From Cornus controversa (taxonomy: Eukaryota > Streptophyta > Magnoliopsida > Cornales > Cornaceae), in contig CM048848.1 of the NCBI GenBank assembly GCA_026545225.1, positions 48,516,306-48,580,305 of the forward strand: DNA of 64,000 bases, given 5' to 3'. The notes beneath the pieces are model-generated. The model saw only the letters and a program-made list of their open reading frames with translations. It was not told the DNA's origin and made no database searches. Position numbers and translations under genes: made by a program. This document shows, one piece after another, positions 1 through 64,000 of this stretch (within the stretch, counting starts at the first letter, position 1; each line of letters opens with the position of its first letter).

Positions 1-700
1 TTCATTAAAAAGTTTAGAATGTAAATTTTTTTACAATGACTTGAAATTTCTACACTTACCCATAAAAGATGACTATTTTTCATGGATTTAATTTCAACCA
101 TGGTTTTGAAACAGTGACAATGGAAGCAACAACCAGATTTATTGAATCCATTTATTATTGTGACATTTGATTGTTATTGAGAAAAATCAAAATCCTGAGA
201 GCTCACTTCTAAAAATGTGTTGTCAATGTGGAGTCATTTAAATGTCTTACAAAAAAGATGTTAGTGCTGTGTGTATTGTGTGTGAGAATTATGTGAATGG
301 TGGGCTAATGAAATTTGAGTGAACGAAGGCATGCAGTAATTGTTCACCAAAAATTTATGTGGCTCTATTCTCCCATTGTAACAAGAAATTATTTAGGGTC
401 ATTAATGCTTTGAGTGTTTTCTTGCGTGAAACTGATTTCAAAGTTGTTGTATCATTAATTGATTAGAAGAGTACATACATTAAATTTTAATTGATTAAAC
501 GTGTACAATGCATTAAATTTTTAATACTATTGAAAAACTAAATATTTTGAAAAAAATAATTAATGTACATAAAATATATTGTTAAATTAATAAGTTATTA
601 ATTTATTTATAAATTACTATCTTGCTTAATTAATAGAATTTATGTATTCCAATGCTATTAATTTATAGAGGTTATATTGTTGTCGATACCTAGTTCCTAC
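1..700. other. AT-rich intergenic DNA
   Basis: No gene, RNA or element end is recognisable here. The first roughly 40 bases closely resemble the sequence starting at 47337, so the left edge of the window probably belongs to the same duplicated family of RLP-cluster spacer DNA. Confidence 0.5.
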
Positions 701-784
701 TCTACCACAAATCATTATTTTATTGATGGTTCCTTTAATTTAGTTTGATCTGCCATGCTAAATAACAAGGTAGCTTCTTGTTTT

Positions 785-975
785 GGTGATTTTTCATTAT
801 AATATTATAACATCACTTTAAAGATACGTAATCTTCAAATTGTTCTTAATTTTTTTTTTAGAAATTAAAAGGGGAAATAAAACTTAAAATGAAAATCATT
901 TTAAAGAAAATCTAAATTTTCTAAAATTTCTATCAGGTTTTGTGCAAAAATATGATAGTCCAAATTTTCGTAAAA
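785..975. repeat. Relic of RLP 3'-flank repeat
   Basis: This stretch aligns by eye with 12,990-13,170 and 37,840-38,020, both lying downstream of the RLP genes. It has the same order of short motifs: a run ending in ATAACATCACTTTAAAGAT, a GAAATTAAAAGGG block, and a TTGATAGTCCAA-like end. It shows that the duplicated spacer extends to the left edge. The stretch from 976 to 1717 is AT-rich and holds nothing I recognise. Confidence 0.6.
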
Positions 976-1717
976 ACAAATTGTGTGTTATTTTCCATTA
1001 CATATACATCTATATCTATATTATATATAAAAATGTAAGACTTTTTTTTATTATTTCTATACATTTTTCATTATTTTTATCGATTGCAATTGCAATTTTT
1101 ATTTATTAATATGTGTAAATGAATTAATAAATATCCCATTAATCATTTGACATACAAAGAGACCATGTAACATCTTATTTGAATTTTAAGAGACGTGACC
1201 TTTCCAAAAACACGAGTTTGAATTCATTCTTTTCATTTCATTGTGTTTATTATAGCCATTTGATATTAAATGGTTTTAATCACATGCATGGCATCTGTCA
1301 TGTGTGTCTTTACTATTCTATAGAGCTTTTATGCTATTTTGATACCTATTAGAATTCATCTCAACGGTAATAGGATTTTAAAAAGTGGTGAAACATGCAT
1401 CTCATCATTAAAACTTTTATACTATTTTTTTTAAAAAAATAATAATAACTCCAATTTAGATAACACAAATATATATATACAGTATAGATTTTTGAATTTT
1501 TATATAACTTATTAATCAAATATATTATAAATTTTTAATACAAATAGTTGGTAATCTTAGAATTCCTGCTAGAATTCCCAACCATAATAGGATTTTAAAA
1601 AGTTGGTAAAGCACCTGATCACTAAAGCTTAATTTTATACTATTTTGACAAACATTAAACTCCAATATATACATCTCACATGGGCACTACATGAGACTTT
1701 TACATCTTCCTTCCGAT

Positions 1718-2123
1718 CAGTTTTGTTGAAGGCGCGCCTAGGCTCCAGGCACACAGAGGCGTAGGGATTGCGTCTGTTGTCAACCTAGGCTTAGCTATGT
1801 TCATTAGGCGCGCGCCTTGGTTGCGCCTTATACAAGTTAGTCGGGCGCGCCTGATTGATATTTCCTTTTTTTTTTTTTCCTAATTCAAAAAGAAAACTTT
1901 TGTCTCGTTTGAAAGAAAAGAAGAGAGAAGTCCATTATGATCACAAGACATGAACAACGCCAAAACCCCTAGTCACGATGCCGATAACCTTCCTTTGAGA
2001 GAGTTGCAGAGACGATCAGATACACATGCTCTTCTTCTTCGTCTAATTCCTCTCTCTCTCTCTTTTTTCTCTCTTTAAATTCTATCCTGTTGTACTAAAT
2101 TATTTCTTACTTTTTTTTTAATA

Positions 2124-2165
<42 letters not shown>

Positions 2166-2553
2166 GTATTCGTCTTCTCTCTCTTTTTTTGTTTTTGTTT
2201 TTGTTTTTCTTTGGATCCTGTCCTAAATTACTTCCTTTTTTATTATAAAAAAAACAATTTTTCTTTTTCTTTTTTTTAGCTGTCCCTCTCTCTCTCCGTG
2301 TCTTCCTTCTATTTCCTGCTATTTTTTTGTGCTTTATTTCATTTTATAGTTCTTGAAAGACATGGTGGATGGATTTATTTTTTTATATTTGATATGAATT
2401 TTTAAAAATATTGATTATGAGATATGAATTCTTTTATAATAATTTAACTTTTCAATTGTGCGCCTCACTTCACTCAGGCTCACGCCTCACCTTGTGTCTA
2501 GGCTCCAAAGGACCTTTAGTGCCTTATTGCGCCTAGAGCCTTTGATAACACTG
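1718..2553. mobile_element. Non-autonomous hAT-type element (GCGCC-rich ends)
   Basis: The left end begins CAGTTTTGTTGAAGGCGCGC and the right end, read on the other strand, begins CAGTGTTATCAAAGGC. The element is flanked by 8-bp direct repeats CTTCCGAT (1710-1717) and CTTCCAAT (2554-2561), the target-site length of hAT elements. Both ends are rich in GCGCC/AGGCGC words. The interior has T- and CT-rich tracts, including a (CT)n run near 2127-2162, and no transposase. It contains a short ATG-led stretch near 1950 that may be captured host sequence, but this is weak. Confidence 0.8.
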
Positions 2554-2589
2554 CTTCCAATGAGATAAAAAAAATTGAAATTTTTTCCT

Positions 2590-2735
2590 TTTAACTGGTG
2601 TAAGAAATGGGACTTGCCAAAATTGATATTGATAAATCACTGATTCTATGCTAAACAATGTCGAAGTTTATCATTTTCTAACACTCCATCTAGACAACAA
2701 TTTAACAAGGAAGCTTCCTGTTTTGGTTTAAAAAA
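2590..2735. repeat. Spacer segment shared with 47.1 kb
   Basis: The sequence around AAGAAATGGGACTTGCC and the following CACTGATTCTATGCTAAA resembles 47,098-47,210 and, more loosely, the 0.7-kb units upstream of the RLP genes (GGAAATGAGACTTGTC). It is probably a displaced piece of an RLP 5' flank. Confidence 0.5.
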
Positions 2736-2929
2736 ATAATTTTCTAACACTCCATCTAGAGTTTTTAACTTGTCATGTAACATTTGTGATGAATTAATAT
2801 GCATCCCTAGCTTGCTAATTCATGTGATCAAAATGTTGCCAGGAAAGAACTAAATGACAAAAAGAAATAAAAAATAATTCGTCATTTTAATGGAAGGGGA
2901 TAATTTCTCAAATTCTGAATAATACACAG

Positions 2930-4440
2930 GGTTCGTGAATCACGTAAATGCCAAGTTCGTCAAGGAATTGGGTAAAAGTTCATATCTTAGCCCTCAAAAA
3001 TGGCAAACTCAGATACTTGTAGAGTTCTAGTCGTCTGATGGGCTCCATCAGTCGACTGATTGAAACTGGAATTCATTCCAGTGAGTTGTGCAAAACAGGA
3101 GAAGTTGGAACATTGTTTCAGCCAGCCGAAACATAGCTTTAGCTAATCGAAATAGTGTTATTAGCAAACTGATGAGACCCATCAGACGGCTGGTAGAAAC
3201 TAGAATTCATTCCAGTAGGCATGCAAAAATAGGGGAAGCTGAAACATTGTTTCAGCCGGCCGAATCATAGCCTCAGCCGACCGAAACAATGTTCATCAAC
3301 CAGCCGATACTAGTAAATTTTTAATCAAACGACTATTTTCTGCATTCAATGCTCTCCCAACTACCCTAACCACCTTGTTTCAGCTGGCTCTGCTTATATA
3401 ATGCTTATACACATTGAAGAGACCTAATTACACACAATTTGAGCATTCAAAACATTTATATACTATCTTGCAAAAATCATTCAATAAACTTGAGCTTTAA
3501 CTTGTGAATTCATTTATACTCTAGTCTTGTGAACTTACACTTGTGTATTTATCTACATTGAGAGATATTCATTGAGAGCTTCTTGTTGAAAATTTATCTT
3601 TGAGAGATACGTTTGTAAACACTTCTTCCATTCGAGAGGATCGGTTTGATCCAAAGGAAATCTAAAGGATATTGTTCCTTTAGCAAGAGTTGGTGTGACC
3701 CAAGGAAGACTAGGATGAGGAGTTTCTTTTAGCAAGAAGATTTTGCTCTTCACCTATAAAGAGATGTCATATTAGATTCGGAAAGTCTCAAGAAGAGTCT
3801 TGAGCCGAGGAGTAAGATTTCCTAACCTCGCAAAAATCATCGTGTCATTGGCGTTTGATTTCTTTATCCCTATCTCTTTATATCATGCTTGAATTACTTG
3901 AATTGCTTATCTTACCTATATTGCATAATAGGTTAATTTTAATTTGGTCATATATCATTTTTAAATTCAAAAATTATCCGTGACTTGCTATAGACCATAT
4001 TCACCCCCTTCTTTAGAATCAATACTTTGGGTAACAATTGGTATCAGAGTCTCGACTCTAGATTTAACTGACTTAGAGTTGATCCATGGCACACTTAGGA
4101 AACCAACAACATGAAGAAGGTCATTCCAATAATAAACCTCCTTGGTTTGATAAGACAAACTATAACTACTGAAAAAAAAAATAGATTTTCTTCAAGCTCA
4201 AGATTATCAAATTTGGCAAGTTATTATCAATGGACCTTTTGTTCCAATGAAAACTGTAGGAGAAACAAAAGTTGTAAAAATTGAGAGTGAATGGAATGCG
4301 GATGGTCATAAACTCATCTCAATTAATGCCAAGACCAAAGTTAATCTCAATTTTGCTCTAAGTGCAAATGAATATAATAAAATCTCCACTTGTGTAACAG
4401 CCAAAGAAAGCCTACCTCCAAAATAGGATGCATAAGTGGC
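2930..4440 (+). mobile_element. Fossil Ty1/copia LTR element: 5' LTR, primer site, gag start
   Basis: A long terminal repeat of about 1.1 kb ends at about 4036 with GGGTAACA. It is followed directly by a primer-binding site of the initiator-methionine tRNA type (TTGGTATCAGAG, about 4038), then by the start of a gag-like reading frame beginning at 4086. This is the usual copia order. The left LTR boundary is approximate. No pol region and no second LTR are visible nearby, so this is a 5' remnant; it is broken and looks old. Confidence 0.75.
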
Positions 4441-4919
4441 ATCTATTAAAGAATTCAATATCATATTGTGATATATGATGGTTGTGAGCTTATACATGTT
4501 ATTTGTATGAAATTGTGAGCATATAATTGATATATGTGACTTTGTATGCATGTATGAGGTAAATGTATGAATGTGGGCATATATGTGTATATATTTGGTA
4601 TGTGAGAATATGACGCATACTAAGATTGATATAAAACATGAATGTAGGTAGGAGAGCATGAGAAATATGTTATGTGTGATATATTGCCTAATGAGCATAT
4701 ATGTATTGAAGTTTCGTCCAATTGAGCCATACATAGAGTTTGGAGTTGTCCAACCATGTTATGAAAGTGGTAAAATGTCCACTATGGTATGATCATCGGA
4801 GTTATCCAATCATTCCAAACCTAATGCCTAAAAATCGGAGTAGTCCGAAATCATGTGATCGTCAGAGTCGTCCAATCACAATGGCAAGACCAATATATTG
4901 CCAAGAGTGTCTGATCTTC
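4441..4919. mobile_element. Possible LTR fragment of a second retroelement
   Basis: This TATG-rich stretch is followed by a run of similar phrases (GGAGTTGTCCAA, GGAGTTATCCAA, GGAGTAGTCCGA, AGAGTCGTCCAA). Such degenerate repeats are common in plant gypsy-type LTRs. No ends, primer site or coding region are visible. The assignment is tentative, and the fragment is broken and of unknown age. Confidence 0.3.
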
Positions 4920-5530
4920 CACTACAAGAAATTTGACCTTTTTGCCACAAGTCATTTCGTGGCAAAAAAGTATACATTTCGTGGCTAAAACGTATTTGTG
5001 ACGAGAAAGGTTTTGTGGCTTAGTCGTGGGCATAGGTCCGTCACAAAATGTTATTAGGCACGACTAAAAGTTTTCATGAAAAAATGTGAATCATTTTGCC
5101 ACAAATTTGAACTCATGGCAAAATAAGTCCTATTGCAACAAACTATATCGTCGCAAAAATGTTAATGTTTTTGTGGCCATTATCCCTGTGAGAATTAGTC
5201 GTTGCTAATTCAAACCTTTTTCCACAAATTTGAACTCGTGGTAAAATACATCATATTGCCACAAATATTCTCATCGCTATATGTTAGTGTTTTCATGGCC
5301 GTATCATTCTCAATGTGAGAACTAGTCGTCGCTAATTCAACCCTTTTGCCACAGAGATATTAGTTGTAGTAAAAAGTGTCTTCTACTACAGAGTTGATCC
5401 ATGGCTATTCTATTATTAAAAATAAAAAATAAATTTGATTGCCACAAATATATCTCGTGAAAGTAAACAAAAATAAGCCACAAAATTTATCAGTGACAAT
5501 AATGATTTTAATTGCCACGACTAGATTGGC
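4920..5530 (+). mobile_element. CACTA (En/Spm-type) transposon end
   Basis: CACTACAAGAAA at 4920-4931 is the canonical plant CACTA terminus. It is followed by about 600 bp of subterminal repeats on both strands built from TTTTGCCACAA, GTGGCAAAA and TCGTCGCTAATTC, the binding-site arrays expected of this superfamily. I could not find the opposite terminus (a TTCTTGTAGTG end) downstream. The element is therefore either truncated or its far end has diverged. It abuts the 4.4-4.9 kb LTR-like fragment. Confidence 0.75.
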
Positions 5531-6773
5531 AAATGTTCCTATTAATTTTTTTTTTTTATATATTAATAACCTGTTAATAATACCAAATATAATACTATTA
5601 TCTATAATTTATTAACAATATAAATGAAATAAATAATACCAAAAATAAAATTTACCACACTAAAGTGACAATGCATATATATATATATATATACAAGTCA
5701 AAAGAACCAAAACAATACCATTTGCAACATAAACAAATAAAGCGCATCACGTTAAAAAAAGAGTACTAGTATCTAACACAGTTTCAGTTCCAATAATCTG
5801 GAAAAAAAAAAAAAAAAAATTGGCTAGTATCCTAAACAGAATGTTCCAAGATCTTAGAGAAAAATGAGCTATAGAATCCTAAATAAAGAGATCATAGATC
5901 TAAGACAAACATTTTATCACTCCCAATAAAAAAGAGCTTGAATTATTGTAGGATGGACATGTCAACAATTTGCAAAATTAAAAATGAATAAGTGCAATTA
6001 GTGTCTATGCTAATTTATAAATGAATCCAAAGCTGAATTCACACATTAATTTATCATAAATAAAAAATTCATGAAAATCAAATCAATAGAAAAACAATTA
6101 AAATGCATCAACAATTTACAAAATCAAGATGCTTGCGCAATGCTTTCAAATCAATTAACTTTTAAAATTTTGCACCACAAATATATCCAAAATGTAATTT
6201 ACATGTTTTAAGAATTATATAGAGAAAAACCAAATTATACTAGTAATATAACCCATCCCTCTCAATTTACGCAACCATCATTGCATATCTAAAGATAAAG
6301 AATAACATGATCATCAATTAGGATATTCTAAGAAACTTGTAAATTACAAGCAAAAAGTAATAAAATTAATACATCACTGAGTGTAGCTTACTAAATATAT
6401 AAAAAGCAAATGATGCAAAACTCAAAATTAATGGGATTGATTACGAGATCATCTTACACTAACCATGCCCACTATTTACTTGCCAGAAACTAACACCTAG
6501 ATTGTGGAGGGAAACACTAGACATAGAAAGAGCATCAAAGTGTGCTAGTAGATGTTTGTAAATAGAAAGCATATGCATAATTTAGATATGGGAATAACAA
6601 CTCCCAAATTTTAATAAGAAAAATATAAATCAATATGGTGGTGTCATCATTCTTGTGCCATTTGCCGAAAAATTATTAGAAATATATAAATTAATATGCA
6701 AAACAAGACAGCCATGCACCTCATATAATTGGATCAAACTAAGAGTCATGCAAAGCTAACATGTGTAATCAAA
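5531..6773. other. AT-rich DNA without recognised gene
   Basis: AT-rich sequence with a (TA)n run near 5672-5692. It could be intron or captured sequence belonging to the 8.5-kb exon, or CACTA interior. I see no coding pattern and no second CACTA end. Confidence 0.4.
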
Positions 6774-6986
6774 ATACTAAAACTGCATAAACCTTGGGAG
6801 ATGGTAAATAGAGATCACCTAATTTTACAGAGAGAGCAGATTAAGTTAGAGATCGCCTGATTTCATGTGTAAATGTGATATACTAAAACTGCATAAACCT
6901 TGGGAGATGGTAAATAGAGATCACCTAATTTTACAGAGAGAGCAGATCAAGTTAGAGATCGCCTGATTTCATGTGTAAATGTGATA
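6774..6986. repeat. 106-bp tandem duplication, two copies
   Basis: The unit starting ATACTAAAACTGCATAAACC occurs at 6774 and again at 6880. I see a single difference between copies (AGATTAAG versus AGATCAAG), so this local duplication is recent. It has no coding potential that I can see. Confidence 0.9.
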
Positions 6987-7262
6987 TTTGTTGGATGAAA
7001 CTGCACATGATGCAAATAAATCCTTTGCATTATATAGTTACTAAAAGTTACTTCATTCTTAAATATAACCCAATGTTGTTGCAATTAAAAGAAATTAAGT
7101 AAAATGTTTACCAAAATTGCTTGACGAATGCAAGAATAGGAATTCTAGAAGTTTTAAGAGGGTCTACAAAGTACGTATATTTGCTGAGTGTAATTAAGAC
7201 TGGTTAAGTAAACTAGATGGTGCCATCAAATTATAATAAATGGACTCCGTGAAATGTGATTT

Positions 7263-7655
7263 ATTTTTATTATTATTTTTTCAGTAATTAAAGTGTGTAA
7301 CAAAAGGAGAAAAAACTAGTATACAACATAACAAGATCCCAGGGGGGCTACAAACAAACATGGCCAAAAGCCCAAAGAAAGCCTAAGTTTGAACATAGGC
7401 AAAACACCAAGCACAAACCACATGAAATCAGCCCAGCTCATATAGCCAACTAAATAACTACCACAGACAAGGGCAAGAAAAACAACATCAAAGCACCCAG
7501 CAAGAACAGGGCAGAGTTTGGGAAGTTACTGATCAAAAGAGAAAAAACAGATTTCTATCAATGGGGTAAACAAAAAATGATTTGGGAGGTTCCAAGTTGT
7601 GGCAATGCCTTATGCATAAGAGCAATTATATCGCCTAACAAAGCAGAGGCGAGAA
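7263..7655 (-). mobile_element. Short LINE/retroposon 3' end (minus strand)
   Basis: The insertion is flanked by near-identical 13-bp direct repeats, TGAAATGTGATTT (7250-7262) and TGAAATTTGATTT (7656-7668). On the minus strand it ends in an A-rich tail (plus-strand T-rich run at 7263-7281). Before the tail is a GT-rich 3' untranslated-like sequence of the type seen at plant L1 LINE ends. A tail plus long target-site duplications shows target-primed insertion. Only about 390 bp is present, so it is strongly 5'-truncated. No reverse-transcriptase coding remains. Confidence 0.65.
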
Positions 7656-7668
7656 TGAAATTTGATTT

Positions 7669-8512
7669 ATTAGATTAGGTTCTCACCAATTTTGATGTTA
7701 TTTTAAGCATTTAATCACTTTTATCTATATATCTTGATGAGTTGAATTGTTAGAATTGAAGCATACCAATGAAGGGGCTCCTATACAAGACTAGTCAAGA
7801 CTTGGTAGGATTCTAATATGTGGTGTATTTTCCATCCATCATTAGATTCATGATGTGAGATTATTTTGAATGAGCCTAAAGGTATTTTTTTTTATTGGAA
7901 TTTGAATTTGAATCATGGAAAAGCTTTTGCCATCTCTATCATTTTTATTTCTTTAATTAGATATCAGTATGGATTATCAAAATCTTCAACTTATTAAACA
8001 ATATTTGACAAGATTGGCCAAAGTACGGATTTTCTTTACCTCTGCATAAAAACCTCAGTGCTTCCAACGACTCCCTTCCTCTATTCTAATTAGTTTTTTC
8101 CAATTCTCCAGCTATGAGCTTCCTGATTCACATTATTGTTGGAAGGGGTTAGTACCAGTGTATTAATTTTTAGACATATGCTTATACATGAACTTTAACA
8201 AACTAAACTCCAGCGTCTTTGAAACAATTTATCAAATACTCAATGAACACCATATATCAACCAAACTGGAAATGCAGATTTAGCAAAAACCAGTACAACG
8301 CATTAAAGAGAGAAACATTGAAAAGTGTCATCAAGTAAAAATCCCTTAAAACGAATACCAAAAGAAGCAAACCAATAATACAAAGAGCAGTGAAGAGCCT
8401 CCACACACACAGAGATGCAAAGACAGACATGTACATGATCAATATCATCATATAACAACACGAATCATAGTAAAAACAATGTTTCATGAATTAGGGGTTT
8501 GGAAGGAATTAC
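7669..8512. other. AT-rich stretch, possible intron
   Basis: No gene is recognised. It lies immediately downstream (minus-strand sense) of a plausible splice donor at 8511-8512, so it may be intron sequence of the 8.5-kb gene fragment. Confidence 0.35.
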
Positions 8513-8880
8513 ATAGTCGTCAGATGAAGAGAGCTCGCCTTCTTCTTTGCTTTTAGAAAAATTGTTCTCGGCCTCTTGATTAGGGATTCCTACGGTGGAC
8601 ATCGATGTTGCAGAGTTTGCTCTCAGCTCAAGGTTATCCTCTATTCTCTCTCTCTCGAACTTGTCTCTTTTGTCTCTCTCTTCAATTTCTCTCTCTAAAT
8701 TAGCGGTTAAGGACACTGACGAAACCCTAAACAATAATGGGATCACATAAAACAATCAAAATAGACCCAAACTCATTCTTGAAACCAAATTAAAACCTCA
8801 AAATTCCTTAATTATAAATAAAATCTCCAATAATGAGTGAGAGCTCTTAGGGAGTGATCGAAGTGAAAGGTTGAAATAGA
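8513..8880 (-). pseudogene. Isolated 5' UTR and first exon, ZFC3H1-like zinc-finger protein
   Basis: On the minus strand an ATG at 8602 opens a short frame MSTVGIPNQEAENN followed by SKEEGELSSSDDY. It then reaches a GT splice donor (GTAATT, plus positions 8512-8511). The EEGELSSSDD motif is what I remember from the N-termini of plant ZFC3H1-like (CCCH zinc-finger, nuclear RNA-exosome adaptor) proteins. Upstream to about 8880 is GA/CT-rich sequence with CCCTAA words, typical of a plant 5' UTR. I find no second exon in the 3 kb that follows on this strand, up to the CACTA end at 4920. It is therefore a detached gene start, possibly captured by a transposon, or a gene whose distal part has been lost. 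The family call rests on one motif; the exon structure is seen directly. Confidence 0.45.
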
Positions 8881-9480
8881 GAGCGGTCGGATGTGGACGC
8901 CGAATGGTCGGTAAGACGGTGGTTTTGTTAAATAGTATGATATGATCTATAAGTATCATACACATCAAATTAATTTTTATATATTGAATAAATTAATTTA
9001 AATAATAAATAATTCTAATTCTAATTATACATAATATTATTTTTAATATATGTTTTCTATTAATGTAAAATATTTAGATTGTATATATATTGGGTATATT
9101 TTATAGAAATATAAATTTTTCAAAAAGACAAATTTCTAAAAGAAATAAAAAAAAATAAAATCCATTTTCAAATTTCTTTACACATTCACTGACCATATGT
9201 ATATATACACACACTAATTGATAAAAATAAATCATCTTAGTGTTTTTAATTATTAACATTTGGTTTTACTAGCTTGTTTAATAAATGTGAGACCAAAAGA
9301 CATAGTATTCTCTCTTCAATTACAACAATATAAGTTTCATTTACTACCATTTAAAAAAATTACATTATTAATTTTACTATTTTATGTTGATCGATCAATA
9401 AAATTGTCACAAATGAGCGTACATAGGTGGGATTATTATGTTACATTTCATAGTATAAGGAAACATGTCAACCAACAATA
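8881..9480. other. AT-rich intergenic stretch
   Basis: Possible promoter side of the minus-strand exon near 8.6 kb. Otherwise no features are recognised; the stretch is extremely AT-rich from about 8930 to 9480. Confidence 0.4.
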
Positions 9481-9610
9481 ATATAGAATGAAAGTGGGTC
9501 ATCGCCTCGTTGAGAGAAAGAAGTGAGCCAAAATGAAAACCAGTTGATTTGTAGGAACTGCTTGAAAGATGTGGCAACTTAAGGATGCCAAAACAAATGC
9601 AGATATCTTA
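9481..9610 (-). pseudogene. Coding-like fragment shared with 44.3 kb
   Basis: This stretch aligns with 44,360-44,505, sharing CGCCT(C/T)GTTGAGAGAA, CCAAAATGAAAACCAGTTG and AATGCCAAAACAAATGCAG. The 44-kb copy reads on the minus strand as a hydrophobic peptide. It lies directly upstream of repeat R at both places, so the fragment travels with R. The gene of origin is not recognised. Confidence 0.4.
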
Positions 9611-10447
9611 TTATTTGCTCCACCAAATAAAAACATACGATCCACGAGAAATTATGCAATATTCTAGGTATTTTGATGGTATGGTACCTCTAACAAGTGT
9701 AAGCCCTTTATCTATTTTGAAAATATTAATTTCTCTACAATCAAGATAAATTGAAGACTTACACTTGTCAGAAATACCACATGTATATACCCGCACCAAG
9801 AGATACAATCATCCAGCCAAAATCACTTATACACATTAAAAATAAGTGTATACAAAAATAATGTAATATACCAAAATCTGTCAACAAACAAAAACGATCT
9901 GATCTCAACTTAATGCATCTATACTACTATATAAATATAAATCTCATTTTTATTTTTATATACATTTTTAATTAATAATTAACCACATGATTACTTTCTT
10001 TCAACATCTATAGCCCTACAAGGTTTGGTAATTTGCATTTTCATAAACTTCTCATCACTCTAAAAATTTATCTTGTCCAAATTTAATTTAGGAAAAATTA
10101 CAAAAAATTTCTCCAAGCTATTGAAATTTTGCAGATACCCCCTTTCAATGCAAAAAAAAAAAAAAAACCTTAAAACTATAAAATGTTAACAAATTAGGAC
10201 ATTGCGATCTTCTGGCCTTGTGTTGGGTGGGTAAATAACTTATCCATCCCCAAAATATGTATTATTATATAAATCAAAGAAAAAGAGAAATTTTGAAATT
10301 ATAAAAAACATCAAATGAGATGACATTTCATTAATTTGGCTACCCTTCTTGGACAACTTCACAACTTCCAACCCTCACGACTCAACACCCTCAATCCTTT
10401 CACCACTCTTAACCTCATACAACTCCAATTTTTATAAGATTACACAG
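9611..10447. repeat. Repeat R, copy 1
   Basis: R begins near the motif CTCCACCAAATAAA. It runs through ACTTATACACATTAAAAATA, CTTTCTTTCAACATCTATAG and AAATTTAATTTAGG, and ends near CAACTCCAATTTTTATAAG. Other copies or partial copies lie at 20.0, 23.8, 32.5, 44.5 and 63.6 kb. Four of the six lie beside an RLP gene, fragment or flank. It has no transposase, and its class is unknown. Confidence 0.75.
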
Positions 10448-10703
10448 ACATGAGTATGGGATGTGTCTGACACTTTTGATTGGACATGCATGCACCTCAA
10501 AAGTATATCATATAATTCAATTTCATTATATTATTGTTTTAAGAAGAGTAAAATGCCTATATTCGACAATATAATATATAAAGACATTATTTTAGTCTAA
10601 AAAATGTAATAAAATATTTAAATATTTGACAGTGTCTCGGTGTTCTTTTATTTTCAAATTTGACATGTCCAACACTTTGACATGTACCTGCACCCAACAC
10701 ACA
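10448..10703. mobile_element. MITE X, copy 1
   Basis: A segment of about 250 bp whose ends are inverted versions of each other: a left part with TATGGGATGTGTC and GGACATGC, and a right part whose complement reads GGGTATGTGTGTTGGGTG then ACATGTCC. It follows R directly here, at 34.1 kb and at 45.4 kb, so R and X form a composite unit. It has no coding capacity. Confidence 0.5.
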
Positions 10704-12668
10704 TACCCACGCAGATCTGCACAACCGTTAAGAGTGCAGCTTCGAGCAAGACCTTTTGCATCCGCGACAACTTGCCTCTTCCCATGTTCTGTACAACAAG
10801 GAATTTCTTCTCAAGGTCTTCCAAGTTCTCAAAAGAGACTTAAGATTGGGAAGTCAAGCTTAAGGAGGAGATGTCACACCCACAAGTTGAGGTTGGGATA
10901 TTTCTAACATTTCACTCAACCTGTGGTTGACTAAATATCACAATCATCATAATCGAATCCACAACTTAACCATAGAATTAATAATATCCTAACACAACCT
11001 GATCGCATAATGTTCCCAAATAAAAGAGGTAATAACCATAACATATGTTCATATGACATAACTAACTGATATTTAGAAAATTCAATACAACCAAATCAAA
11101 GTTATCCATCTATAACAATCCTTATTACAAAAGTTAGTCTCAAGAACTGAAATAAAAGAAAACAATAACAAGCATCCACTGGAAGAATCCTCACGTGGAA
11201 TCCTCCTCCAATATACTATATATATGCTTATTTCACACACCTGAAATGTGAGAAAAATAAGGGGTGAGTTTTAAAATTCCAATAAGTAATGTTCTAACTA
11301 ATTGACAATAATCACTATACTTCAGCAACTAGTATAGTAAATAATTATATAGATAATTATATGGTGCATTAATTTACATAAAATGAAAGTATCTTTAACA
11401 TCTTCAAGTACTTAACAATAAACTAACAGGATATTCATGTTACATCTCCTCCCCCAACTCAAACATTTCAAGTCTACTAGCCAAGATGAAGTCACCCTAA
11501 AAATATGTTCGTGGTCTACTTGAATTGAAAGGTTCTTTAACAAGTTTAGTTCATGGCCTCATCGGACCCAACTTCCATTTAATCAATCTATATTCATGAC
11601 AATAATTCTCACAAGAGATCACTAGATACAATATATCCTGAAATGTGAAGGAACAAAAATACAACTCACGCTCTAACATAGAGTTAACAAGTATGAACCA
11701 TGTCTAAATCGTAAGATAAGTGATGTGAAGGGACACACACACTCCACGCAAAATGAGTAATATGGAAGGACACATGCTCTACATCGGAGGGACTCGCAAC
11801 TCCATCTTAAAAATAAATAATGCAAAGAGACACTCTCTGTGCCAAAGGGACCCACAATTCCATACTAGAGGAACATATTCACACTCCATAAAAATATGAG
11901 TAATGTGGAGGGGTACACTCTGTGCCAGAGGGACTCGTAATTCCACGTTGGAGGGATACATACACACTTTAGTAATCTCAACCATCACCATCAGCCACAT
12001 ACTCACATCCACACACACTATGCATGCGTGCTCTCTACATATTCTAAATTTTATTTCTAATCTAGAGACCCAATTTAGAGAGAGTATTGTACCTAAGAAT
12101 GTGTCATCCTATCTATCTTAGTTACCGGTAAAATTTTAGAACCTAGTTGTTCACGGATAACTCGTGCTCTCGGTTTTCATGCTTAAAAGACTATTTTCGT
12201 ACTAAATAAATAACTAATGTGACTAAATCTAGCCCAAACATATAACTGCAAGCATATTCTGCCCTAAAAAGACTAATTTAATTTTTTCATAATTTTTCAG
12301 CATTTTTGGTATTTTTAAAGTATTTTTTCAATTTTTAATCATTCAAAAAAAATATAAAATATATTTTTATATTCTAGATGGGATCAAAACTGGACCTAGA
12401 AAGTTATACCACGAGCCGGCAATGTGTGTGGGCTAATCCGGCCCACAGTTCATCTTCTTCCTCTTCATTTCTCATGCCTGGCCAAAACCTGCTCCTTTGC
12501 GGTGGCAATCTCTTCCGACACCATTTTCGGCCATTTTTGGCCACCAATCAAGACAAAAAATGACCAATAATCAACTCGCCAAGGCTTGCTCTACCATTTA
12601 CCACGAAAATCATCAAGAATCCTAGCCTGGTTTGGTTTTCCCCAATTTTGAAATTCTAGGGTTCATGT
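10704..12668 (+). mobile_element. Fossil gypsy-type LTR element: 3' internal end plus LTR
   Basis: A purine-rich tract (AAGGAGGAGA, about 10,860-10,869) is followed by TGTCACACCC, a start seen in many plant Ty3/gypsy LTRs. The LTR-like body continues to about 12,668, where it meets RLP 3'-flank DNA. It includes a degenerate tandem array at 11,700-11,960 built on AGTAATGTGGAGGG and GGGACTCGCAA phrases. Only about 165 bp of internal sequence and no partner LTR are visible, so the element is broken. A related copy lies at 34.3-35.7 kb. The amount of divergence between them suggests considerable age. Confidence 0.6.
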
Positions 12669-12670
12669 TA

Positions 12671-14377
12671 CTCTCCATTGGAATGACTCAAGCCAAGACT
12701 TCAAATTATTCTTTAATGATAATATTAAAATTAATACAAATAATTCATTTGGCATAGTGTTGCTAAAAATTATTTTTCACAGAAAATTATTTAAGCGGGT
12801 TTTATTTGTATAAAAAAACTATTAGATGCGTCTATAAGAAAATGAAAATACCTTGTAACAATTTTCTTAAATTTCTATTTTTAAAAAATTTAGACAGAAA
12901 ATAAAACCTAAAATGAAAATCATTTTAAAGAAAACCTATTTTTTTTTATAAAAAAAAGGAAAAGAAAATCTAAATTTTCTTAAATTTTTATTAAAGGGTG
13001 ATTTTGTCATTATAACATCACTTTAAAGATGCGTAATCTTCAAATTTTTCTTAAATTTGATTTTTTTGGAAATTAAAAGGGAAAATAAAACTTAAAATGA
13101 AATCATTTTAAAGAAAACCTAAATTTTCTTAAATTTCTATCAAGGGGTTTTGTGCAAAAATTTGATAGTCCAAGGAAGTTTTATGCAATTTGCTCTTTCT
13201 TAATTTTTTATTGAAGGACATTTTTGTCATTGTAATAATACTTTATGGGCGCGTGAAACTCACGTGCCTTTTAGCAGTTAATTTTTTGACGCTAGTCTCA
13301 AAGTTTCAACAGTTGGACAGTATAGTGATGATTTAAGTTAAATTATTAATCAAGGGAGAATTTATGCTAATTTCGAATAGTTAAATAGGATTTTTTGCAA
13401 TTTGCTCAATTTGTAAGGTAAAACTACTAAAGTTCCTGTAATAATGAAGTTGAGTTTTATCATTCTTTTTACCGTAAAAATAGGTTTGGAGACAAAAGAG
13501 TTTATAATTAGATTTTATATATGTTTTTAATAATTTGATTTTAAAGTAGCCAAAACAATATGTCTGCTACCGGCTGCTCTAATCAGTCAATCTGGCAAGA
13601 CAACTCGAAAGCAAGAAAACGTCAACTCACTAGAAATGGTAGGCGCTGGGATTGGTCATGTCTAGGTCAAGTAGTTTTCACAACTAGTGGGAGTTTCGGA
13701 TCTCAATATTTTGTCCAAAATATAAAAATAGTGATGGTGCGTCAATGTTAGAGTAGGTATTAAGTTTGAATTTATGCATAATTTTGAAACTCAGTTATAT
13801 GCCTGATATAGGTATAGCCTCCTGATTGTAATAGTGTTCGATTATTTTTATTATTATTTTCTATATTTCAGAAATTTTTATGGTTATATTTTGTTTTTTT
13901 TATCAATAAACTACACTCTTTTTCTTTTTTCTTTTCTTCTTTTTTAACAGCATTCATTTGAAAGGAAATTATGTATTAACTTATATAGTAAGTAATTTTA
14001 ATATTTCTGATTTTCTTTTTCCTTTTATAGCTGCCATGTGAATTGAGATTGTACTATGCTTCCACACCACAACAAAAATAAATTCAAGACTTCAAGTTCA
14101 AACCCTATAAAGCAATTTATAGTTTATATGAAACAAACTGAAACAAATATCAAAATAAATTATATGTAACAGGACTAACATCTCAAACAGCTTGACAGTT
14201 ATTAGATAGTCTATATATATATATATATATATATGAAAAAAACTTCAATCAAATAGCTTACTATTATTACCCAATGAATTGCAAGCTTACCTGATAGTTG
14301 ATTTTACTTTCCATTGGAATGATTCAAGCCAAGACTTCAAGTTTATCACAACCACTTACTTCACTTCACTTCACACA
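12671..14377. repeat. RLP1 3' flank (duplicated block D1, downstream part)
   Basis: This 1.7 kb matches 37,422-39,221 downstream of RLP2 almost throughout, for example CATTTGGCATAGTGTTGCTA, AAGTTCCTGTAATAATGAAG and GCCATGTGAATTGAGATTG. It begins with a second copy of the RLP proximal 3' flank (CATTGGAATGACTCAAGCC at 12,679; compare 14,312). The spacer therefore contains a relic of another RLP 3' end. Pieces also occur at 0.8 kb and 63.1-63.6 kb. No independent gene is visible. Confidence 0.85.
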
Positions 14378-17300
14378 TTAAAGCCTTCTAATTGGATTTC
14401 TGTAAGATCCTTTCTGTATTATTCTTTTCATGAAAATTTGATCCATATGTTTGTAGTACCATTGTCTCCATCTTTTAGAGAACACAAGTGGCCAAATGAT
14501 AATTGCTAAGCCCACAATAAATCCCAATGCTGCACTTAGGTACACCTCTGTCTCAAAGATTGAATGCCGATCTTTGAATACTAGTGGTGAATCTTGTGCA
14601 ACTTCAGTATTATTGCAACTTACGTTTAAAGGGAAGCCGCATAGTCCAGGATTCCCTAGAAAGGATGTTTCTGAGAATGTCTGAAACTGGGGACCTGTTG
14701 GAATTCTTCCAACCAATAGATTGTATGACACATTGAAGACCGAAAGAAATGTAAGACTTGCAAGTTGTGTCGGAATCATCTCGATCAACATGTTCTGTGA
14801 AAGGTCTAATGACTCAAGCTTCTTCAAGTTTCCTAATGATGTTGGAATTGAGCCCTTGAAGGCGTTGTGCGATAAGTTGAGAAGAACAAGAGATTTGAGA
14901 TTTTCAACCGTATCTGGTATTTTTCCTTCAAATCTATTGCTTGACAAATCAATGGATGTAAAGATAGTTAAAACTTTCACCAGCTCCACGTATATCCCTT
15001 TGTAGATGACATCCACTCGATTTGAATAGTACTCAGAATATCCAAAATAATAACCCAGATTATTTAACTTTGGTTGGGCATTATCCTCGTCAGTCATCAT
15101 TGCCTTCCAATTTGAGAAGAAACTTGATGATAGAGCGCCGCCAAAGTTGTTGAAAGCTAAGTCAATGATCTGAAGATTCCACAAGCTTTCATTATTTCTC
15201 CCTTGGCAATTAATGTCTCCTTGGAACCTATTAGAGCGCAAAACTAAAACATGTAGACTAGATATGTTCTCCAAAAAGCATGGAAATCTGTCACTTATCA
15301 TGTTATTGCCGAGGTTTAAAACCTCCATCCCTCTACAATTGGATAATGATTTCGGAACTCGCCCTTCCAAATGATTACCATTGAGATCCAAAGTCTGTAG
15401 ACTACAGTTTTTTGGAAATATACTCAAAATATTTCCACTAAATCTATTATTTCGTAGATTCAATACTCCAAGAGTACTAGTACTCCTTTGGATCAAACAT
15501 GATGGTATTGTGCCATTTAGACGATTATTAGACAAATCTAGAACTTCAAGGTTTCCCATCTTGCATATTGATTGAGGAATGTTTCCACTGATATTGTTAT
15601 TTGAAAGAGAGAAGAAATAAGCATCGGTGAGGACATTACCAATAGTAGGAGGGATAAAAGAGCTGAAACTATTGCTTGAGAAGTCTAGGTATTGAACTGA
15701 TCCTCTTGGTATTGGGATTTCTCCATGGAGTTGGTTTGAGTGTAGGTCAAGGACACTCAAATCAGATAGGAGAATAACATAGGGTTCTTGAAAATCAGAT
15801 AGGAGATTGTGAGAGAGATTCAAGTAATACAGCCCTCCATTCCCAACTTTCCAAATCCAGTTTGGTATTTTCCCTTCAATTTGGTTGTCCGAAAGGTCCA
15901 ACTGTTCCAGTCTTGATTGGTTCTTTAGATCAGGAAAACTTTGCAGCTTGCAAGAAGCCAAAAGCAATCTTACAAATTGGGGGACGGAAGACAAGCTTGA
16001 ACTAGTACCACTGGTTATATGGATTGACAAGCTGTTGTATGAAAGGTCAAGGAAAGAAAGATTGCTCAGTCTATAAAACTTTTCCAGTTGTATTGTGCCA
16101 CTGAAGTTGTTGGAATTGATTACAAGGTTAGTAAGCCTTCCGAGCTTAAAAAAAGACGTGGGAACCGATCCTTGTAAATTGTTAATACTCAAATCAATTG
16201 AATAGAGTAGAGAAGAGGAAGCATTAGAAAATTCATCAACTTGACCATCAAATTGGTTAAATGAAAGATCAATGGTATCCAGCGATGGGAGTTCAAAAAG
16301 AGATGATGGAATGCTTCCACTGAGTGAATTATGACTTAAATCAATCAAAACAAGATTCGATAGGCCTTCTGCTGATGGGATTGGACCAATAAACATGTTG
16401 CACGACAAATCCAAATAAACAAGTTGAGTAAGGTTTGCCATTGAACTTGGGATTGAACCAATAAACATGTTGTATGACAAATACAAAGAAACAAGTTGAG
16501 TAAGGTTTGCCAATGAACTTGGGATTGGTCCAGTGAAGCTGCAATTGTGAACATGTATCGTGGACAACATCCGAAGGTTACCAATAGAATCTGGAAATCT
16601 CCCAGAAAAATTTGTGTAGCTGAGAATCAAGGTCTGGAGAGATCCATTTTGCGAAAATTCTGGAAAAGAACCCTCAAGTAATTCATTGTACGCTAAAGAA
16701 AGCGTACGTAGAGTTTGTATGTGGAAGATATTTTTCGGAAATGTTCCTTGCAAATTAGAATTGTAGAGATATAATTCTGTCAAATTGGTGAATTTTGCAA
16801 AGAAATTTGGAAGTGGGGCGGATAAATTGTTCTCACTCAGATGAATCACCGAAAGGGACTGGAGATTCTCAAGGGAAGAACAAAGAGGACCTGAGAGATC
16901 ACAACCAGACAAGCTCAAGACTTGCAGATTAGGGAGTGAAGAAGATATGGCTTCACACCATTCCTCTCCCTTGGACGATATGTTTACATAATCAAGACGG
17001 AGTTCTGTGAGCTCTGTCAGATTCTGAACAAGCAATTTTAGATTTGAGTTGCCAACTTCTAAATTGTAGCCCCAAGGCAAATAAACAGACAAATCCAGAG
17101 AAACTAACCTTGTCAAGTGTGAAATTCCAATAGGAATTTGTCCGGAGAAGCCAGCATTTGACAAATTAAGATATGTCAAACTACTTAGCTTCTCAAACCC
17201 AGATGAAATGTGCGAGGGGAAGAAGACGTTATTAGCAAGATTCAAACGTTGAAGATGTCGGAGACTGAAGAGACTACTTGAATTGTTAATGATTCCTCCA

Positions 17301-17572
17301 GAGATTGATTCAAAGCTCAAGTCGAGACCAACAACATAACCCGTATCATCATCGCACGTTACACCACCCCACTCGCAACAATCCGTGTTATGATTCCAGA
17401 GCACCAACTTGGTTGAAAGTGAAGAGTCGAATATGAGACTGTTCTTTAACTGGAGCAACAAACTTTTCTGATGCTCTAAACATTGGCTCTCAACTGGAAT
17501 ATTACAGAAGAAGATTGAGACTACTGTGGTTGTGGTGATCAAGAAAAGCCATGGCACGACTGAAACCCTCAT
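14378..17572 (-). CDS. RLP1: Ve1-like LRR receptor-like protein (intronless, 1064 aa)
   Basis: A cell-surface immune-receptor-like protein without a kinase domain. Residues 1-29 form a signal peptide ending PVES. The LRR N-cap follows with CLEHQKSLLLQLKN and the DCCEWGGVTCD cysteine motif (about 31-75). Roughly thirty extracellular plant-type LRRs (LxxLxxLxLSxNxxxGxIP) run to about residue 960, broken by an island (NWKAMMTDEDNAQ to KGIYVELVKV). A C-cap (GLCGFPLNVSC) and an acidic spacer precede the transmembrane helix at about 1012-1031. That helix contains GFIVG, the GxxxG motif linked in RLPs to SOBIR1-type adaptor-kinase pairing. A basic 33-residue tail ends NPIRRL. The closest family I recall is tomato Ve1/Arabidopsis RLP6/7. 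The ATG follows a TATA box by about 60 bp. The ligand cannot be inferred. Confidence 0.95.
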   Translation of the reverse strand: MRVSVVPWLFLITTTTVVSIFFCNIPVESQCLEHQKSLLLQLKNSLIFDSSLSTKLVLWNHNTDCCEWGGVTCDDDTGYVVGLDLSFESISGGIINNSSSLFSLRHLQRLNLANNVFFPSHISSGFEKLSSLTYLNLSNAGFSGQIPIGISHLTRLVSLDLSVYLPWGYNLEVGNSNLKLLVQNLTELTELRLDYVNISSKGEEWCEAISSSLPNLQVLSLSGCDLSGPLCSSLENLQSLSVIHLSENNLSAPLPNFFAKFTNLTELYLYNSNLQGTFPKNIFHIQTLRTLSLAYNELLEGSFPEFSQNGSLQTLILSYTNFSGRFPDSIGNLRMLSTIHVHNCSFTGPIPSSLANLTQLVSLYLSYNMFIGSIPSSMANLTQLVYLDLSCNMFIGPIPSAEGLSNLVLIDLSHNSLSGSIPSSLFELPSLDTIDLSFNQFDGQVDEFSNASSSLLYSIDLSINNLQGSVPTSFFKLGRLTNLVINSNNFSGTIQLEKFYRLSNLSFLDLSYNSLSIHITSGTSSSLSSVPQFVRLLLASCKLQSFPDLKNQSRLEQLDLSDNQIEGKIPNWIWKVGNGGLYYLNLSHNLLSDFQEPYVILLSDLSVLDLHSNQLHGEIPIPRGSVQYLDFSSNSFSSFIPPTIGNVLTDAYFFSLSNNNISGNIPQSICKMGNLEVLDLSNNRLNGTIPSCLIQRSTSTLGVLNLRNNRFSGNILSIFPKNCSLQTLDLNGNHLEGRVPKSLSNCRGMEVLNLGNNMISDRFPCFLENISSLHVLVLRSNRFQGDINCQGRNNESLWNLQIIDLAFNNFGGALSSSFFSNWKAMMTDEDNAQPKLNNLGYYFGYSEYYSNRVDVIYKGIYVELVKVLTIFTSIDLSSNRFEGKIPDTVENLKSLVLLNLSHNAFKGSIPTSLGNLKKLESLDLSQNMLIEMIPTQLASLTFLSVFNVSYNLLVGRIPTGPQFQTFSETSFLGNPGLCGFPLNVSCNNTEVAQDSPLVFKDRHSIFETEVYLSAALGFIVGLAIIIWPLVFSKRWRQWYYKHMDQIFMKRIIQKGSYRNPIRRL

Positions 17573-17628
17573 TTTTTAGGCAACAATAAGTGAAGTTGAA
17601 GTGAAGAGCTGGGGATGACTCCAACTCT

Positions 17629-17638
17629 TCATATATAG
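17629..17638 (-). promoter_or_regulatory. Probable TATA box of RLP1
   Basis: Minus-strand CTATATATG lies about 60 bp upstream of the RLP1 start codon. This position implies a short 5' leader of roughly 25-35 nt. The same box (ATATATAAAA on the plus strand near 20,660) precedes the truncated RLP copy at the same distance. Confidence 0.6.
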
Positions 17639-19300
17639 AACAATAACTTGACTCCAAGTCTTTGGAGAACTACACTTAACTATACATTAAATGTGACTTG
17701 TCAAATTTATACGACGGATAACAGAATATTTTCATAATATTTTATTTTATATTAATCTATTTACTCATTATAATCATTTTTTATATAATTTTTTTAAATT
17801 TGTACTTAATTAGTATATAAAATTACTTGATGAATCTTACATCTTTTTTTATAAAAAAAATTGAAGAACAATTTTATAATCATCATAGTTTTAAAATTAG
17901 AAGAGCATATTTTTTTATGAAAAAATATGGTTGTTTATTGTACAAAAAGATTGAATTGCTATGATTGATTTTCAATGTTGTATCATTTTACAGAAGTGAA
18001 CAAGAATGGTGTTTCTCTCTCTTGTTATTCATTCTCTTTAAATTACTTATATCTCTTATTTATCTTTCTATCATTAGATAGTGTCCCATCTCCTCTTATA
18101 TTTATAAGAATTTGTAATTTTTAATGTCAAACTCTTCAGAAACTACAATTCGTACTTGTGCAAGAAATGGGACTTACCAAACTTAATGAATGACAAGACA
18201 ATGAGACTTACCAAACTTAATGAATGACAAGACAATGAGACTTACCAAACTTGTTGAATGACAAGACAAAGCGCATTTGATGCATTCATACCTTATTTGT
18301 GCTCTAAGTTTCATCGACCCATTGTTTGCTTATGATAATAGTCCATTCACATGAACTACACTTTGACAAAGTCTTCAAAGATTATATATTAGATTTTTCT
18401 TGTGTAACTGGTGTAGGAAATGAGACTTGTCAAATTTATATGGATAACACTTAAAACTATGGCAAGCATAGAATATTTTTAATAATATTTTATTTTATAT
18501 TAATTTATTTGCTTATTATAATCATTTTCTATATATTTTTTTGAAAATTTTAATTAATTAGTACATACAAATACTTTATGAATCTTAGTTTCTAATTAAT
18601 TAAATTAAAAAACATATTTTTTTAAAAAAATTGAAAAATGACTTTATGGTCATCATAGTTTTATTTTTGTTGATGACACTAATGAAAATATATTAAAATT
18701 ACAATGGCATATTTCTTGATGAAAAAATATGACCGTTTATTGTACAAAAATATAATATTGAATTGTTGTGATTGATTTTCAATGTGGTATCATTTTATAA
18801 AAGTGAACAACAATGCTCTCTCTCTCTCTCTCTCTGTTATTCATTCCCTTTAAATTAGTTATATCTCTTATTTATTTTTGTATCATTAGTCATTAGACAC
18901 TATCACATCTCCTCTTATATTTATAAGAATTGCAATTTTTATTGCCCGTAAGAAATGGGACTTATCAAACTTGTTGAATGATAAGACAATGCATTTAATA
19001 CATTGATACCTTATTTGTGCTCAAATTTCATCGATCCACCATTATACTTGTGCTAACAGTCCATTCACGTGAACTACACTTTGACAAAGTCTTCAAAAAC
19101 TATATATTAAATTTTTCTTGTGTACCTGGTGTAGGAAATGAGACTTGTCAAATTTATACTGATAACACTTAAAACAATGCTGACCCTAGAATATTTTTAA
19201 TAATATTTTATTTTATATTATATTAATCTATTTACTTATTATAATCATTTTCTATATATTTTTTAGAAATTTGTAATTAATTATTACATAAAAAGATTGA
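17639..19300. repeat. RLP1 5' flank: tandem 0.7-kb units
   Basis: The RLP1 upstream region is a tandem series of degenerate units of about 718 bp. The recurring phrase TGTGTA(A/C)CTGGTGTAGG occurs at 18,401 and 19,119, with an older related unit starting near 17,690. Each unit contains ATAATATTTTATTTTATATT, a GATGAAAAAATATGG-like block, a (CT)n tract and CACTTTGACAAAGTCTTC. The third unit is incomplete and stops near 19,300. Homologous arrays lie at 20.7-22.96 kb and 42.4-43.86 kb with different unit numbers. Confidence 0.85.
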
Positions 19301-19800
19301 ATTTATATTCCGTTCCGTTAACGGACAATAGATGGCAACATCGCAAGGGGAACATACAATTTTTTCAGAAACCTCGGAGTTTTATATAAAGTTAATAGTT
19401 TAGAGGATTTTTTCAATTTTTACTTTAATTTACATATATTTTTATAACGCATGTCCATCGACATACCTATTCTATTTGACAATTCATACTAAATATACAG
19501 TTTTAACGCGGGTGTCCATCCATACGGGTGGTGGCTTTAAGATGGAGATGGGTTGACTCCAAGTCATCTCATCGAAGAAAAGATCATAGCAAGAATCAAG
19601 ACATTCGAAATAAATGTTTTATTTAATATTACAACCTCTTGGAAAAGCAGGCTCAACTACATTTCTATACTGAAGGAAACATGTCAACAATAAGGTACGT
19701 GAGGGAAGTTATGAGGATCCGACCTTAGGATCCTCTCAAAGAATAAGAATGAGAGAGCAAGGACTCCAACTATCCCATCATTTTATATATATATATATAA
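19301..19800. repeat. Conserved distal RLP 5'-flank segment
   Basis: This holds the phrase GGTGTCCATCCATACGGGTG (amplified into a minisatellite at 46.5 kb). It also holds a 100-bp segment at about 19,675-19,779 beginning GAAACATGTCAACAATAAGG and containing two GGATCC words. Near-identical versions lie at 23.44, 44.03 and 48.10 kb, each followed by a (TA)n tract. No coding frame is convincing. Confidence 0.75.
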
Positions 19801-19801
19801 G

Positions 19802-19992
19802 AAATGATCTCTTGCTCATCGGTGAGTAAAAAATTCTTACACATCATGTATGGTAACTATTAGATATGATTATAATAATTTTTGAAAGTTGTCTTTTTTA
19901 CATTTAGATTACATCCAACGGTTACTATCCAACGGTTACTATAGATGGTGTGTAAAAAATTCTTTGCTCACCGGTGAGCAAGAGATTATTAC
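19802..19992. mobile_element. Short hairpin MITE (S), copy 1
   Basis: The ends are inverted repeats of about 45 bp: ATGATCTCTTGCTCATCGGT on the left, and on the right strand AATAATCTCTTGCTCACCGG. The loop is about 100 bp. The element sits between (TA)n tracts. A second, more diverged copy is at 23,566-23,748. A transcript through it would fold into a long hairpin. The superfamily is uncertain; a TA-type target is possible. Confidence 0.7.
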
Positions 19993-20024
19993 TCTCTCTA
20001 TATATATAATATATATATATATAT

Positions 20025-20275
20025 TTCCTCCACCAAATAAAACATCCCATGGACCCGCACCAAGAGATACAATCATCTACACAAATCACTTATACACATT
20101 AAAAATAAGTGTGCACAAATAATGTAATCCACCAAAATCTGCCCTCAAACAAAAACCATCAGATCTATATACGACAATATAAATGTAAATCTCATTTTTA
20201 TTTTTTATATACATTTTTTTAATTTATAATTAATCGCATAATTACTTTCTTTCAACATCTATAGCTCTACAAGAT
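20025..20275. repeat. Repeat R, copy 2 (truncated at the RLP fragment)
   Basis: This copy runs from TTTCCTCCACCAAATAAA to CATCTATAGCTCTACAAG. It then switches directly into RLP coding sequence at about 20,270-20,276. Normal R copies continue with GTTTGGTAATTTG, and RLP1 at the corresponding place has AGCAAGATTCAAAC. The breakpoint therefore lies in a short shared CAAG(A)TT word. Confidence 0.75.
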
Positions 20276-20602
20276 TCAAACTTTGAAGACGTCGAAGAGT
20301 CTACTTGAATTGTTAATGATTCCTCCAGAGATTGATTCAGAGCTCAAGTCCAGACCAACAACATAACCATAACCCGTATCATCGCACGTTACACCACCCC
20401 ACTCGCAACAATCCGTGTTATGATTCCAGAGCACCAACTTGGTTGAAAGTGAAGAGTCGAATATGAGACTGTTCTTTAACTGGAGCAACAAACTTTTCTG
20501 ATGCTCTAAACATTGGCTCTCAACTGGAATATTACAGAAGAAGATTGAGACTACTGTGGTTGTGGTGATCAAGAAAAGCCATGGCACGACTGAAACCCTC
20601 AT
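20276..20602 (-). pseudogene. RLP 5' fragment: signal peptide, N-cap, start of LRRs (108 codons)
   Basis: Reads the same signal peptide as RLP1 (MRVSVVPWLFLITTTT), the same N-cap (CLEHQKSLLLQLKN to DCCEWGGVTCD) and the first LRR turn. It then runs into the frame RLFDVFKV and a stop at the junction with repeat R. Nucleotide identity to RLP1 codons 1-80 is almost complete, but a DDTGYGYVVG stretch matches RLP2, so the copy is a mosaic. The start codon, leader and TATA-like box are preserved and a duplicate of the RLP 5' flank lies upstream. Transcription is therefore possible and would give a small secreted peptide of about 79 residues. I treat it as a truncated pseudogene. Confidence 0.9.
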
Positions 20603-22960
20603 TTTTTAGGCAACAATAAGTGAAGTTGAAGTGAAGAGCTGGGGATGACTCCAACTTTTCATATATAAAACAATAAATTGACTCCAAAGTCTTTGGAGAA
20701 CTACACCTAACTATATATTAAATGTGACTTGTCAAATTTATACGGATAACAGCATATTTTTCATAATATTTTATTTTATATTAATCTATTTACTTATTAT
20801 AATCATTTTTTATATAATTTTTTTAAATTTGTACTTAATTAGTATATAAAAATACTTGATGAATCTTACTTCTTTTTTATAAAAAAAATTGAAGAACGGT
20901 TTTATGATCATCATAGTTTTAAAATTAGAAAAACATATTTCTTGATAAAAAAATATGGTTGTTTATTGTTCAAAAAGATTGAATTGCTATGAATGATTTT
21001 GAATGTCGTATCATTTTACATAAGTGAAAAAAAGTGTTGTCTCTCTCTCTCTTGTTATTTATTCTCTTTAAATTAGTTATATCTCTTATTTATCATTAGA
21101 CAGTGTCCCATCTCCTCTTATATTTATAAGAATTTGTAATTTTTAATGTCAAACTCTTCAGAAACTACAGTTCTTACTTGTGCAAGAAATGAGACTTATC
21201 AAACTTGTTAATGACAAGACAATGAGACTTACCAAACTTATTGAATGACACGACAATGCATTTAATGCATTCGTACCTTATTCGTGCTCAAATTTCATCG
21301 ACCCGCTGTTACACTTATGCTAAGAGTCCATTCACAAGAACTACACTTCGATAAAGTCTTCAAAAACTATATATTAGATTTTTCTTGTGTGCCTGGTGTA
21401 GGAAATGAGACTTGGTCAAATTTATACCGATAACACTTAAAACTATGGCCACCATAGAATATTTTTAATAATATTTTATTTTATATTAAGCTATTTGCTT
21501 ATTATAATCATTTTCTATATATTCTTTTGAAATTTTTAATTAATTAGTACATACAAATACTTTATGAATCTTAGTTTCTAATTAAATTAAAGAACATATT
21601 TAAAAAAAAATTGAAAAATGACTTTATGGTCATCATAGTTTTATTTTTGTTGACGACACTAATGAAAATATATTAAAATTACAATAGCATATTTCTTGAT
21701 GAAAAAATATGGCCGTTTATTGTACAAAAATATAATATTGAATTGTTGTGATTGATTTTCAATGTGGTATCATTTTATAAAAGTGAACAACAATGCTCTC
21801 TCTCTCTCTCTCTCTCTCTCTTATTCATTCCTTTTAAATTAGTTATATCTCTTATTTATTTTTGTATCATTAGTCATTAGACACTATCACATCTCCTCTT
21901 ATATTTATAAGAATTGCAATTTTTATTGCCAGTAAGAAATGGGACTTATCAAACTTGTTGAATGATAAGACAATGCATTTAATACATTGATACTTTATTT
22001 GTGCTCAAATTTCATCGATCCACCATTATACTTGTGCTAACAGTCCATTCACGTGAACTATACTTTGACAAAGTCTTCAAAAACTATATATTAAATTTTT
22101 CTTGTGTACCTGGTGTAGGAAATGAGACTTGTCAAATTTATATGGATAACACTTAAAACTATGGCAAGCATAGAATATTTTTAATAATATTTTATTTTAT
22201 ATTAATCTATTTGCTTATTATAATAATTTTCTATATATTTTTTTGAAAATTTTAATTAATTAGTACATACAAATACTTTATGAATCTTAGTTTCTAATTA
22301 AATTAAAGAACATATTTTAAAAAAAATAGTTTTATTTTTGTTGACGACACTAATGAAAATATATTAAAATTACAATAGCATATTTCTTGATGAAAAAATA
22401 TGGCCGTTTATTGTTCAAAAATATAATATTGAATTGTTGTGATTGATTTTCAATGTGGTATCATTTTATAAAAGTGAACAACAATGCTCTCTCTCTCTCT
22501 CTGTTATTCATTCCTTTTAAATTAGTTATATCTCTTATTTATTTTTGTATCATTAGTCATTAGACACTATCACATCTCATCTTATATTTATAAGAATTGC
22601 AATTTTTATTGCCATTAAGAAATGGGACTTATCAAACTTGTTGAATGATAAGACAATGCATTTAATACATTGATACCTTATTTGTGCTTAAATTTCATCG
22701 ATCCACCATTATACTTGTGCTAACAGTCCATTCACGTGAACTACACTTTGACAAAGTCTTCAAAAACTATATATTAAATTTTTCTTGTGTACCTGGTGTA
22801 GGAAATGAGACTTGTCAAATTTATACTGATAACACTTAAAACAATGCTGACCCTAGAATATGTTTAATAATATTTTATTTATATTATATTAATCTATTTA
22901 CTTATTATAATCATTTTCTATATATTTTTTAGAAATTTGTAATTAATTATTACATAAAAA
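20603..22960. repeat. 5' flank of truncated RLP: expanded tandem array
   Basis: A duplicate of the RLP1 5' flank, but with one more 0.7-kb unit. The unit phrase occurs at 21,386, 22,103 and 22,786 (spacings 717 and 683 bp), against two occurrences upstream of RLP1. The last full unit lacks part of the block after GAACATATTTTAAAAAA. (CT)n tracts at 21.8 and 22.5 kb mark the units. Confidence 0.85.
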
Positions 22961-23560
22961 GATTGAATTTATATTCCGTTCCCTTAACGGACAATAGATG
23001 ACAACATCGCAAGGGAAACATGTAATTTTTTCGAAAACCTCGGAGTTTTGTATAAAGTTAATACATAAAAAGATTGAATTTATATTCCGTTCCCTTAATT
23101 GACAATAGATGGCAACATCACAGGGGGAACATACAATTTTTTCAGAAACCTCAGAGTTTTGTATAAAGTTAATAGTTCAGAGGGTTTTTTCAGTTTTTAC
23201 TTTAATTTACATATATTTTATAACGTATGTCCATCGACATACCTATTCTATTTGGGAATTCGTACTAAATATACAGTTTTAATGCCGGTGTCCATCCATA
23301 CAGGTGGTGGCTTTAAGATGGGGATGGGGTTGACTCCAAGTCATCTCATCGAAGAAAACATCATAGCAAGAATCAAGACATTGGAAATAAATGTTTTATT
23401 TAATGTTACAACCTCTTGGAAAAGCAGGCTCAACTACAGGAAACATGTCAACAATAAGGTACGTGAGGGAAGTTATGAGGATCCGACCTTAGGATCCTCT
23501 CAAAGAATAAGAGAGCAAGGATTCCAACCATCGCATCATTATATATATATATATATATAT
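22961..23560. repeat. Distal RLP 5'-flank segment, copy 2, with local duplication
   Basis: Homologous to 19,301-19,780. A stretch of about 100 bp beginning ATTGAATTTATATTCCGTTC is present twice (22,964 and 23,073), a small tandem duplication absent from the other copies. It ends in the conserved 100-bp segment (23.44-23.54 kb) and a (TA)n run. Confidence 0.75.
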
Positions 23561-23565
23561 ATATA

Positions 23566-23748
23566 CAAAAATGATTTCTTCCTCACTGATGAATAAAAAT
23601 TTTTACCCACCATGTATGATAACCATTAGATATGATTGTAATGATTTTTGAAAGTTGTTTTTTTTACACTTAAATTACATCTAATGATTACTATATTTGG
23701 TGTGTAAAAAATTCTTTGCTCACCGATGAACAAGAGATCATTACTCTA
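23566..23748. mobile_element. Short hairpin MITE (S), copy 2
   Basis: Same position and orientation relative to the flanking repeats as copy 1 at 19.8 kb, so it was duplicated with the segment. The inverted ends are more degraded (GATTTCTTCCTCACTGATG at left, CTCACCGATGAACAAGAGAT at right). Confidence 0.65.
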
Positions 23749-23769
23749 TATATATATATAATATATATA

Positions 23770-24300
23770 TATATATTTTCTCCACCAAATAAAACATCCC
23801 ATGGACCTGCATCAAGAGATACAATCATCTACACAAATCACTTATACACGTTAGAAATAAGTGTGCACAAATAATGTAATCCACCAAAATTTGCCCTCAA
23901 ACAAAAACCATTAGATCTCAACTTCAAAGCATTTATATACGACAATATAAATGTAAATCTCATTTTTATTTTTTATATACATTTTTTTAATTATAATTAA
24001 TCACATAATTACTTTCTTTCAACATCTATAGCTCGATCTACAAGATTTGGTAATTTTCATTTTCATAAACTTCTAATCACTCTAAAGACTTGTCTACCCT
24101 TAAATGTATAATTATTATATAAATAAATAAAAAATAGAAAATTTGAAACTATAGAAAACCCCATATTGAGACGACATTTAATTAATCTGGTTACCTTTCT
24201 TGGATAGCTTCACAACTCTCAACTCTCACTACCCAACACCCTCAACCCTCTCACCACTATCAACCTCACACAACTCCAGTTTTTATAAGCTTTTCTTGGG
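23770..24300. repeat. Repeat R, copy 3
   Basis: Begins TTCTCCACCAAATAAAACAT and continues through CTTTCTTTCAACATCTATAG to CAACTCCAGTTTTTATAAGC. Unlike copies 1, 4 and 5 it lacks MITE X after it and continues into possible coding sequence. It may therefore show the ancestral right-hand context of R. Confidence 0.7.
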
Positions 24301-24450
24301 ACGGTCAAAGCAATTTCAATCAGACTCAGTCTCTGTAATACAAAATCAATCAAATCCCATATTGATCCATCCTCAACTCTCTTGTAAAAGGCAAAAGGCG
24401 ATCGCATAAGCCATGTATGCTAATTATTATGGATGGCTTATACAGGTTTG
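24200..24450 (+). pseudogene. Possible captured first-exon fragment inside R
   Basis: The plus strand reads DSFTTLNSHYPTPSTL and a further Ser/Thr-rich, transit-peptide-like stretch to SCKRQKAIA before a stop at 24,407. A shorter, diverged version of the same frame (DNFTT...STP) can be read in the R copies at 10.3, 34.0 and 45.3 kb. The codon preceding Asp is TTG, not ATG. The gene of origin is not recognised, and chance plus AT/CT bias remains possible. Confidence 0.3.
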
Positions 24451-25233
24451 CTGAAAAGTCATAGCAATTGATTTTGTATGCTCAGCTGCATCTTGATAAA
24501 GAGACTTTGTATATACACTCGCTTATCTCCAATCCTCCCTGTCCCTAAAACCTTAGCCAAACGCTAATGTACTCTTTGATAACTCCACCCGAGTGTTCTT
24601 TAATGACTACAACGCCCTATGAAAACCACCACTATCACCATCACTAAACCATCCAAAAGCACAACAACTAGCGTCAGAACCACCACCACCGCCAATGGAG
24701 CTGCCAAAAGGACACACTCAACTCCTCCACCCTGAAATGCTAACAAAAAACCAGAAGCCTTTACCACAGCCACAACCCCTCTCGGCCTCTCTGTGAACCC
24801 TAATTTCCCTTCTCTTGGTTCCATTGCTCCATCAAAATCCGAATTTTCTGCTGTTTTCTCGAATTGTCATCAAAATGAGTACGTCTACCATATAACCAGC
24901 AGGGCTGGAACCAATAATAGGCTAACCTGGCTATAGCCCAGGTCCAAAAAAAGAACTTTACTACTACTATTCCCAGCCACTAGCCCAGCCCACCATAGTT
25001 GTCAAAAGCGCATAGTGAGAAGATTGGGTCTTCGCTTATGGCAAACTCTCTGTTTTCACTCTCTCTCTCTCTCTCTCTCTCTCAATATGGAGTCTACTGC
25101 AACGGTGCAGTGGTTTCTGATCCTAGTTAGAGAGAGGGAGATAATTCAAAGTCTCTGAACAATCACGCTTTTATAAACTCTTTTACTTCATTCTCTTTCT
25201 TCCACAATCTCTCTCTCTCTCAAAACTCTGTTT

Positions 25234-25264
<31 letters not shown>

Positions 25265-26640
25265 TTGTATATGGCTGTAAATCAATTTGGTCCAATATTT
25301 TTGCTGTTGTTTTTTTATTTTTTTATTTTTTTTTTCCAAGTTGAATTTTAATTTTTGTTAAGACACTTCAAGTGAAATAGTAATTTTCAAAACCCTTTTA
25401 AGGATATGGATGAGATGAAAGCGACATATATACTACAAATACAAATACATTATATTGTATATACATATATACTACAAATACAAGTACAGTGAAATCTCTA
25501 AGATTAATTTTTAAGATTTCATTGGTGGATGAAAAAATTATAAATTTCTTATTTTTTAGCCCCCACTCTGCAATCCCGGGTGCATCCTTAGACTTTCTCC
25601 CGTATAGCGGAGAATTTCTAAATATGTATTTTTAATGAATAAATAATCAAATTAGTACCTTTTTACAATATCTATTGGTCTAATTCATGTGTCCATCCAT
25701 ATTCTAATTCTATATGAAAATTTAATATATATTAATTAGTTTATATACAATTTTTAATGAATAATTAATCACATATTTAATTTGTCTCATTCATCTACAC
25801 TCCTTTCAATTTGAGAAATTAAATATGTTAATTAATTTATATACAAATATCAATGAATAATTAATCACATGTTTACTTTTTCCTGAATGGAGTGGGATTT
25901 TATAAAAATGAAAAAATCACATGTTTACTTTGTTTCAATATATATTGGTATATTATTTATTTATTTATTTATTTTTCATAAACTTGTCATAAAATGTGCA
26001 TAGCAGGTGCACTTTTACTTTAGTTACAAGACAAAAATGATTATGTTGTTGATTTAAAGAAGTTGCTTTCGTTCAACATAGCAGAAACAATATATATATT
26101 CCCCATAATGGATCTCGAGTATAGCAATTGAAATATCTCAATCAAATAAAAATTAGACATGAGAATTAATAAATTTAATTGATTTAAATATACAGCATAA
26201 TATTTTGGAAGTTATATAAATGTTGCCCTACTCAAATATACCTGATCATATGCCTATTGGCATATAACAAGCATACTTAATTCAAATTAACAAAGCCTTA
26301 ATTAATCTCAACTACATGGATATAATATGTTCGAACAGCATCATATATTGTAATGACAAAATGAATCTAGATTCAGATTATTCTGTCTTAATCCTAAGCA
26401 TTCAATAGTATGAGGTTAAACAAAACTTATTATGTTATTCAAAGCATTCCATAGTGATAGAAAAATAAAGAAAAAATAAAGATAGCCTCATAATTGATTA
26501 CTAAAAAAAAACAGATAACCGATTTTAATAATTAAGCAAATCCATCCTGTTACACAATCCTGCAACTGGCCAGTCGTCCGTAATGAAAAAGGAATGAACA
26601 TGCTGATTTAATATCAATTATTTCCGGAAGGAATAAGAAT
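24451..26640. other. Intergenic, CT microsatellites then AT-rich
   Basis: 24.45-25.0 kb is of mixed composition with no convincing frame. 25.05-25.26 kb carries (CT)n and (TA)n tracts. 25.3-26.6 kb is very AT-rich with several ATTAATCACATGTTTACTTT-like phrases spaced about 60-120 bp apart near 25.76-25.93 kb. CAGGGCTGG at 24.90 kb looks like a hAT terminus but has no partner that I can find. Confidence 0.4.
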
Positions 26641-26759
26641 ATAGGGTACTTCTCAATACTTTTCGTGTTTTCTTTATCGTGAGTATGTCAAAAATATAAC
26701 CAGTGCATCGGGTGAATTTCATTTATACGAGTACAACACGTGCAATGGAGCCCACAGTG

Positions 26760-26997
26760 CATGTTGTGTGCTATATGTAATAAGATTAGCATCTCAAGTA
26801 TCTCGAGAGTTATTAGATAGTCTCAAATAAATTATATGTAAAAAGTTCAATTAATTAAATAGCTTACTGTTATTATGCAAGGAATTGCAAGCTTACTATA
26901 TGCATTGATCTTTTATTTTTCTCTCCAATGGAATGACTCAAGCCAAAGACTACAAGTTTTTCACAAGAACTTCACTTCATTCACTTCTCTTCACCCA
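26760..26997. repeat. RLP proximal 3' flank relic
   Basis: Aligns with the 3' flanks of RLP1 (14,160-14,377) and RLP2 (39,010-39,221): AATTGCAAGCTTAC, CCAATGGAATGACTCAAGCC and CACTTCATTCACTTCTCTTC. It adjoins the RLP tail fragment directly, so an RLP gene once ended here. Confidence 0.8.
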
Positions 26998-27066
26998 CTA
27001 AAGCCTTCGAATTGGATTTCTGTAAGCTCCTCTTTGTATTATTCTTCTCAGGAAAACTAGATCCAT
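26998..27066 (-). pseudogene. RLP C-terminal tail fragment
   Basis: The minus strand encodes MDLVFLRRIIQRGAYRNP then IRRL and a stop, matching the last residues of RLP2 (MDRIFLRRIIQKGAYRNP). Homology to the RLP genes stops upstream of this point, at the codons for Met-Asp. The rest of the RLP ectodomain and membrane helix is absent, replaced by HD-Zip sequence in the same reading frame. Confidence 0.9.
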
Positions 27067-27317
27067 AAGTGTCTTCACTTGTTCCATGTTAAGCCTCCTG
27101 ATCTTCTTCTCTCCAGCGAACTGTATTTGTGACCAATCCTCGGATATAGACAAATCATCAATATCCCCATTGTTAATAGTTTCTTCACAAACCTCAATAC
27201 CTGAAAATGACAAGGATCTCTCCCTAGAAATGAAGCAACACCTATACCACCAACATAAACATATATTTCAAGTTCATTAAGAGAGAGAATATATAGTACT
27301 ATATATACACACACACA

Positions 27318-27353
<36 letters not shown>

Positions 27354-27509
27354 TGGTAAAATTATGCATGTGTCTAAAATGAATAGAGAGACATAGAGAG
27401 AGCTCTAGTCCTGGAAGTTTTGAAATGAGCATGGGGTAAGAGAGGTGGGGGGTTGATGATCATCTTCAAGAGAACTTTGTAGCATGAAATTTGTAGTGAA
27501 GAAGTCCAT
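27067..27509 (-). pseudogene. 5' part of an HD-Zip class I gene (ATHB13/23-like), fused to RLP tail
   Basis: Minus-strand pieces read MDFFTTNFMLQ and EDDHQPPTSLTP (start at 27,509). An intron-like stretch with a (TG)n tract follows. GVASFLGR comes after a TATAG acceptor, then SLSFSGIEVCEE, DDLSISEDWSQ and GEKKIRRLNMEQVKTL. These are the N-terminal landmarks of HD-Zip I transcription factors of the ATHB13/20/23 group, up to the first residues of homeodomain helix 1. The family continues LEKNFE, but here the frame passes into the RLP tail. The homeodomain core and leucine zipper are missing. A one-base shift lies between FLGR and SLSFSG, and the first-exon end has no clear GT donor. The DNA keeps an intron, so it is a genomic fragment, not a retrocopy. 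It is a pseudogene or chimeric gene. Confidence 0.8.
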
Positions 27510-28116
27510 TCCAGAACCTATACTTGTGCCACCAATCTAAAAAACTGTGGCTGATCTTACTGTCAACTTCAGAGAGAGAGAGAGTGGACAGGTTTAATTT
27601 AGTGTGAGAGAAGGAATTAATAGGAAGACTATATCACATAAATTTCTTTATTACAATTGGAAGGAGATGCACTAGTTCCTCTGATGGATAACTTATATAT
27701 ATACCTTACAACTTCAAGGAAGAGTTTATTATTTACACACACATACATAATTGTACGTGTGTGAATGGGAAAGAGAGAGCTCTCTCTTTCTTTCTTAATT
27801 TGTGTGTGAAAGTGGGATTTTAATATAAATTTACTTGTGATTAATTAAAATACTTAGATGTTCTGTGGTTGCTTCTCAAATGACATATTTCAATGATGCA
27901 TATAGTTATAGCTTTTTTCATAGTTCGCATTTATTTTTCCTCCTTAAGCGACAATAGTATTGTATATTTTTCTACATGGACAGTTGTCACTGAACATAAA
28001 TTTTAAGAAACTAAGCAAGCACTTGTGGGGTATAGCTTATTTGATTCGTTTGCTAAAGGAGAGAGGGAGGGAGAGAGAGTTCAAATTATATACTAGGTGC
28101 TTGTTCGTTGAGAATG
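27510..28116 (-). promoter_or_regulatory. Possible leader/promoter of the HD-Zip fragment
   Basis: Upstream (minus-strand sense) of the HD-Zip start lie CT/GA-rich tracts and a TATATATAAG-like box near 27.7 kb, as expected for a plant 5' region. No boundary to other elements is obvious before the LINE target site at 28,117. The evidence is position and composition only. Confidence 0.35.
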
Positions 28117-28128
28117 GGATATATGGCT

Positions 28129-28661
28129 CATCACACTGCTGCCTGGACTCATCAGACTTTGCATATCTCCCACAAGCTGATCCTTGCAGCCACTGTCTAC
28201 TTCATCTAGAAAGAAAGGAATAATCGTGTCTTAAGGACAAGGTCTCCACTGCCCCAACTATCATCAAATCTATTATTGGAACAATCAAACTTAGGCTTTA
28301 TCCTTGCTCCTTCAGAAACAGCAAAGCAGCTAGATCGTTAGCATCATTATGGCATCTTCCAAGCTCCTCCATTAGGCCATCGAGGAAACCTCCTAGACAC
28401 CTCTTGATATTGAAATTGAAATTGAACTTCACTCCCATTACTCACGGTCGTCTATGATCATGCTCCTGATGCCTTCTGTTGCTTAGTCGCCATACTGCTG
28501 CTTTTGATTTCCTTTGTGCTGTTTTCTCCTCTTATATGCTTTGTCTCAAACACTTGATGTTCACTGTATTGTTCCCTTGGTTTGGCTCATTTGTTGCTGC
28601 TCTGTAGCTTGTTTTTTCTTTGGAGCCTCTTGTACATGACATTTACCAAAAAATAAAAAAA
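28129..28661 (+). mobile_element. 5'-truncated L1-type LINE with clean target-site duplication
   Basis: Flanked by perfect 12-bp repeats GGATATATGGCT (28,117-28,128 and 28,662-28,673). It ends in an A-rich tail (AAAAAATAAAAAAA). Near the 5' end the plus strand reads LAATVYFI, a stop, then KERNNR, resembling the C-terminal end of plant LINE reverse-transcriptase ORFs (zf-RVT region). A GT-rich 3' UTR follows. The insertion is about 533 bp including the tail, hence heavily 5'-truncated and dead on arrival. The perfect duplication suggests a fairly recent insertion. Confidence 0.85.
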
Positions 28662-28757
28662 GGATATATGGCTTGATGAAGAGAAAAATAAATGCATGTT
28701 ATGATTTATAAACCTTTTATTTTAGTACCCTTCGTTTGGGATTTTTTAGGAGAGCAA

Positions 28758-29078
28758 GGGTCTCTTTGACATGCGTTTTGTTTTTGTTTTTCTGTTTTGT
28801 TTTGGTATTGTAAAAATAAAGTATGTTCGGTATCGTCCGTTATGTTTAAATAGTGTTAAAACGTTTCAAAATTTTGAACCGAAATTGAAAACACCATTTT
28901 AGTGTTTTTATTGTGTTTCAATAACTGTTGCAGGAAAAAAAAAACAAAAAACACTTAAAATATATTTTCAATACCAAACATATTTTTGATTCTATTTAAA
29001 ACACACTCGTAACAAAACACTTGTTCTGTTTTAGACAGAAACAAAACATCAAAAACAAAACGCATGTCAAACAAGCCC
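28758..29078. mobile_element. MITE with CATGCGTTTTG ends
   Basis: The left end reads GGGTCTCTTTGACATGCGTT. The complement of the right end reads GGGCTTGTTTGACATGCGTT, giving inverted repeats of about 30 bp. The flanks are CAA and TAA, compatible with a 3-bp target site of the PIF/Harbinger type, but this is uncertain. It is 321 bp with no coding capacity. Confidence 0.75.
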
Positions 29079-29082
29079 TAAG

Positions 29083-29241
29083 TATCACGTTTCACATCTT
29101 CTAGGGAGAGTTAATTAGTTGAAGTTTATATATGTGTGGGACATCTCTTAATTATGTAGACGCATCTGGAGTAAAATTGTGAGCACCGAGAAGAGAATGT
29201 GCAAAGTGAAGAATATCTATAAAGTACGGGTGGGTCATGAC
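29083..29241. repeat. Left part of duplicated locus A
   Basis: Matches 48,238-48,387 (locus B): CACGTTTCACATC, AGTTGAAGTTTATATATGTG and GAGCACCGAGAAG are shared in order. The match continues on the other side of the hAT-like element. Confidence 0.85.
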
Positions 29242-30303
29242 CAGGGCCGGCTGGACCATTAGGTGACTTAGGCTAAGGTCCCAACCAATATAATTCATTA
29301 ATTAGGCCTCAAAAAAATCGTATTCCCTTGTATTTAGGCCTCAATGAGTAGAATGTATTAAAGTAGGCTTCTATAATTTAATTCATCTTATTTTCATTGG
29401 ATAAGTGATATTGAAAACTTATAAAACTTGTCAACTACTCTTTGATTTTCTCAATTAAACTCCTATTGTTAATTTTTTATAGTTATCTCTTACGTGACAA
29501 TAAAAGTTTTTATTCATCTTATATTAAAAAGTGATGAAAAAATTCAACTACTCTTACTTTTTTTTTCTAATTTCCTATCTTTTTTTAATTAAACTCCTAA
29601 TTTTTTTTTTAATTTTTTTTATATCCTTATCTCTCCTCATTAGAGACAATTTTTGTTCTCTTCTCCTCTCTTCATCACATATGTCTTCTTCTCTTCCCTT
29701 ATTACAGTTTCTCCATGAACCCATTTTTCTCACCATGTCACTCTATCGTCTTTTAGACTCTTCTATATTTGTTTTCTTACCAACAAGATAGTAATGATTT
29801 TCTATTTGGGTTCAATAACTTGAAGGGGAATTACAAAATAGGAGTAAAAGTGTTGAAGAATTTGTTGGAGCATTTGAAAAGATTATAACATCAAGTTCTA
29901 TTGTTATTTAAATTAATTTATTTTGTAGTTTTATTATTTTTTGTTATCATAGAAATTGTATATTTGGTTTCTGGCAATTTTTATTTATATTATTAAATAT
30001 GTCTAATAGAAATTATGATTCACGATATGAAATTTTTTTTATAAAGAGTAAAATAAATAAAATAATTCAATCTAAAAAAAGCTCTTGATAAATTTGTTAC
30101 AACTAATAATCAAAATATAACAAAAAAAATTTAGATTAAAATTTAAAAATAAATGACCATGTTAATTAATTAGTAACTTTGCATCTCAAAAAGTAAGAAA
30201 AATAATTTTTAAATAAATTATTAACTATTATTTGATATTAATATTTTTAAATATTAAATGGCCACTTATATATTGGCCTAAGGCCTCAAATGTTATTGAG
30301 TCA
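29242..30303. mobile_element. Non-autonomous hAT-like element, copy A
   Basis: The left end is CAGGGCCGGCTGGACC. The right end in the better-preserved copy B reads, on the complementary strand, CAGGCCAGTTCAATAAC. Flanking 8-bp direct repeats are GTCATGAC (29,234-29,241) and GTGGTGAC (30,304-30,311), 6 of 8 identical. It is AT-rich and lacks transposase. Subterminal words AGGTGACTTAGGC and GGCCTAAGGCC face each other. Copy B at 58.4-59.4 kb has the same internal sequence. Confidence 0.75.
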
Positions 30304-30823
30304 GTGGTGACAAATGCTTTACACAAGTTCAAGTTCGTCCATCGAATCAATTCTAAAAAAGAGTGATTGTGACGTTTCACATCATTTGAAGGAGAAGTGG
30401 TTGAGACTTACGAGTGTATGTCTATTAAATATGTAAAATCATAAGTATCAAAATTAGAGTGTGCAATGCAGACAATCGAAGAAAGACCTGTGATCAACTT
30501 AGAAAATCAAAAAAGTAGAGTTGATGTGTTGAACTTTTCTGTTGTTTTAGTTTTGTAAAGAAGAAGTTGCTTAAGGAAAAAGAGAAATGAGTTGGCAATA
30601 TCTTTTGAAGTTTTGTAAGTAGGAGAGAGAGAGAGAGAATCTAGGAATGGGTCCTATAAAGGGGCCAGGGGATGTCACCCAACCCACAAACAGGTATCGT
30701 GCACCTGGACGAAGCCCTTTCCTATCAATTATCCCCTCAGCGAGAGAGAGAGAGAGAGAGCGCATTGAAAAGCCCAAGCACCCACTTTCTTAACCCTACC
30801 AAGCTGGTATTTTTGTCCTTGTG

Positions 30824-30894
<71 letters not shown>

Positions 30895-31190
30895 TTGTCA
30901 TTTATGTGACCCTAAACCGATTTTAGAGTGTATATTGTCACACATAAGCAAGCAACCCACCCATAGTGAAACGGAACATTCACACACAAGTAACTAAACA
31001 ACAGTTCTTTATACAACACAGGTTTTAATGGAGATATTAGTGTATTTCAAGTGCTAAGAAAGAAGGAAGCAATTAAGAGAATTGAATCGAGTTTTAAATT
31101 ATTATGTTTTCTTAGAAAACAAAAAGTGTTCTTAGAAAACAAAAGGTGTGGCAAGGATTATTCTCAACATAAATATCAAATAAGAAAAAG
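30304..31190. repeat. Right part of duplicated locus A
   Basis: Homologous, with gaps, to 59,431-62,860. Shared phrases include ACAGGTATCGTGCACCTGGA, AAAAGCCCAAGCACCCACTT and TTTAGAGTGTATATTGTCAC. It contains (CT)n(TA)n at 30.83-30.89 kb. It shows what locus B looked like before three insertions. No gene is recognised. Confidence 0.85.
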
Positions 31191-31306
31191 GGATAATTTG
31201 ATTTTTGTCTAGTTATGGAACCAATACTACAAATATATTAAATACCAAAAATTATTAAAACATTTTTTAACTTAACAAAAAATAATTACAAATACATCAA
31301 TATATA

Positions 31307-31974
31307 CTATTTTGGTCCAAAATGCCCCCAACACCTTCTTGGTCCAAAATACCCCACCACCACCACAGTCCCCACCCACCCCAACAACCACCACCACCGC
31401 CACAGTGCCCACCCCTATAGCCACCACCATCCCCACCAGTGCTGTCGCCCCCAACACCTTCTTGGTCCAAAATACCCACATCCGCCACCACCATCCCACA
31501 CCATAACCACATCAGCCACCACCACTCTCTCTCTCTCTCCACAGATCTCTGAGAATCATCCCTTGGATCTCTCTCTATACACACAAAGATAGACAGACAC
31601 ACAAAGATACATAGACAAAGTGCACAGAGGCTGACGTAGAAGCAACCGATTCCGATTGAAAAGGTCGCCGCAGCCGCCGACAATATGAACCCTCATGGTT
31701 TTGGTGTGTTGAATAGATTCACACAACCCAAAAATTCATCATCGTCGCCCTGCCTTCGCATCTCTAATTTTAAATCTGTGTATATATGTATATACACCAA
31801 CCAACTTCACTTCGATCTTTGTCATCGATAAATTGTGAGTGGATTTACAGAAATTGCACAAACCCTTGACAACAAACACAATCGTTCAAGCTCCAATTCG
31901 ATTGGTTTGCTCTGCAAAGGCCTTGGATTCACAGTTACGATTTTTTTTGGATAAATGATTCACAGTTACGATTG

Positions 31975-32010
<36 letters not shown>

Positions 32011-32482
32011 ACAACATAGCTTGTTTGTGTGATACATTTGGGTCTTCGATTTGAGATTATAGCTGGTTTGTGTGAAACATTTGGGTATTGTGGTGGTGAG
32101 CACTGTGGTTGTGGGGATTGTGGTGGTGGTTGTAGGGGTGGCGGCGAAGAAGGTGGTGACGACAGTGTGGTGGTGGTGGTAGGGGTGACGGCGGGAGGAG
32201 GTGGTGACGACGGTGGTGGGTGTGTTAATGGGTATACATTAATTCTGTTAGTGGCAGCGCCACTGGTGGTAGTGGGGTGGGGATGGTGGTTGCTGCCGCC
32301 GCCAGTTAATGTGGTTGTGTTGTGGGGATGGTGGTGGCGGATGTGGTCGTGGTGTGGGGATGGTGGTGGCGGTGACGGCGACGACATCACTGGTGGAGAT
32401 GGTGGTGGTTGCAAGGGTAGGCACTGTGGTGGTGGTGGTGGGTGGGGACTGTGGTGGTTGGGGGCATTTTGGACCAAAATAG
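31307..32482. mobile_element. Foldback element with CCA/GGT-triplet arms
   Basis: Both ends carry the same 26-bp inverted repeat, starting CTATTTTGGTCCAAAATGCC, and the similarity extends inward for about 150-200 bp. The left arm is rich in CCACCA triplets and the right arm in GGTGGT. TA dinucleotides flank both ends, but a longer duplication is not clear. Mariner-like and MULE-like origins are both possible. A second internal copy of CTTCTTGGTCCAAAAT occurs near 31,460. The middle (31.52-32.0 kb) has a (CT)n tract, 5'-UTR-like sequence and a short ATG-led frame starting MNPHGFGVLNRF at 31,686, possibly captured host DNA. The long Pro/Thr/His or Gly/Val/Trp frames across the arms are products of the triplet repeats. 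Confidence 0.75.
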
Positions 32483-32484
32483 TA

Positions 32485-32672
32485 CAAAATAAAGCATCCC
32501 ATGGACCCGCACCAAGAGATACAATCATCTACACAAATCACTTATACACGTTAGAAATAAGTGTACACAGATAATGTAATTCACCAAAATCTGCCCTCAA
32601 ACAAAAACCATCAAATCTCAACTTCAAAGCCTTTATATACTACAATATAAATTTAAATCTCATTTTTATTTT
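32485..32672. repeat. Repeat R, copy 4, left part
   Basis: Starts within R's CAAATAAA motif, exactly where the foldback element ends, and is interrupted at 32,673 by a MITE. The right part resumes at 33,600. Confidence 0.8.
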
Positions 32673-32936
32673 GGGAGACGATATTCGCACTCTCATTTTT
32701 TACATTTACACTCCCATCTCAAGAGAAATGTCACTTTTAACCTTCACTTCACATGTAAATGATTAATTTTTTTTTAAATACTAAACTACCTTTCAGACAT
32801 TCTCTTCGTCTCCTATCTTTAATGTTTTTGGTCTCTTTTGACCGGATCCAAAAATAATACATGGAAAAAAATAATCCAAAAAAAAACTCTCTCTTTTTAC
32901 GAGACCCAAAAAAAGTTATTTATGTTGAATAAATTA

Positions 32937-32973
<37 letters not shown>

Positions 32974-33599
32974 AAGAAATTATATCTTTTGGCATGAGAT
33001 AAAAAATATATATATATGTTGAATAAATTATTTCATTTGGCAGGAATTAGAAATTAAAAAGTACCCAAAAAATAGTTATCATTGTTAAATAAATTCTCTC
33101 TTGACATGACAAAGAAAAAGTACCTAAAAATTTTTATTCATGTTGCGTAAACTATCTACATTGAGAGTACCTAAAAAAAAGTTATCATTATTGAATAAAT
33201 TATATCTTTTGATAGGTTCAAAATAAGAAATTATCTCTAATAAATAAATTAGATCTATTGGAAGAAGTAAAAAAAAAGTTATTTTTGTTGAATAAATTAT
33301 CTTTTTGATAGGAAGAAAAAAAAAAGACCAATGAACAAGTTATTTCTTTTGACAGAATAAAAAAAAAAAAAGTACTAAAGAAACTAAAAGAATTTTAAGA
33401 AAAAATTATCTCTTTTGATATGACCCAAAAAAAACATACTCATAATAAAGAAACTAAAAAGGTAAAAAAGAGTTTAACTTTATAGTATAAAGGTTAGTTG
33501 TGGTATTATAAAATAAGGGATGGTATATTAATTAGTTTAGGGATTTTTTTTAAAAGAAAAAGGTAGGTGGAGTGCAATTGTAAAAAATGGGAGTGTCCC
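32673..33599. mobile_element. MITE with internal AAATTATCTCTTTTGA repeats, copy 1 (inside R)
   Basis: The ends GGGAGACGATATTCGCACTC and (complement) GGGACACTCCCATTTTTTAC are imperfect inverted repeats. The flanks TTTATTTT (32,665-32,672 and 33,600-33,607) are compatible with an 8-bp duplication within a low-complexity target. The interior consists of about eight to ten degenerate units built on GTTGAATAAATTATCTCTT and TGACA(G/T)G(A/G) words, plus a (TA)n tract. A second copy in the opposite orientation is at 61.44-62.27 kb. Confidence 0.75.
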
Positions 33600-34098
33600 T
33601 TTATTTTTTATATACATTTTTAATTAGTAATTAACCACATGATTACTTTCTTTCAACATTTATAGCTCTACAAGGTTTGGTAATTTGCTTTTTCATAAAC
33701 TTCTCATCACTTTATAAATTTATCTTGACCAAATTTAATTTAGGGCAAATTACAAAAAATCCTCCCAAACTATTGAGATTTTGCAAATACCCCCTTTCAA
33801 TGTAAAAAAAGAACCTTAAAACTATAAAATGTTAACAAATCAGAACATTATGATCTTCAGGCCTTTTGTTGGGTGGGTAAAATGACTTATCGACCCTCAA
33901 AATATCTAATATTATTATCTAAATCAAAGAAATTTTGAAATTTTGAAATTAATAAAAATCTCATAGAGGATGACATTTCATTAATTTGGCTACCTTTCCT
34001 AGACAACTTCACAACTCTCAACTCTCACGACTTAACAGCCTCAACTCTCTCACCACTCTCAACCTCATACAACTCCAGTTTTTATAAGATTACATAGA
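33600..34098. repeat. Repeat R, copy 4, right part
   Basis: Resumes R with TTTATTTTTTATATACATTT and runs to CAACTCCAGTTTTTATAAG. The split fits cleanly around the MITE, which therefore inserted after this R copy was made. Confidence 0.8.
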
Positions 34099-34318
34099 CA
34101 TGGGTATGGGTATGGGATGTGTCCAACATTTTTTATTGGACATGCACCTCAAAAGTATACCATATAATTCAATTTTTTTATATTATTGTTTTAAGAAGAG
34201 TGAAATGTCTATATTGGACAATATGTCTTATAAAGACAGTCTCTTTATGTCCTTTTATTTTTAGATTTGACATGTCCAACGCTTGGACATGTAACCGCAC
34301 CCAACACACATACCCGAG
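34099..34318. mobile_element. MITE X, copy 2
   Basis: Begins GGGTATGGGTATGGGATG and ends CCAACACACATACCC, with CATGTCC/GGACATG words inside, as at 10.45 kb. Located directly after R. Confidence 0.5.
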
Positions 34319-35665
34319 TCCATGTAACATAGAGTCACCAAGTAGATTTGCACAACCGTCAGGAGTGCAGCTTCGAGCAGAACCTCTACATTCACGACAA
34401 CTTGCATCTTCCCATGCTCCGTACAACAAGGAATTTCTTCTCAAGGTATTCCAAGTTCTCAAAAGAGACTTAAGATTGGGAGGTATCTGTCACACCCCCA
34501 AGTTGAGGTCGGGGTATTTCTGCCCTTTCACTCAACTTGTAATTGACTTAATATCACATTCATCATAATCGAATCCACAATATAATTAATCATAGAATTA
34601 ATAATATCCTAACACAACCTGATCTCATAATGTTCCATATAAAAGACGTAACAACCATAACATATGTTCATATGACAGAAGTACCAACTGATATCAAGAA
34701 AATTCAATACAACCAAATCAAAATTATCCATCTATAACAATCCTTACTACAAAAGTTTGTCTCAAGAACTGAAAGAAAAGAAAAGAATAACAAGGATCCA
34801 CTAGAACAATCCTCACATGAAATCCTCCTCCAATATGCTAAAGATGCTGATTTCACACACCTGAAATGTGGAAAAAATAAGAGGTGAGCTTCACCACTAT
34901 ACTTCAACAAATAGTACAATGAATTAATTAATATAGATAATCATATGGTGCATTAATTTACGAAAATGAAAGTATCTTCAACATCTTCAAATATTTAACA
35001 ATAAACTAACAGGATATTGAGATTCCATCTCCTACCCCAACTCAAACATTTCAAGTCTATTGGCCAATACGGAGTGCAACCTAAAAATATGGTCATGATG
35101 TATTTGAACTAAAAGATTCTTTAACAAGTTTAGCCCACGGCCTCATCAGACCTAACTTCCATTTAATCAATCTATATTCATGACAATAATCCTCACAAGA
35201 GATCACTAGATATAATATATCCTGAAATGTGGAGGAACAACAACACAACTCAAGCTCTAACATAGAGTTAATAAGTATGAACTATGTCCAAATCGTAAGA
35301 TAAGTGATATGGAGAGATACACACACTCTGAACCAAAGAAACACACACACTCCACACAAAATGAGTAATATGGAGGGACACACGATCCACATCGGATGGA
35401 CCCGCAACTCCATCGTAAAAATGAGTAATGTGGGGAGATACACACTCGTTGCCAGAGGGACTCGCAATTCCATGCTGGAGGGACATATACACACTTCATG
35501 AAAATATAAGTAATGTGAAGGGACACACACTCTGCTATAGAAGGACCAACAACTCCACGCTGGAGGGACACATACATACTCCAGTAATCTTAGCCATCAC
35601 CATCGGCCACACACTCACACCCACACACAGACCACTCACCCCCCCCCCCGACACACACACTTGAA
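34319..35665 (+). mobile_element. Fossil gypsy-type LTR element, copy 2 (partial)
   Basis: Same order as 10.7-12.0 kb: internal 3' end, TGTCACACCCCCAAGTTGAG at about 34,488, ATATGTTCATATGACA, and the degenerate AGTAATRTGGAGGG array (35.29-35.58 kb). It stops near 35,665 after a run of C, so the distal part of the LTR present in copy 1 is absent. Broken and old; no partner LTR is visible. Confidence 0.6.
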
Positions 35666-36319
35666 CTCTTGACGTTTTGTTTGATTTTAAAATAAAACTT
35701 CTAAAAACTATATTATTATGTGATTAAATTAACTATTTTAAAGTAGTATAGTGTAGATATATTTACCTTGTATATATATAAATTATTTAAATTTGTGAAG
35801 GGTGAGACTCAAAACAACAATAAAATTCCTTTTCAAAAAATTCTTATTCATTCGTAGAGCAAGAAAAAGTAGAGAATCATTGTGATAAAGATTTACTTCA
35901 GGGATTTTATAATATTTCTCTTTTCTTGCCGCGGGAAAAAAAATCTAAACTAAAATAATGCATTATAGAAAAGGGCAATTGTGGTATTAAAAATGTAAAA
36001 AATCAAGTATAGTATGATTTAGGCACTCTTTCGTAATCCCATTTTAAACAAAAAAGGGAGTGGAGTGCCTGAGAAGAGTAGTGCCTGAGAAGAGTAGTGG
36101 AGCGTTGATATCAATAGCCTATGTATAGTCCACTAATTTATCTTTTGATGAGGGAATTTTAAGCAATGGCCTTATACCATGATGGGAATGCATCCTATAA
36201 TCTAAAAGGAAAATGGGATACACCACTTTTTTCTTTTTGGACAAGGACCCACCAATCTTTGCTTTGGTCATGAAGAGAAGTGTTGAAGTTCCTACCAATA
36301 CAATGTCCTGATTTTTTAT
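35666..36319. other. AT-rich intergenic stretch
   Basis: No gene is recognised. A short direct repeat of GAGTGCCTGAGAAGAGTA occurs near 36,060-36,095. The piece around GGGAGTGGAGTGCCTGAG and AGGCACTCTTTCGTAATCCC may be a degraded MITE end, but the second end is unclear. Confidence 0.35.
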
Positions 36320-36758
36320 AGGGTAAATTTCTTTGACCTCCTTTGAGATTTTGTTTAATTATCCTTGGATTAAAGTTTGTAAAATATGGTGGTCAACTTT
36401 TCTTGAGGTTTGGTTGACTTTACTCGGGTACCCCTGTTGTTAATTGACAGTTAGTTCCGTTAAAGTCAATTAGAATAAAAATCAAATTGTCAAAACTATC
36501 ATCGGTGGTGGTAATGTTGGTGTGACATTGATGGAGAAAATACATGTATAAAACATGGTAGTATCAATCAAAGGATTAGAAATTTAGGTTATTTTTGCAT
36601 AAAAGCAATATAATTTGAGAATACTTTTGTAATTGTATATTATATGTGATTTTGTTTAACGGATCGATAATTTGACAGAAGTGTTAGAGTATTTTGCACA
36701 AACTTTAATTTTAAGGTAATTTAAGTCACACTTCAGGAGAGGTCAAAGTAATTTACTC
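36320..36758. mobile_element. MITE with GGGTAAATTTCTTTGACCTC ends
   Basis: The left end GGGTAAATTTCTTTGACCTC is mirrored by the right end, whose complement reads GAGTAAATTACTTTGACCTC. Both are followed inward by related sequence. It is about 440 bp with no coding capacity; the target duplication is unclear. Confidence 0.7.
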
Positions 36759-37019
36759 TTTTTCATATTTGGCCAAGACAAACAACTCTCATGGAACCAC
36801 ATGTTTTTATTAGTTGGTACATAGAAAGTGTACCCCCATTGGAATGGGGTGGATCCATGTTCTTAAACCCTATTGTGTTGCTCTTGTTGTGCGTATGTAT
36901 ATACAGTAATATTTATACAATTAAAATTATAATTATTATAGAAGTAAAATTATAATTATTATAGAAGTAGTGACCAAAATTTAAGAGCATAAGTCATGTA
37001 AGCATCGAAGAGAATTTTG

Positions 37020-37284
37020 AGATCACAGTATTTCATTTTACTATTTCTATTTTTTTTTCCTTTTATAGCAGCCATGTGAATTGAGATTGTACTATGCTTA
37101 CCCAAACAACAACAACAACAACAACAAAAAATAAAAAAATCCTACTCTTGTTGAACTCAACACGCTTGCAGTTCAAATCCTATAAAGCAATTCATGAATT
37201 ATATGAAACAAACTGCAACAAATGTCAAAATAAACTATATGTAATAGGATTATATCTCAAACATCTCGAGAGTTATTAGATAGT

Positions 37285-37326
<42 letters not shown>

Positions 37327-37440
37327 CATATATATATATATATGAAAACAACTTCAATCCAATATCTTACTGTTATTGTGCAATGAATTACAAACTTATC
37401 ATCTGCATTGATAGTTGATTTTACTCTCCATTTTGGAATG
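37020..37440. repeat. Extra copy of RLP proximal 3' flank
   Basis: Matches 38,890-39,190 just downstream of RLP2 (TTTTATAG, GCCATGTGAATTGAGATTG, AAACAAACTGCAACAAAT), giving a tandem pair about 1.87 kb apart. It contains an (AAC)n tract at 37.10 kb and (CA)n(TA)n at 37.29-37.34 kb. It marks an RLP 3' end now lacking its gene. Confidence 0.8.
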
Positions 37441-39221
37441 ACTCAAGCCAAGACCTCAAATTATTCTTTAATGATAATATTAAAATTAATACAAATAACT
37501 CATTTGGCATAGTGTTGCTAAAAATTATTTAAGCGGGTTATATTTGTATATAAAAAAAAAACTATTAGATGCATCTATAAGAAAATGAAAATACCTTGTA
37601 ACAATTTTCAAAAATTTTTTAAATTTCTATTTTTAAAAAATTTAAAAGGAAAAGAAAACCTAAAATAAAATCATTTTAAAGAAAACCTATTTTTTTTTAT
37701 AAAAAAATCTATTAATGGACATTTTCATAATTATAACATCACTTTAATGATGTATAATCTTCAAAATTTTCTTAAATTCCTATTTTTGAAAATTAAACTA
37801 GAAAAGAAAACCTAGATTTTCTAAATTTTTTATTAAGGGACAATTTTGTCATTATAACATCACTTTAAAGATGCGTAATCTTCAAATTTTTCTTAAATTT
37901 GGTTTTTTGGGAATTAAAAGGGAAAATAAAACTTAAAATGAAAATCATTTTAAAGAAAACCTAAATTTTCTTAAATACTATCAAGGGGGTTTTATGGAAA
38001 AATCTGATAGTCCAAGGGGGTTTTATGCAATTTTCTCTTTCTTAATTTTCTATTGAGGGGCATTTTTGTCATTTTAATAATACTTTATGGGCGCATGAAA
38101 CTCATGTGCCCTTTAGCCGTTAATTTTTTGAGGTTAGTCTCAAAGTTGCAATAAGTGATGGTTTAAGTCAAATTATTAGTCAAGGGAGAATTTAGGCTAA
38201 TTTTGAATAGTTAAATAGGATTTTTTGCAATTTGCTCAATTTGTAAGGTAAAACTACTAAAGTTCCTGTAATAATGAAGTTGAGTTTTATCTTTCTTTTT
38301 ACCGTAAATAGGTTTGGAGACAAAAGAGTTTATAATTAGAATCTATATATGTTTTTAATAATTTGATTTTAAAGTTGCCAAAACAATGTCTGCTATCGAC
38401 AAGTCCTAGCATGGCCCAAGGAAATCAAGTCCAAGCTCACTAATCAGTCCAAACTGGGAGTTTCGGATCTCAATATTTTGTCATTGGGAGTTGGCCCAAA
38501 ATATAAAACTAGTGTTGGAGTAGGTACTAAGTTTGAATTTATGCATAATTTTGAAACTCGGCTATATGCTTGATATAGGTATAGCCTCCTGATTGTCATA
38601 ATGTTTGATCATTTTTTTATTATTATTTTCTATATTTCAGAAAATTTTACGGTTATATATATATATATTTTTATCCATAAACTACACTCTTTTTCTTTTT
38701 TCTTTTCTTCTTTTTTAACTGCATTCATTTGAAAGGAAACTATTCATTAACTTATATAGTAAGAAGAAAATTTATTGTATATAAATTGTGGGTGTGTGGG
38801 CTATGCTTGAACTTTTGAAAAAAAAAAAAAAGAAGAAGAAAATTTATGACCAAAATTTAAGAGCACAAGTCATATAAGCAGCAAAGAGAATTTTGAGATC
38901 ACCAGTATTTCATTTTAATTTTTCTGACTTTCTTTTTCCTTTTATAGGTGCCATGTGAATTGAGATTGTACTATGCTTACCCAAACAACAACAAAAATAA
39001 ATCCAAGACTTCAAGTTCAAACCCTATAAAGCAATTCATAGATTATATGAAACAAACTGTGATAATCCCATATATATTATATGAAAAAAACTTCAATCAA
39101 AAAGCTTACTATTATTACCCAATGAATTGCAAGCTTACCTGATGGTTGATTTTACTCTCCATTGGAATGATTCAAGCCAAGACTTCAAGATTATCATGAC
39201 CACTTCACTTCACTTCACACA
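37441..39221. repeat. RLP2 3' flank (duplicated block D2, downstream part)
   Basis: The counterpart of 12,690-14,377. Compared with that block it has a small insertion near 38.76-38.90 kb (an A-rich tract with repeated AAAATTTATGACCAAAATTT), and other indels. No separate gene is visible. Confidence 0.85.
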
Positions 39222-42200
39222 CTAAAGCCTTGGAATTGGATTTCTGTAAGCTCCTTTCTGTATTATTCTTCTCAGGAAAATTCGATCCATATGTTTGTAG
39301 TACCATTGTCTCCATCTTTTAGAGAACACAATTGGCCAGATGATAATTGCTAAGCCCACGATAAATCCCAATGCTGCACTTAGGTACACCTCTGTCTCCA
39401 AGATTGAATGCCCATCTTTGAATACTAGTGGTGAATCTCGTGCAACTTCAGTATTATTGCAACTCACGTTCAAAGGGAAGCCACATAGTCCATGATTCCC
39501 TAGAAAGGATGTTTCTGAGAATGTCTGAAACTGGGAACCTGTTGGAATTCTTCCAACCAAAAGATTGTATGATACATTGAAGATCGAAAGAAATGTAAGA
39601 CTTGCAAGTTGTGTCGGGATCATCTCGATCAACATGTTCTGTGAAAGGTCTAATGACTCAAGCTTCTTCAAGTTTCCAAATGATGTTGGAATTGAGCCCT
39701 TGAAGGCGTTGTGCGATAAGTTGAGAAGAACAAGCGATTTGAGATTTCCAACCGTATTGGATATGTTTCCTTCAATTCTATTGCTTGACAAATCAATGGA
39801 TGTAAAGATAGTTAAAACTTTCACCAGCTCCACAGATATCCCTTTGTAGATGACATCCACTCGATTTGAATAGTACTCAGAATATCCAAAAAAATAACCC
39901 AGATTATTTAACTTTGGCTGGGCATTATCCTCGTCAGTCATCATTGCCTTCAAATTTGAGAAGAAACTTGATGATAGAGCGCCGCCAAAGTTGTTGAAAG
40001 CTAAGTCAATGATCTGAAGATTCCACAAGCTTTTATTATTTCCCCCTTGGCAGTTAATGTCACCTTGGAACCTATTAGAGCGCAAAACTAAAATATGTAG
40101 ACTAGATAAGTTCTCCAAAAAGCATGGAAATCTGTCACTTATCATGTTATTGCCAAGGTTTAAAACCTCCATCCCTCTACAATTTGACAATGATTTCGGA
40201 ACCCGCCCTTCCAAATGATTACCATTGAGATCCAGACTCTGTAGACTACAGTTTTTCGGAAATATACTCAAAATATTTCCACTAAATCTGTTATTTCGCA
40301 GATTTAATACTCCAAGAGTACTAGTACTCCTTTGGATCAAACATGATGGTATTGTGCCATTTAGACGATTATTAGACAAATCTAGAACTTCAAGGTTTCC
40401 CATCTTGCATATTGATTGAGGAATGTTTCCACTGATATTGTTATTTGAAAGAGAGAAGAAATAAGGATCGGTGAGGACATTACCAATAGTAGGAGGGATA
40501 GAAGAGCTAAAACTATTATTTGAGAAGTCTAGGTAATTAACTGGTCCTCTTGGTATTGGGATTTCTCCATGGAGTTGGTTTGAGTGTAGGTCAAGGATAC
40601 TCAAATCAGATAGGAGAATAACATAGGGTTCTTGAAAATGAGATAGGAGATTGTGAGAGAGATTCAAGTAATAAAACCCTCCATTCCCAACATCCCAAAA
40701 CCAGTTTGGTATTTCCCCTTCAATTTGGTTGTCCGAAAGGTCTAAGTCAGCCAGCAATGGTTGCTTCCTTAGATGAGGAAAACTTTGTAGCTTGCATGAA
40801 GCCAATTTCAATATTTTAAACTGAGGTATGGAAGACAAACTTGAATTATTGGCACTTGTTGTATGGATTGACAAGCTGTTGTATGAAAGGTCAAGGATAG
40901 AAAGATTGGTCAGCCTATAAAACTTTTCCAGTTGTATTGTGCCACTGAAGTTGTTGGAATTGATTACAAGGTAATAAAGACTTCCGAGCTCAAAGAAAGA
41001 CATGGGTACCGATCCTTGTAACTTGTTATTGTTCAAAACAATAAATTGGAGCAGAGAGGAGGAAGCATTAGAAAATTCATCAACTTGACCATCAAATTGG
41101 TTAAATGAAAGATCAATGGTTTCCAACAATGGGAGTTCAAAAAGAGATGATGGAATGCTTCCACTAAACATGTTATTCGACAAATCCAAATAAACAAGTT
41201 GAGTAAGGTTTGCCATTGAACTTGGGATTGGTCCACTGAATCTGCAATTTTGAACATCTATCGAAGACAACATCTGAAGGTTACCAATAGAATATGGTAA
41301 TCTCCCAGAAAAATTTGTGTCACTAAGAATCAAGGTCTGGAGAGGTCCATTTTGCGAAAATTCTGGAAAAGAACCCTTAAGTAATTCATTGCCGGATAAA
41401 ACAAGCGTACGTAGAGTTGGTATGTGGAAGATATTTTTCGGCAATGTTCCTTGCAAATTACAATCGTCGAGATATAATTGTGTCAAATTGGTGAATTTTG
41501 CAAAGAAATTTGGAAGTGGGGAGGGGAAATTGTTCCCGCTAAGATCGATCAGAGAAATGGACCGGAGATTCTCAAGGGAAGAACAAAGGGGGCCTGAGAG
41601 ATCACAATAAGGCAAGCTCAAGACTCGCAGATTAGGGAGTGAAGAAGATATGGCTTCACACCATTCCTCTCCCTTGGACGATATCTTTAACTTACCAAGA
41701 CGGAGTTCTGTGAGCTTTGTCAGATTCTGAACAAGCAATTTTAGATTTGAGTTGCCAAGTTCTAAACCGTCGTTCAAAGACAAATCCAGAGAAACTAACC
41801 TTGTCAAGTGCGAAATTCCAATAGGAATTTGCCCGGTGAACCAAGCATTTGACAAATTAAGATATGTCAAACTAGTTAGCTTCTCAAACCCAGAAGGAGA
41901 GGAGTTGAAGAAGTTATTAGCAAGATTCAAACCTTGAAGATGTCGGAGACGGAAGAGACTAGTTGAATTGTTAATGATTCCTCCGGAGATTGATTCATCG
42001 CTCAAGTCGAGACCAACAACATAACCATACCCCGTATCATCATCATCGCACGTTACACCACCCCACTCACAACAATCCGTGTTATGATTCCAGAGCACCA
42101 GCTTGGTTGAATATGAAGAGTCGAATATGAGAGTGTTCTTTAACTGGAGCAACAAACTTTTCTGATGCTCTAAACATTGGCTCTCAACTGGAATACAGAA

Positions 42201-42269
42201 GAAGATTGAGACTACTGTGATTGTGGTTGTGGTGATAAAGAAAAGCCATGGCAAGACTGAATACCTCAT
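39222..42269 (-). CDS. RLP2: Ve1-like LRR receptor-like protein (intronless, 1015 aa)
   Basis: A paralogue of RLP1 with the same plan. It has a signal peptide (MRYSVLPWLFFITTTT to PVES), an N-cap with CLEHQKSLLLQLKN and DCCEWGGVTCD, LRRs, an island (NLKAMMTDEDNAQ to KGISVELVKV), a C-cap GLCGFPLNVSC, a membrane helix with GFIVG, and a tail of 33 residues ending NPIPRL. It is 49 residues shorter than RLP1, nearly all because two consecutive LRRs (RLP1 residues from about 370, with FIGSIPSSMANLTQ) are missing. The C-terminal half is almost identical to RLP1, while the N-terminal LRR half carries most substitutions. It acts at the plasma membrane, presumably with a SOBIR1-type adaptor; the ligand is unknown. 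An intact frame over 3 kb indicates a functional or very recently functional gene. Confidence 0.95.
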   Translation of the reverse strand: MRYSVLPWLFFITTTTITVVSIFFCIPVESQCLEHQKSLLLQLKNTLIFDSSYSTKLVLWNHNTDCCEWGGVTCDDDDTGYGYVVGLDLSDESISGGIINNSTSLFRLRHLQGLNLANNFFNSSPSGFEKLTSLTYLNLSNAWFTGQIPIGISHLTRLVSLDLSLNDGLELGNSNLKLLVQNLTKLTELRLGKLKISSKGEEWCEAISSSLPNLRVLSLPYCDLSGPLCSSLENLRSISLIDLSGNNFPSPLPNFFAKFTNLTQLYLDDCNLQGTLPKNIFHIPTLRTLVLSGNELLKGSFPEFSQNGPLQTLILSDTNFSGRLPYSIGNLQMLSSIDVQNCRFSGPIPSSMANLTQLVYLDLSNNMFSGSIPSSLFELPLLETIDLSFNQFDGQVDEFSNASSSLLQFIVLNNNKLQGSVPMSFFELGSLYYLVINSNNFSGTIQLEKFYRLTNLSILDLSYNSLSIHTTSANNSSLSSIPQFKILKLASCKLQSFPHLRKQPLLADLDLSDNQIEGEIPNWFWDVGNGGFYYLNLSHNLLSHFQEPYVILLSDLSILDLHSNQLHGEIPIPRGPVNYLDFSNNSFSSSIPPTIGNVLTDPYFFSLSNNNISGNIPQSICKMGNLEVLDLSNNRLNGTIPSCLIQRSTSTLGVLNLRNNRFSGNILSIFPKNCSLQSLDLNGNHLEGRVPKSLSNCRGMEVLNLGNNMISDRFPCFLENLSSLHILVLRSNRFQGDINCQGGNNKSLWNLQIIDLAFNNFGGALSSSFFSNLKAMMTDEDNAQPKLNNLGYFFGYSEYYSNRVDVIYKGISVELVKVLTIFTSIDLSSNRIEGNISNTVGNLKSLVLLNLSHNAFKGSIPTSFGNLKKLESLDLSQNMLIEMIPTQLASLTFLSIFNVSYNLLVGRIPTGSQFQTFSETSFLGNHGLCGFPLNVSCNNTEVARDSPLVFKDGHSILETEVYLSAALGFIVGLAIIIWPIVFSKRWRQWYYKHMDRIFLRRIIQKGAYRNPIPRL

Positions 42270-42324
42270 CTTTTAGGCAACAATAAGTGAAGTTGAAGTG
42301 AAGAGCTATTGTTACGGGTGGTTG

Positions 42325-42334
42325 CTTTATAGAG
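42325..42334 (-). promoter_or_regulatory. Probable TATA box of RLP2
   Basis: Minus-strand CTCTATAAAGC lies about 57-63 bp upstream of the RLP2 ATG. It sits within sequence (GAGCTATTGTTACGGGTGG) absent from the RLP1 leader, so the core promoters of the two paralogues differ. Confidence 0.5.
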
Positions 42335-43860
42335 CTGGGGTTGACTCCAAGTCTTCAATAACTTGACTCCAAGTCTTTGGAGAACTACACTTTGACAAAG
42401 TCTTCAAAAACTATATATTAATGAGACTTGTCAAATTTATACGGATAACACTCGACACCATGGTGACCACAGAATATTTTTAATAATATTTTATTTTATA
42501 TTAATAATCTATTTACTTATTATAATATTTTTTATATAATTTTTTAAAATTTGTAATTAATTAGTATATAAATATACTTTATGAATCTTAGTTACAAATT
42601 AAATTAAAGAACATATTGTTTAAAAAAAAATTAAAGAACGGCTTTATGATCATCAAAGTTTTTCAGTCAAGAAAAGCCATGGCAAGACTGAATACCTCAT
42701 TATTTTTAGTCAACAATAAGTGAAGTTGAAATTAAGAGCTGGGCATCGTATATAAAACAAGAACTTGACTCAAAGTCTTTGGAGAACTTGTCGAATGACA
42801 AGACAATACGTTTAGTAACTTATCAAACTTGTTGAATGAGGAGAATGCATTTAATGTATTTATACTTTATTTGTGTTCAAATTTCAAAAAGTTACACTTA
42901 TGCTAACACATTCACATGAAGTACACTTTGACAAAGTCTTCAAAAACTATATATTAGATTTTTCTTGTGTACCTACTGTAAGAAATAAGACTTGTCAAAT
43001 TTATTCTGGTAACACTTAAAACTATGGCCACCATAGAATATTTTTAACAATATTTTATTTTATATTAATTTATTTACTTATTTTTATCATTTTCTATATA
43101 TTTTTTAAAAATTTGTAATTAATTAATACATAAAAATACTTTATGAATCTTAGTTTCTAATTAAATTAAAGAACATAATTTTTTAAAAAAATTGAAAAAT
43201 GACTTTATAGTCATCATAGTTTTATTTTGTTGACAACACTAATGAAAATATATTAAAATTACAATGGCATATTTTTTGATGAAAAAATATGGTCGTTTAT
43301 TGTACGAAAAGATTGAATTGTTATGATTGAATATCATTTTATAGAAGTGAACAAAAGTGCGCGCTCTCTCTCTCTTGTTCATTCTCTTTAAATTAGTTAT
43401 ATCTCTTATTTATTTTTCTATCATTAGTCATTAGACACTATCACATCTCATCTTATATTTATAAAAATTTACAATTTTTACTGCCCGTAAGAAATGGGAC
43501 TTATCAAACTTGTTGAATGATAAGACAATGCATTCAATACGTTCATATCTTATTTGTACTCAAATTTTATCGACCCAATATTAGACTAGTGCTAACAGTC
43601 GATTCACGTGAACTACACTTTGACAAAGTCTTCAAAAACTATACATTAGATTTTTCTTGTGGATGAGACTTATCAAAAACTTGTTGAATTATAAGACAAT
43701 GCATTTAATGCATTCATACCTAATTTGTTCTCAAATTTCATTGACCCACCATTAGGCTTGTGCTAACAATCTTGTGTACCGGATGGTGTAGGAAATGAGA
43801 CTTGTCAAATTTATAGTGTTAACACTTAAAACTATGGTGGCCATACAATATTTTTAATAA
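42335..43860. repeat. RLP2 5' flank: 0.7-0.8-kb units
   Basis: Same unit family as upstream of RLP1, with the phrase at 42,966 and 43,773 (about 807 bp apart). A relic of the RLP coding start (AAAGCCATGGCAAGACTGAA, near 42,674; compare 42,241) lies about 430 bp upstream of the gene. A duplication therefore also copied the first codons on the minus strand. Confidence 0.8.
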
Positions 43861-44136
43861 TGCGGGTGTCCATCCATAGAGCTGGCGGCTTTAAGATAGA
43901 GATGAGGTTGACTCCAAGTCATCTCATCGAAGAAAAGATCATAGCAAGAATCAAGACATTCGAAATAAATGTTTTATTTAATATTACAACCTCTTGGAAA
44001 AGCAGGCTCAACTACATTTCTATACTGAAGGAAACATGTCAACAATAAGGTACGTGAGGGAAGTTATGTGGATCCGGCCTCAGGATCCTCTCAAAGAATA
44101 AGAATGAGAGAGCAAGGACTCCAACTATCCCATCAT

Positions 44137-44173
<37 letters not shown>

Positions 44174-44180
44174 GCTCTTC
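43861..44180. repeat. Distal RLP 5'-flank segment, copy 3
   Basis: Contains GGTGTCCATCCATA, AGTCATCTCATCGAAGAAAA, the conserved 100-bp segment (about 44,029-44,136) and (TA)n tracts to about 44,173. This is the right end of block D2. MITE S, present at the equivalent place in the two other copies, is missing here. Confidence 0.75.
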
Positions 44181-44199
44181 TTAGTAAATATAACTTTTA

Positions 44200-44512
44200 C
44201 AATTTACACTCAACTTAGGACAGATCCCAGGAACTGGGAAATGAATGAATCTGAATATGAAACGTGCAACACTCGTATGATAACAAATATACTGTGCATA
44301 TGCCTAGAATCGGAACCATTTTTCTCTGGAAAGTTATCGCTTGGTTCCGTCCATTGGAACCATCGCCTTGTTGAGAGAAGGAGAAGTCAACCAAAATGAA
44401 AACCAGTTGCAACCGCTTGAAACATCTGGCAGCTTGAGAGTTGCAATAATAGCAGTAGCAAGGGTGTTTAAGAATGCCAAAACAAATGCAGGTATATTAT
44501 TATTTCCTCCAC
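44200..44512 (-). pseudogene. Coding-like fragment of unidentified membrane protein
   Basis: Minus-strand frames give LLFGGGNNNIPAFVLAFLN then TLATAIIATLKLPD, a hydrophobic segment, and NWFSFWLTSPSLNKAM. A diverged shorter copy is at 9.48-9.61 kb, also directly beside R. The peptide has the composition of a membrane helix and AT-poor codons compared with its surroundings, so a captured exon is plausible. I do not recognise the family. Confidence 0.35.
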
Positions 44513-45370
44513 CAAATAAAAGCATAACATGGACAAGAAATTATACAATACTTTAGGAATATTGACGGTGTGACACTCTCATCAAGTGTAAGTCGTCCAT
44601 TTCTTTTGAAAACTATTAATTTCTCTACAATTAAGAGAAATAGAAGACTTACCCTTGTCGGAAATACCATATCACTAGTATTCCGGGGTATTGTATACTT
44701 TCTCCCCATAGACCCGCACCAAGAGATACAATCATCTAGCCAAAATCACTTATACACATTAGAAGTAAGTGTATACACAAATAATGTAATCCAACAAAAT
44801 TTGCCTTCAAACAAATACGATCCGTTCAACTTAAAGCATCTATACTACTATATGATCATATGTAAATCTCATTTTTATTTTTTATATACATTTTTAATTA
44901 ATAATTAATCACATGATTACTTTCTTTCAACATCTATAGCTCTACAGGTTTGGTAATTCGCATTTTCATAAACTTCTCACCACTCTAAAAATTTATCTTG
45001 ACCAAATTTAATTTAGGAAAAATTACAAAAAATTATCCCAAACTATTGAGATTTTGCAGATACCCCCTTACAATGCAAAAAAAAAAAAAAAAACCCTTAA
45101 AACTATAAAATGTTGGGTGGGTAAATGACATTACGATTAGGACGTTGCGATCTTCTGGCCTTTTGTTGGGTGGGTAAATGACTTATCCACCCTCAAAATA
45201 TCTAATATTATTATATAAATCAAAGAAATATAGAAAATTTGAAATTATTAAAAATCTCATGTGAGATGACATTTCATTAATTTGGCTACCTTTCTTGGAC
45301 AACTTCACAACTCTCACTACTCAACACCGTCAACCATTTCACCACTCTCAACCTCATACGATTATACAAA
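44505..45370. repeat. Repeat R, copy 5
   Basis: Begins TTTCCTCCACCAAATAAAAG. The central part contains an insertion of about 180 bp relative to other copies (44.53-44.70 kb) before CCCGCACCAAGAGATACAA resumes. It ends near CAACCTCATACGATTATAC. MITE X follows. Confidence 0.75.
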
Positions 45371-45632
45371 CATGGGTGTGGGATGTGTCTGATACTTTTG
45401 ATTTGACATGCACCTCAAAAGTATATCATATAATTCAATTTCATTATATATATTTTTTTAAGAAGAGTGAAATGCCTATATTCGAAAATATGTTATATAA
45501 AGACATTATTTTAGTCTAAAAATAGAATAAAAATATTTAAATATTTGACAGTGTCTTTGTGTCCTTTTATTTTCGGATTTGATATGTCTAACGCTTGGAC
45601 ATGTACCCACACCCAACACACATACCCAAGTC
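45371..45632. mobile_element. MITE X, copy 3
   Basis: Begins CATGGGTGTGGGATGTGTC and ends CCAACACACATACCC, as in the two other R-X units. The LTR fossil that follows X at 10.7 and 34.3 kb is cut off here after about 15-20 bp, where a hAT-like end starts. Confidence 0.5.
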
Positions 45633-45647
45633 CATGTAACATAAAGT

Positions 45648-46530
45648 CAGGGTTGACCCTGAGATTCCAAAAATTTTGAGAGACCCTAGAAAGACTTTCA
45701 AATGGGTGCCCTTTATATATAAAGTTTAACATGTGCATAAATTTTATAGGGGTGCAAAAATTTTCTTATTGCTAGGTCCTGATAACTCATAAGCATTTAT
45801 TATCCATGATTGAATTAGTGAATTAGCTTATTAGATTATAGCTAATGGCCTATATATGCAGCTGTTATAGTACTGAAAACAAATCTATTAATATATTATA
45901 TATATGTATGAATGTCTTTATGCATATTCAATTACACAATTGTAACAAAATTAATGGAAAGGTAATTAAATATGAAATCTAAAACATAATTAACCATAAA
46001 ATAACCTTAACAACTTGAATCACAGTAAACAACTTTTGTGCATTCAATATCCAAAAGAAACACATTAATTAAGCTGATAGAGAAAACGAACCAAATCAAA
46101 GGATTGAAAATTTTAAACCCTTAATTTTTGAAGAATTTTTTTTTTCAAACCCTAAATACCAAATCAAATTATGATCAAAACTCCCCCTTTTCAAACCCCA
46201 AATAAAATAATCTTAACAACTTAAATCACAACAAACAACTTTTGTGCATTCAATAGCCAAAACAAACACATTAATTAAGCTAATAGAGAAAACGAACCAA
46301 ATCAAAGGATTGAAAATTTTTAATTCTTAATTTCTGAAGAAAAAAAAAATTCAATCCCTAAACCCCAAATGATCAAAGTTCCCCCCTTACCTAAGAGACC
46401 AAAATGAGTTGTTTGCTGCTGGAATGAAGAAAGAAGAAGAAAAATGAGAGAAAACGAGTTGCTTGCTGCTGGCGTGAAAAAGGAAGTAAAAAACAAGTTA
46501 TAAGGAAAAAAGAAGAAAAAAACAAGTTAT
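45648..46530. mobile_element. Probable hAT element end with internal 206-bp tandem duplication
   Basis: CAGGGTTGACCCTGAGATTC at 45,648 resembles common plant hAT termini. The far end is not identified. Inside, about 206 bp beginning AAAATAACCTTAACAAC occurs at 45,998 and again at 46,204, with moderate divergence. No transposase frame is visible. Probably a truncated non-autonomous copy. Confidence 0.5.
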
Positions 46531-46532
46531 TA

Positions 46533-46945
46533 GTCTACTGCGGGTGTCCATCCATACGTGCTGGCTTTAAGATAGAGATGGGGGTTTCCATCTCTTGTTA
46601 GTCTAATGCGGTTGTCCATCCATACGGGTGGTGGCTTTAAGATAGAGATGGGGGTTTCCATCTCTTTTTAGTCTAATGGGGGTGTCCATCCATACGGGTG
46701 GTGGGTTTAAGATAGAGATGGGGGTTTCCATCTCTTATTAGTCTAATGCGGGTGTCCATTCATACGTGGTGGCTTTAAGATAGAGATGGGGGTTTCCATC
46801 TCTTTTTAGTCTAATGGGGGTGTCCATCCATACGGGTGGTGGCTTGGAGTTTCCATCTCTTATTAGTCTAATGCGGGTGTCCATCCATACGGGTGGTGGC
46901 TTTAAGATAGAGATGGGATTGACTCCAAGTCTTCTTCTTTTTTTT
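46533..46945. repeat. 69-bp minisatellite, six copies
   Basis: Units start at 46,533, 46,601, 46,671, 46,741, 46,809 and 46,866 (68, 70, 70, 68, 57 bp, last partial). Each reads GTCTAATGCGGGTGTCCATC, then GTGGCTTTAAGATAGAGATG, then GGTTTCCATCTCTT. The seed phrase is the one found once in each distal RLP 5' flank (19.5, 23.3, 43.86 kb), so the array amplified from that segment. The fifth unit has lost about 12 bp. The last unit runs into ATTGACTCCAAGTCTTC, as the single-copy versions do. Confidence 0.95.
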
Positions 46946-48100
46946 GTTTTGGTTAGAACTTGACTCCAAGTCTTCATATATAAAACAAAAACTTGACTCG
47001 AAGTTTTTTTTGGTTAGAACTTGACTCCAAGTCTTTGGAGAACAGCACTGTCGATAGTCATGTGCTATTTTTAGTGTCAAAGTCTTGTTTACCTGGTGTA
47101 AGAAATGAGGCTTATCAAATTGATAGTGATACATCACTTATTTTATGCTAAATAATGTCAGTGTAGATCCATCTACAATCATTTTCTAAGACTCCATCTA
47201 GACAAAATACTAGGAAATGCAATATTTTTTTCTTTAATTCTAATTTTTTTTATCATTACTCACGTGGTAAGAACTTAGTAGCAACTAGAAAATAATAATG
47301 CACAGGGCAGCATCAGATTGTCCTCTGCTCGGCTTATTCATTAAAAAGTTTAGAATATAATTTTTTTTCACAATTTGCTTTTTAAAAATTGTTTAAAACC
47401 ATGCCTTTTTTGAGTGAACAGTCTTTCATACATAACAGATTTTTATGTATGTATGTGTGTGTGTGTGTAGATATATATATATATTCTCAGAATCATAGCC
47501 CTTTATTTCATTAATTGGACAAATTATTTACAGAGAAATTTTATAGCAAAGATCTTTGCCTCTTAACTATTTTGATTTGGGTCTGTTTGCAACAACGACC
47601 CAAATCAATTAAGTACATTTAATATGACATTGTTTTATTGGGAGTTGTTTTGATATTTTACATATTACTTTATTCGTTTCAACTCCATAATAGGGGCAAT
47701 TTAGTAATTTTATATTATAAATTAATGAAGATTTTAACCATCGTATGATAAAAGGGGCTGGCATTTTGCACAATTTGGAAGATGAAGATGGTTTTTGGCT
47801 CCAAAATAGTTCACTAGGTTTGTTGCAAAAGGTTAATAGTTAAAGAGAGTTTGTTAAAATAGCGTAATGTGTCAAAAGGGTAATTTCGTCATTATCAAAG
47901 TCACTTGAAGGGGGTAATTTGTCAAAAACAAAATAGTACAAAGAGTTTTAATGCAAAATTGTAAGTTGAGGGGGATTTTCAGTAACTTGAGGTATAATTA
48001 GGGGGTTTATCTGTAATTTATCCAACAAAATATGACAGGGCAATTCAACAGAGAGAGAGAGAGAGAGAAGGAGGCTAACTTTTACCATTAAACTCTGAGA
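46946..48100. other. RLP-type spacer and AT-rich DNA
   Basis: 46.95-47.21 kb repeats ACTTGACTCCAAGTCTT and other RLP leader-like phrases, then the segment shared with 2.6 kb. 47,337 onward matches the first bases of the window. 47.4-48.1 kb is AT-rich with (TG)n and (GA)n tracts and no gene. Its REP-like phrases (GGGCAATTTAGTAATTTTAT, GTAATTTGTCAAAAAC) may be MITE remains. Confidence 0.5.
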
Positions 48101-48200
48101 CATGTCAACAATAAGGTACGTGAGGGAAGTTATGAGGACCCGACCTCAGGATCCTCTCAAAGAATAAGAATGAGAGAGCAAGGACTCCAACTATCGCATC

Positions 48201-48237
<37 letters not shown>
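48101..48237. repeat. Conserved 100-bp RLP-flank segment, copy 4
   Basis: ACATGTCAACAATAAGGTAC to CCAACTATCGCATCAT followed by (TA)n. It is nearly identical to copies at 19.68, 23.45 and 44.03 kb. It joins locus B immediately afterwards. Confidence 0.85.
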
Positions 48238-48242
<5 letters not shown>

Positions 48243-48387
48243 TTCACATCATCTGGGGAGAGTTAGTTGAAGTTTATATATGTGTGGACATCTCTTAATT
48301 ATATAGACGCTTTTGGAGTAAACTTGTGAGCACCGAGAAGAAAGTGTGCAAAGTGAACAATATCTATAAAATGTGGGCGGGTCGTGA
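48238..48387. repeat. Left part of duplicated locus B
   Basis: Matches 29,083-29,240 of locus A. The left end of the hAT-like copy B is represented only by the 8 bp next to the larger insertion, its CAGGGCC terminus having been lost relative to copy A. Confidence 0.85.
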
Positions 48388-48924
48388 GGCTGGACCAGGG
48401 GCGGAGCCAGGATTTTAGTTCAGGGAGAGCATAGTGTATTTGATTGGAGAAAAAAAAACTAGCATGACAAATATAAAATTTTCAAATAAATGGCAAACAA
48501 GAAATAAAAAAAATAACAAAATCACTATCTTTCAAGGAGTAGTATAGTATTCGTAATGTAATTTCATATAAATACTCATTTAAAGTAGAACAAAAATCAC
48601 CTAAAATATTGGTTGAACTATGAGTTATGTCAAAGCAACTTGCGCTTAATAAATCCTAACAATTAAAGCAAACATAATGTTCTTTAGTAATCCGAATTAA
48701 AAATTCAGATAAAAGAACTTATTATTCAACTTCAAAACCCAACAGTTGATATAATATTCAAATAAAAAGAACAATAGTAGAATACTTGACTTGACAAATA
48801 TAAAAACCATAATATCGATTGATAATTCAATATTGAATACAATTACAACTGTCCTCGACGGAATTTTATATTTTGAAAGTGATGCATGATAGCCTCATTA
48901 TCTATGCCTTTAAATATATATATC

Positions 48925-50094
48925 TTATTCTATATATTCAACCAAGCTATCAGTCATAAATTGATCTCTCATTTGATTACGCAATTCATTCCTTACAATG
49001 TTCATAGCAGAAAATATCCTCTCCATAGTGGCAGTCGTGACTGGTAAGATAAATGCCAACGTCAAAAGAAAATACACCAATGGATACACCTTGTCTTTTT
49101 TTGTCTCAACCATTCTTCTTGCAAAAGCGAAAATCACTTTCAATCCTTCAAAACCACCAGAGCGCACATCAAGAATATAAATATGAAGCTGAATATCAAG
49201 TTCTATGAGCTTGTTTGCAGAAAATTCATTTTGATAATATTTGGCAAGACAAATTATCTTTTGATTGTCAAAAATAAAGAATGCATCATTTGAACATAGA
49301 CATGCCACACAAAGAAGTAACTCAGTATTTGCCTCACTGAAATGATTATTTAGCTCTTAAAGTTGCATATTTATGACAGAATCAAACAACTCAACACGAT
49401 AGTAATGCAAGTTTGTCATTTCTTGCACATTACGTTGTGGTCATCCTTGAACAAAGAACACATCATCCATGTTGGAAACATCAATCCCATTTTTCTCACA
49501 AAAAGAAGAAACTTCATCAAGTAAAGAATCTCATCCATCTTCCCTCATCATTTATAGACATTGCTTACATACTTTGACTAAAGACATGGCTTTCATGATA
49601 TCTTGATCTTTTCTTTGTAGTGTTTTTGACAATTCATTTGTAAATCCCAACATTATCTTCATCAAATGGAGACTGAATACAAAATTAAAGGATTGTATCT
49701 ACTCAAGTAGAATAACTGCTTTATCTCTTTGATTGAATTTCACTCCATCCACTTCAATAATCTCAAGAACAACAATTATAGATGAGAATATTGTAATCAA
49801 ACTAATCAAAGTACCATAATGTGAGCCCCAACGGGTGTCTCCTGCACGTATAAGAGAAGTACTTTAATTTAGGCCTTTTCCACTTGAAAGCTCGCCATTG
49901 TTACGTCCCTCAATAACTTCGGCAATTTTTTTCTCTCGAATCATATCATAACGTTTACATGAGACTCCAACTACATTCACCACATTAGCAACTCATACGA
50001 AAACAGCAACAAGAGCCAACTGAAGTTGGTGAGCAAAATAATGAACATAAAATGCAATTTCATTCTCTTTTAGAATAAGTGTTTTGAGACCAAT
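48925..50094 (-). pseudogene. hAT transposase, C-terminal half
   Basis: Minus strand reading from the Harbinger junction: GLKTLILKENEIAFYVH, FAHQLQLALVAV, DTRWGSHYGT (plus 49,830 region), then the C-terminal dimerisation domain with LAFILPVTTATMERIFSAMN and MRDQFMTDSLVEYIE. These are landmarks of the ZMYM1-like/DUF4371 hAT family of plants. At least two in-frame stops interrupt this half (near 49,360 and 49,442). The product would bind the element ends and catalyse cut-and-paste transposition; this copy cannot. Confidence 0.85.
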
Positions 50095-52895
50095 TAAGGG
50101 TATGTTTGGGAGGGCTTCCTGGAGCTTCTAAAAGGGCTTCCTTGCCCCCAAAAAGTCATTTCCCAAAAAATAGGTTGTTTGGTGAGATTTTGTAAATGGG
50201 CTTTTTAAAAAAATTACGCACTCCGAAAGCCCGTTAGACTGAAGCCATGTTTTGAGGCTTTTGAGAACCACTTTTCGGGAAGCTAGAGGCTAATTTAAGT
50301 AATAATTTTTCTTTCTCTATTTTACCCTGTGTTATTTTATTTAATTACATCCGTATATGTAGGGTCTGTTTACTCTCTCTCTCTCAACTTTCTCTACGTT
50401 TTTCTGGTTCCAATAACAATGGCGATTTTGTGGTGAGGCAGAAGATAGAGCTGACGGGGTGCAATAAAGTGGAAGATGGTGTTCGAAGGTGATTATATTG
50501 TCTTTCGCACAACATACTCTACTTTATAGCGCACCATCACCAACCGGAGTGTTTGCGATTAAAATTATGGTATATATTGTCATAGTTTCAGCGAAGAAGT
50601 TCGTTCCATTTGAAGGATGCAACCATAGCAATGCGGGTTGGGATGGCGACTACAAAGTTCTAATCCTCGTTGGAGCCGGTAATTCCACTATCTCTTTCTC
50701 TCAGCCTTTGTAGTGTGTGAGATTGAAGTTAGGGTTTGAAAGGAACATATAAAAGAGGTGTATTAAAATGTCGACGAATATATATTGATGAATTTAAGTT
50801 CTAACCCTCGTTGATACCCTACTCAATTTTATCTCTATAACATTTTTGAATGCCCAATTCAATTTTATGCTTACTGTTTTGATTTCTATTTTGAGGAGTT
50901 AGAGAGATAGAATAGAATTGGAGATGGTTTAAAATGTGTTTCACTCTCCTATTCAATGTCTAACACTATTACAACAATCCCACTCAAATAACTTTGCTGA
51001 TCAAAATTTTGAACTCTATAAATTATCCGGATATCTTCCTGAATAGACGTCCATCTTTCAATGTAATAACTGATTTCTTATATATATAATAATGTATTAT
51101 ATTTATAATTATATATTTGTAGTTGAGCAGATGAAGTATAGTATTTTAAATTTCAAAACTGATTCTCTCAATTACTTTGATAACAAATCAGTAATAGGAT
51201 AATGAATTTAAATTTTGAAGTAGAGATATGTTCGAAGTAATAGGATAATGAATATTGAAATTTAAATTTTGAAGTAAAGGATATGTTAACGAAATTATAT
51301 CCTTAGCTTAGTATAAAACTGCAAACAAATGTCAATTAAGGGGAGTTCCTTTTCAGTTCTTAGAGTGTTCATATACTGAGAAATAATAGTGTTTTTAGTG
51401 TAGAGAGAGTTCTCTATGAGGAGAAGCTTTGAAGGAGTTTCAATCAGAGGAAATCATTCTCAAAATCACCAGGTATACTACAGTATTATTAATTCTAGTT
51501 GAATAAGTATTCTTAATTTCTAAGTGAATATATTTTAGGCTATTAGTATGTTGGTAATTCTTTTGAGATTGATAGTAGTCCAAGAGATGGCCAAAGAGAG
51601 TAATCAGATTGTTGAGTTTAATACAAAAGCCTGGTACAAGTTAGATATTTCCTGTTATAAGTTGTTTAATCACTAATGTGCATTTTATCATTTTTTATGA
51701 ATTGATAGACAGTGATTTTGTCTTATATTTAGTTCTATGTAATAATAGAATAACAAAAAATATAGATAAAGAGATGAGAGACTCGTACTATATCAACTGG
51801 CCTGGGTACTTCCCATAGATTGTTGTTTCAATGTTCTTTTTTTATGAACTTCAAGAGTAATTGTATCTAGAACCCATCCTTCTCTCTTTTATTTACAGAT
51901 TTATACCTTTCTAAAATTCATTATGAGATGATATGTGAAATGACGATGAATGAATTTTCTCTGCCCTCCCTTGTTCTAAAGATAATTTATAATGTAAACA
52001 GGTGGGGATGAAAATGAGAGGAACAGTATGTGTTGAAGATTGAACAACAATTGTGTGATATGCCCCCTTTGAACAATATGCTAATGCTTGTGTTGTAGAT
52101 CTTCACCTTGTCTTGTCTTTAGCCAACCTCTATCTTACTTGTGATAGTATTTTAGCATGTTTTCCTTGAATGAAACATAAAACACTCTAGGAACTTTAAT
52201 TTTAAGTAAAGTCTAGTTTATTATATGTAGTAGTCCTTGTACATTAAGCAACTGGTTGTGTCTTGAAATTTCTTGTTTTGGTTGATGCTAATAGAGCTGT
52301 GAAGGTTGAATAGAGTCCTCAAATTGGGGACTGTAACAAGACAACAATTACATATGAAAATATTCTTTGTTATTCTATTATTTAACCATAGATGAGTCAT
52401 CCCATCATGACATTACTCTTTAAAATTAGTCCCAAACCAAGGAAGGGTCCTAAGAGTATACGTAGATGGGGATACAAAATTAAATTTGACATTTCATTAT
52501 CATCAGCTATGTTTTTTTGTCAAAATAATGGAATCGGTGAAATGAATTATTTTTTTCGATTGTATTCCATCATATGCCATGTTTCCTCCAATATTTAATT
52601 TTTGAATTCTTTTTTTTCAATTGTATCTATGCTTTAAGATTGAAGAGTATTGAAACTGACTAATACAGGCAATGTTTTCCTTGTTACAATACTAATATGC
52701 TTCGGGTTCATAATGCTTTGACAAGGCATGTTCGTAGGAATGTTACATCTCTGTTTGTTTGATTTTGGTAATGCCTTATCCCCTCGTCGAAGCAGTTAAA
52801 TGGACATTATGTCAAATTAAGATCAACTTATACATTCTAATTTACTATCAAATAGTTGATTTTTTTATCTTATTTTATTATAAATTTTTTGATAG

Positions 52896-53947
52896 ATGGA
52901 AAATAGTCAGGCTGCTTCCTCATCAGTGCCAAATCAAAGGATTGAAAAAAGGGACAAAGCTGTTTGGAATAATGATTTACATAAAATCTTTGTTGAATTA
53001 TGTTATAATCAAATGTTAAAAGGGAATAAGAAAGGGACAGTTCTCACAAAAGAATGATGGAATAATGTAATTGCAACTTTTCAAAATAAAACTTGAAGAA
53101 CTTATGATAAAAAGTAAATGAAAAATCATTGGGATGGTGTTAAGGGTGAATGGAAGATATGGTATCGGTTAAAAAGTCAAGAGACTGGCCTTGGATGGGA
53201 TTACGATAAAAACACGGTCACTGCTGACAATGATTGGTGGAAGAACTACTTAGAGGTATATCTTAAATATCTATTTTGTTCACCCATTTGTAAGATTTTA
53301 TATTGAGTAATTATCGATAAATTTGTTTTTCTCTTAAACAGTCTTACCCTGAGGCAGCTAAGTTTTGTGATAAAGGACTGGATCACTCAGATCAATTAAC
53401 CGCATTATTCAAAGATGGAATGGCAACTAGCAATATGGCTTGGGCACCTTCACAAGGAACATTACCAGAAGATAGTATTGGAACATGTCAATTTCAGGAA
53501 AATACATTGCATAGTCAAGCAGAGACAGCCATGAGAAGGGAAGAGGATCCTATCTTGCACAATGGAGAAGAAAGTAGGCCAACTGATGATGATGATATTA
53601 GAGATACAAATGATACCAATCGTCGTAGGAGATCAGGAGATTTGATTCCGCCCCCTCAGAAACCTCAAAAAGTCTCTACTGCTGCAAACATGAACAAATT
53701 TCTTGATAGAATATGTGTGACATTAGAGTCAAGGGCAGCTGAGACTACATGTTGCAAAATTAAAGATTGCATAGAACTATTGAATAAAATGCTAGAAGTA
53801 CCAAGAGGAAGTGAACTTTACCTGTTTGCTTGTAGGACATTTGAAAAAAAAGAAAAGCGAGAAATATTTGTGGCACTAGGAGATTCTGATCTACGCATGA
53901 CTTGGCTTGAAAATGAACAAACAGTCAACAATATACCCAATCCATGA
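52896..53947 (+). pseudogene. Harbinger ORF1: Myb/SANT-like DNA-binding protein
   Basis: Start MENSQAASSSVPNQRIEKRD. Exon 1 is 52,896-53,255, followed by an intron (GTATAT to AACAG) and exon 2 at 53,342-53,947 ending NNIPNP. The Myb/SANT-like domain (Myb_DNA-bind_3 type) shows KAVWNNDLHKIFVELC, MKNHWDGVKGEWKIW, GLGWDYDKNTVTADNDWW and then YPEAAKFCDKGL. The C-terminal part has a basic RRRRS patch and a helical RKFLD-like region (NMNKFLDRICVTLESRA). In this family the protein helps the transposase enter the nucleus and bind the ends. Three in-frame stops fall in exon 1 (near 53,056, 53,095 and 53,116); the intron boundaries are intact. Confidence 0.88.
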
Positions 53948-54169
53948 GCTATTTAATTTTGATATGACATTTTTTATGCATATTTTTCTTTGGTTATGAA
54001 AATTAGGAGTAAGAAGGTAGATAATATATATTTTTTTATGGTTTATGTGTTTCCTTTACTTTTATGTTCTTTTATTCGTAAAATAAATAAATTACAAATT
54101 TCAATACATAATGATTAATTCTTATGTTTTATGATTTTACTAAATGGTATTTTTTTTAACAGCTATAAT

Positions 54170-55510
54170 ATGGAATCAAATCAAGAGGAATTTGAAGAGA
54201 TGGAAACACATGCATTACTTGCTATTGCAGTTTGCGGAGTGACTACCTATTATCAAACTTTTATTGTAAAAGAACCATGCAGGAATTCAATTTATATTGG
54301 ACACCAATTTGTAATGGACGTATTAAATGGACATCATAAACGCTGTCATGAATTATTTCAAATGGAAAGACACGTGTTTAGGCGACTTTGTCAAGAGTTT
54401 AGACAAAGAGATTTATTAGAGGATAGTCGTGAGCTTACTGTTGAAGAGCAAATGGCCATATTTCTTATGACCATTGGTCATAACTCAAGAAATAGAATGT
54501 TGCAAGAGTGATTTCAACACTCTGGTGAGACTATCAGTAGACATTTTAACAATGTCTTAAAATCGGTCATAATATTTGCCATGTCGGTTATTGTTCCTCC
54601 TTCTTTTGATAATATCCCTAGTCATATACGCAACAATCATAAGTATTGACCTCATTTTTGGGTAATTGATTTATATTTTAAAAGTTTTTTCATGATTATT
54701 TATATATTTATTTCAACCATGTAACATATATCAATTTATGTTTAGGGCTGTGTTGGTGCAATTGATGGAACACATGTTGATGCAGTCATTCCAGTAGATA
54801 AGCAACTTGCATTCCGTGGACATAAAGGAGATTGCACACAAAATGTCATGGCTGCTTGTTCATTTGACATGCAATTCACATTTGTTTGGGCTGGGTGGGA
54901 GGGCTCAGCTCATGATTCTCGCATATTTAATGAAGCCATTCGTAGGCCAGAAATCAACTTTCCAAAACCTCCAAGTGGTTCGTATTGTCATCCTAAAAAT
55001 AAAATTTATATACTTAAATATTTTATTTTGTTAACCACAATATTTTCTTTTATAGGTAAATATTATGTTGTTGACGCTCGATACCCTAATATGGAAGGAT
55101 ATTTAGCACCATATAAAGGAGTGCGTTATCATTTCCAAGAATTCCAAAGAAGTCGCCAGCCAAGAGGAATTAGATAATCTTTTAATTATGTTCATTCGTC
55201 ATTAAGAAATGTAGTTGAACGTTGTTTTGGTGTATGGAAAGCTCGTTGGTCACTTTTAAAATGTATGGCTCCTTTTTCATTCGAGACACAAAGATTGATT
55301 GTAGTTGCATCAATGGCACTACACAACTATATAAGGCAAAAAGCAATAGTCGATATTGAACTTCGACAGTATGATGAGGATGAAGGTTATCTTGGTGACA
55401 ATGATAATATTGACAGACAAACTTATGGCACAGTGGACCCACAATATCAGACTGAAATGAGCATTATACATGATGGAATCGCCGCATCAATATGGGAAGC
55501 AACTCAATAA
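54170..55510 (+). pseudogene. Harbinger transposase (HARBI1-like, DDE_Tnp_4)
   Basis: Exons 54,170-54,661, 54,746-54,977 and 55,056-55,510 have canonical GT/AG borders and keep frame. The N-terminal helix-turn-helix region shows FQMERHVFRRLCQEFRQR and QHSGETISRHFN. The catalytic triad is visible as D in GAIDGTH, D in GSAHDSRIF and E in VVERCFGVW. VVDARYPNMEGYLAPYKG and MALHNYIR are further family landmarks. Three in-frame stops are present (near 54,510, 54,647 and 55,176), so it is inactive, but the low number suggests recent loss. It would cut at TWA targets and mobilise this element and related MITEs. Confidence 0.92.
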
Positions 55511-56050
55511 ATTATTTGTTACTATTTCTCATTCGTTCAAATTAGTATTGAATTTATTTTTATTTTACTAATTGAATTTTTATTTTTGAACTAGTAGTTA
55601 AACTTTAGATACAATTGACATGTTTAAATTATATATAGGGACATTTAATTTTTTTCTTTAAATAAATTTATATATTTATTGTTTGGTGAGTTATTTATAC
55701 GTATTCGAGCTTTGTGGATGACACAATTCTGAGTAAATGTTGTTGGTTTCCTTTCTTCCTAATAATTTTTCTATGGTTCAATTTAAATTCATCTACATAA
55801 AATGAAATAAAAGTAACAATTGATTATAAAGGGTAACATTGTAAAGTGGAAAGTATTTTTACTCATGAAAGGACTTTTTAAATTTTGTCACCAAACACAT
55901 GAAATGACTTTTTGATTTAAACGGACTTATCAAATTGACGTTCGCCAAACATCTTTTCTGTGATAAAGGCATTCCTCTAACCTTCTTCTATAAAGTCTTT
56001 CTTATTAAAAGGCCTTTTGATATCAAGAAGCTCTCCCAAACGCTACTTAA

Positions 56051-57124
56051 TTCACTTTACATATTGCTAGCTCCATCATAACCTTGCCCACACAGTCTAG
56101 AAATGCTCAATCCATGTGTAGAAAATACATTATCAATTGCTGTCTTAAGTGAAAGAACAGTTGTATCTGTAACATGTACCATACCAATAAGACGCTCAAT
56201 GATACTCCCATTATTCACATAACACAATACAATAGTCATTTGCTCATTTATCGATACATCACGAGACTCATCAATTAAAATAGAAAAAAATGCATTTCTA
56301 ATGTCTTTGATAGTAACATTGATGATCTTTATTGCAATGGCATTGACAATGTCTTTTTGAATCTCAAGTGATGTTCATTTCATATTTTTAGGATTTTTTC
56401 CAATACAACTGCTTTGACATCCTCATTCTGATGGGCAGTGTATCTCAAAAGTTCAAGAAAGCTTCTTTGATTGTTTGAATCCTCAGATTCATCATGGCCA
56501 TGAAATGCAAATCCTTGGTGAAGAAGAAATCGAACATATTCAATTGATGCATTCAAACGAGTTCGATATTCACATTTAGCTTGGTCCGACTGCTTGACAA
56601 AATTAAACTGTTTGAATGTGCTACTTTTAGTTCATCAAAGCTTCACACGATCTCAAAACTTGGTTGTGGGCACTATTGGGGCCTCCAACATAAGTTTTGA
56701 GCTTATATTTTTTCTTCTAATTTGAAAACCCTTCACCCACAAAGGAGTCACCTCATGTTTGTTCCCCAATATCTAGCCTGAAAAGATAGCATTTTAGGCA
56801 AAATGTCACATCTTTGGCTATGCTATATTCTAGCAAAAAAAAATCAATAAACCAACCAGAGTTGAATCGTCGTGACCCATTCCCAAAATCCTTAAAGGGA
56901 AAAGAATGAGTTATAGGCTGACAAGCACCTTTTTGAAGATATGCTCTATGAATTAGGTTTTGAATATTAGGATTGTAATCCAAGATTCGAGGCCATAGTC
57001 CTGGATCTGCTGGAAGATCCTTGGAGTTAATGTCAGAGGACGCAGAACGACTTCTCTTTAAACTATCATCATTTCTCTCTATAGGAGCTCTCAACCTTAA
57101 TGTTCTTGGAAAGTATTTCTCCAT
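56051..57124 (-). pseudogene. hAT transposase, N-terminal half (TTF-type zinc finger)
   Basis: The minus strand starts MEKYFPRTLRLRAPIERND. Then come LPADPGLWPRILDYNPNIQ, AYLQKGACQP, HSFPFKDFGNGSRRFN, GWFIDFFLLEYSIAKDVTF and CLKCYLF, the TTF-type zinc-finger module of plant ZMYM1-like transposases. The next part carries a stop after GEQT and further breaks. The DUF4371 part (TDTTVLSLKTAIDNVF and LCGQGYDGASNM) reaches the Harbinger junction. The interruption falls exactly between GASNM and GLK, which are nearly adjacent in the family, so the gene was still collinear when Harbinger inserted. Confidence 0.85.
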
Positions 57125-57739
57125 AACTGTTTAAAAATAAATTATGATTAAAAAATTTATACTACGATTTTAAAGTTATCTCCTCCATCTAATTCATTAA
57201 CACATTATGATTTACTTAAGACAAGGACCATTACTTAGTGCCGCTTTCACCTATGTGTGATGCTGAGAGAGAAACTGAGTTGCCCCATTTTGGCATTAAA
57301 TATAAAGGATTAATCACCTAGTTTTATATGCATACAATAATCTACAAAACAGAAGTTCTAGCTCTAGCACACATTATATATATAAATATACATGAAACTA
57401 TGACATTTTACTTTAAAAAGGAAAAAAAAATTAACAGAGAGAGAGAGAGAAGAAAATGACTCTATTCCTGAAGTTGTGATACTAGTCAATTTTCATGTGG
57501 GTGGAATTCTATATGTCAACTAAGAGCATAATTTCATAAAAGATACCAAGCCCTATATCTAACACACAAAACACAAAGATACTACCACAAATATGACATA
57601 GATAGACAACCTAGAAACTACCACCAGCAAACAAACATTTTTCAAAATCACCTTAAGAGCAAAGAAATGTAACATTTATACACCCAAATAATATATATAT
57701 ATATGTATATATAAAACTAGAGTCACAACAATGGGTAAG

Positions 57740-58234
57740 TATACCGGGAACAGAGGAGGTGCTTTCTTTGGTGGAGAAGCTAAGCAGCATCAAAGTTGTC
57801 CCAACCACAGAGAACAAAACCCAGAATCCAAAAGCCTTCATAATGTCCAAAATCAATGCTTCAGACTATAAACTAAAAATAAAATGGAGTCTAAAGAAGC
57901 CCTAATATAACCAAAAAAATAGAATAGTATCAAAACTTAGAATCCTAAATTAGCACAAGACCTCTAAATTAGGAGTTTTCAGAGAGGCAATGGATGAATC
58001 CTTTAAGAGTATCAGAGGTTAAAGAATGATTTACATGTAGGGTTTCCATATTCTATGAATTAGTTTTACCTGGAAACAGAGCCAAATCGATTAGGGTTGA
58101 TCCTCTCTCTTTATCTCTCTTTTCGATTTTGTTGTAAACTCATTGTCAGGGAGGAGCGTAGTCGTGATTCGTGAAGCGTCTAAAGTCTGAAGTTTGAACT
58201 TGAAGAGAGAGAATGAGCGATCATTTAGGTTTTT
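57740..58234 (-). pseudogene. Host-gene-like 5' UTR, intron and signal-peptide exon inside the hAT
   Basis: On the minus strand, a CT/GA-rich leader (about 58,234-58,070) ends at a good splice donor (CCAG, GTAAAACTA). After an acceptor (TTTATAG at 57,866) comes a short leader and ATG at 57,841, opening MKAFGFWVLFSVVG then TTLMLLSFSTKESTSSVPG. A second splice donor (GTATAC, 57,744) follows. The peptide looks like a secretory signal peptide and is unrelated to the transposase, whose own start is 600 bp further on. This is best explained as a captured host gene start now serving as, or lying in, the element's promoter region. The gene family is not recognised. Confidence 0.55.
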
Positions 58235-58442
58235 TCCCCCAAAAATTATACACAACCAAATGTGTAATGACCATAAGGTTCTATGGACTCTTTACTATCA
58301 TTAATATATGGGGGTAAAAAAAAATTTCAGGGGAGGCATTTTTTAATATCTAAAATTTTATACATATAATAGTAAAAAACAAAATTAATTTCAGGGGGGC
58401 ATGTGCCCCCCGGCACACACCGGCTCTGCCAGTAGGCTGGAC

Positions 58443-59430
58443 CATTAGGTGACTTAGGCTAAGGTCCCATCCAATATAATTCATTTATTAGGCCTTAAAA
58501 AAATTGTATTCCCTTGTATTTAGGACTCAACGAGTAGAATGTATTAAAGTAGGCCCCTATAATTTAATTCATCTTATTTTCATTGGATAAGTGGTATTGG
58601 AAACTATAAAACTTGCCATCTACTCCTTGATTTTCTCAATTAAACTCCTATTTTTAATTTTTTATAGTTATCTCTTATGTGACAATAAAAGTTTTTATTC
58701 ATCTTATATTAAAAAGTGATAAAAAAAATTCATCTACTCTTAATTTTATTTCTCCTCGTTAGAGACGATTTTTGTTCTCTTCTCCTCTCTTTATCACAAA
58801 TGTCTTCTTCTCCTCCCTCATTACAGTCTCTCTCTCCATGAACCCATCTTTCTCATTATGTCACTCTATCTTCTTTCAGACTCTTCTATATTTGTTTTCT
58901 TACAAACAAGAAAGTAGTAATTTTCTATTTGGGTTCAATAATTTGATGGGGAGTTACAAAATAGGAGTTAAAGTGTTGAAGAATTTGTTGGAGTATTGGA
59001 CAAGATTATAACATCAGGTTCTATTGTTGTTTAACTTAATTTATTTTGTAGTTTTATTGTTTTTTGTTATCATAGAAATTGTATATTTGGTTTGTGGCAA
59101 TTTTTATTTATATTATTAAATATTTCTAATAGAAAATATGAATCATAATATGAAAAAAATTAAAAAAGAGTAAAATAGATAAAATAATTCAATCTAAAAA
59201 AAAAGCTCTTGATAAATTTGTTACAATTAATAATCAAAATATAAAAAAAAATTTAGGTTAAAATTTAAAAATAAACAACCAAGCCAATTAATTAGTAAAT
59301 TTGCATCTCAAAAAGTAAGAAAAATAATTTTTAAATAAAACTATTAACTATTATTTGATATTAATATTTTAAACATTAAAAGACCACTTTTTTATTCGCC
59401 TAATGCCTCAAATGTTATTGAACTGGCCTG
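58443..59430. mobile_element. Non-autonomous hAT-like element, copy B
   Basis: Collinear with 29,250-30,303 (AGGTGACTTAGGCTAAGGTC, TTCTATTTGGGTTCAATAA and many others). Its left tip is across the big hAT insertion at 48,388. The right end AACTGGCCTG is followed by GTTGTGAC (59,431-59,438), which pairs with GTCGTGAG at 48,381 as the original 8-bp duplication. Confidence 0.75.
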
Positions 59431-59804
59431 GTTGTGACAAATGATATACACAAGTTCATGACAAACAAGAACATTGGTCCCAAGGGAAAGTGATTGTGAC
59501 GTCTTACATCCTTTGAAGGAGAGGTGGTTGAGACTTATGAGTGTGTATATCTCTTAAATATGCAAAAATTATCAAGATGAGAGTGTAGAAAACAGACAAT
59601 ATTTACACGATATAGCCGAGTCTTTAAAGGAAGACTTGTGATCAACTTAGAAAGTCAGAAAAATAGAGTTGATGTGTTGTACTTTTATGTTGTTTTAGTT
59701 TTGTAAAGAACTCAAGGAAAAAGAGAAATGAGTTGGATATGTCTTTTGAAGTTTAGTAAGTAGGACTGTAGGAGGGAGAGAGCATCTAGGAATAGGTCCT
59801 ATAA
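59431..59804. repeat. Right part of duplicated locus B, first section
   Basis: Matches 30,304-30,660 of locus A, up to GGTCCTATAA, where a MITE interrupts it. No gene. Confidence 0.8.
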
Positions 59805-60747
59805 GGGCAAGTGGTGTAGTAGCATTTCTCGCTAGCTGGCGCAAAATCTGGCCAGCTTTTGGGCTGGTGTGGGACTGGCCACAAGTGGGCCAGCCCAAGC
59901 TCCCTGTGTCGGCTGCCATCATTTTTTTTTCTTTTTCCTTTTCTTATTTCTTTCATTATTTCTTTTTTCTTCTAGTTTTGTTATTTCTTTTCTTTTTCTT
60001 CTAGTTTTTTTTTTTTGCTTTCCTTTTACTTAATTTTTTTTATTCTAATATATATTTATATAAACATAATATTTATACTAAAGAATGTATTATTGTCCAA
60101 ATTTTTTTGTTATTATTATTATTTTTGTTTCTTTCATTATTTGGGTCTATCTATCTTTGTATATTGGCTAAAAAAAAAAATTGTTTCTTTACTTATGATT
60201 TTGTTTCTTTTTGTTTTTCTTTTGCAGTAGTTGAGTGCGGGATGGTCTGCATCAAAGTTGCCCATTTAGGATATATACCATCAGATAAGTAATACCCTTG
60301 ATGCCCATTCACCATATAATTGTATTTTTTTTATGCAAGTTATTTATTTTATGCAATGTAATGTCTTTTTATTTTATTTACTTATTTGTGAGAAAATATG
60401 TAATATCGTTTTATTTTATTTAGTTATTTGTGAGAAAATATGTAGTGTCTTTATATTAATTTATTTTTATTTTTTTGTTAACAAAAATGTTAATGGAAAA
60501 AAAAATCAAAACATAAGTGGTTGAAAAATAGTCGTTGAAAAAAATACAAATAAATAATTAAATAAATATATTTTAAATAATTTTATAAAAAACAAAAAAT
60601 TATAAATATATTAAAATGTAACTAGCCCAGCCAGCACTATATCGTACGACTAGACTGGCCACAAATTGTGGCTAGCCACATCAGCACATGGCTAACCACA
60701 ATTTGTGGCATAGCTAGCTGGTGTAGCCATTGCTACACCGACTGCTC
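59805..60747. mobile_element. Harbinger-type (Tourist-like) MITE
   Basis: TAA target duplications lie at 59,802-59,804 and 60,748-60,750. The ends are GGGCAAGTGGTGTAGTAGC and (complement) GAGCAGTCGGTGTAGCAATG. Locus A at 30,660 has the empty site CCTATAAAGGGGCC, which proves the borders. Subterminal GCTAGCTGG and CTGGCCACAA words face inward. The interior is T-rich with no transposase. About 943 bp. Confidence 0.88.
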
Positions 60748-61436
60748 TAAAGGGGCCAGGGGATGCTTTATGGATTTTGGGATATCCTTTTGAAAAATCC
60801 ACGCTTTAGAAAACCATTATCTAGAAAACTTCAAAAAGAAGAAAAGATATGTGGATATAAACTCCTGTTTTAGAGTTAATGCAATCGAATTAGGATAAAT
60901 ATGCAAACTACACAGAATGATTTAAAAGGATGAAAAATTGTGTCCACCCAACACACAAACAGGTATCGTGCACCTGGACGAAGCGCTTTCCTATCAATTA
61001 TCCCCTCAGAGAGAGAGAGAGGTTTGAAAAGCCCAAGCACCCACTTTAAATTCTTAACCCTACGAAGCTGGTATTTTTGTCCTTGTGCCCCTGTTCATGT
61101 CCATCTCTATCACAATGTTCCTCTCTAACTCTACTGCCACAACTCCTTAAATGAATGGCCTAAATTTAATTTGACATATATGTCCTCCACCCATCTCTTA
61201 ATTTCCTTTGTCACTCCTCTCTTTCTATCCTTAGCTTTTAACAATTAATTGTACCTTTGTCAGTCTTTGGATGGCGCGAAACTGCGAATATATATTCTGC
61301 ACAATTCAGTGATTGTGAGGTGAGGCAAAGTTCTTAGAAAAAGGCATTGACTTAAAAGTTTTCAACAAGTAATTGCATTGGAGGGAGGCTTTGGAGGAAA
61401 ATATATAATATGTATATATAATATATGCATTTTATC
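60748..61436. repeat. Locus B, second section, with extra sequence
   Basis: Contains ACAGGTATCGTGCACCTGGA and AAAAGCCCAAGCACCCACTT as in locus A. About 175 bp at 60.77-60.94 kb and about 340 bp at 61.10-61.44 kb have no counterpart in locus A. These are either insertions here or losses there; no ends are seen. Confidence 0.65.
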
Positions 61437-61439
61437 TTT

Positions 61440-62270
61440 GTGAGACAATATTTGCACTCCTCTTTTTTACAATTGCACTTTACATAACTTTTCTTTTAAA
61501 GAAAATGACAAGATAGTCTCTAAACTAATTAATACATCATTACTTATTTTATAATACCACAACTACCCTTTATACTATCAAGTTAAACTCTTTTTTATCT
61601 TTTTTAGTTTCTTTATTTTTTTATTTTTTGGGTCCTAGTAAAAGAAATAATTTTTTTTTACCTTTTTTACTTTCTTTAGTACCTTTTTTTTTGTCTTGTC
61701 AAAATGGATAATTTATTCAAAAAAAATAATTTTTTTTTTGAACCTATCAAAAGATATAATTTATTGAATAAGAGTAACTTTTTTTTTGGGTACTCTCAAT
61801 GTAAATCGTTTATTCAACAAGAATAAAAAAATTTATGTACTTTTTTTTAGGTCCTGTTAAGAAAAAATTTATTCAACAAGGATAACTAGTTTTTGGGTAC
61901 ATTTTAATTTTTAATTCCTTCCAAAAGAAATAATTTATTCAACAAAGATTTTTTTTTTATCTAATGCCAAAAGATATAATTTCTTTAATAGATATATATC
62001 TATATATATTTTGGTCTTTTCAAAAGAAATAATTTATTTAACATAGTTAACTTTTTTTGGGTCTTGGAAAAAGAGAGAATTTTTTTTTTGATTAATTTTT
62101 TTCGAGTATTTTTTTTTGATTCGATCAAAAGAAACCAAAAAGATTAAAAATAAGAGGCAAATAAGATGTCTGAAAGAGTAATTTAGTATTTTAAAAAAAA
62201 AATTAATCATTCACATTTGAAATGTTAGAAGTGACATTTTTTCTATCATTCTCATAAGCTTTGTGTCTTG
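61440..62270. mobile_element. MITE with internal AAATTATCTCTTTTGA repeats, copy 2 (inverted)
   Basis: The reverse-complement counterpart of 32,673-33,599: TGCACTCCTCTTTTTTACAA, CTAAACTAATTAATACATCA, ATAATACCACAACTACCCTT and the same internal TTATTCAACA(A/T) units. The termini are more eroded than in copy 1 and no clear target duplication is visible. Confidence 0.7.
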
Positions 62271-62590
62271 TTCGGTGATTCAATTTAAATGAGACAATCA
62301 TTTTCCTAAATAATTACACCATCTCAAGCAGGAACGAAATTTAAATTTTAAAAGTACATGACAGTTAACAAAATTAGCCTCCAACCTTAATTACCAATCA
62401 ACTTTCACTCAAAACATTTAACAAATAAGTCCGAAATCACAATATGCAATGTCCATAGTTTACCATGCTCTCTGTCACAAGGTTGAATTTCAATTCAATT
62501 TTTTTTGCTAGTGATGGTACTAAGTCAGCATGCTCTTTGTCACACGTCGAAATGACTATATATATATATATATATCTATATATATATATT
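62271..62590. other. AT-rich stretch without recognised gene
   Basis: Contains two GTCACA(A/C)G(G/T) phrases about 65 bp apart (ATGCTCT(C/T)TGTCACA) and a (TA)n tract at 62.55-62.59 kb. No counterpart in locus A. Confidence 0.4.
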
Positions 62591-62860
62591 GATTGTCATT
62601 TATGTGACCCTAAACTGATTTTAGAGTGTATATTGTCACACGTAACCAAGTAACCAACCCATAGTGAAACCGAAACACAAGTAACTAAACAACTGTTCTT
62701 TATACAACACAGGTTTTAATGGAGAGATTAGTGTATTTCAAGTGCTAAGAGAGAATGAAGCAATTAAGATAACTGAATCGGGTTTTAAATTATTATGTTT
62801 TCTTAGAAAAACAAAAGATGTGGTGAGGATTACTCTCAACATAAATATCAAATAAGAAAA
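62591..62860. repeat. Right end of duplicated locus B
   Basis: Matches 30,895-31,185 (TTTAGAGTGTATATTGTCAC, ACAACACAGGTTTTAATGGA). Similarity ends after ATAAATATCAAATAAGAAAA in both loci, defining the duplication border. Confidence 0.85.
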
Positions 62861-63039
62861 ATTTGTAAATCCCCTTGCATAGTTTGGCTGCAGCTACCGT
62901 GGATGTAAAATTACTACTTTATCCTTCATGAGAAAAAAACAACAAATTACAAAAATAGAAAAGAAAAAGTTTCCAAACTCCGCAGCTAATTATTTATTAC
63001 TATTATTTTTTAATTAAAAATTTTTTTTTTACAACAAAC

Positions 63040-63536
63040 TCCCTTAAAGTATTTTCGACCCAAAAAACCTCCTTATCTTTAAGAAGTATAAAAAAAATTC
63101 TCCAATTAAATGACAATCAAGTTTTCATTAATTTGTAATGTAAAATTACTAAAGTGCCCCTAGTAATAAAATTTAGAACCACTCTATCAAAAAATTTTTT
63201 TTACCGCAAATAGGTTCGGAGACATGAGAGTTTATAATTAGATTATACATGTTTTTTATATTTGATTTTAAAGTAGATAGAACAATATCTCTGCTACGGA
63301 ATGCTCCTGCCAAAGTTCTAATTTCAATCAAATAAACTATATGTAATAGGATTAACATCTCAATCAAATAGCTTGTTATATGAAAACAACTTAAATCAAA
63401 TAGCTTACTGTTATTAGCAATGAATTGCAAGCTTTCCATATGCATTGATAGTTGATTTTACTCACCATTGGAATGATTCAAGCCAAGACTACAAGTTTAT
63501 CACAAGCACTTCACTTCATTCACTTCTCTTCACCCA
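63040..63536. repeat. RLP 3' flank relic at window end
   Basis: Phrases such as AAATAGGTTCGGAGACATGA and ATTGCAAGCTTTCCATATGC, then ATTGGAATGATTCAAGCC, correspond to the 3' flanks of RLP1 and RLP2 but with large internal losses. The ground between 62,861 and 63,040 is AT-rich with nothing recognised. Confidence 0.7.
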
Positions 63537-63613
63537 CTAAAGCCTTTGTATTGGATTTCTGTAAACTCCTCTTTGTGTTATTCTTCTCAGGAAACTCAAT
63601 CCATATGTTTGTA
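63537..63613 (-). pseudogene. RLP C-terminal tail fragment, copy 2
   Basis: The minus strand reads YKHMD, then in a shifted frame LRRITQRGVYRNPIQRL and stop, matching the RLP tail (LRRIIQKGAYRNPI). A one-base loss separates the two parts. Upstream, RLP homology ends abruptly at the codons for YKHMD, where repeat R begins. It is a remnant of a further RLP gene. Confidence 0.85.
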
Positions 63614-64000
63614 GGTATATTTCCTCCACCAAATAAAGCCTCCCATGGACCCGCACCAAGAGATAAACCATCTACACCAATCACTTATACACAACAGAAA
63701 TAAGTGTACACAAATAATGTAATCTACCAAAATCTGCCCTCAAACAAAAACCATCAGATCTCAACTACAAAGCATCTATATACTACAATATAAACGTAAA
63801 TCTCATTTTTATTTTTTATATACATTTTTAATTAATAATTAACCACATGATTACTTTCTTTCAACATCTATAGCTTTACAAGGTTTGGTAATTTGCATTT
63901 TCATAAACTTCTCATCACTCTAAAAATTTATCTTGACCAAATTTAATTTAGGGCAAATTACAAAAAATTCTCCCAAACTATTGAGATTTTACAAAAACCC
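63614..64000. repeat. Repeat R, copy 6 (runs off the window)
   Basis: Starts GTATATTTCCTCCACCAAAT directly at the RLP tail junction. It continues collinearly with other R copies through CTTTCTTTCAACATCTATAG and TTAATTTAGGGCAAATTAC to the end of the window. Confidence 0.8.

Follow-up and report, generated by a model that had tools for sequence, protein, structure and literature searches.

Clusters of RLP genes of the tomato Cf-4/9 Hcr9 type consist of tandem LRR receptor genes accompanied by partial copies, and lipoxygenase fragments are duplicated between the Hcr9 genes. Chimeric genes at the breakpoints of duplications are also of a known kind. The literature yielded little on chimeric genes within RLP clusters or beside them (PMC3049755 does not bear on this point), and a text search of the literature with one HD-Zip peptide gave no match. 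The locus described here is like the Hcr9 clusters in having tandem LRR receptor genes together with partial copies, but its neighbour is an HD-Zip I gene, a fragment of which continues in frame into an RLP tail. The original prediction had proposed that the start of an HD-Zip I gene and an RLP 3′ end were joined ectopically. This proposal is supported by an intact parent gene at a distance of 68 kb and by the abundance of RLP tails in the cluster, with the refinement that the HD-Zip part is the terminal piece of a duplicated block, >10 kb long, which also carries part of an RLP gene.

The window, i.e. the whole stretch of 64,000 nt that was analysed, corresponds to C4:48,516,306–48,580,305 (window coordinate = C4 coordinate minus 48,516,305), has no N bases, and was searched against the 771.7-Mb assembly of 61 contigs; its gene content suggests a plant. 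Within the 200 kb fetched around it, RLP genes form a tandem cluster on the minus strand, with fragments besides four long RLP frames of 1,016–1,066 codons (C4:48506467, 48530686, 48555530 and 48617740). Long uninterrupted RLP frames occupy window positions 14381–17575 (1,065 codons from stop to stop) and 39225–42272 (1,016 codons from stop to stop), and Pfam identified LRRNT_2 and LRR domains in both. Comparison of the window with itself also revealed overlapping direct repeats in steps of ∼70 bp at 46527–46917.

The HD-Zip and RLP landmarks were located where they had been predicted. By sequence homology, the minus strand from 27509 to 27067 corresponds to the beginning of an HD-Zip I gene (exon 1, intron 1 and the first part of exon 2), with its promoter upstream, and from 27070 to 26771 it is homologous to RLP gene 3′ ends. 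The copy of exon 1 is at 27410–27509 (100 nt) and that of intron 1 at 27242–27409, while the exon 2 start (27067–27241) is truncated where the homeodomain region begins. The copied 5′ UTR and promoter (27510–28126) are collinear with the parent, and the promoter continues past an inserted repeat at 28662–28758. On the other side of the junction, 26998–27066 encodes the last 22 codons and the stop of an RLP (MDLVFLRRIIQRGAYRNPIRRL). It is followed by the 3′ flank (26771–26997), ∼230 bases homologous to the flanks of other RLP copies. The RLP-derived part thus covers ∼300 bases (26771–27070); the RLP matches that reach farthest stop at 26771, the others earlier. All these features are on the minus strand.

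At the junction itself (27066–27070, minus strand), 27067 is the last base of HD-Zip identity, while homology to the RLPs, with one mismatch, starts at 27070, so that the breakpoint predicted at 27,066/27,067 was right within 4 bases. The two sides have one base in common, and at most four. The chimera reads ACTT here, and among the tails compared only the one at C4:49681726 has the same ACTT (4 bp shared); the remaining tails have CAT ahead of TGG (1 bp shared with the chimera). Across the junction a frame is open from stop to stop over 89 codons (26998–27267, minus strand), running from ...SFSG... to EKKIRRLNMEQVKTL and then, past the junction, into MDLVFLRR.... To this extent the claim of an unbroken frame holds, but MDFFTTNFMLQ, which had been included in it, lies on a separate exon and reaches a stop after 34 codons. 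In terms of descent, the 5′ part belongs to HD-Zip I, as exon 1, intron 1 and the exon 2 start all align, and the C-terminal tail with its 3′ flank belongs to the RLPs. In terms of domains, neither the homeodomain nor the HALZ leucine zipper was found in the 89-aa chimeric frame, which gave no Pfam family at E≤1, as expected because the homeodomain is absent. Likewise, an LRR ectodomain and a transmembrane segment are lacking, the matched part being only residues 1043–1064 of the RLP, again with no Pfam family.

Against the same genome, window 27067–27509 matched C4:48475170–48475582 with E=2.0e-160 (49 matches listed; best 40 of 78 candidates scored), and the HD-Zip similarity is therefore far above chance. 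With a query of 27071–29600, the HD-Zip stretch matched itself and this parent only, among 52 matches listed (best 40 of 1,395 candidates scored); with the shorter query, more distant HD-Zip matches appeared on C2 (69%) and C1 (71%) among the 49 listed. The parent is an intact HD-Zip gene of 285 aa at C4:48,473,693–48,475,582, downstream on the same chromosome and strand. It has three exons (48475483–48475582, 48474942–48475345 and 48473693–48474046), a homeodomain (E=9.5e-16) and a HALZ leucine zipper (E=1.9e-15) by Pfam; the C2 paralogue encodes 291 aa. The parent and the C2 paralogue are probably ATHB13/23-like, as judged from their resemblance to sequences of that type. This agrees with the grouping in PMC3060862, which has ATHB3, -20, -13 and -23 together in class alpha, group V.

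The HD-Zip part of the chimera is 94.5% identical to the parent outside gaps. The 56 differences over 1,018 sites are distributed as 34/610 in the 5′ flank, 4/100 in exon 1, 10/137 in the intron and 8/171 in the exon 2 part, which indicates that the exons are barely better kept than the non-coding DNA. Eight of the 48 exon-2 codons ahead of the junction differ from the parent, and four of these eight change the residue. Two lesions were also observed. The intron had been described as kept: it is present and its 3′ AG is intact, but the 5′ splice site (27409–27408) reads AC in place of the GT found in both the parent and the C2 paralogue. The one-base shift reported upstream is real, and could be refined to the loss of one base from exon 2 around 27221–27223, where the parent and the C2 paralogue read GGGAAGAGA and the copy reads GGGAGAGA.

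Because the GT donor of the intron is lost, the HD-Zip ATG at 27509 reads only 34 codons to a stop, and this 34-residue product ends ahead of the junction. Without splicing, 2 of the 14 ATGs on the minus strand of 27700–26998 reach the RLP stop, giving 29 and 22 residues, and the other 12 stop elsewhere. The longer of the two starts at 27087, the first in-frame ATG of the open frame. We found nothing to support that the short protein suggested to arise from an internal start is made. Next, every single intron of at least 60 bases with GT/GC–AG borders was listed, the sites being unscored. In this unscored listing 231 frames from any ATG end at the RLP stop, the longest of them (121 aa, ATG 27432) using a different frame of exon 1. 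The HD-Zip ATG starts 19 of the 231, and RLNMEQVKTL is kept in eight of these 19 (41–93 aa; donors GT in three and GC in five). Taken together, the lost splice donor, the frameshift and the absent homeodomain make the HD-Zip/RLP-tail chimera very probably a pseudogene, in line with the original view that it is probably not functional. Most likely it has no role as a protein; the utmost to be expected is that the copied promoter drives a transcript coding for the 34-residue fragment.

The chimera forms one end of a duplicated block (27067–40580, minus strand) composed of the HD-Zip 5′ part, intergenic pieces, a repeated element that we call X, and the 3′ half of an RLP gene. The block follows C4:48475170–48485917 mostly in order, with insertions and two short out-of-order pieces. 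The pieces in parental order are the promoter (to 28126 and 28662–28758), intergenic DNA (30478–30828 and 30860–31189), element X (32484–32672 and 33600–34464), 36921–39059 and the RLP body (39062–40580). The exceptions are 36135–36320 and 36761–36948, which match C4 48477308–48477681, and 34307–35661, which matches C4:48495530–48496868, outside the parent block. Apart from these exceptions, the copy keeps the parental order as far as the junction; past that point there is no relation to the parent block. In a same-strand search, C4 48460000–48475170 gave no match of at least 150 bits in 48476000–48650305; the HD-Zip gene therefore seems to mark the edge of the cluster. A third block, at window coordinates 58435–67218, has intergenic, tail and X parts in common with these two, and no HD-Zip match was found in 56000–72000.

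K2P distances between the window and the parent block were 0.057 for the HD-Zip part with promoter, 0.088 for the far promoter, 0.051 and 0.012 for the intergenic pieces, 0.038 and 0.056 for X, 0.091 for an out-of-order piece, 0.078 for the RLP flank and 0.077 for the RLP body. Four of the nine pieces thus fall at 0.038–0.058, four at 0.077–0.092 and one at 0.012, and the spread of the eight at 0.038–0.092 would fit a single duplication or several that followed each other closely. The ninth piece, 30860–31189, is only 1.2% different from C4:48480086–48480414, against 3.7–8.6% for the other eight, and does not fit the rest; gene conversion or a later copy is a possible cause.

Several repeats lie in this region. 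The insertion in the copied promoter (28136–28637) has 11 other copies at 85–91% among the matches listed, is flanked by a repeat of GGATATATGGCT and has an A-rich end, features that suggest a SINE-like element. A short repeat with inverted ends at 28755–29082 appears MITE-like, with >20 copies on many contigs among the matches listed. An element with ∼200-bp inverted ends (67% alike) is present at 31305–32484, at the place from which the RLP tail belonging to the block is absent.

We looked for the donor of the RLP tail. The tail (query 440–512) matches 25 other places at 85–97% among 49 matches listed (best 40 of 78 candidates scored). Over the 73 bases of its short coding part, identity with copies at C4:40.2 Mb reaches 98.6%, but over tail plus flank the same copies are only 81–82% identical. 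A tree of RLP tails, made from the chimera and 22 distinct rows from 24 loci (two identical ones dropped), did not single out a donor. The sequence past 26771 matches other places of the cluster (C4:48.724–48.728 Mb and 14.17 Mb), in a differing order. Over tail plus flank, K2P was 0.117 against the tail of the parental block and 0.096 against the tail at window 63394. The tail and flank are thus more diverged than the block, which suggests that the RLP copy to which the tail belonged was probably distinct before the joining. In another recurrent tail fusion of the cluster, lone RLP tails (SMG.FI...KHMD) sit on the foreign element X without an RLP body, at window 63394–63628 and at C4:48481097–48481186, 48488641–48488729 and 48684909–48685123.

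From these comparisons, we conclude with high confidence that the chimera is a pseudogene copied from the block of the parent. The HD-Zip I gene adjoins the RLP cluster on C4, and the collinearity shows that a stretch from the interior of its exon 2, through the promoter and the intergenic DNA and into the neighbouring RLP gene, has a diverged copy in the window, presumably of tandem origin. At the end of this copy the broken exon 2 meets an RLP 3′ end with 1–4 shared bases. The joining may have occurred by end joining or template switching, and the open frame across it may be a one-in-three accident. In the copy, the splice donor and a base of exon 2 have been lost, residues have changed and repeats have been inserted. 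A single tandem duplication should have kept the RLP tail of the upstream unit; this tail is missing at 31189–32484, with the 31305–32484 element in that place, so the real history had more steps.

That the joining step was the boundary of the duplication is likely, a degree less firm than the copying itself. The main rival at this step, and at this step only, would have intergenic DNA and the HD-Zip 5′ copy inserted into an X–RLP-tail unit, splitting X (end at 32484) from its tail (start at 27070). The X-to-tail gap in other copies is ∼20 bp (window 63608/63628; C4 48481166/48481186), and the end of X in the window and the start of the chimera tail fit the two sides of this gap. However, collinearity with the parent block runs past X to 40580, so that X appears to be part of the copied block, and the tail distances from the parental block and the 63-kb block exceed most of the block's divergence. 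We regard this insertion as doubtful; as it departs from the main reading in the joining step only, its odds overlap with those of that reading. Capture of the HD-Zip 5′ part by a transposon of the Pack-MULE or Helitron type, which then dropped it beside an RLP tail, could draw on the mobile-element-like sequences nearby (28136–28637, 28755–29082 and 31305–32484), but none of these encloses the HD-Zip piece, and collinearity runs on past the ends of the elements. Moreover, intergenic and RLP DNA were copied along with the HD-Zip piece, for the most part in the order of the parent block, and the parent adjoins the same cluster on the same strand, which makes capture very unlikely.

Two further readings concern whether the chimera is real and whether it works. 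A repetitive tandem cluster might invite an assembly join of two unrelated loci; against this, the window is free of N, the HD-Zip side is 5.5% away from the parent, and the tail plus flank are 9–11% away from the two relatives compared and at least 10% from the other listed places. As neither side duplicates another listed locus, a false join is highly improbable. A young functional chimeric gene would profit from the copied promoter and from the frame open across the junction, and up to 93 aa could be made from the HD-Zip ATG if splicing were permissive. The lesions described above and the missing homeodomain speak against it, and in none of the 19 frames from the HD-Zip ATG does a GT donor join the native acceptor at 27241 in the tail frame, only a GC at 27483 doing so. 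We consider such a gene hardly credible. The same small weight is given to a short transcript from the HD-Zip promoter that, through cryptic splice sites (27475 as donor and 27200 as acceptor would yield 78 aa), encodes a small protein with an HD-Zip N-terminus and a basic RLP cytoplasmic tail; if true, it would be a newborn gene in which pieces of an immune receptor and of a developmental regulator are united.

Returning to the copied pseudogene, the chimera is ordinary in kind, a pseudogene thrown off by a receptor-gene cluster, and our understanding of the HD-Zip and RLP families is unchanged by it. It is a clear case of the churn of an immune-receptor cluster copying and breaking the regulator gene next to it, and a single chromosome holds the parent, the copy and the junction in readable form. 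Annotators are also cautioned that neither an HD-Zip nor an RLP gene is to be called at this place. Compared with ATHB13/ATHB23-type HD-Zip I genes, the intact parent and the C2 paralogue are alike in the N-terminal region and the exon–intron layout, whereas the copy in the window is without homeodomain or leucine zipper. As in the chimeric genes of duplication breakpoints, two unrelated genes are joined here at a boundary with the frame open by chance; unlike them, this chimera is disabled by the loss of a splice site and a frameshift.
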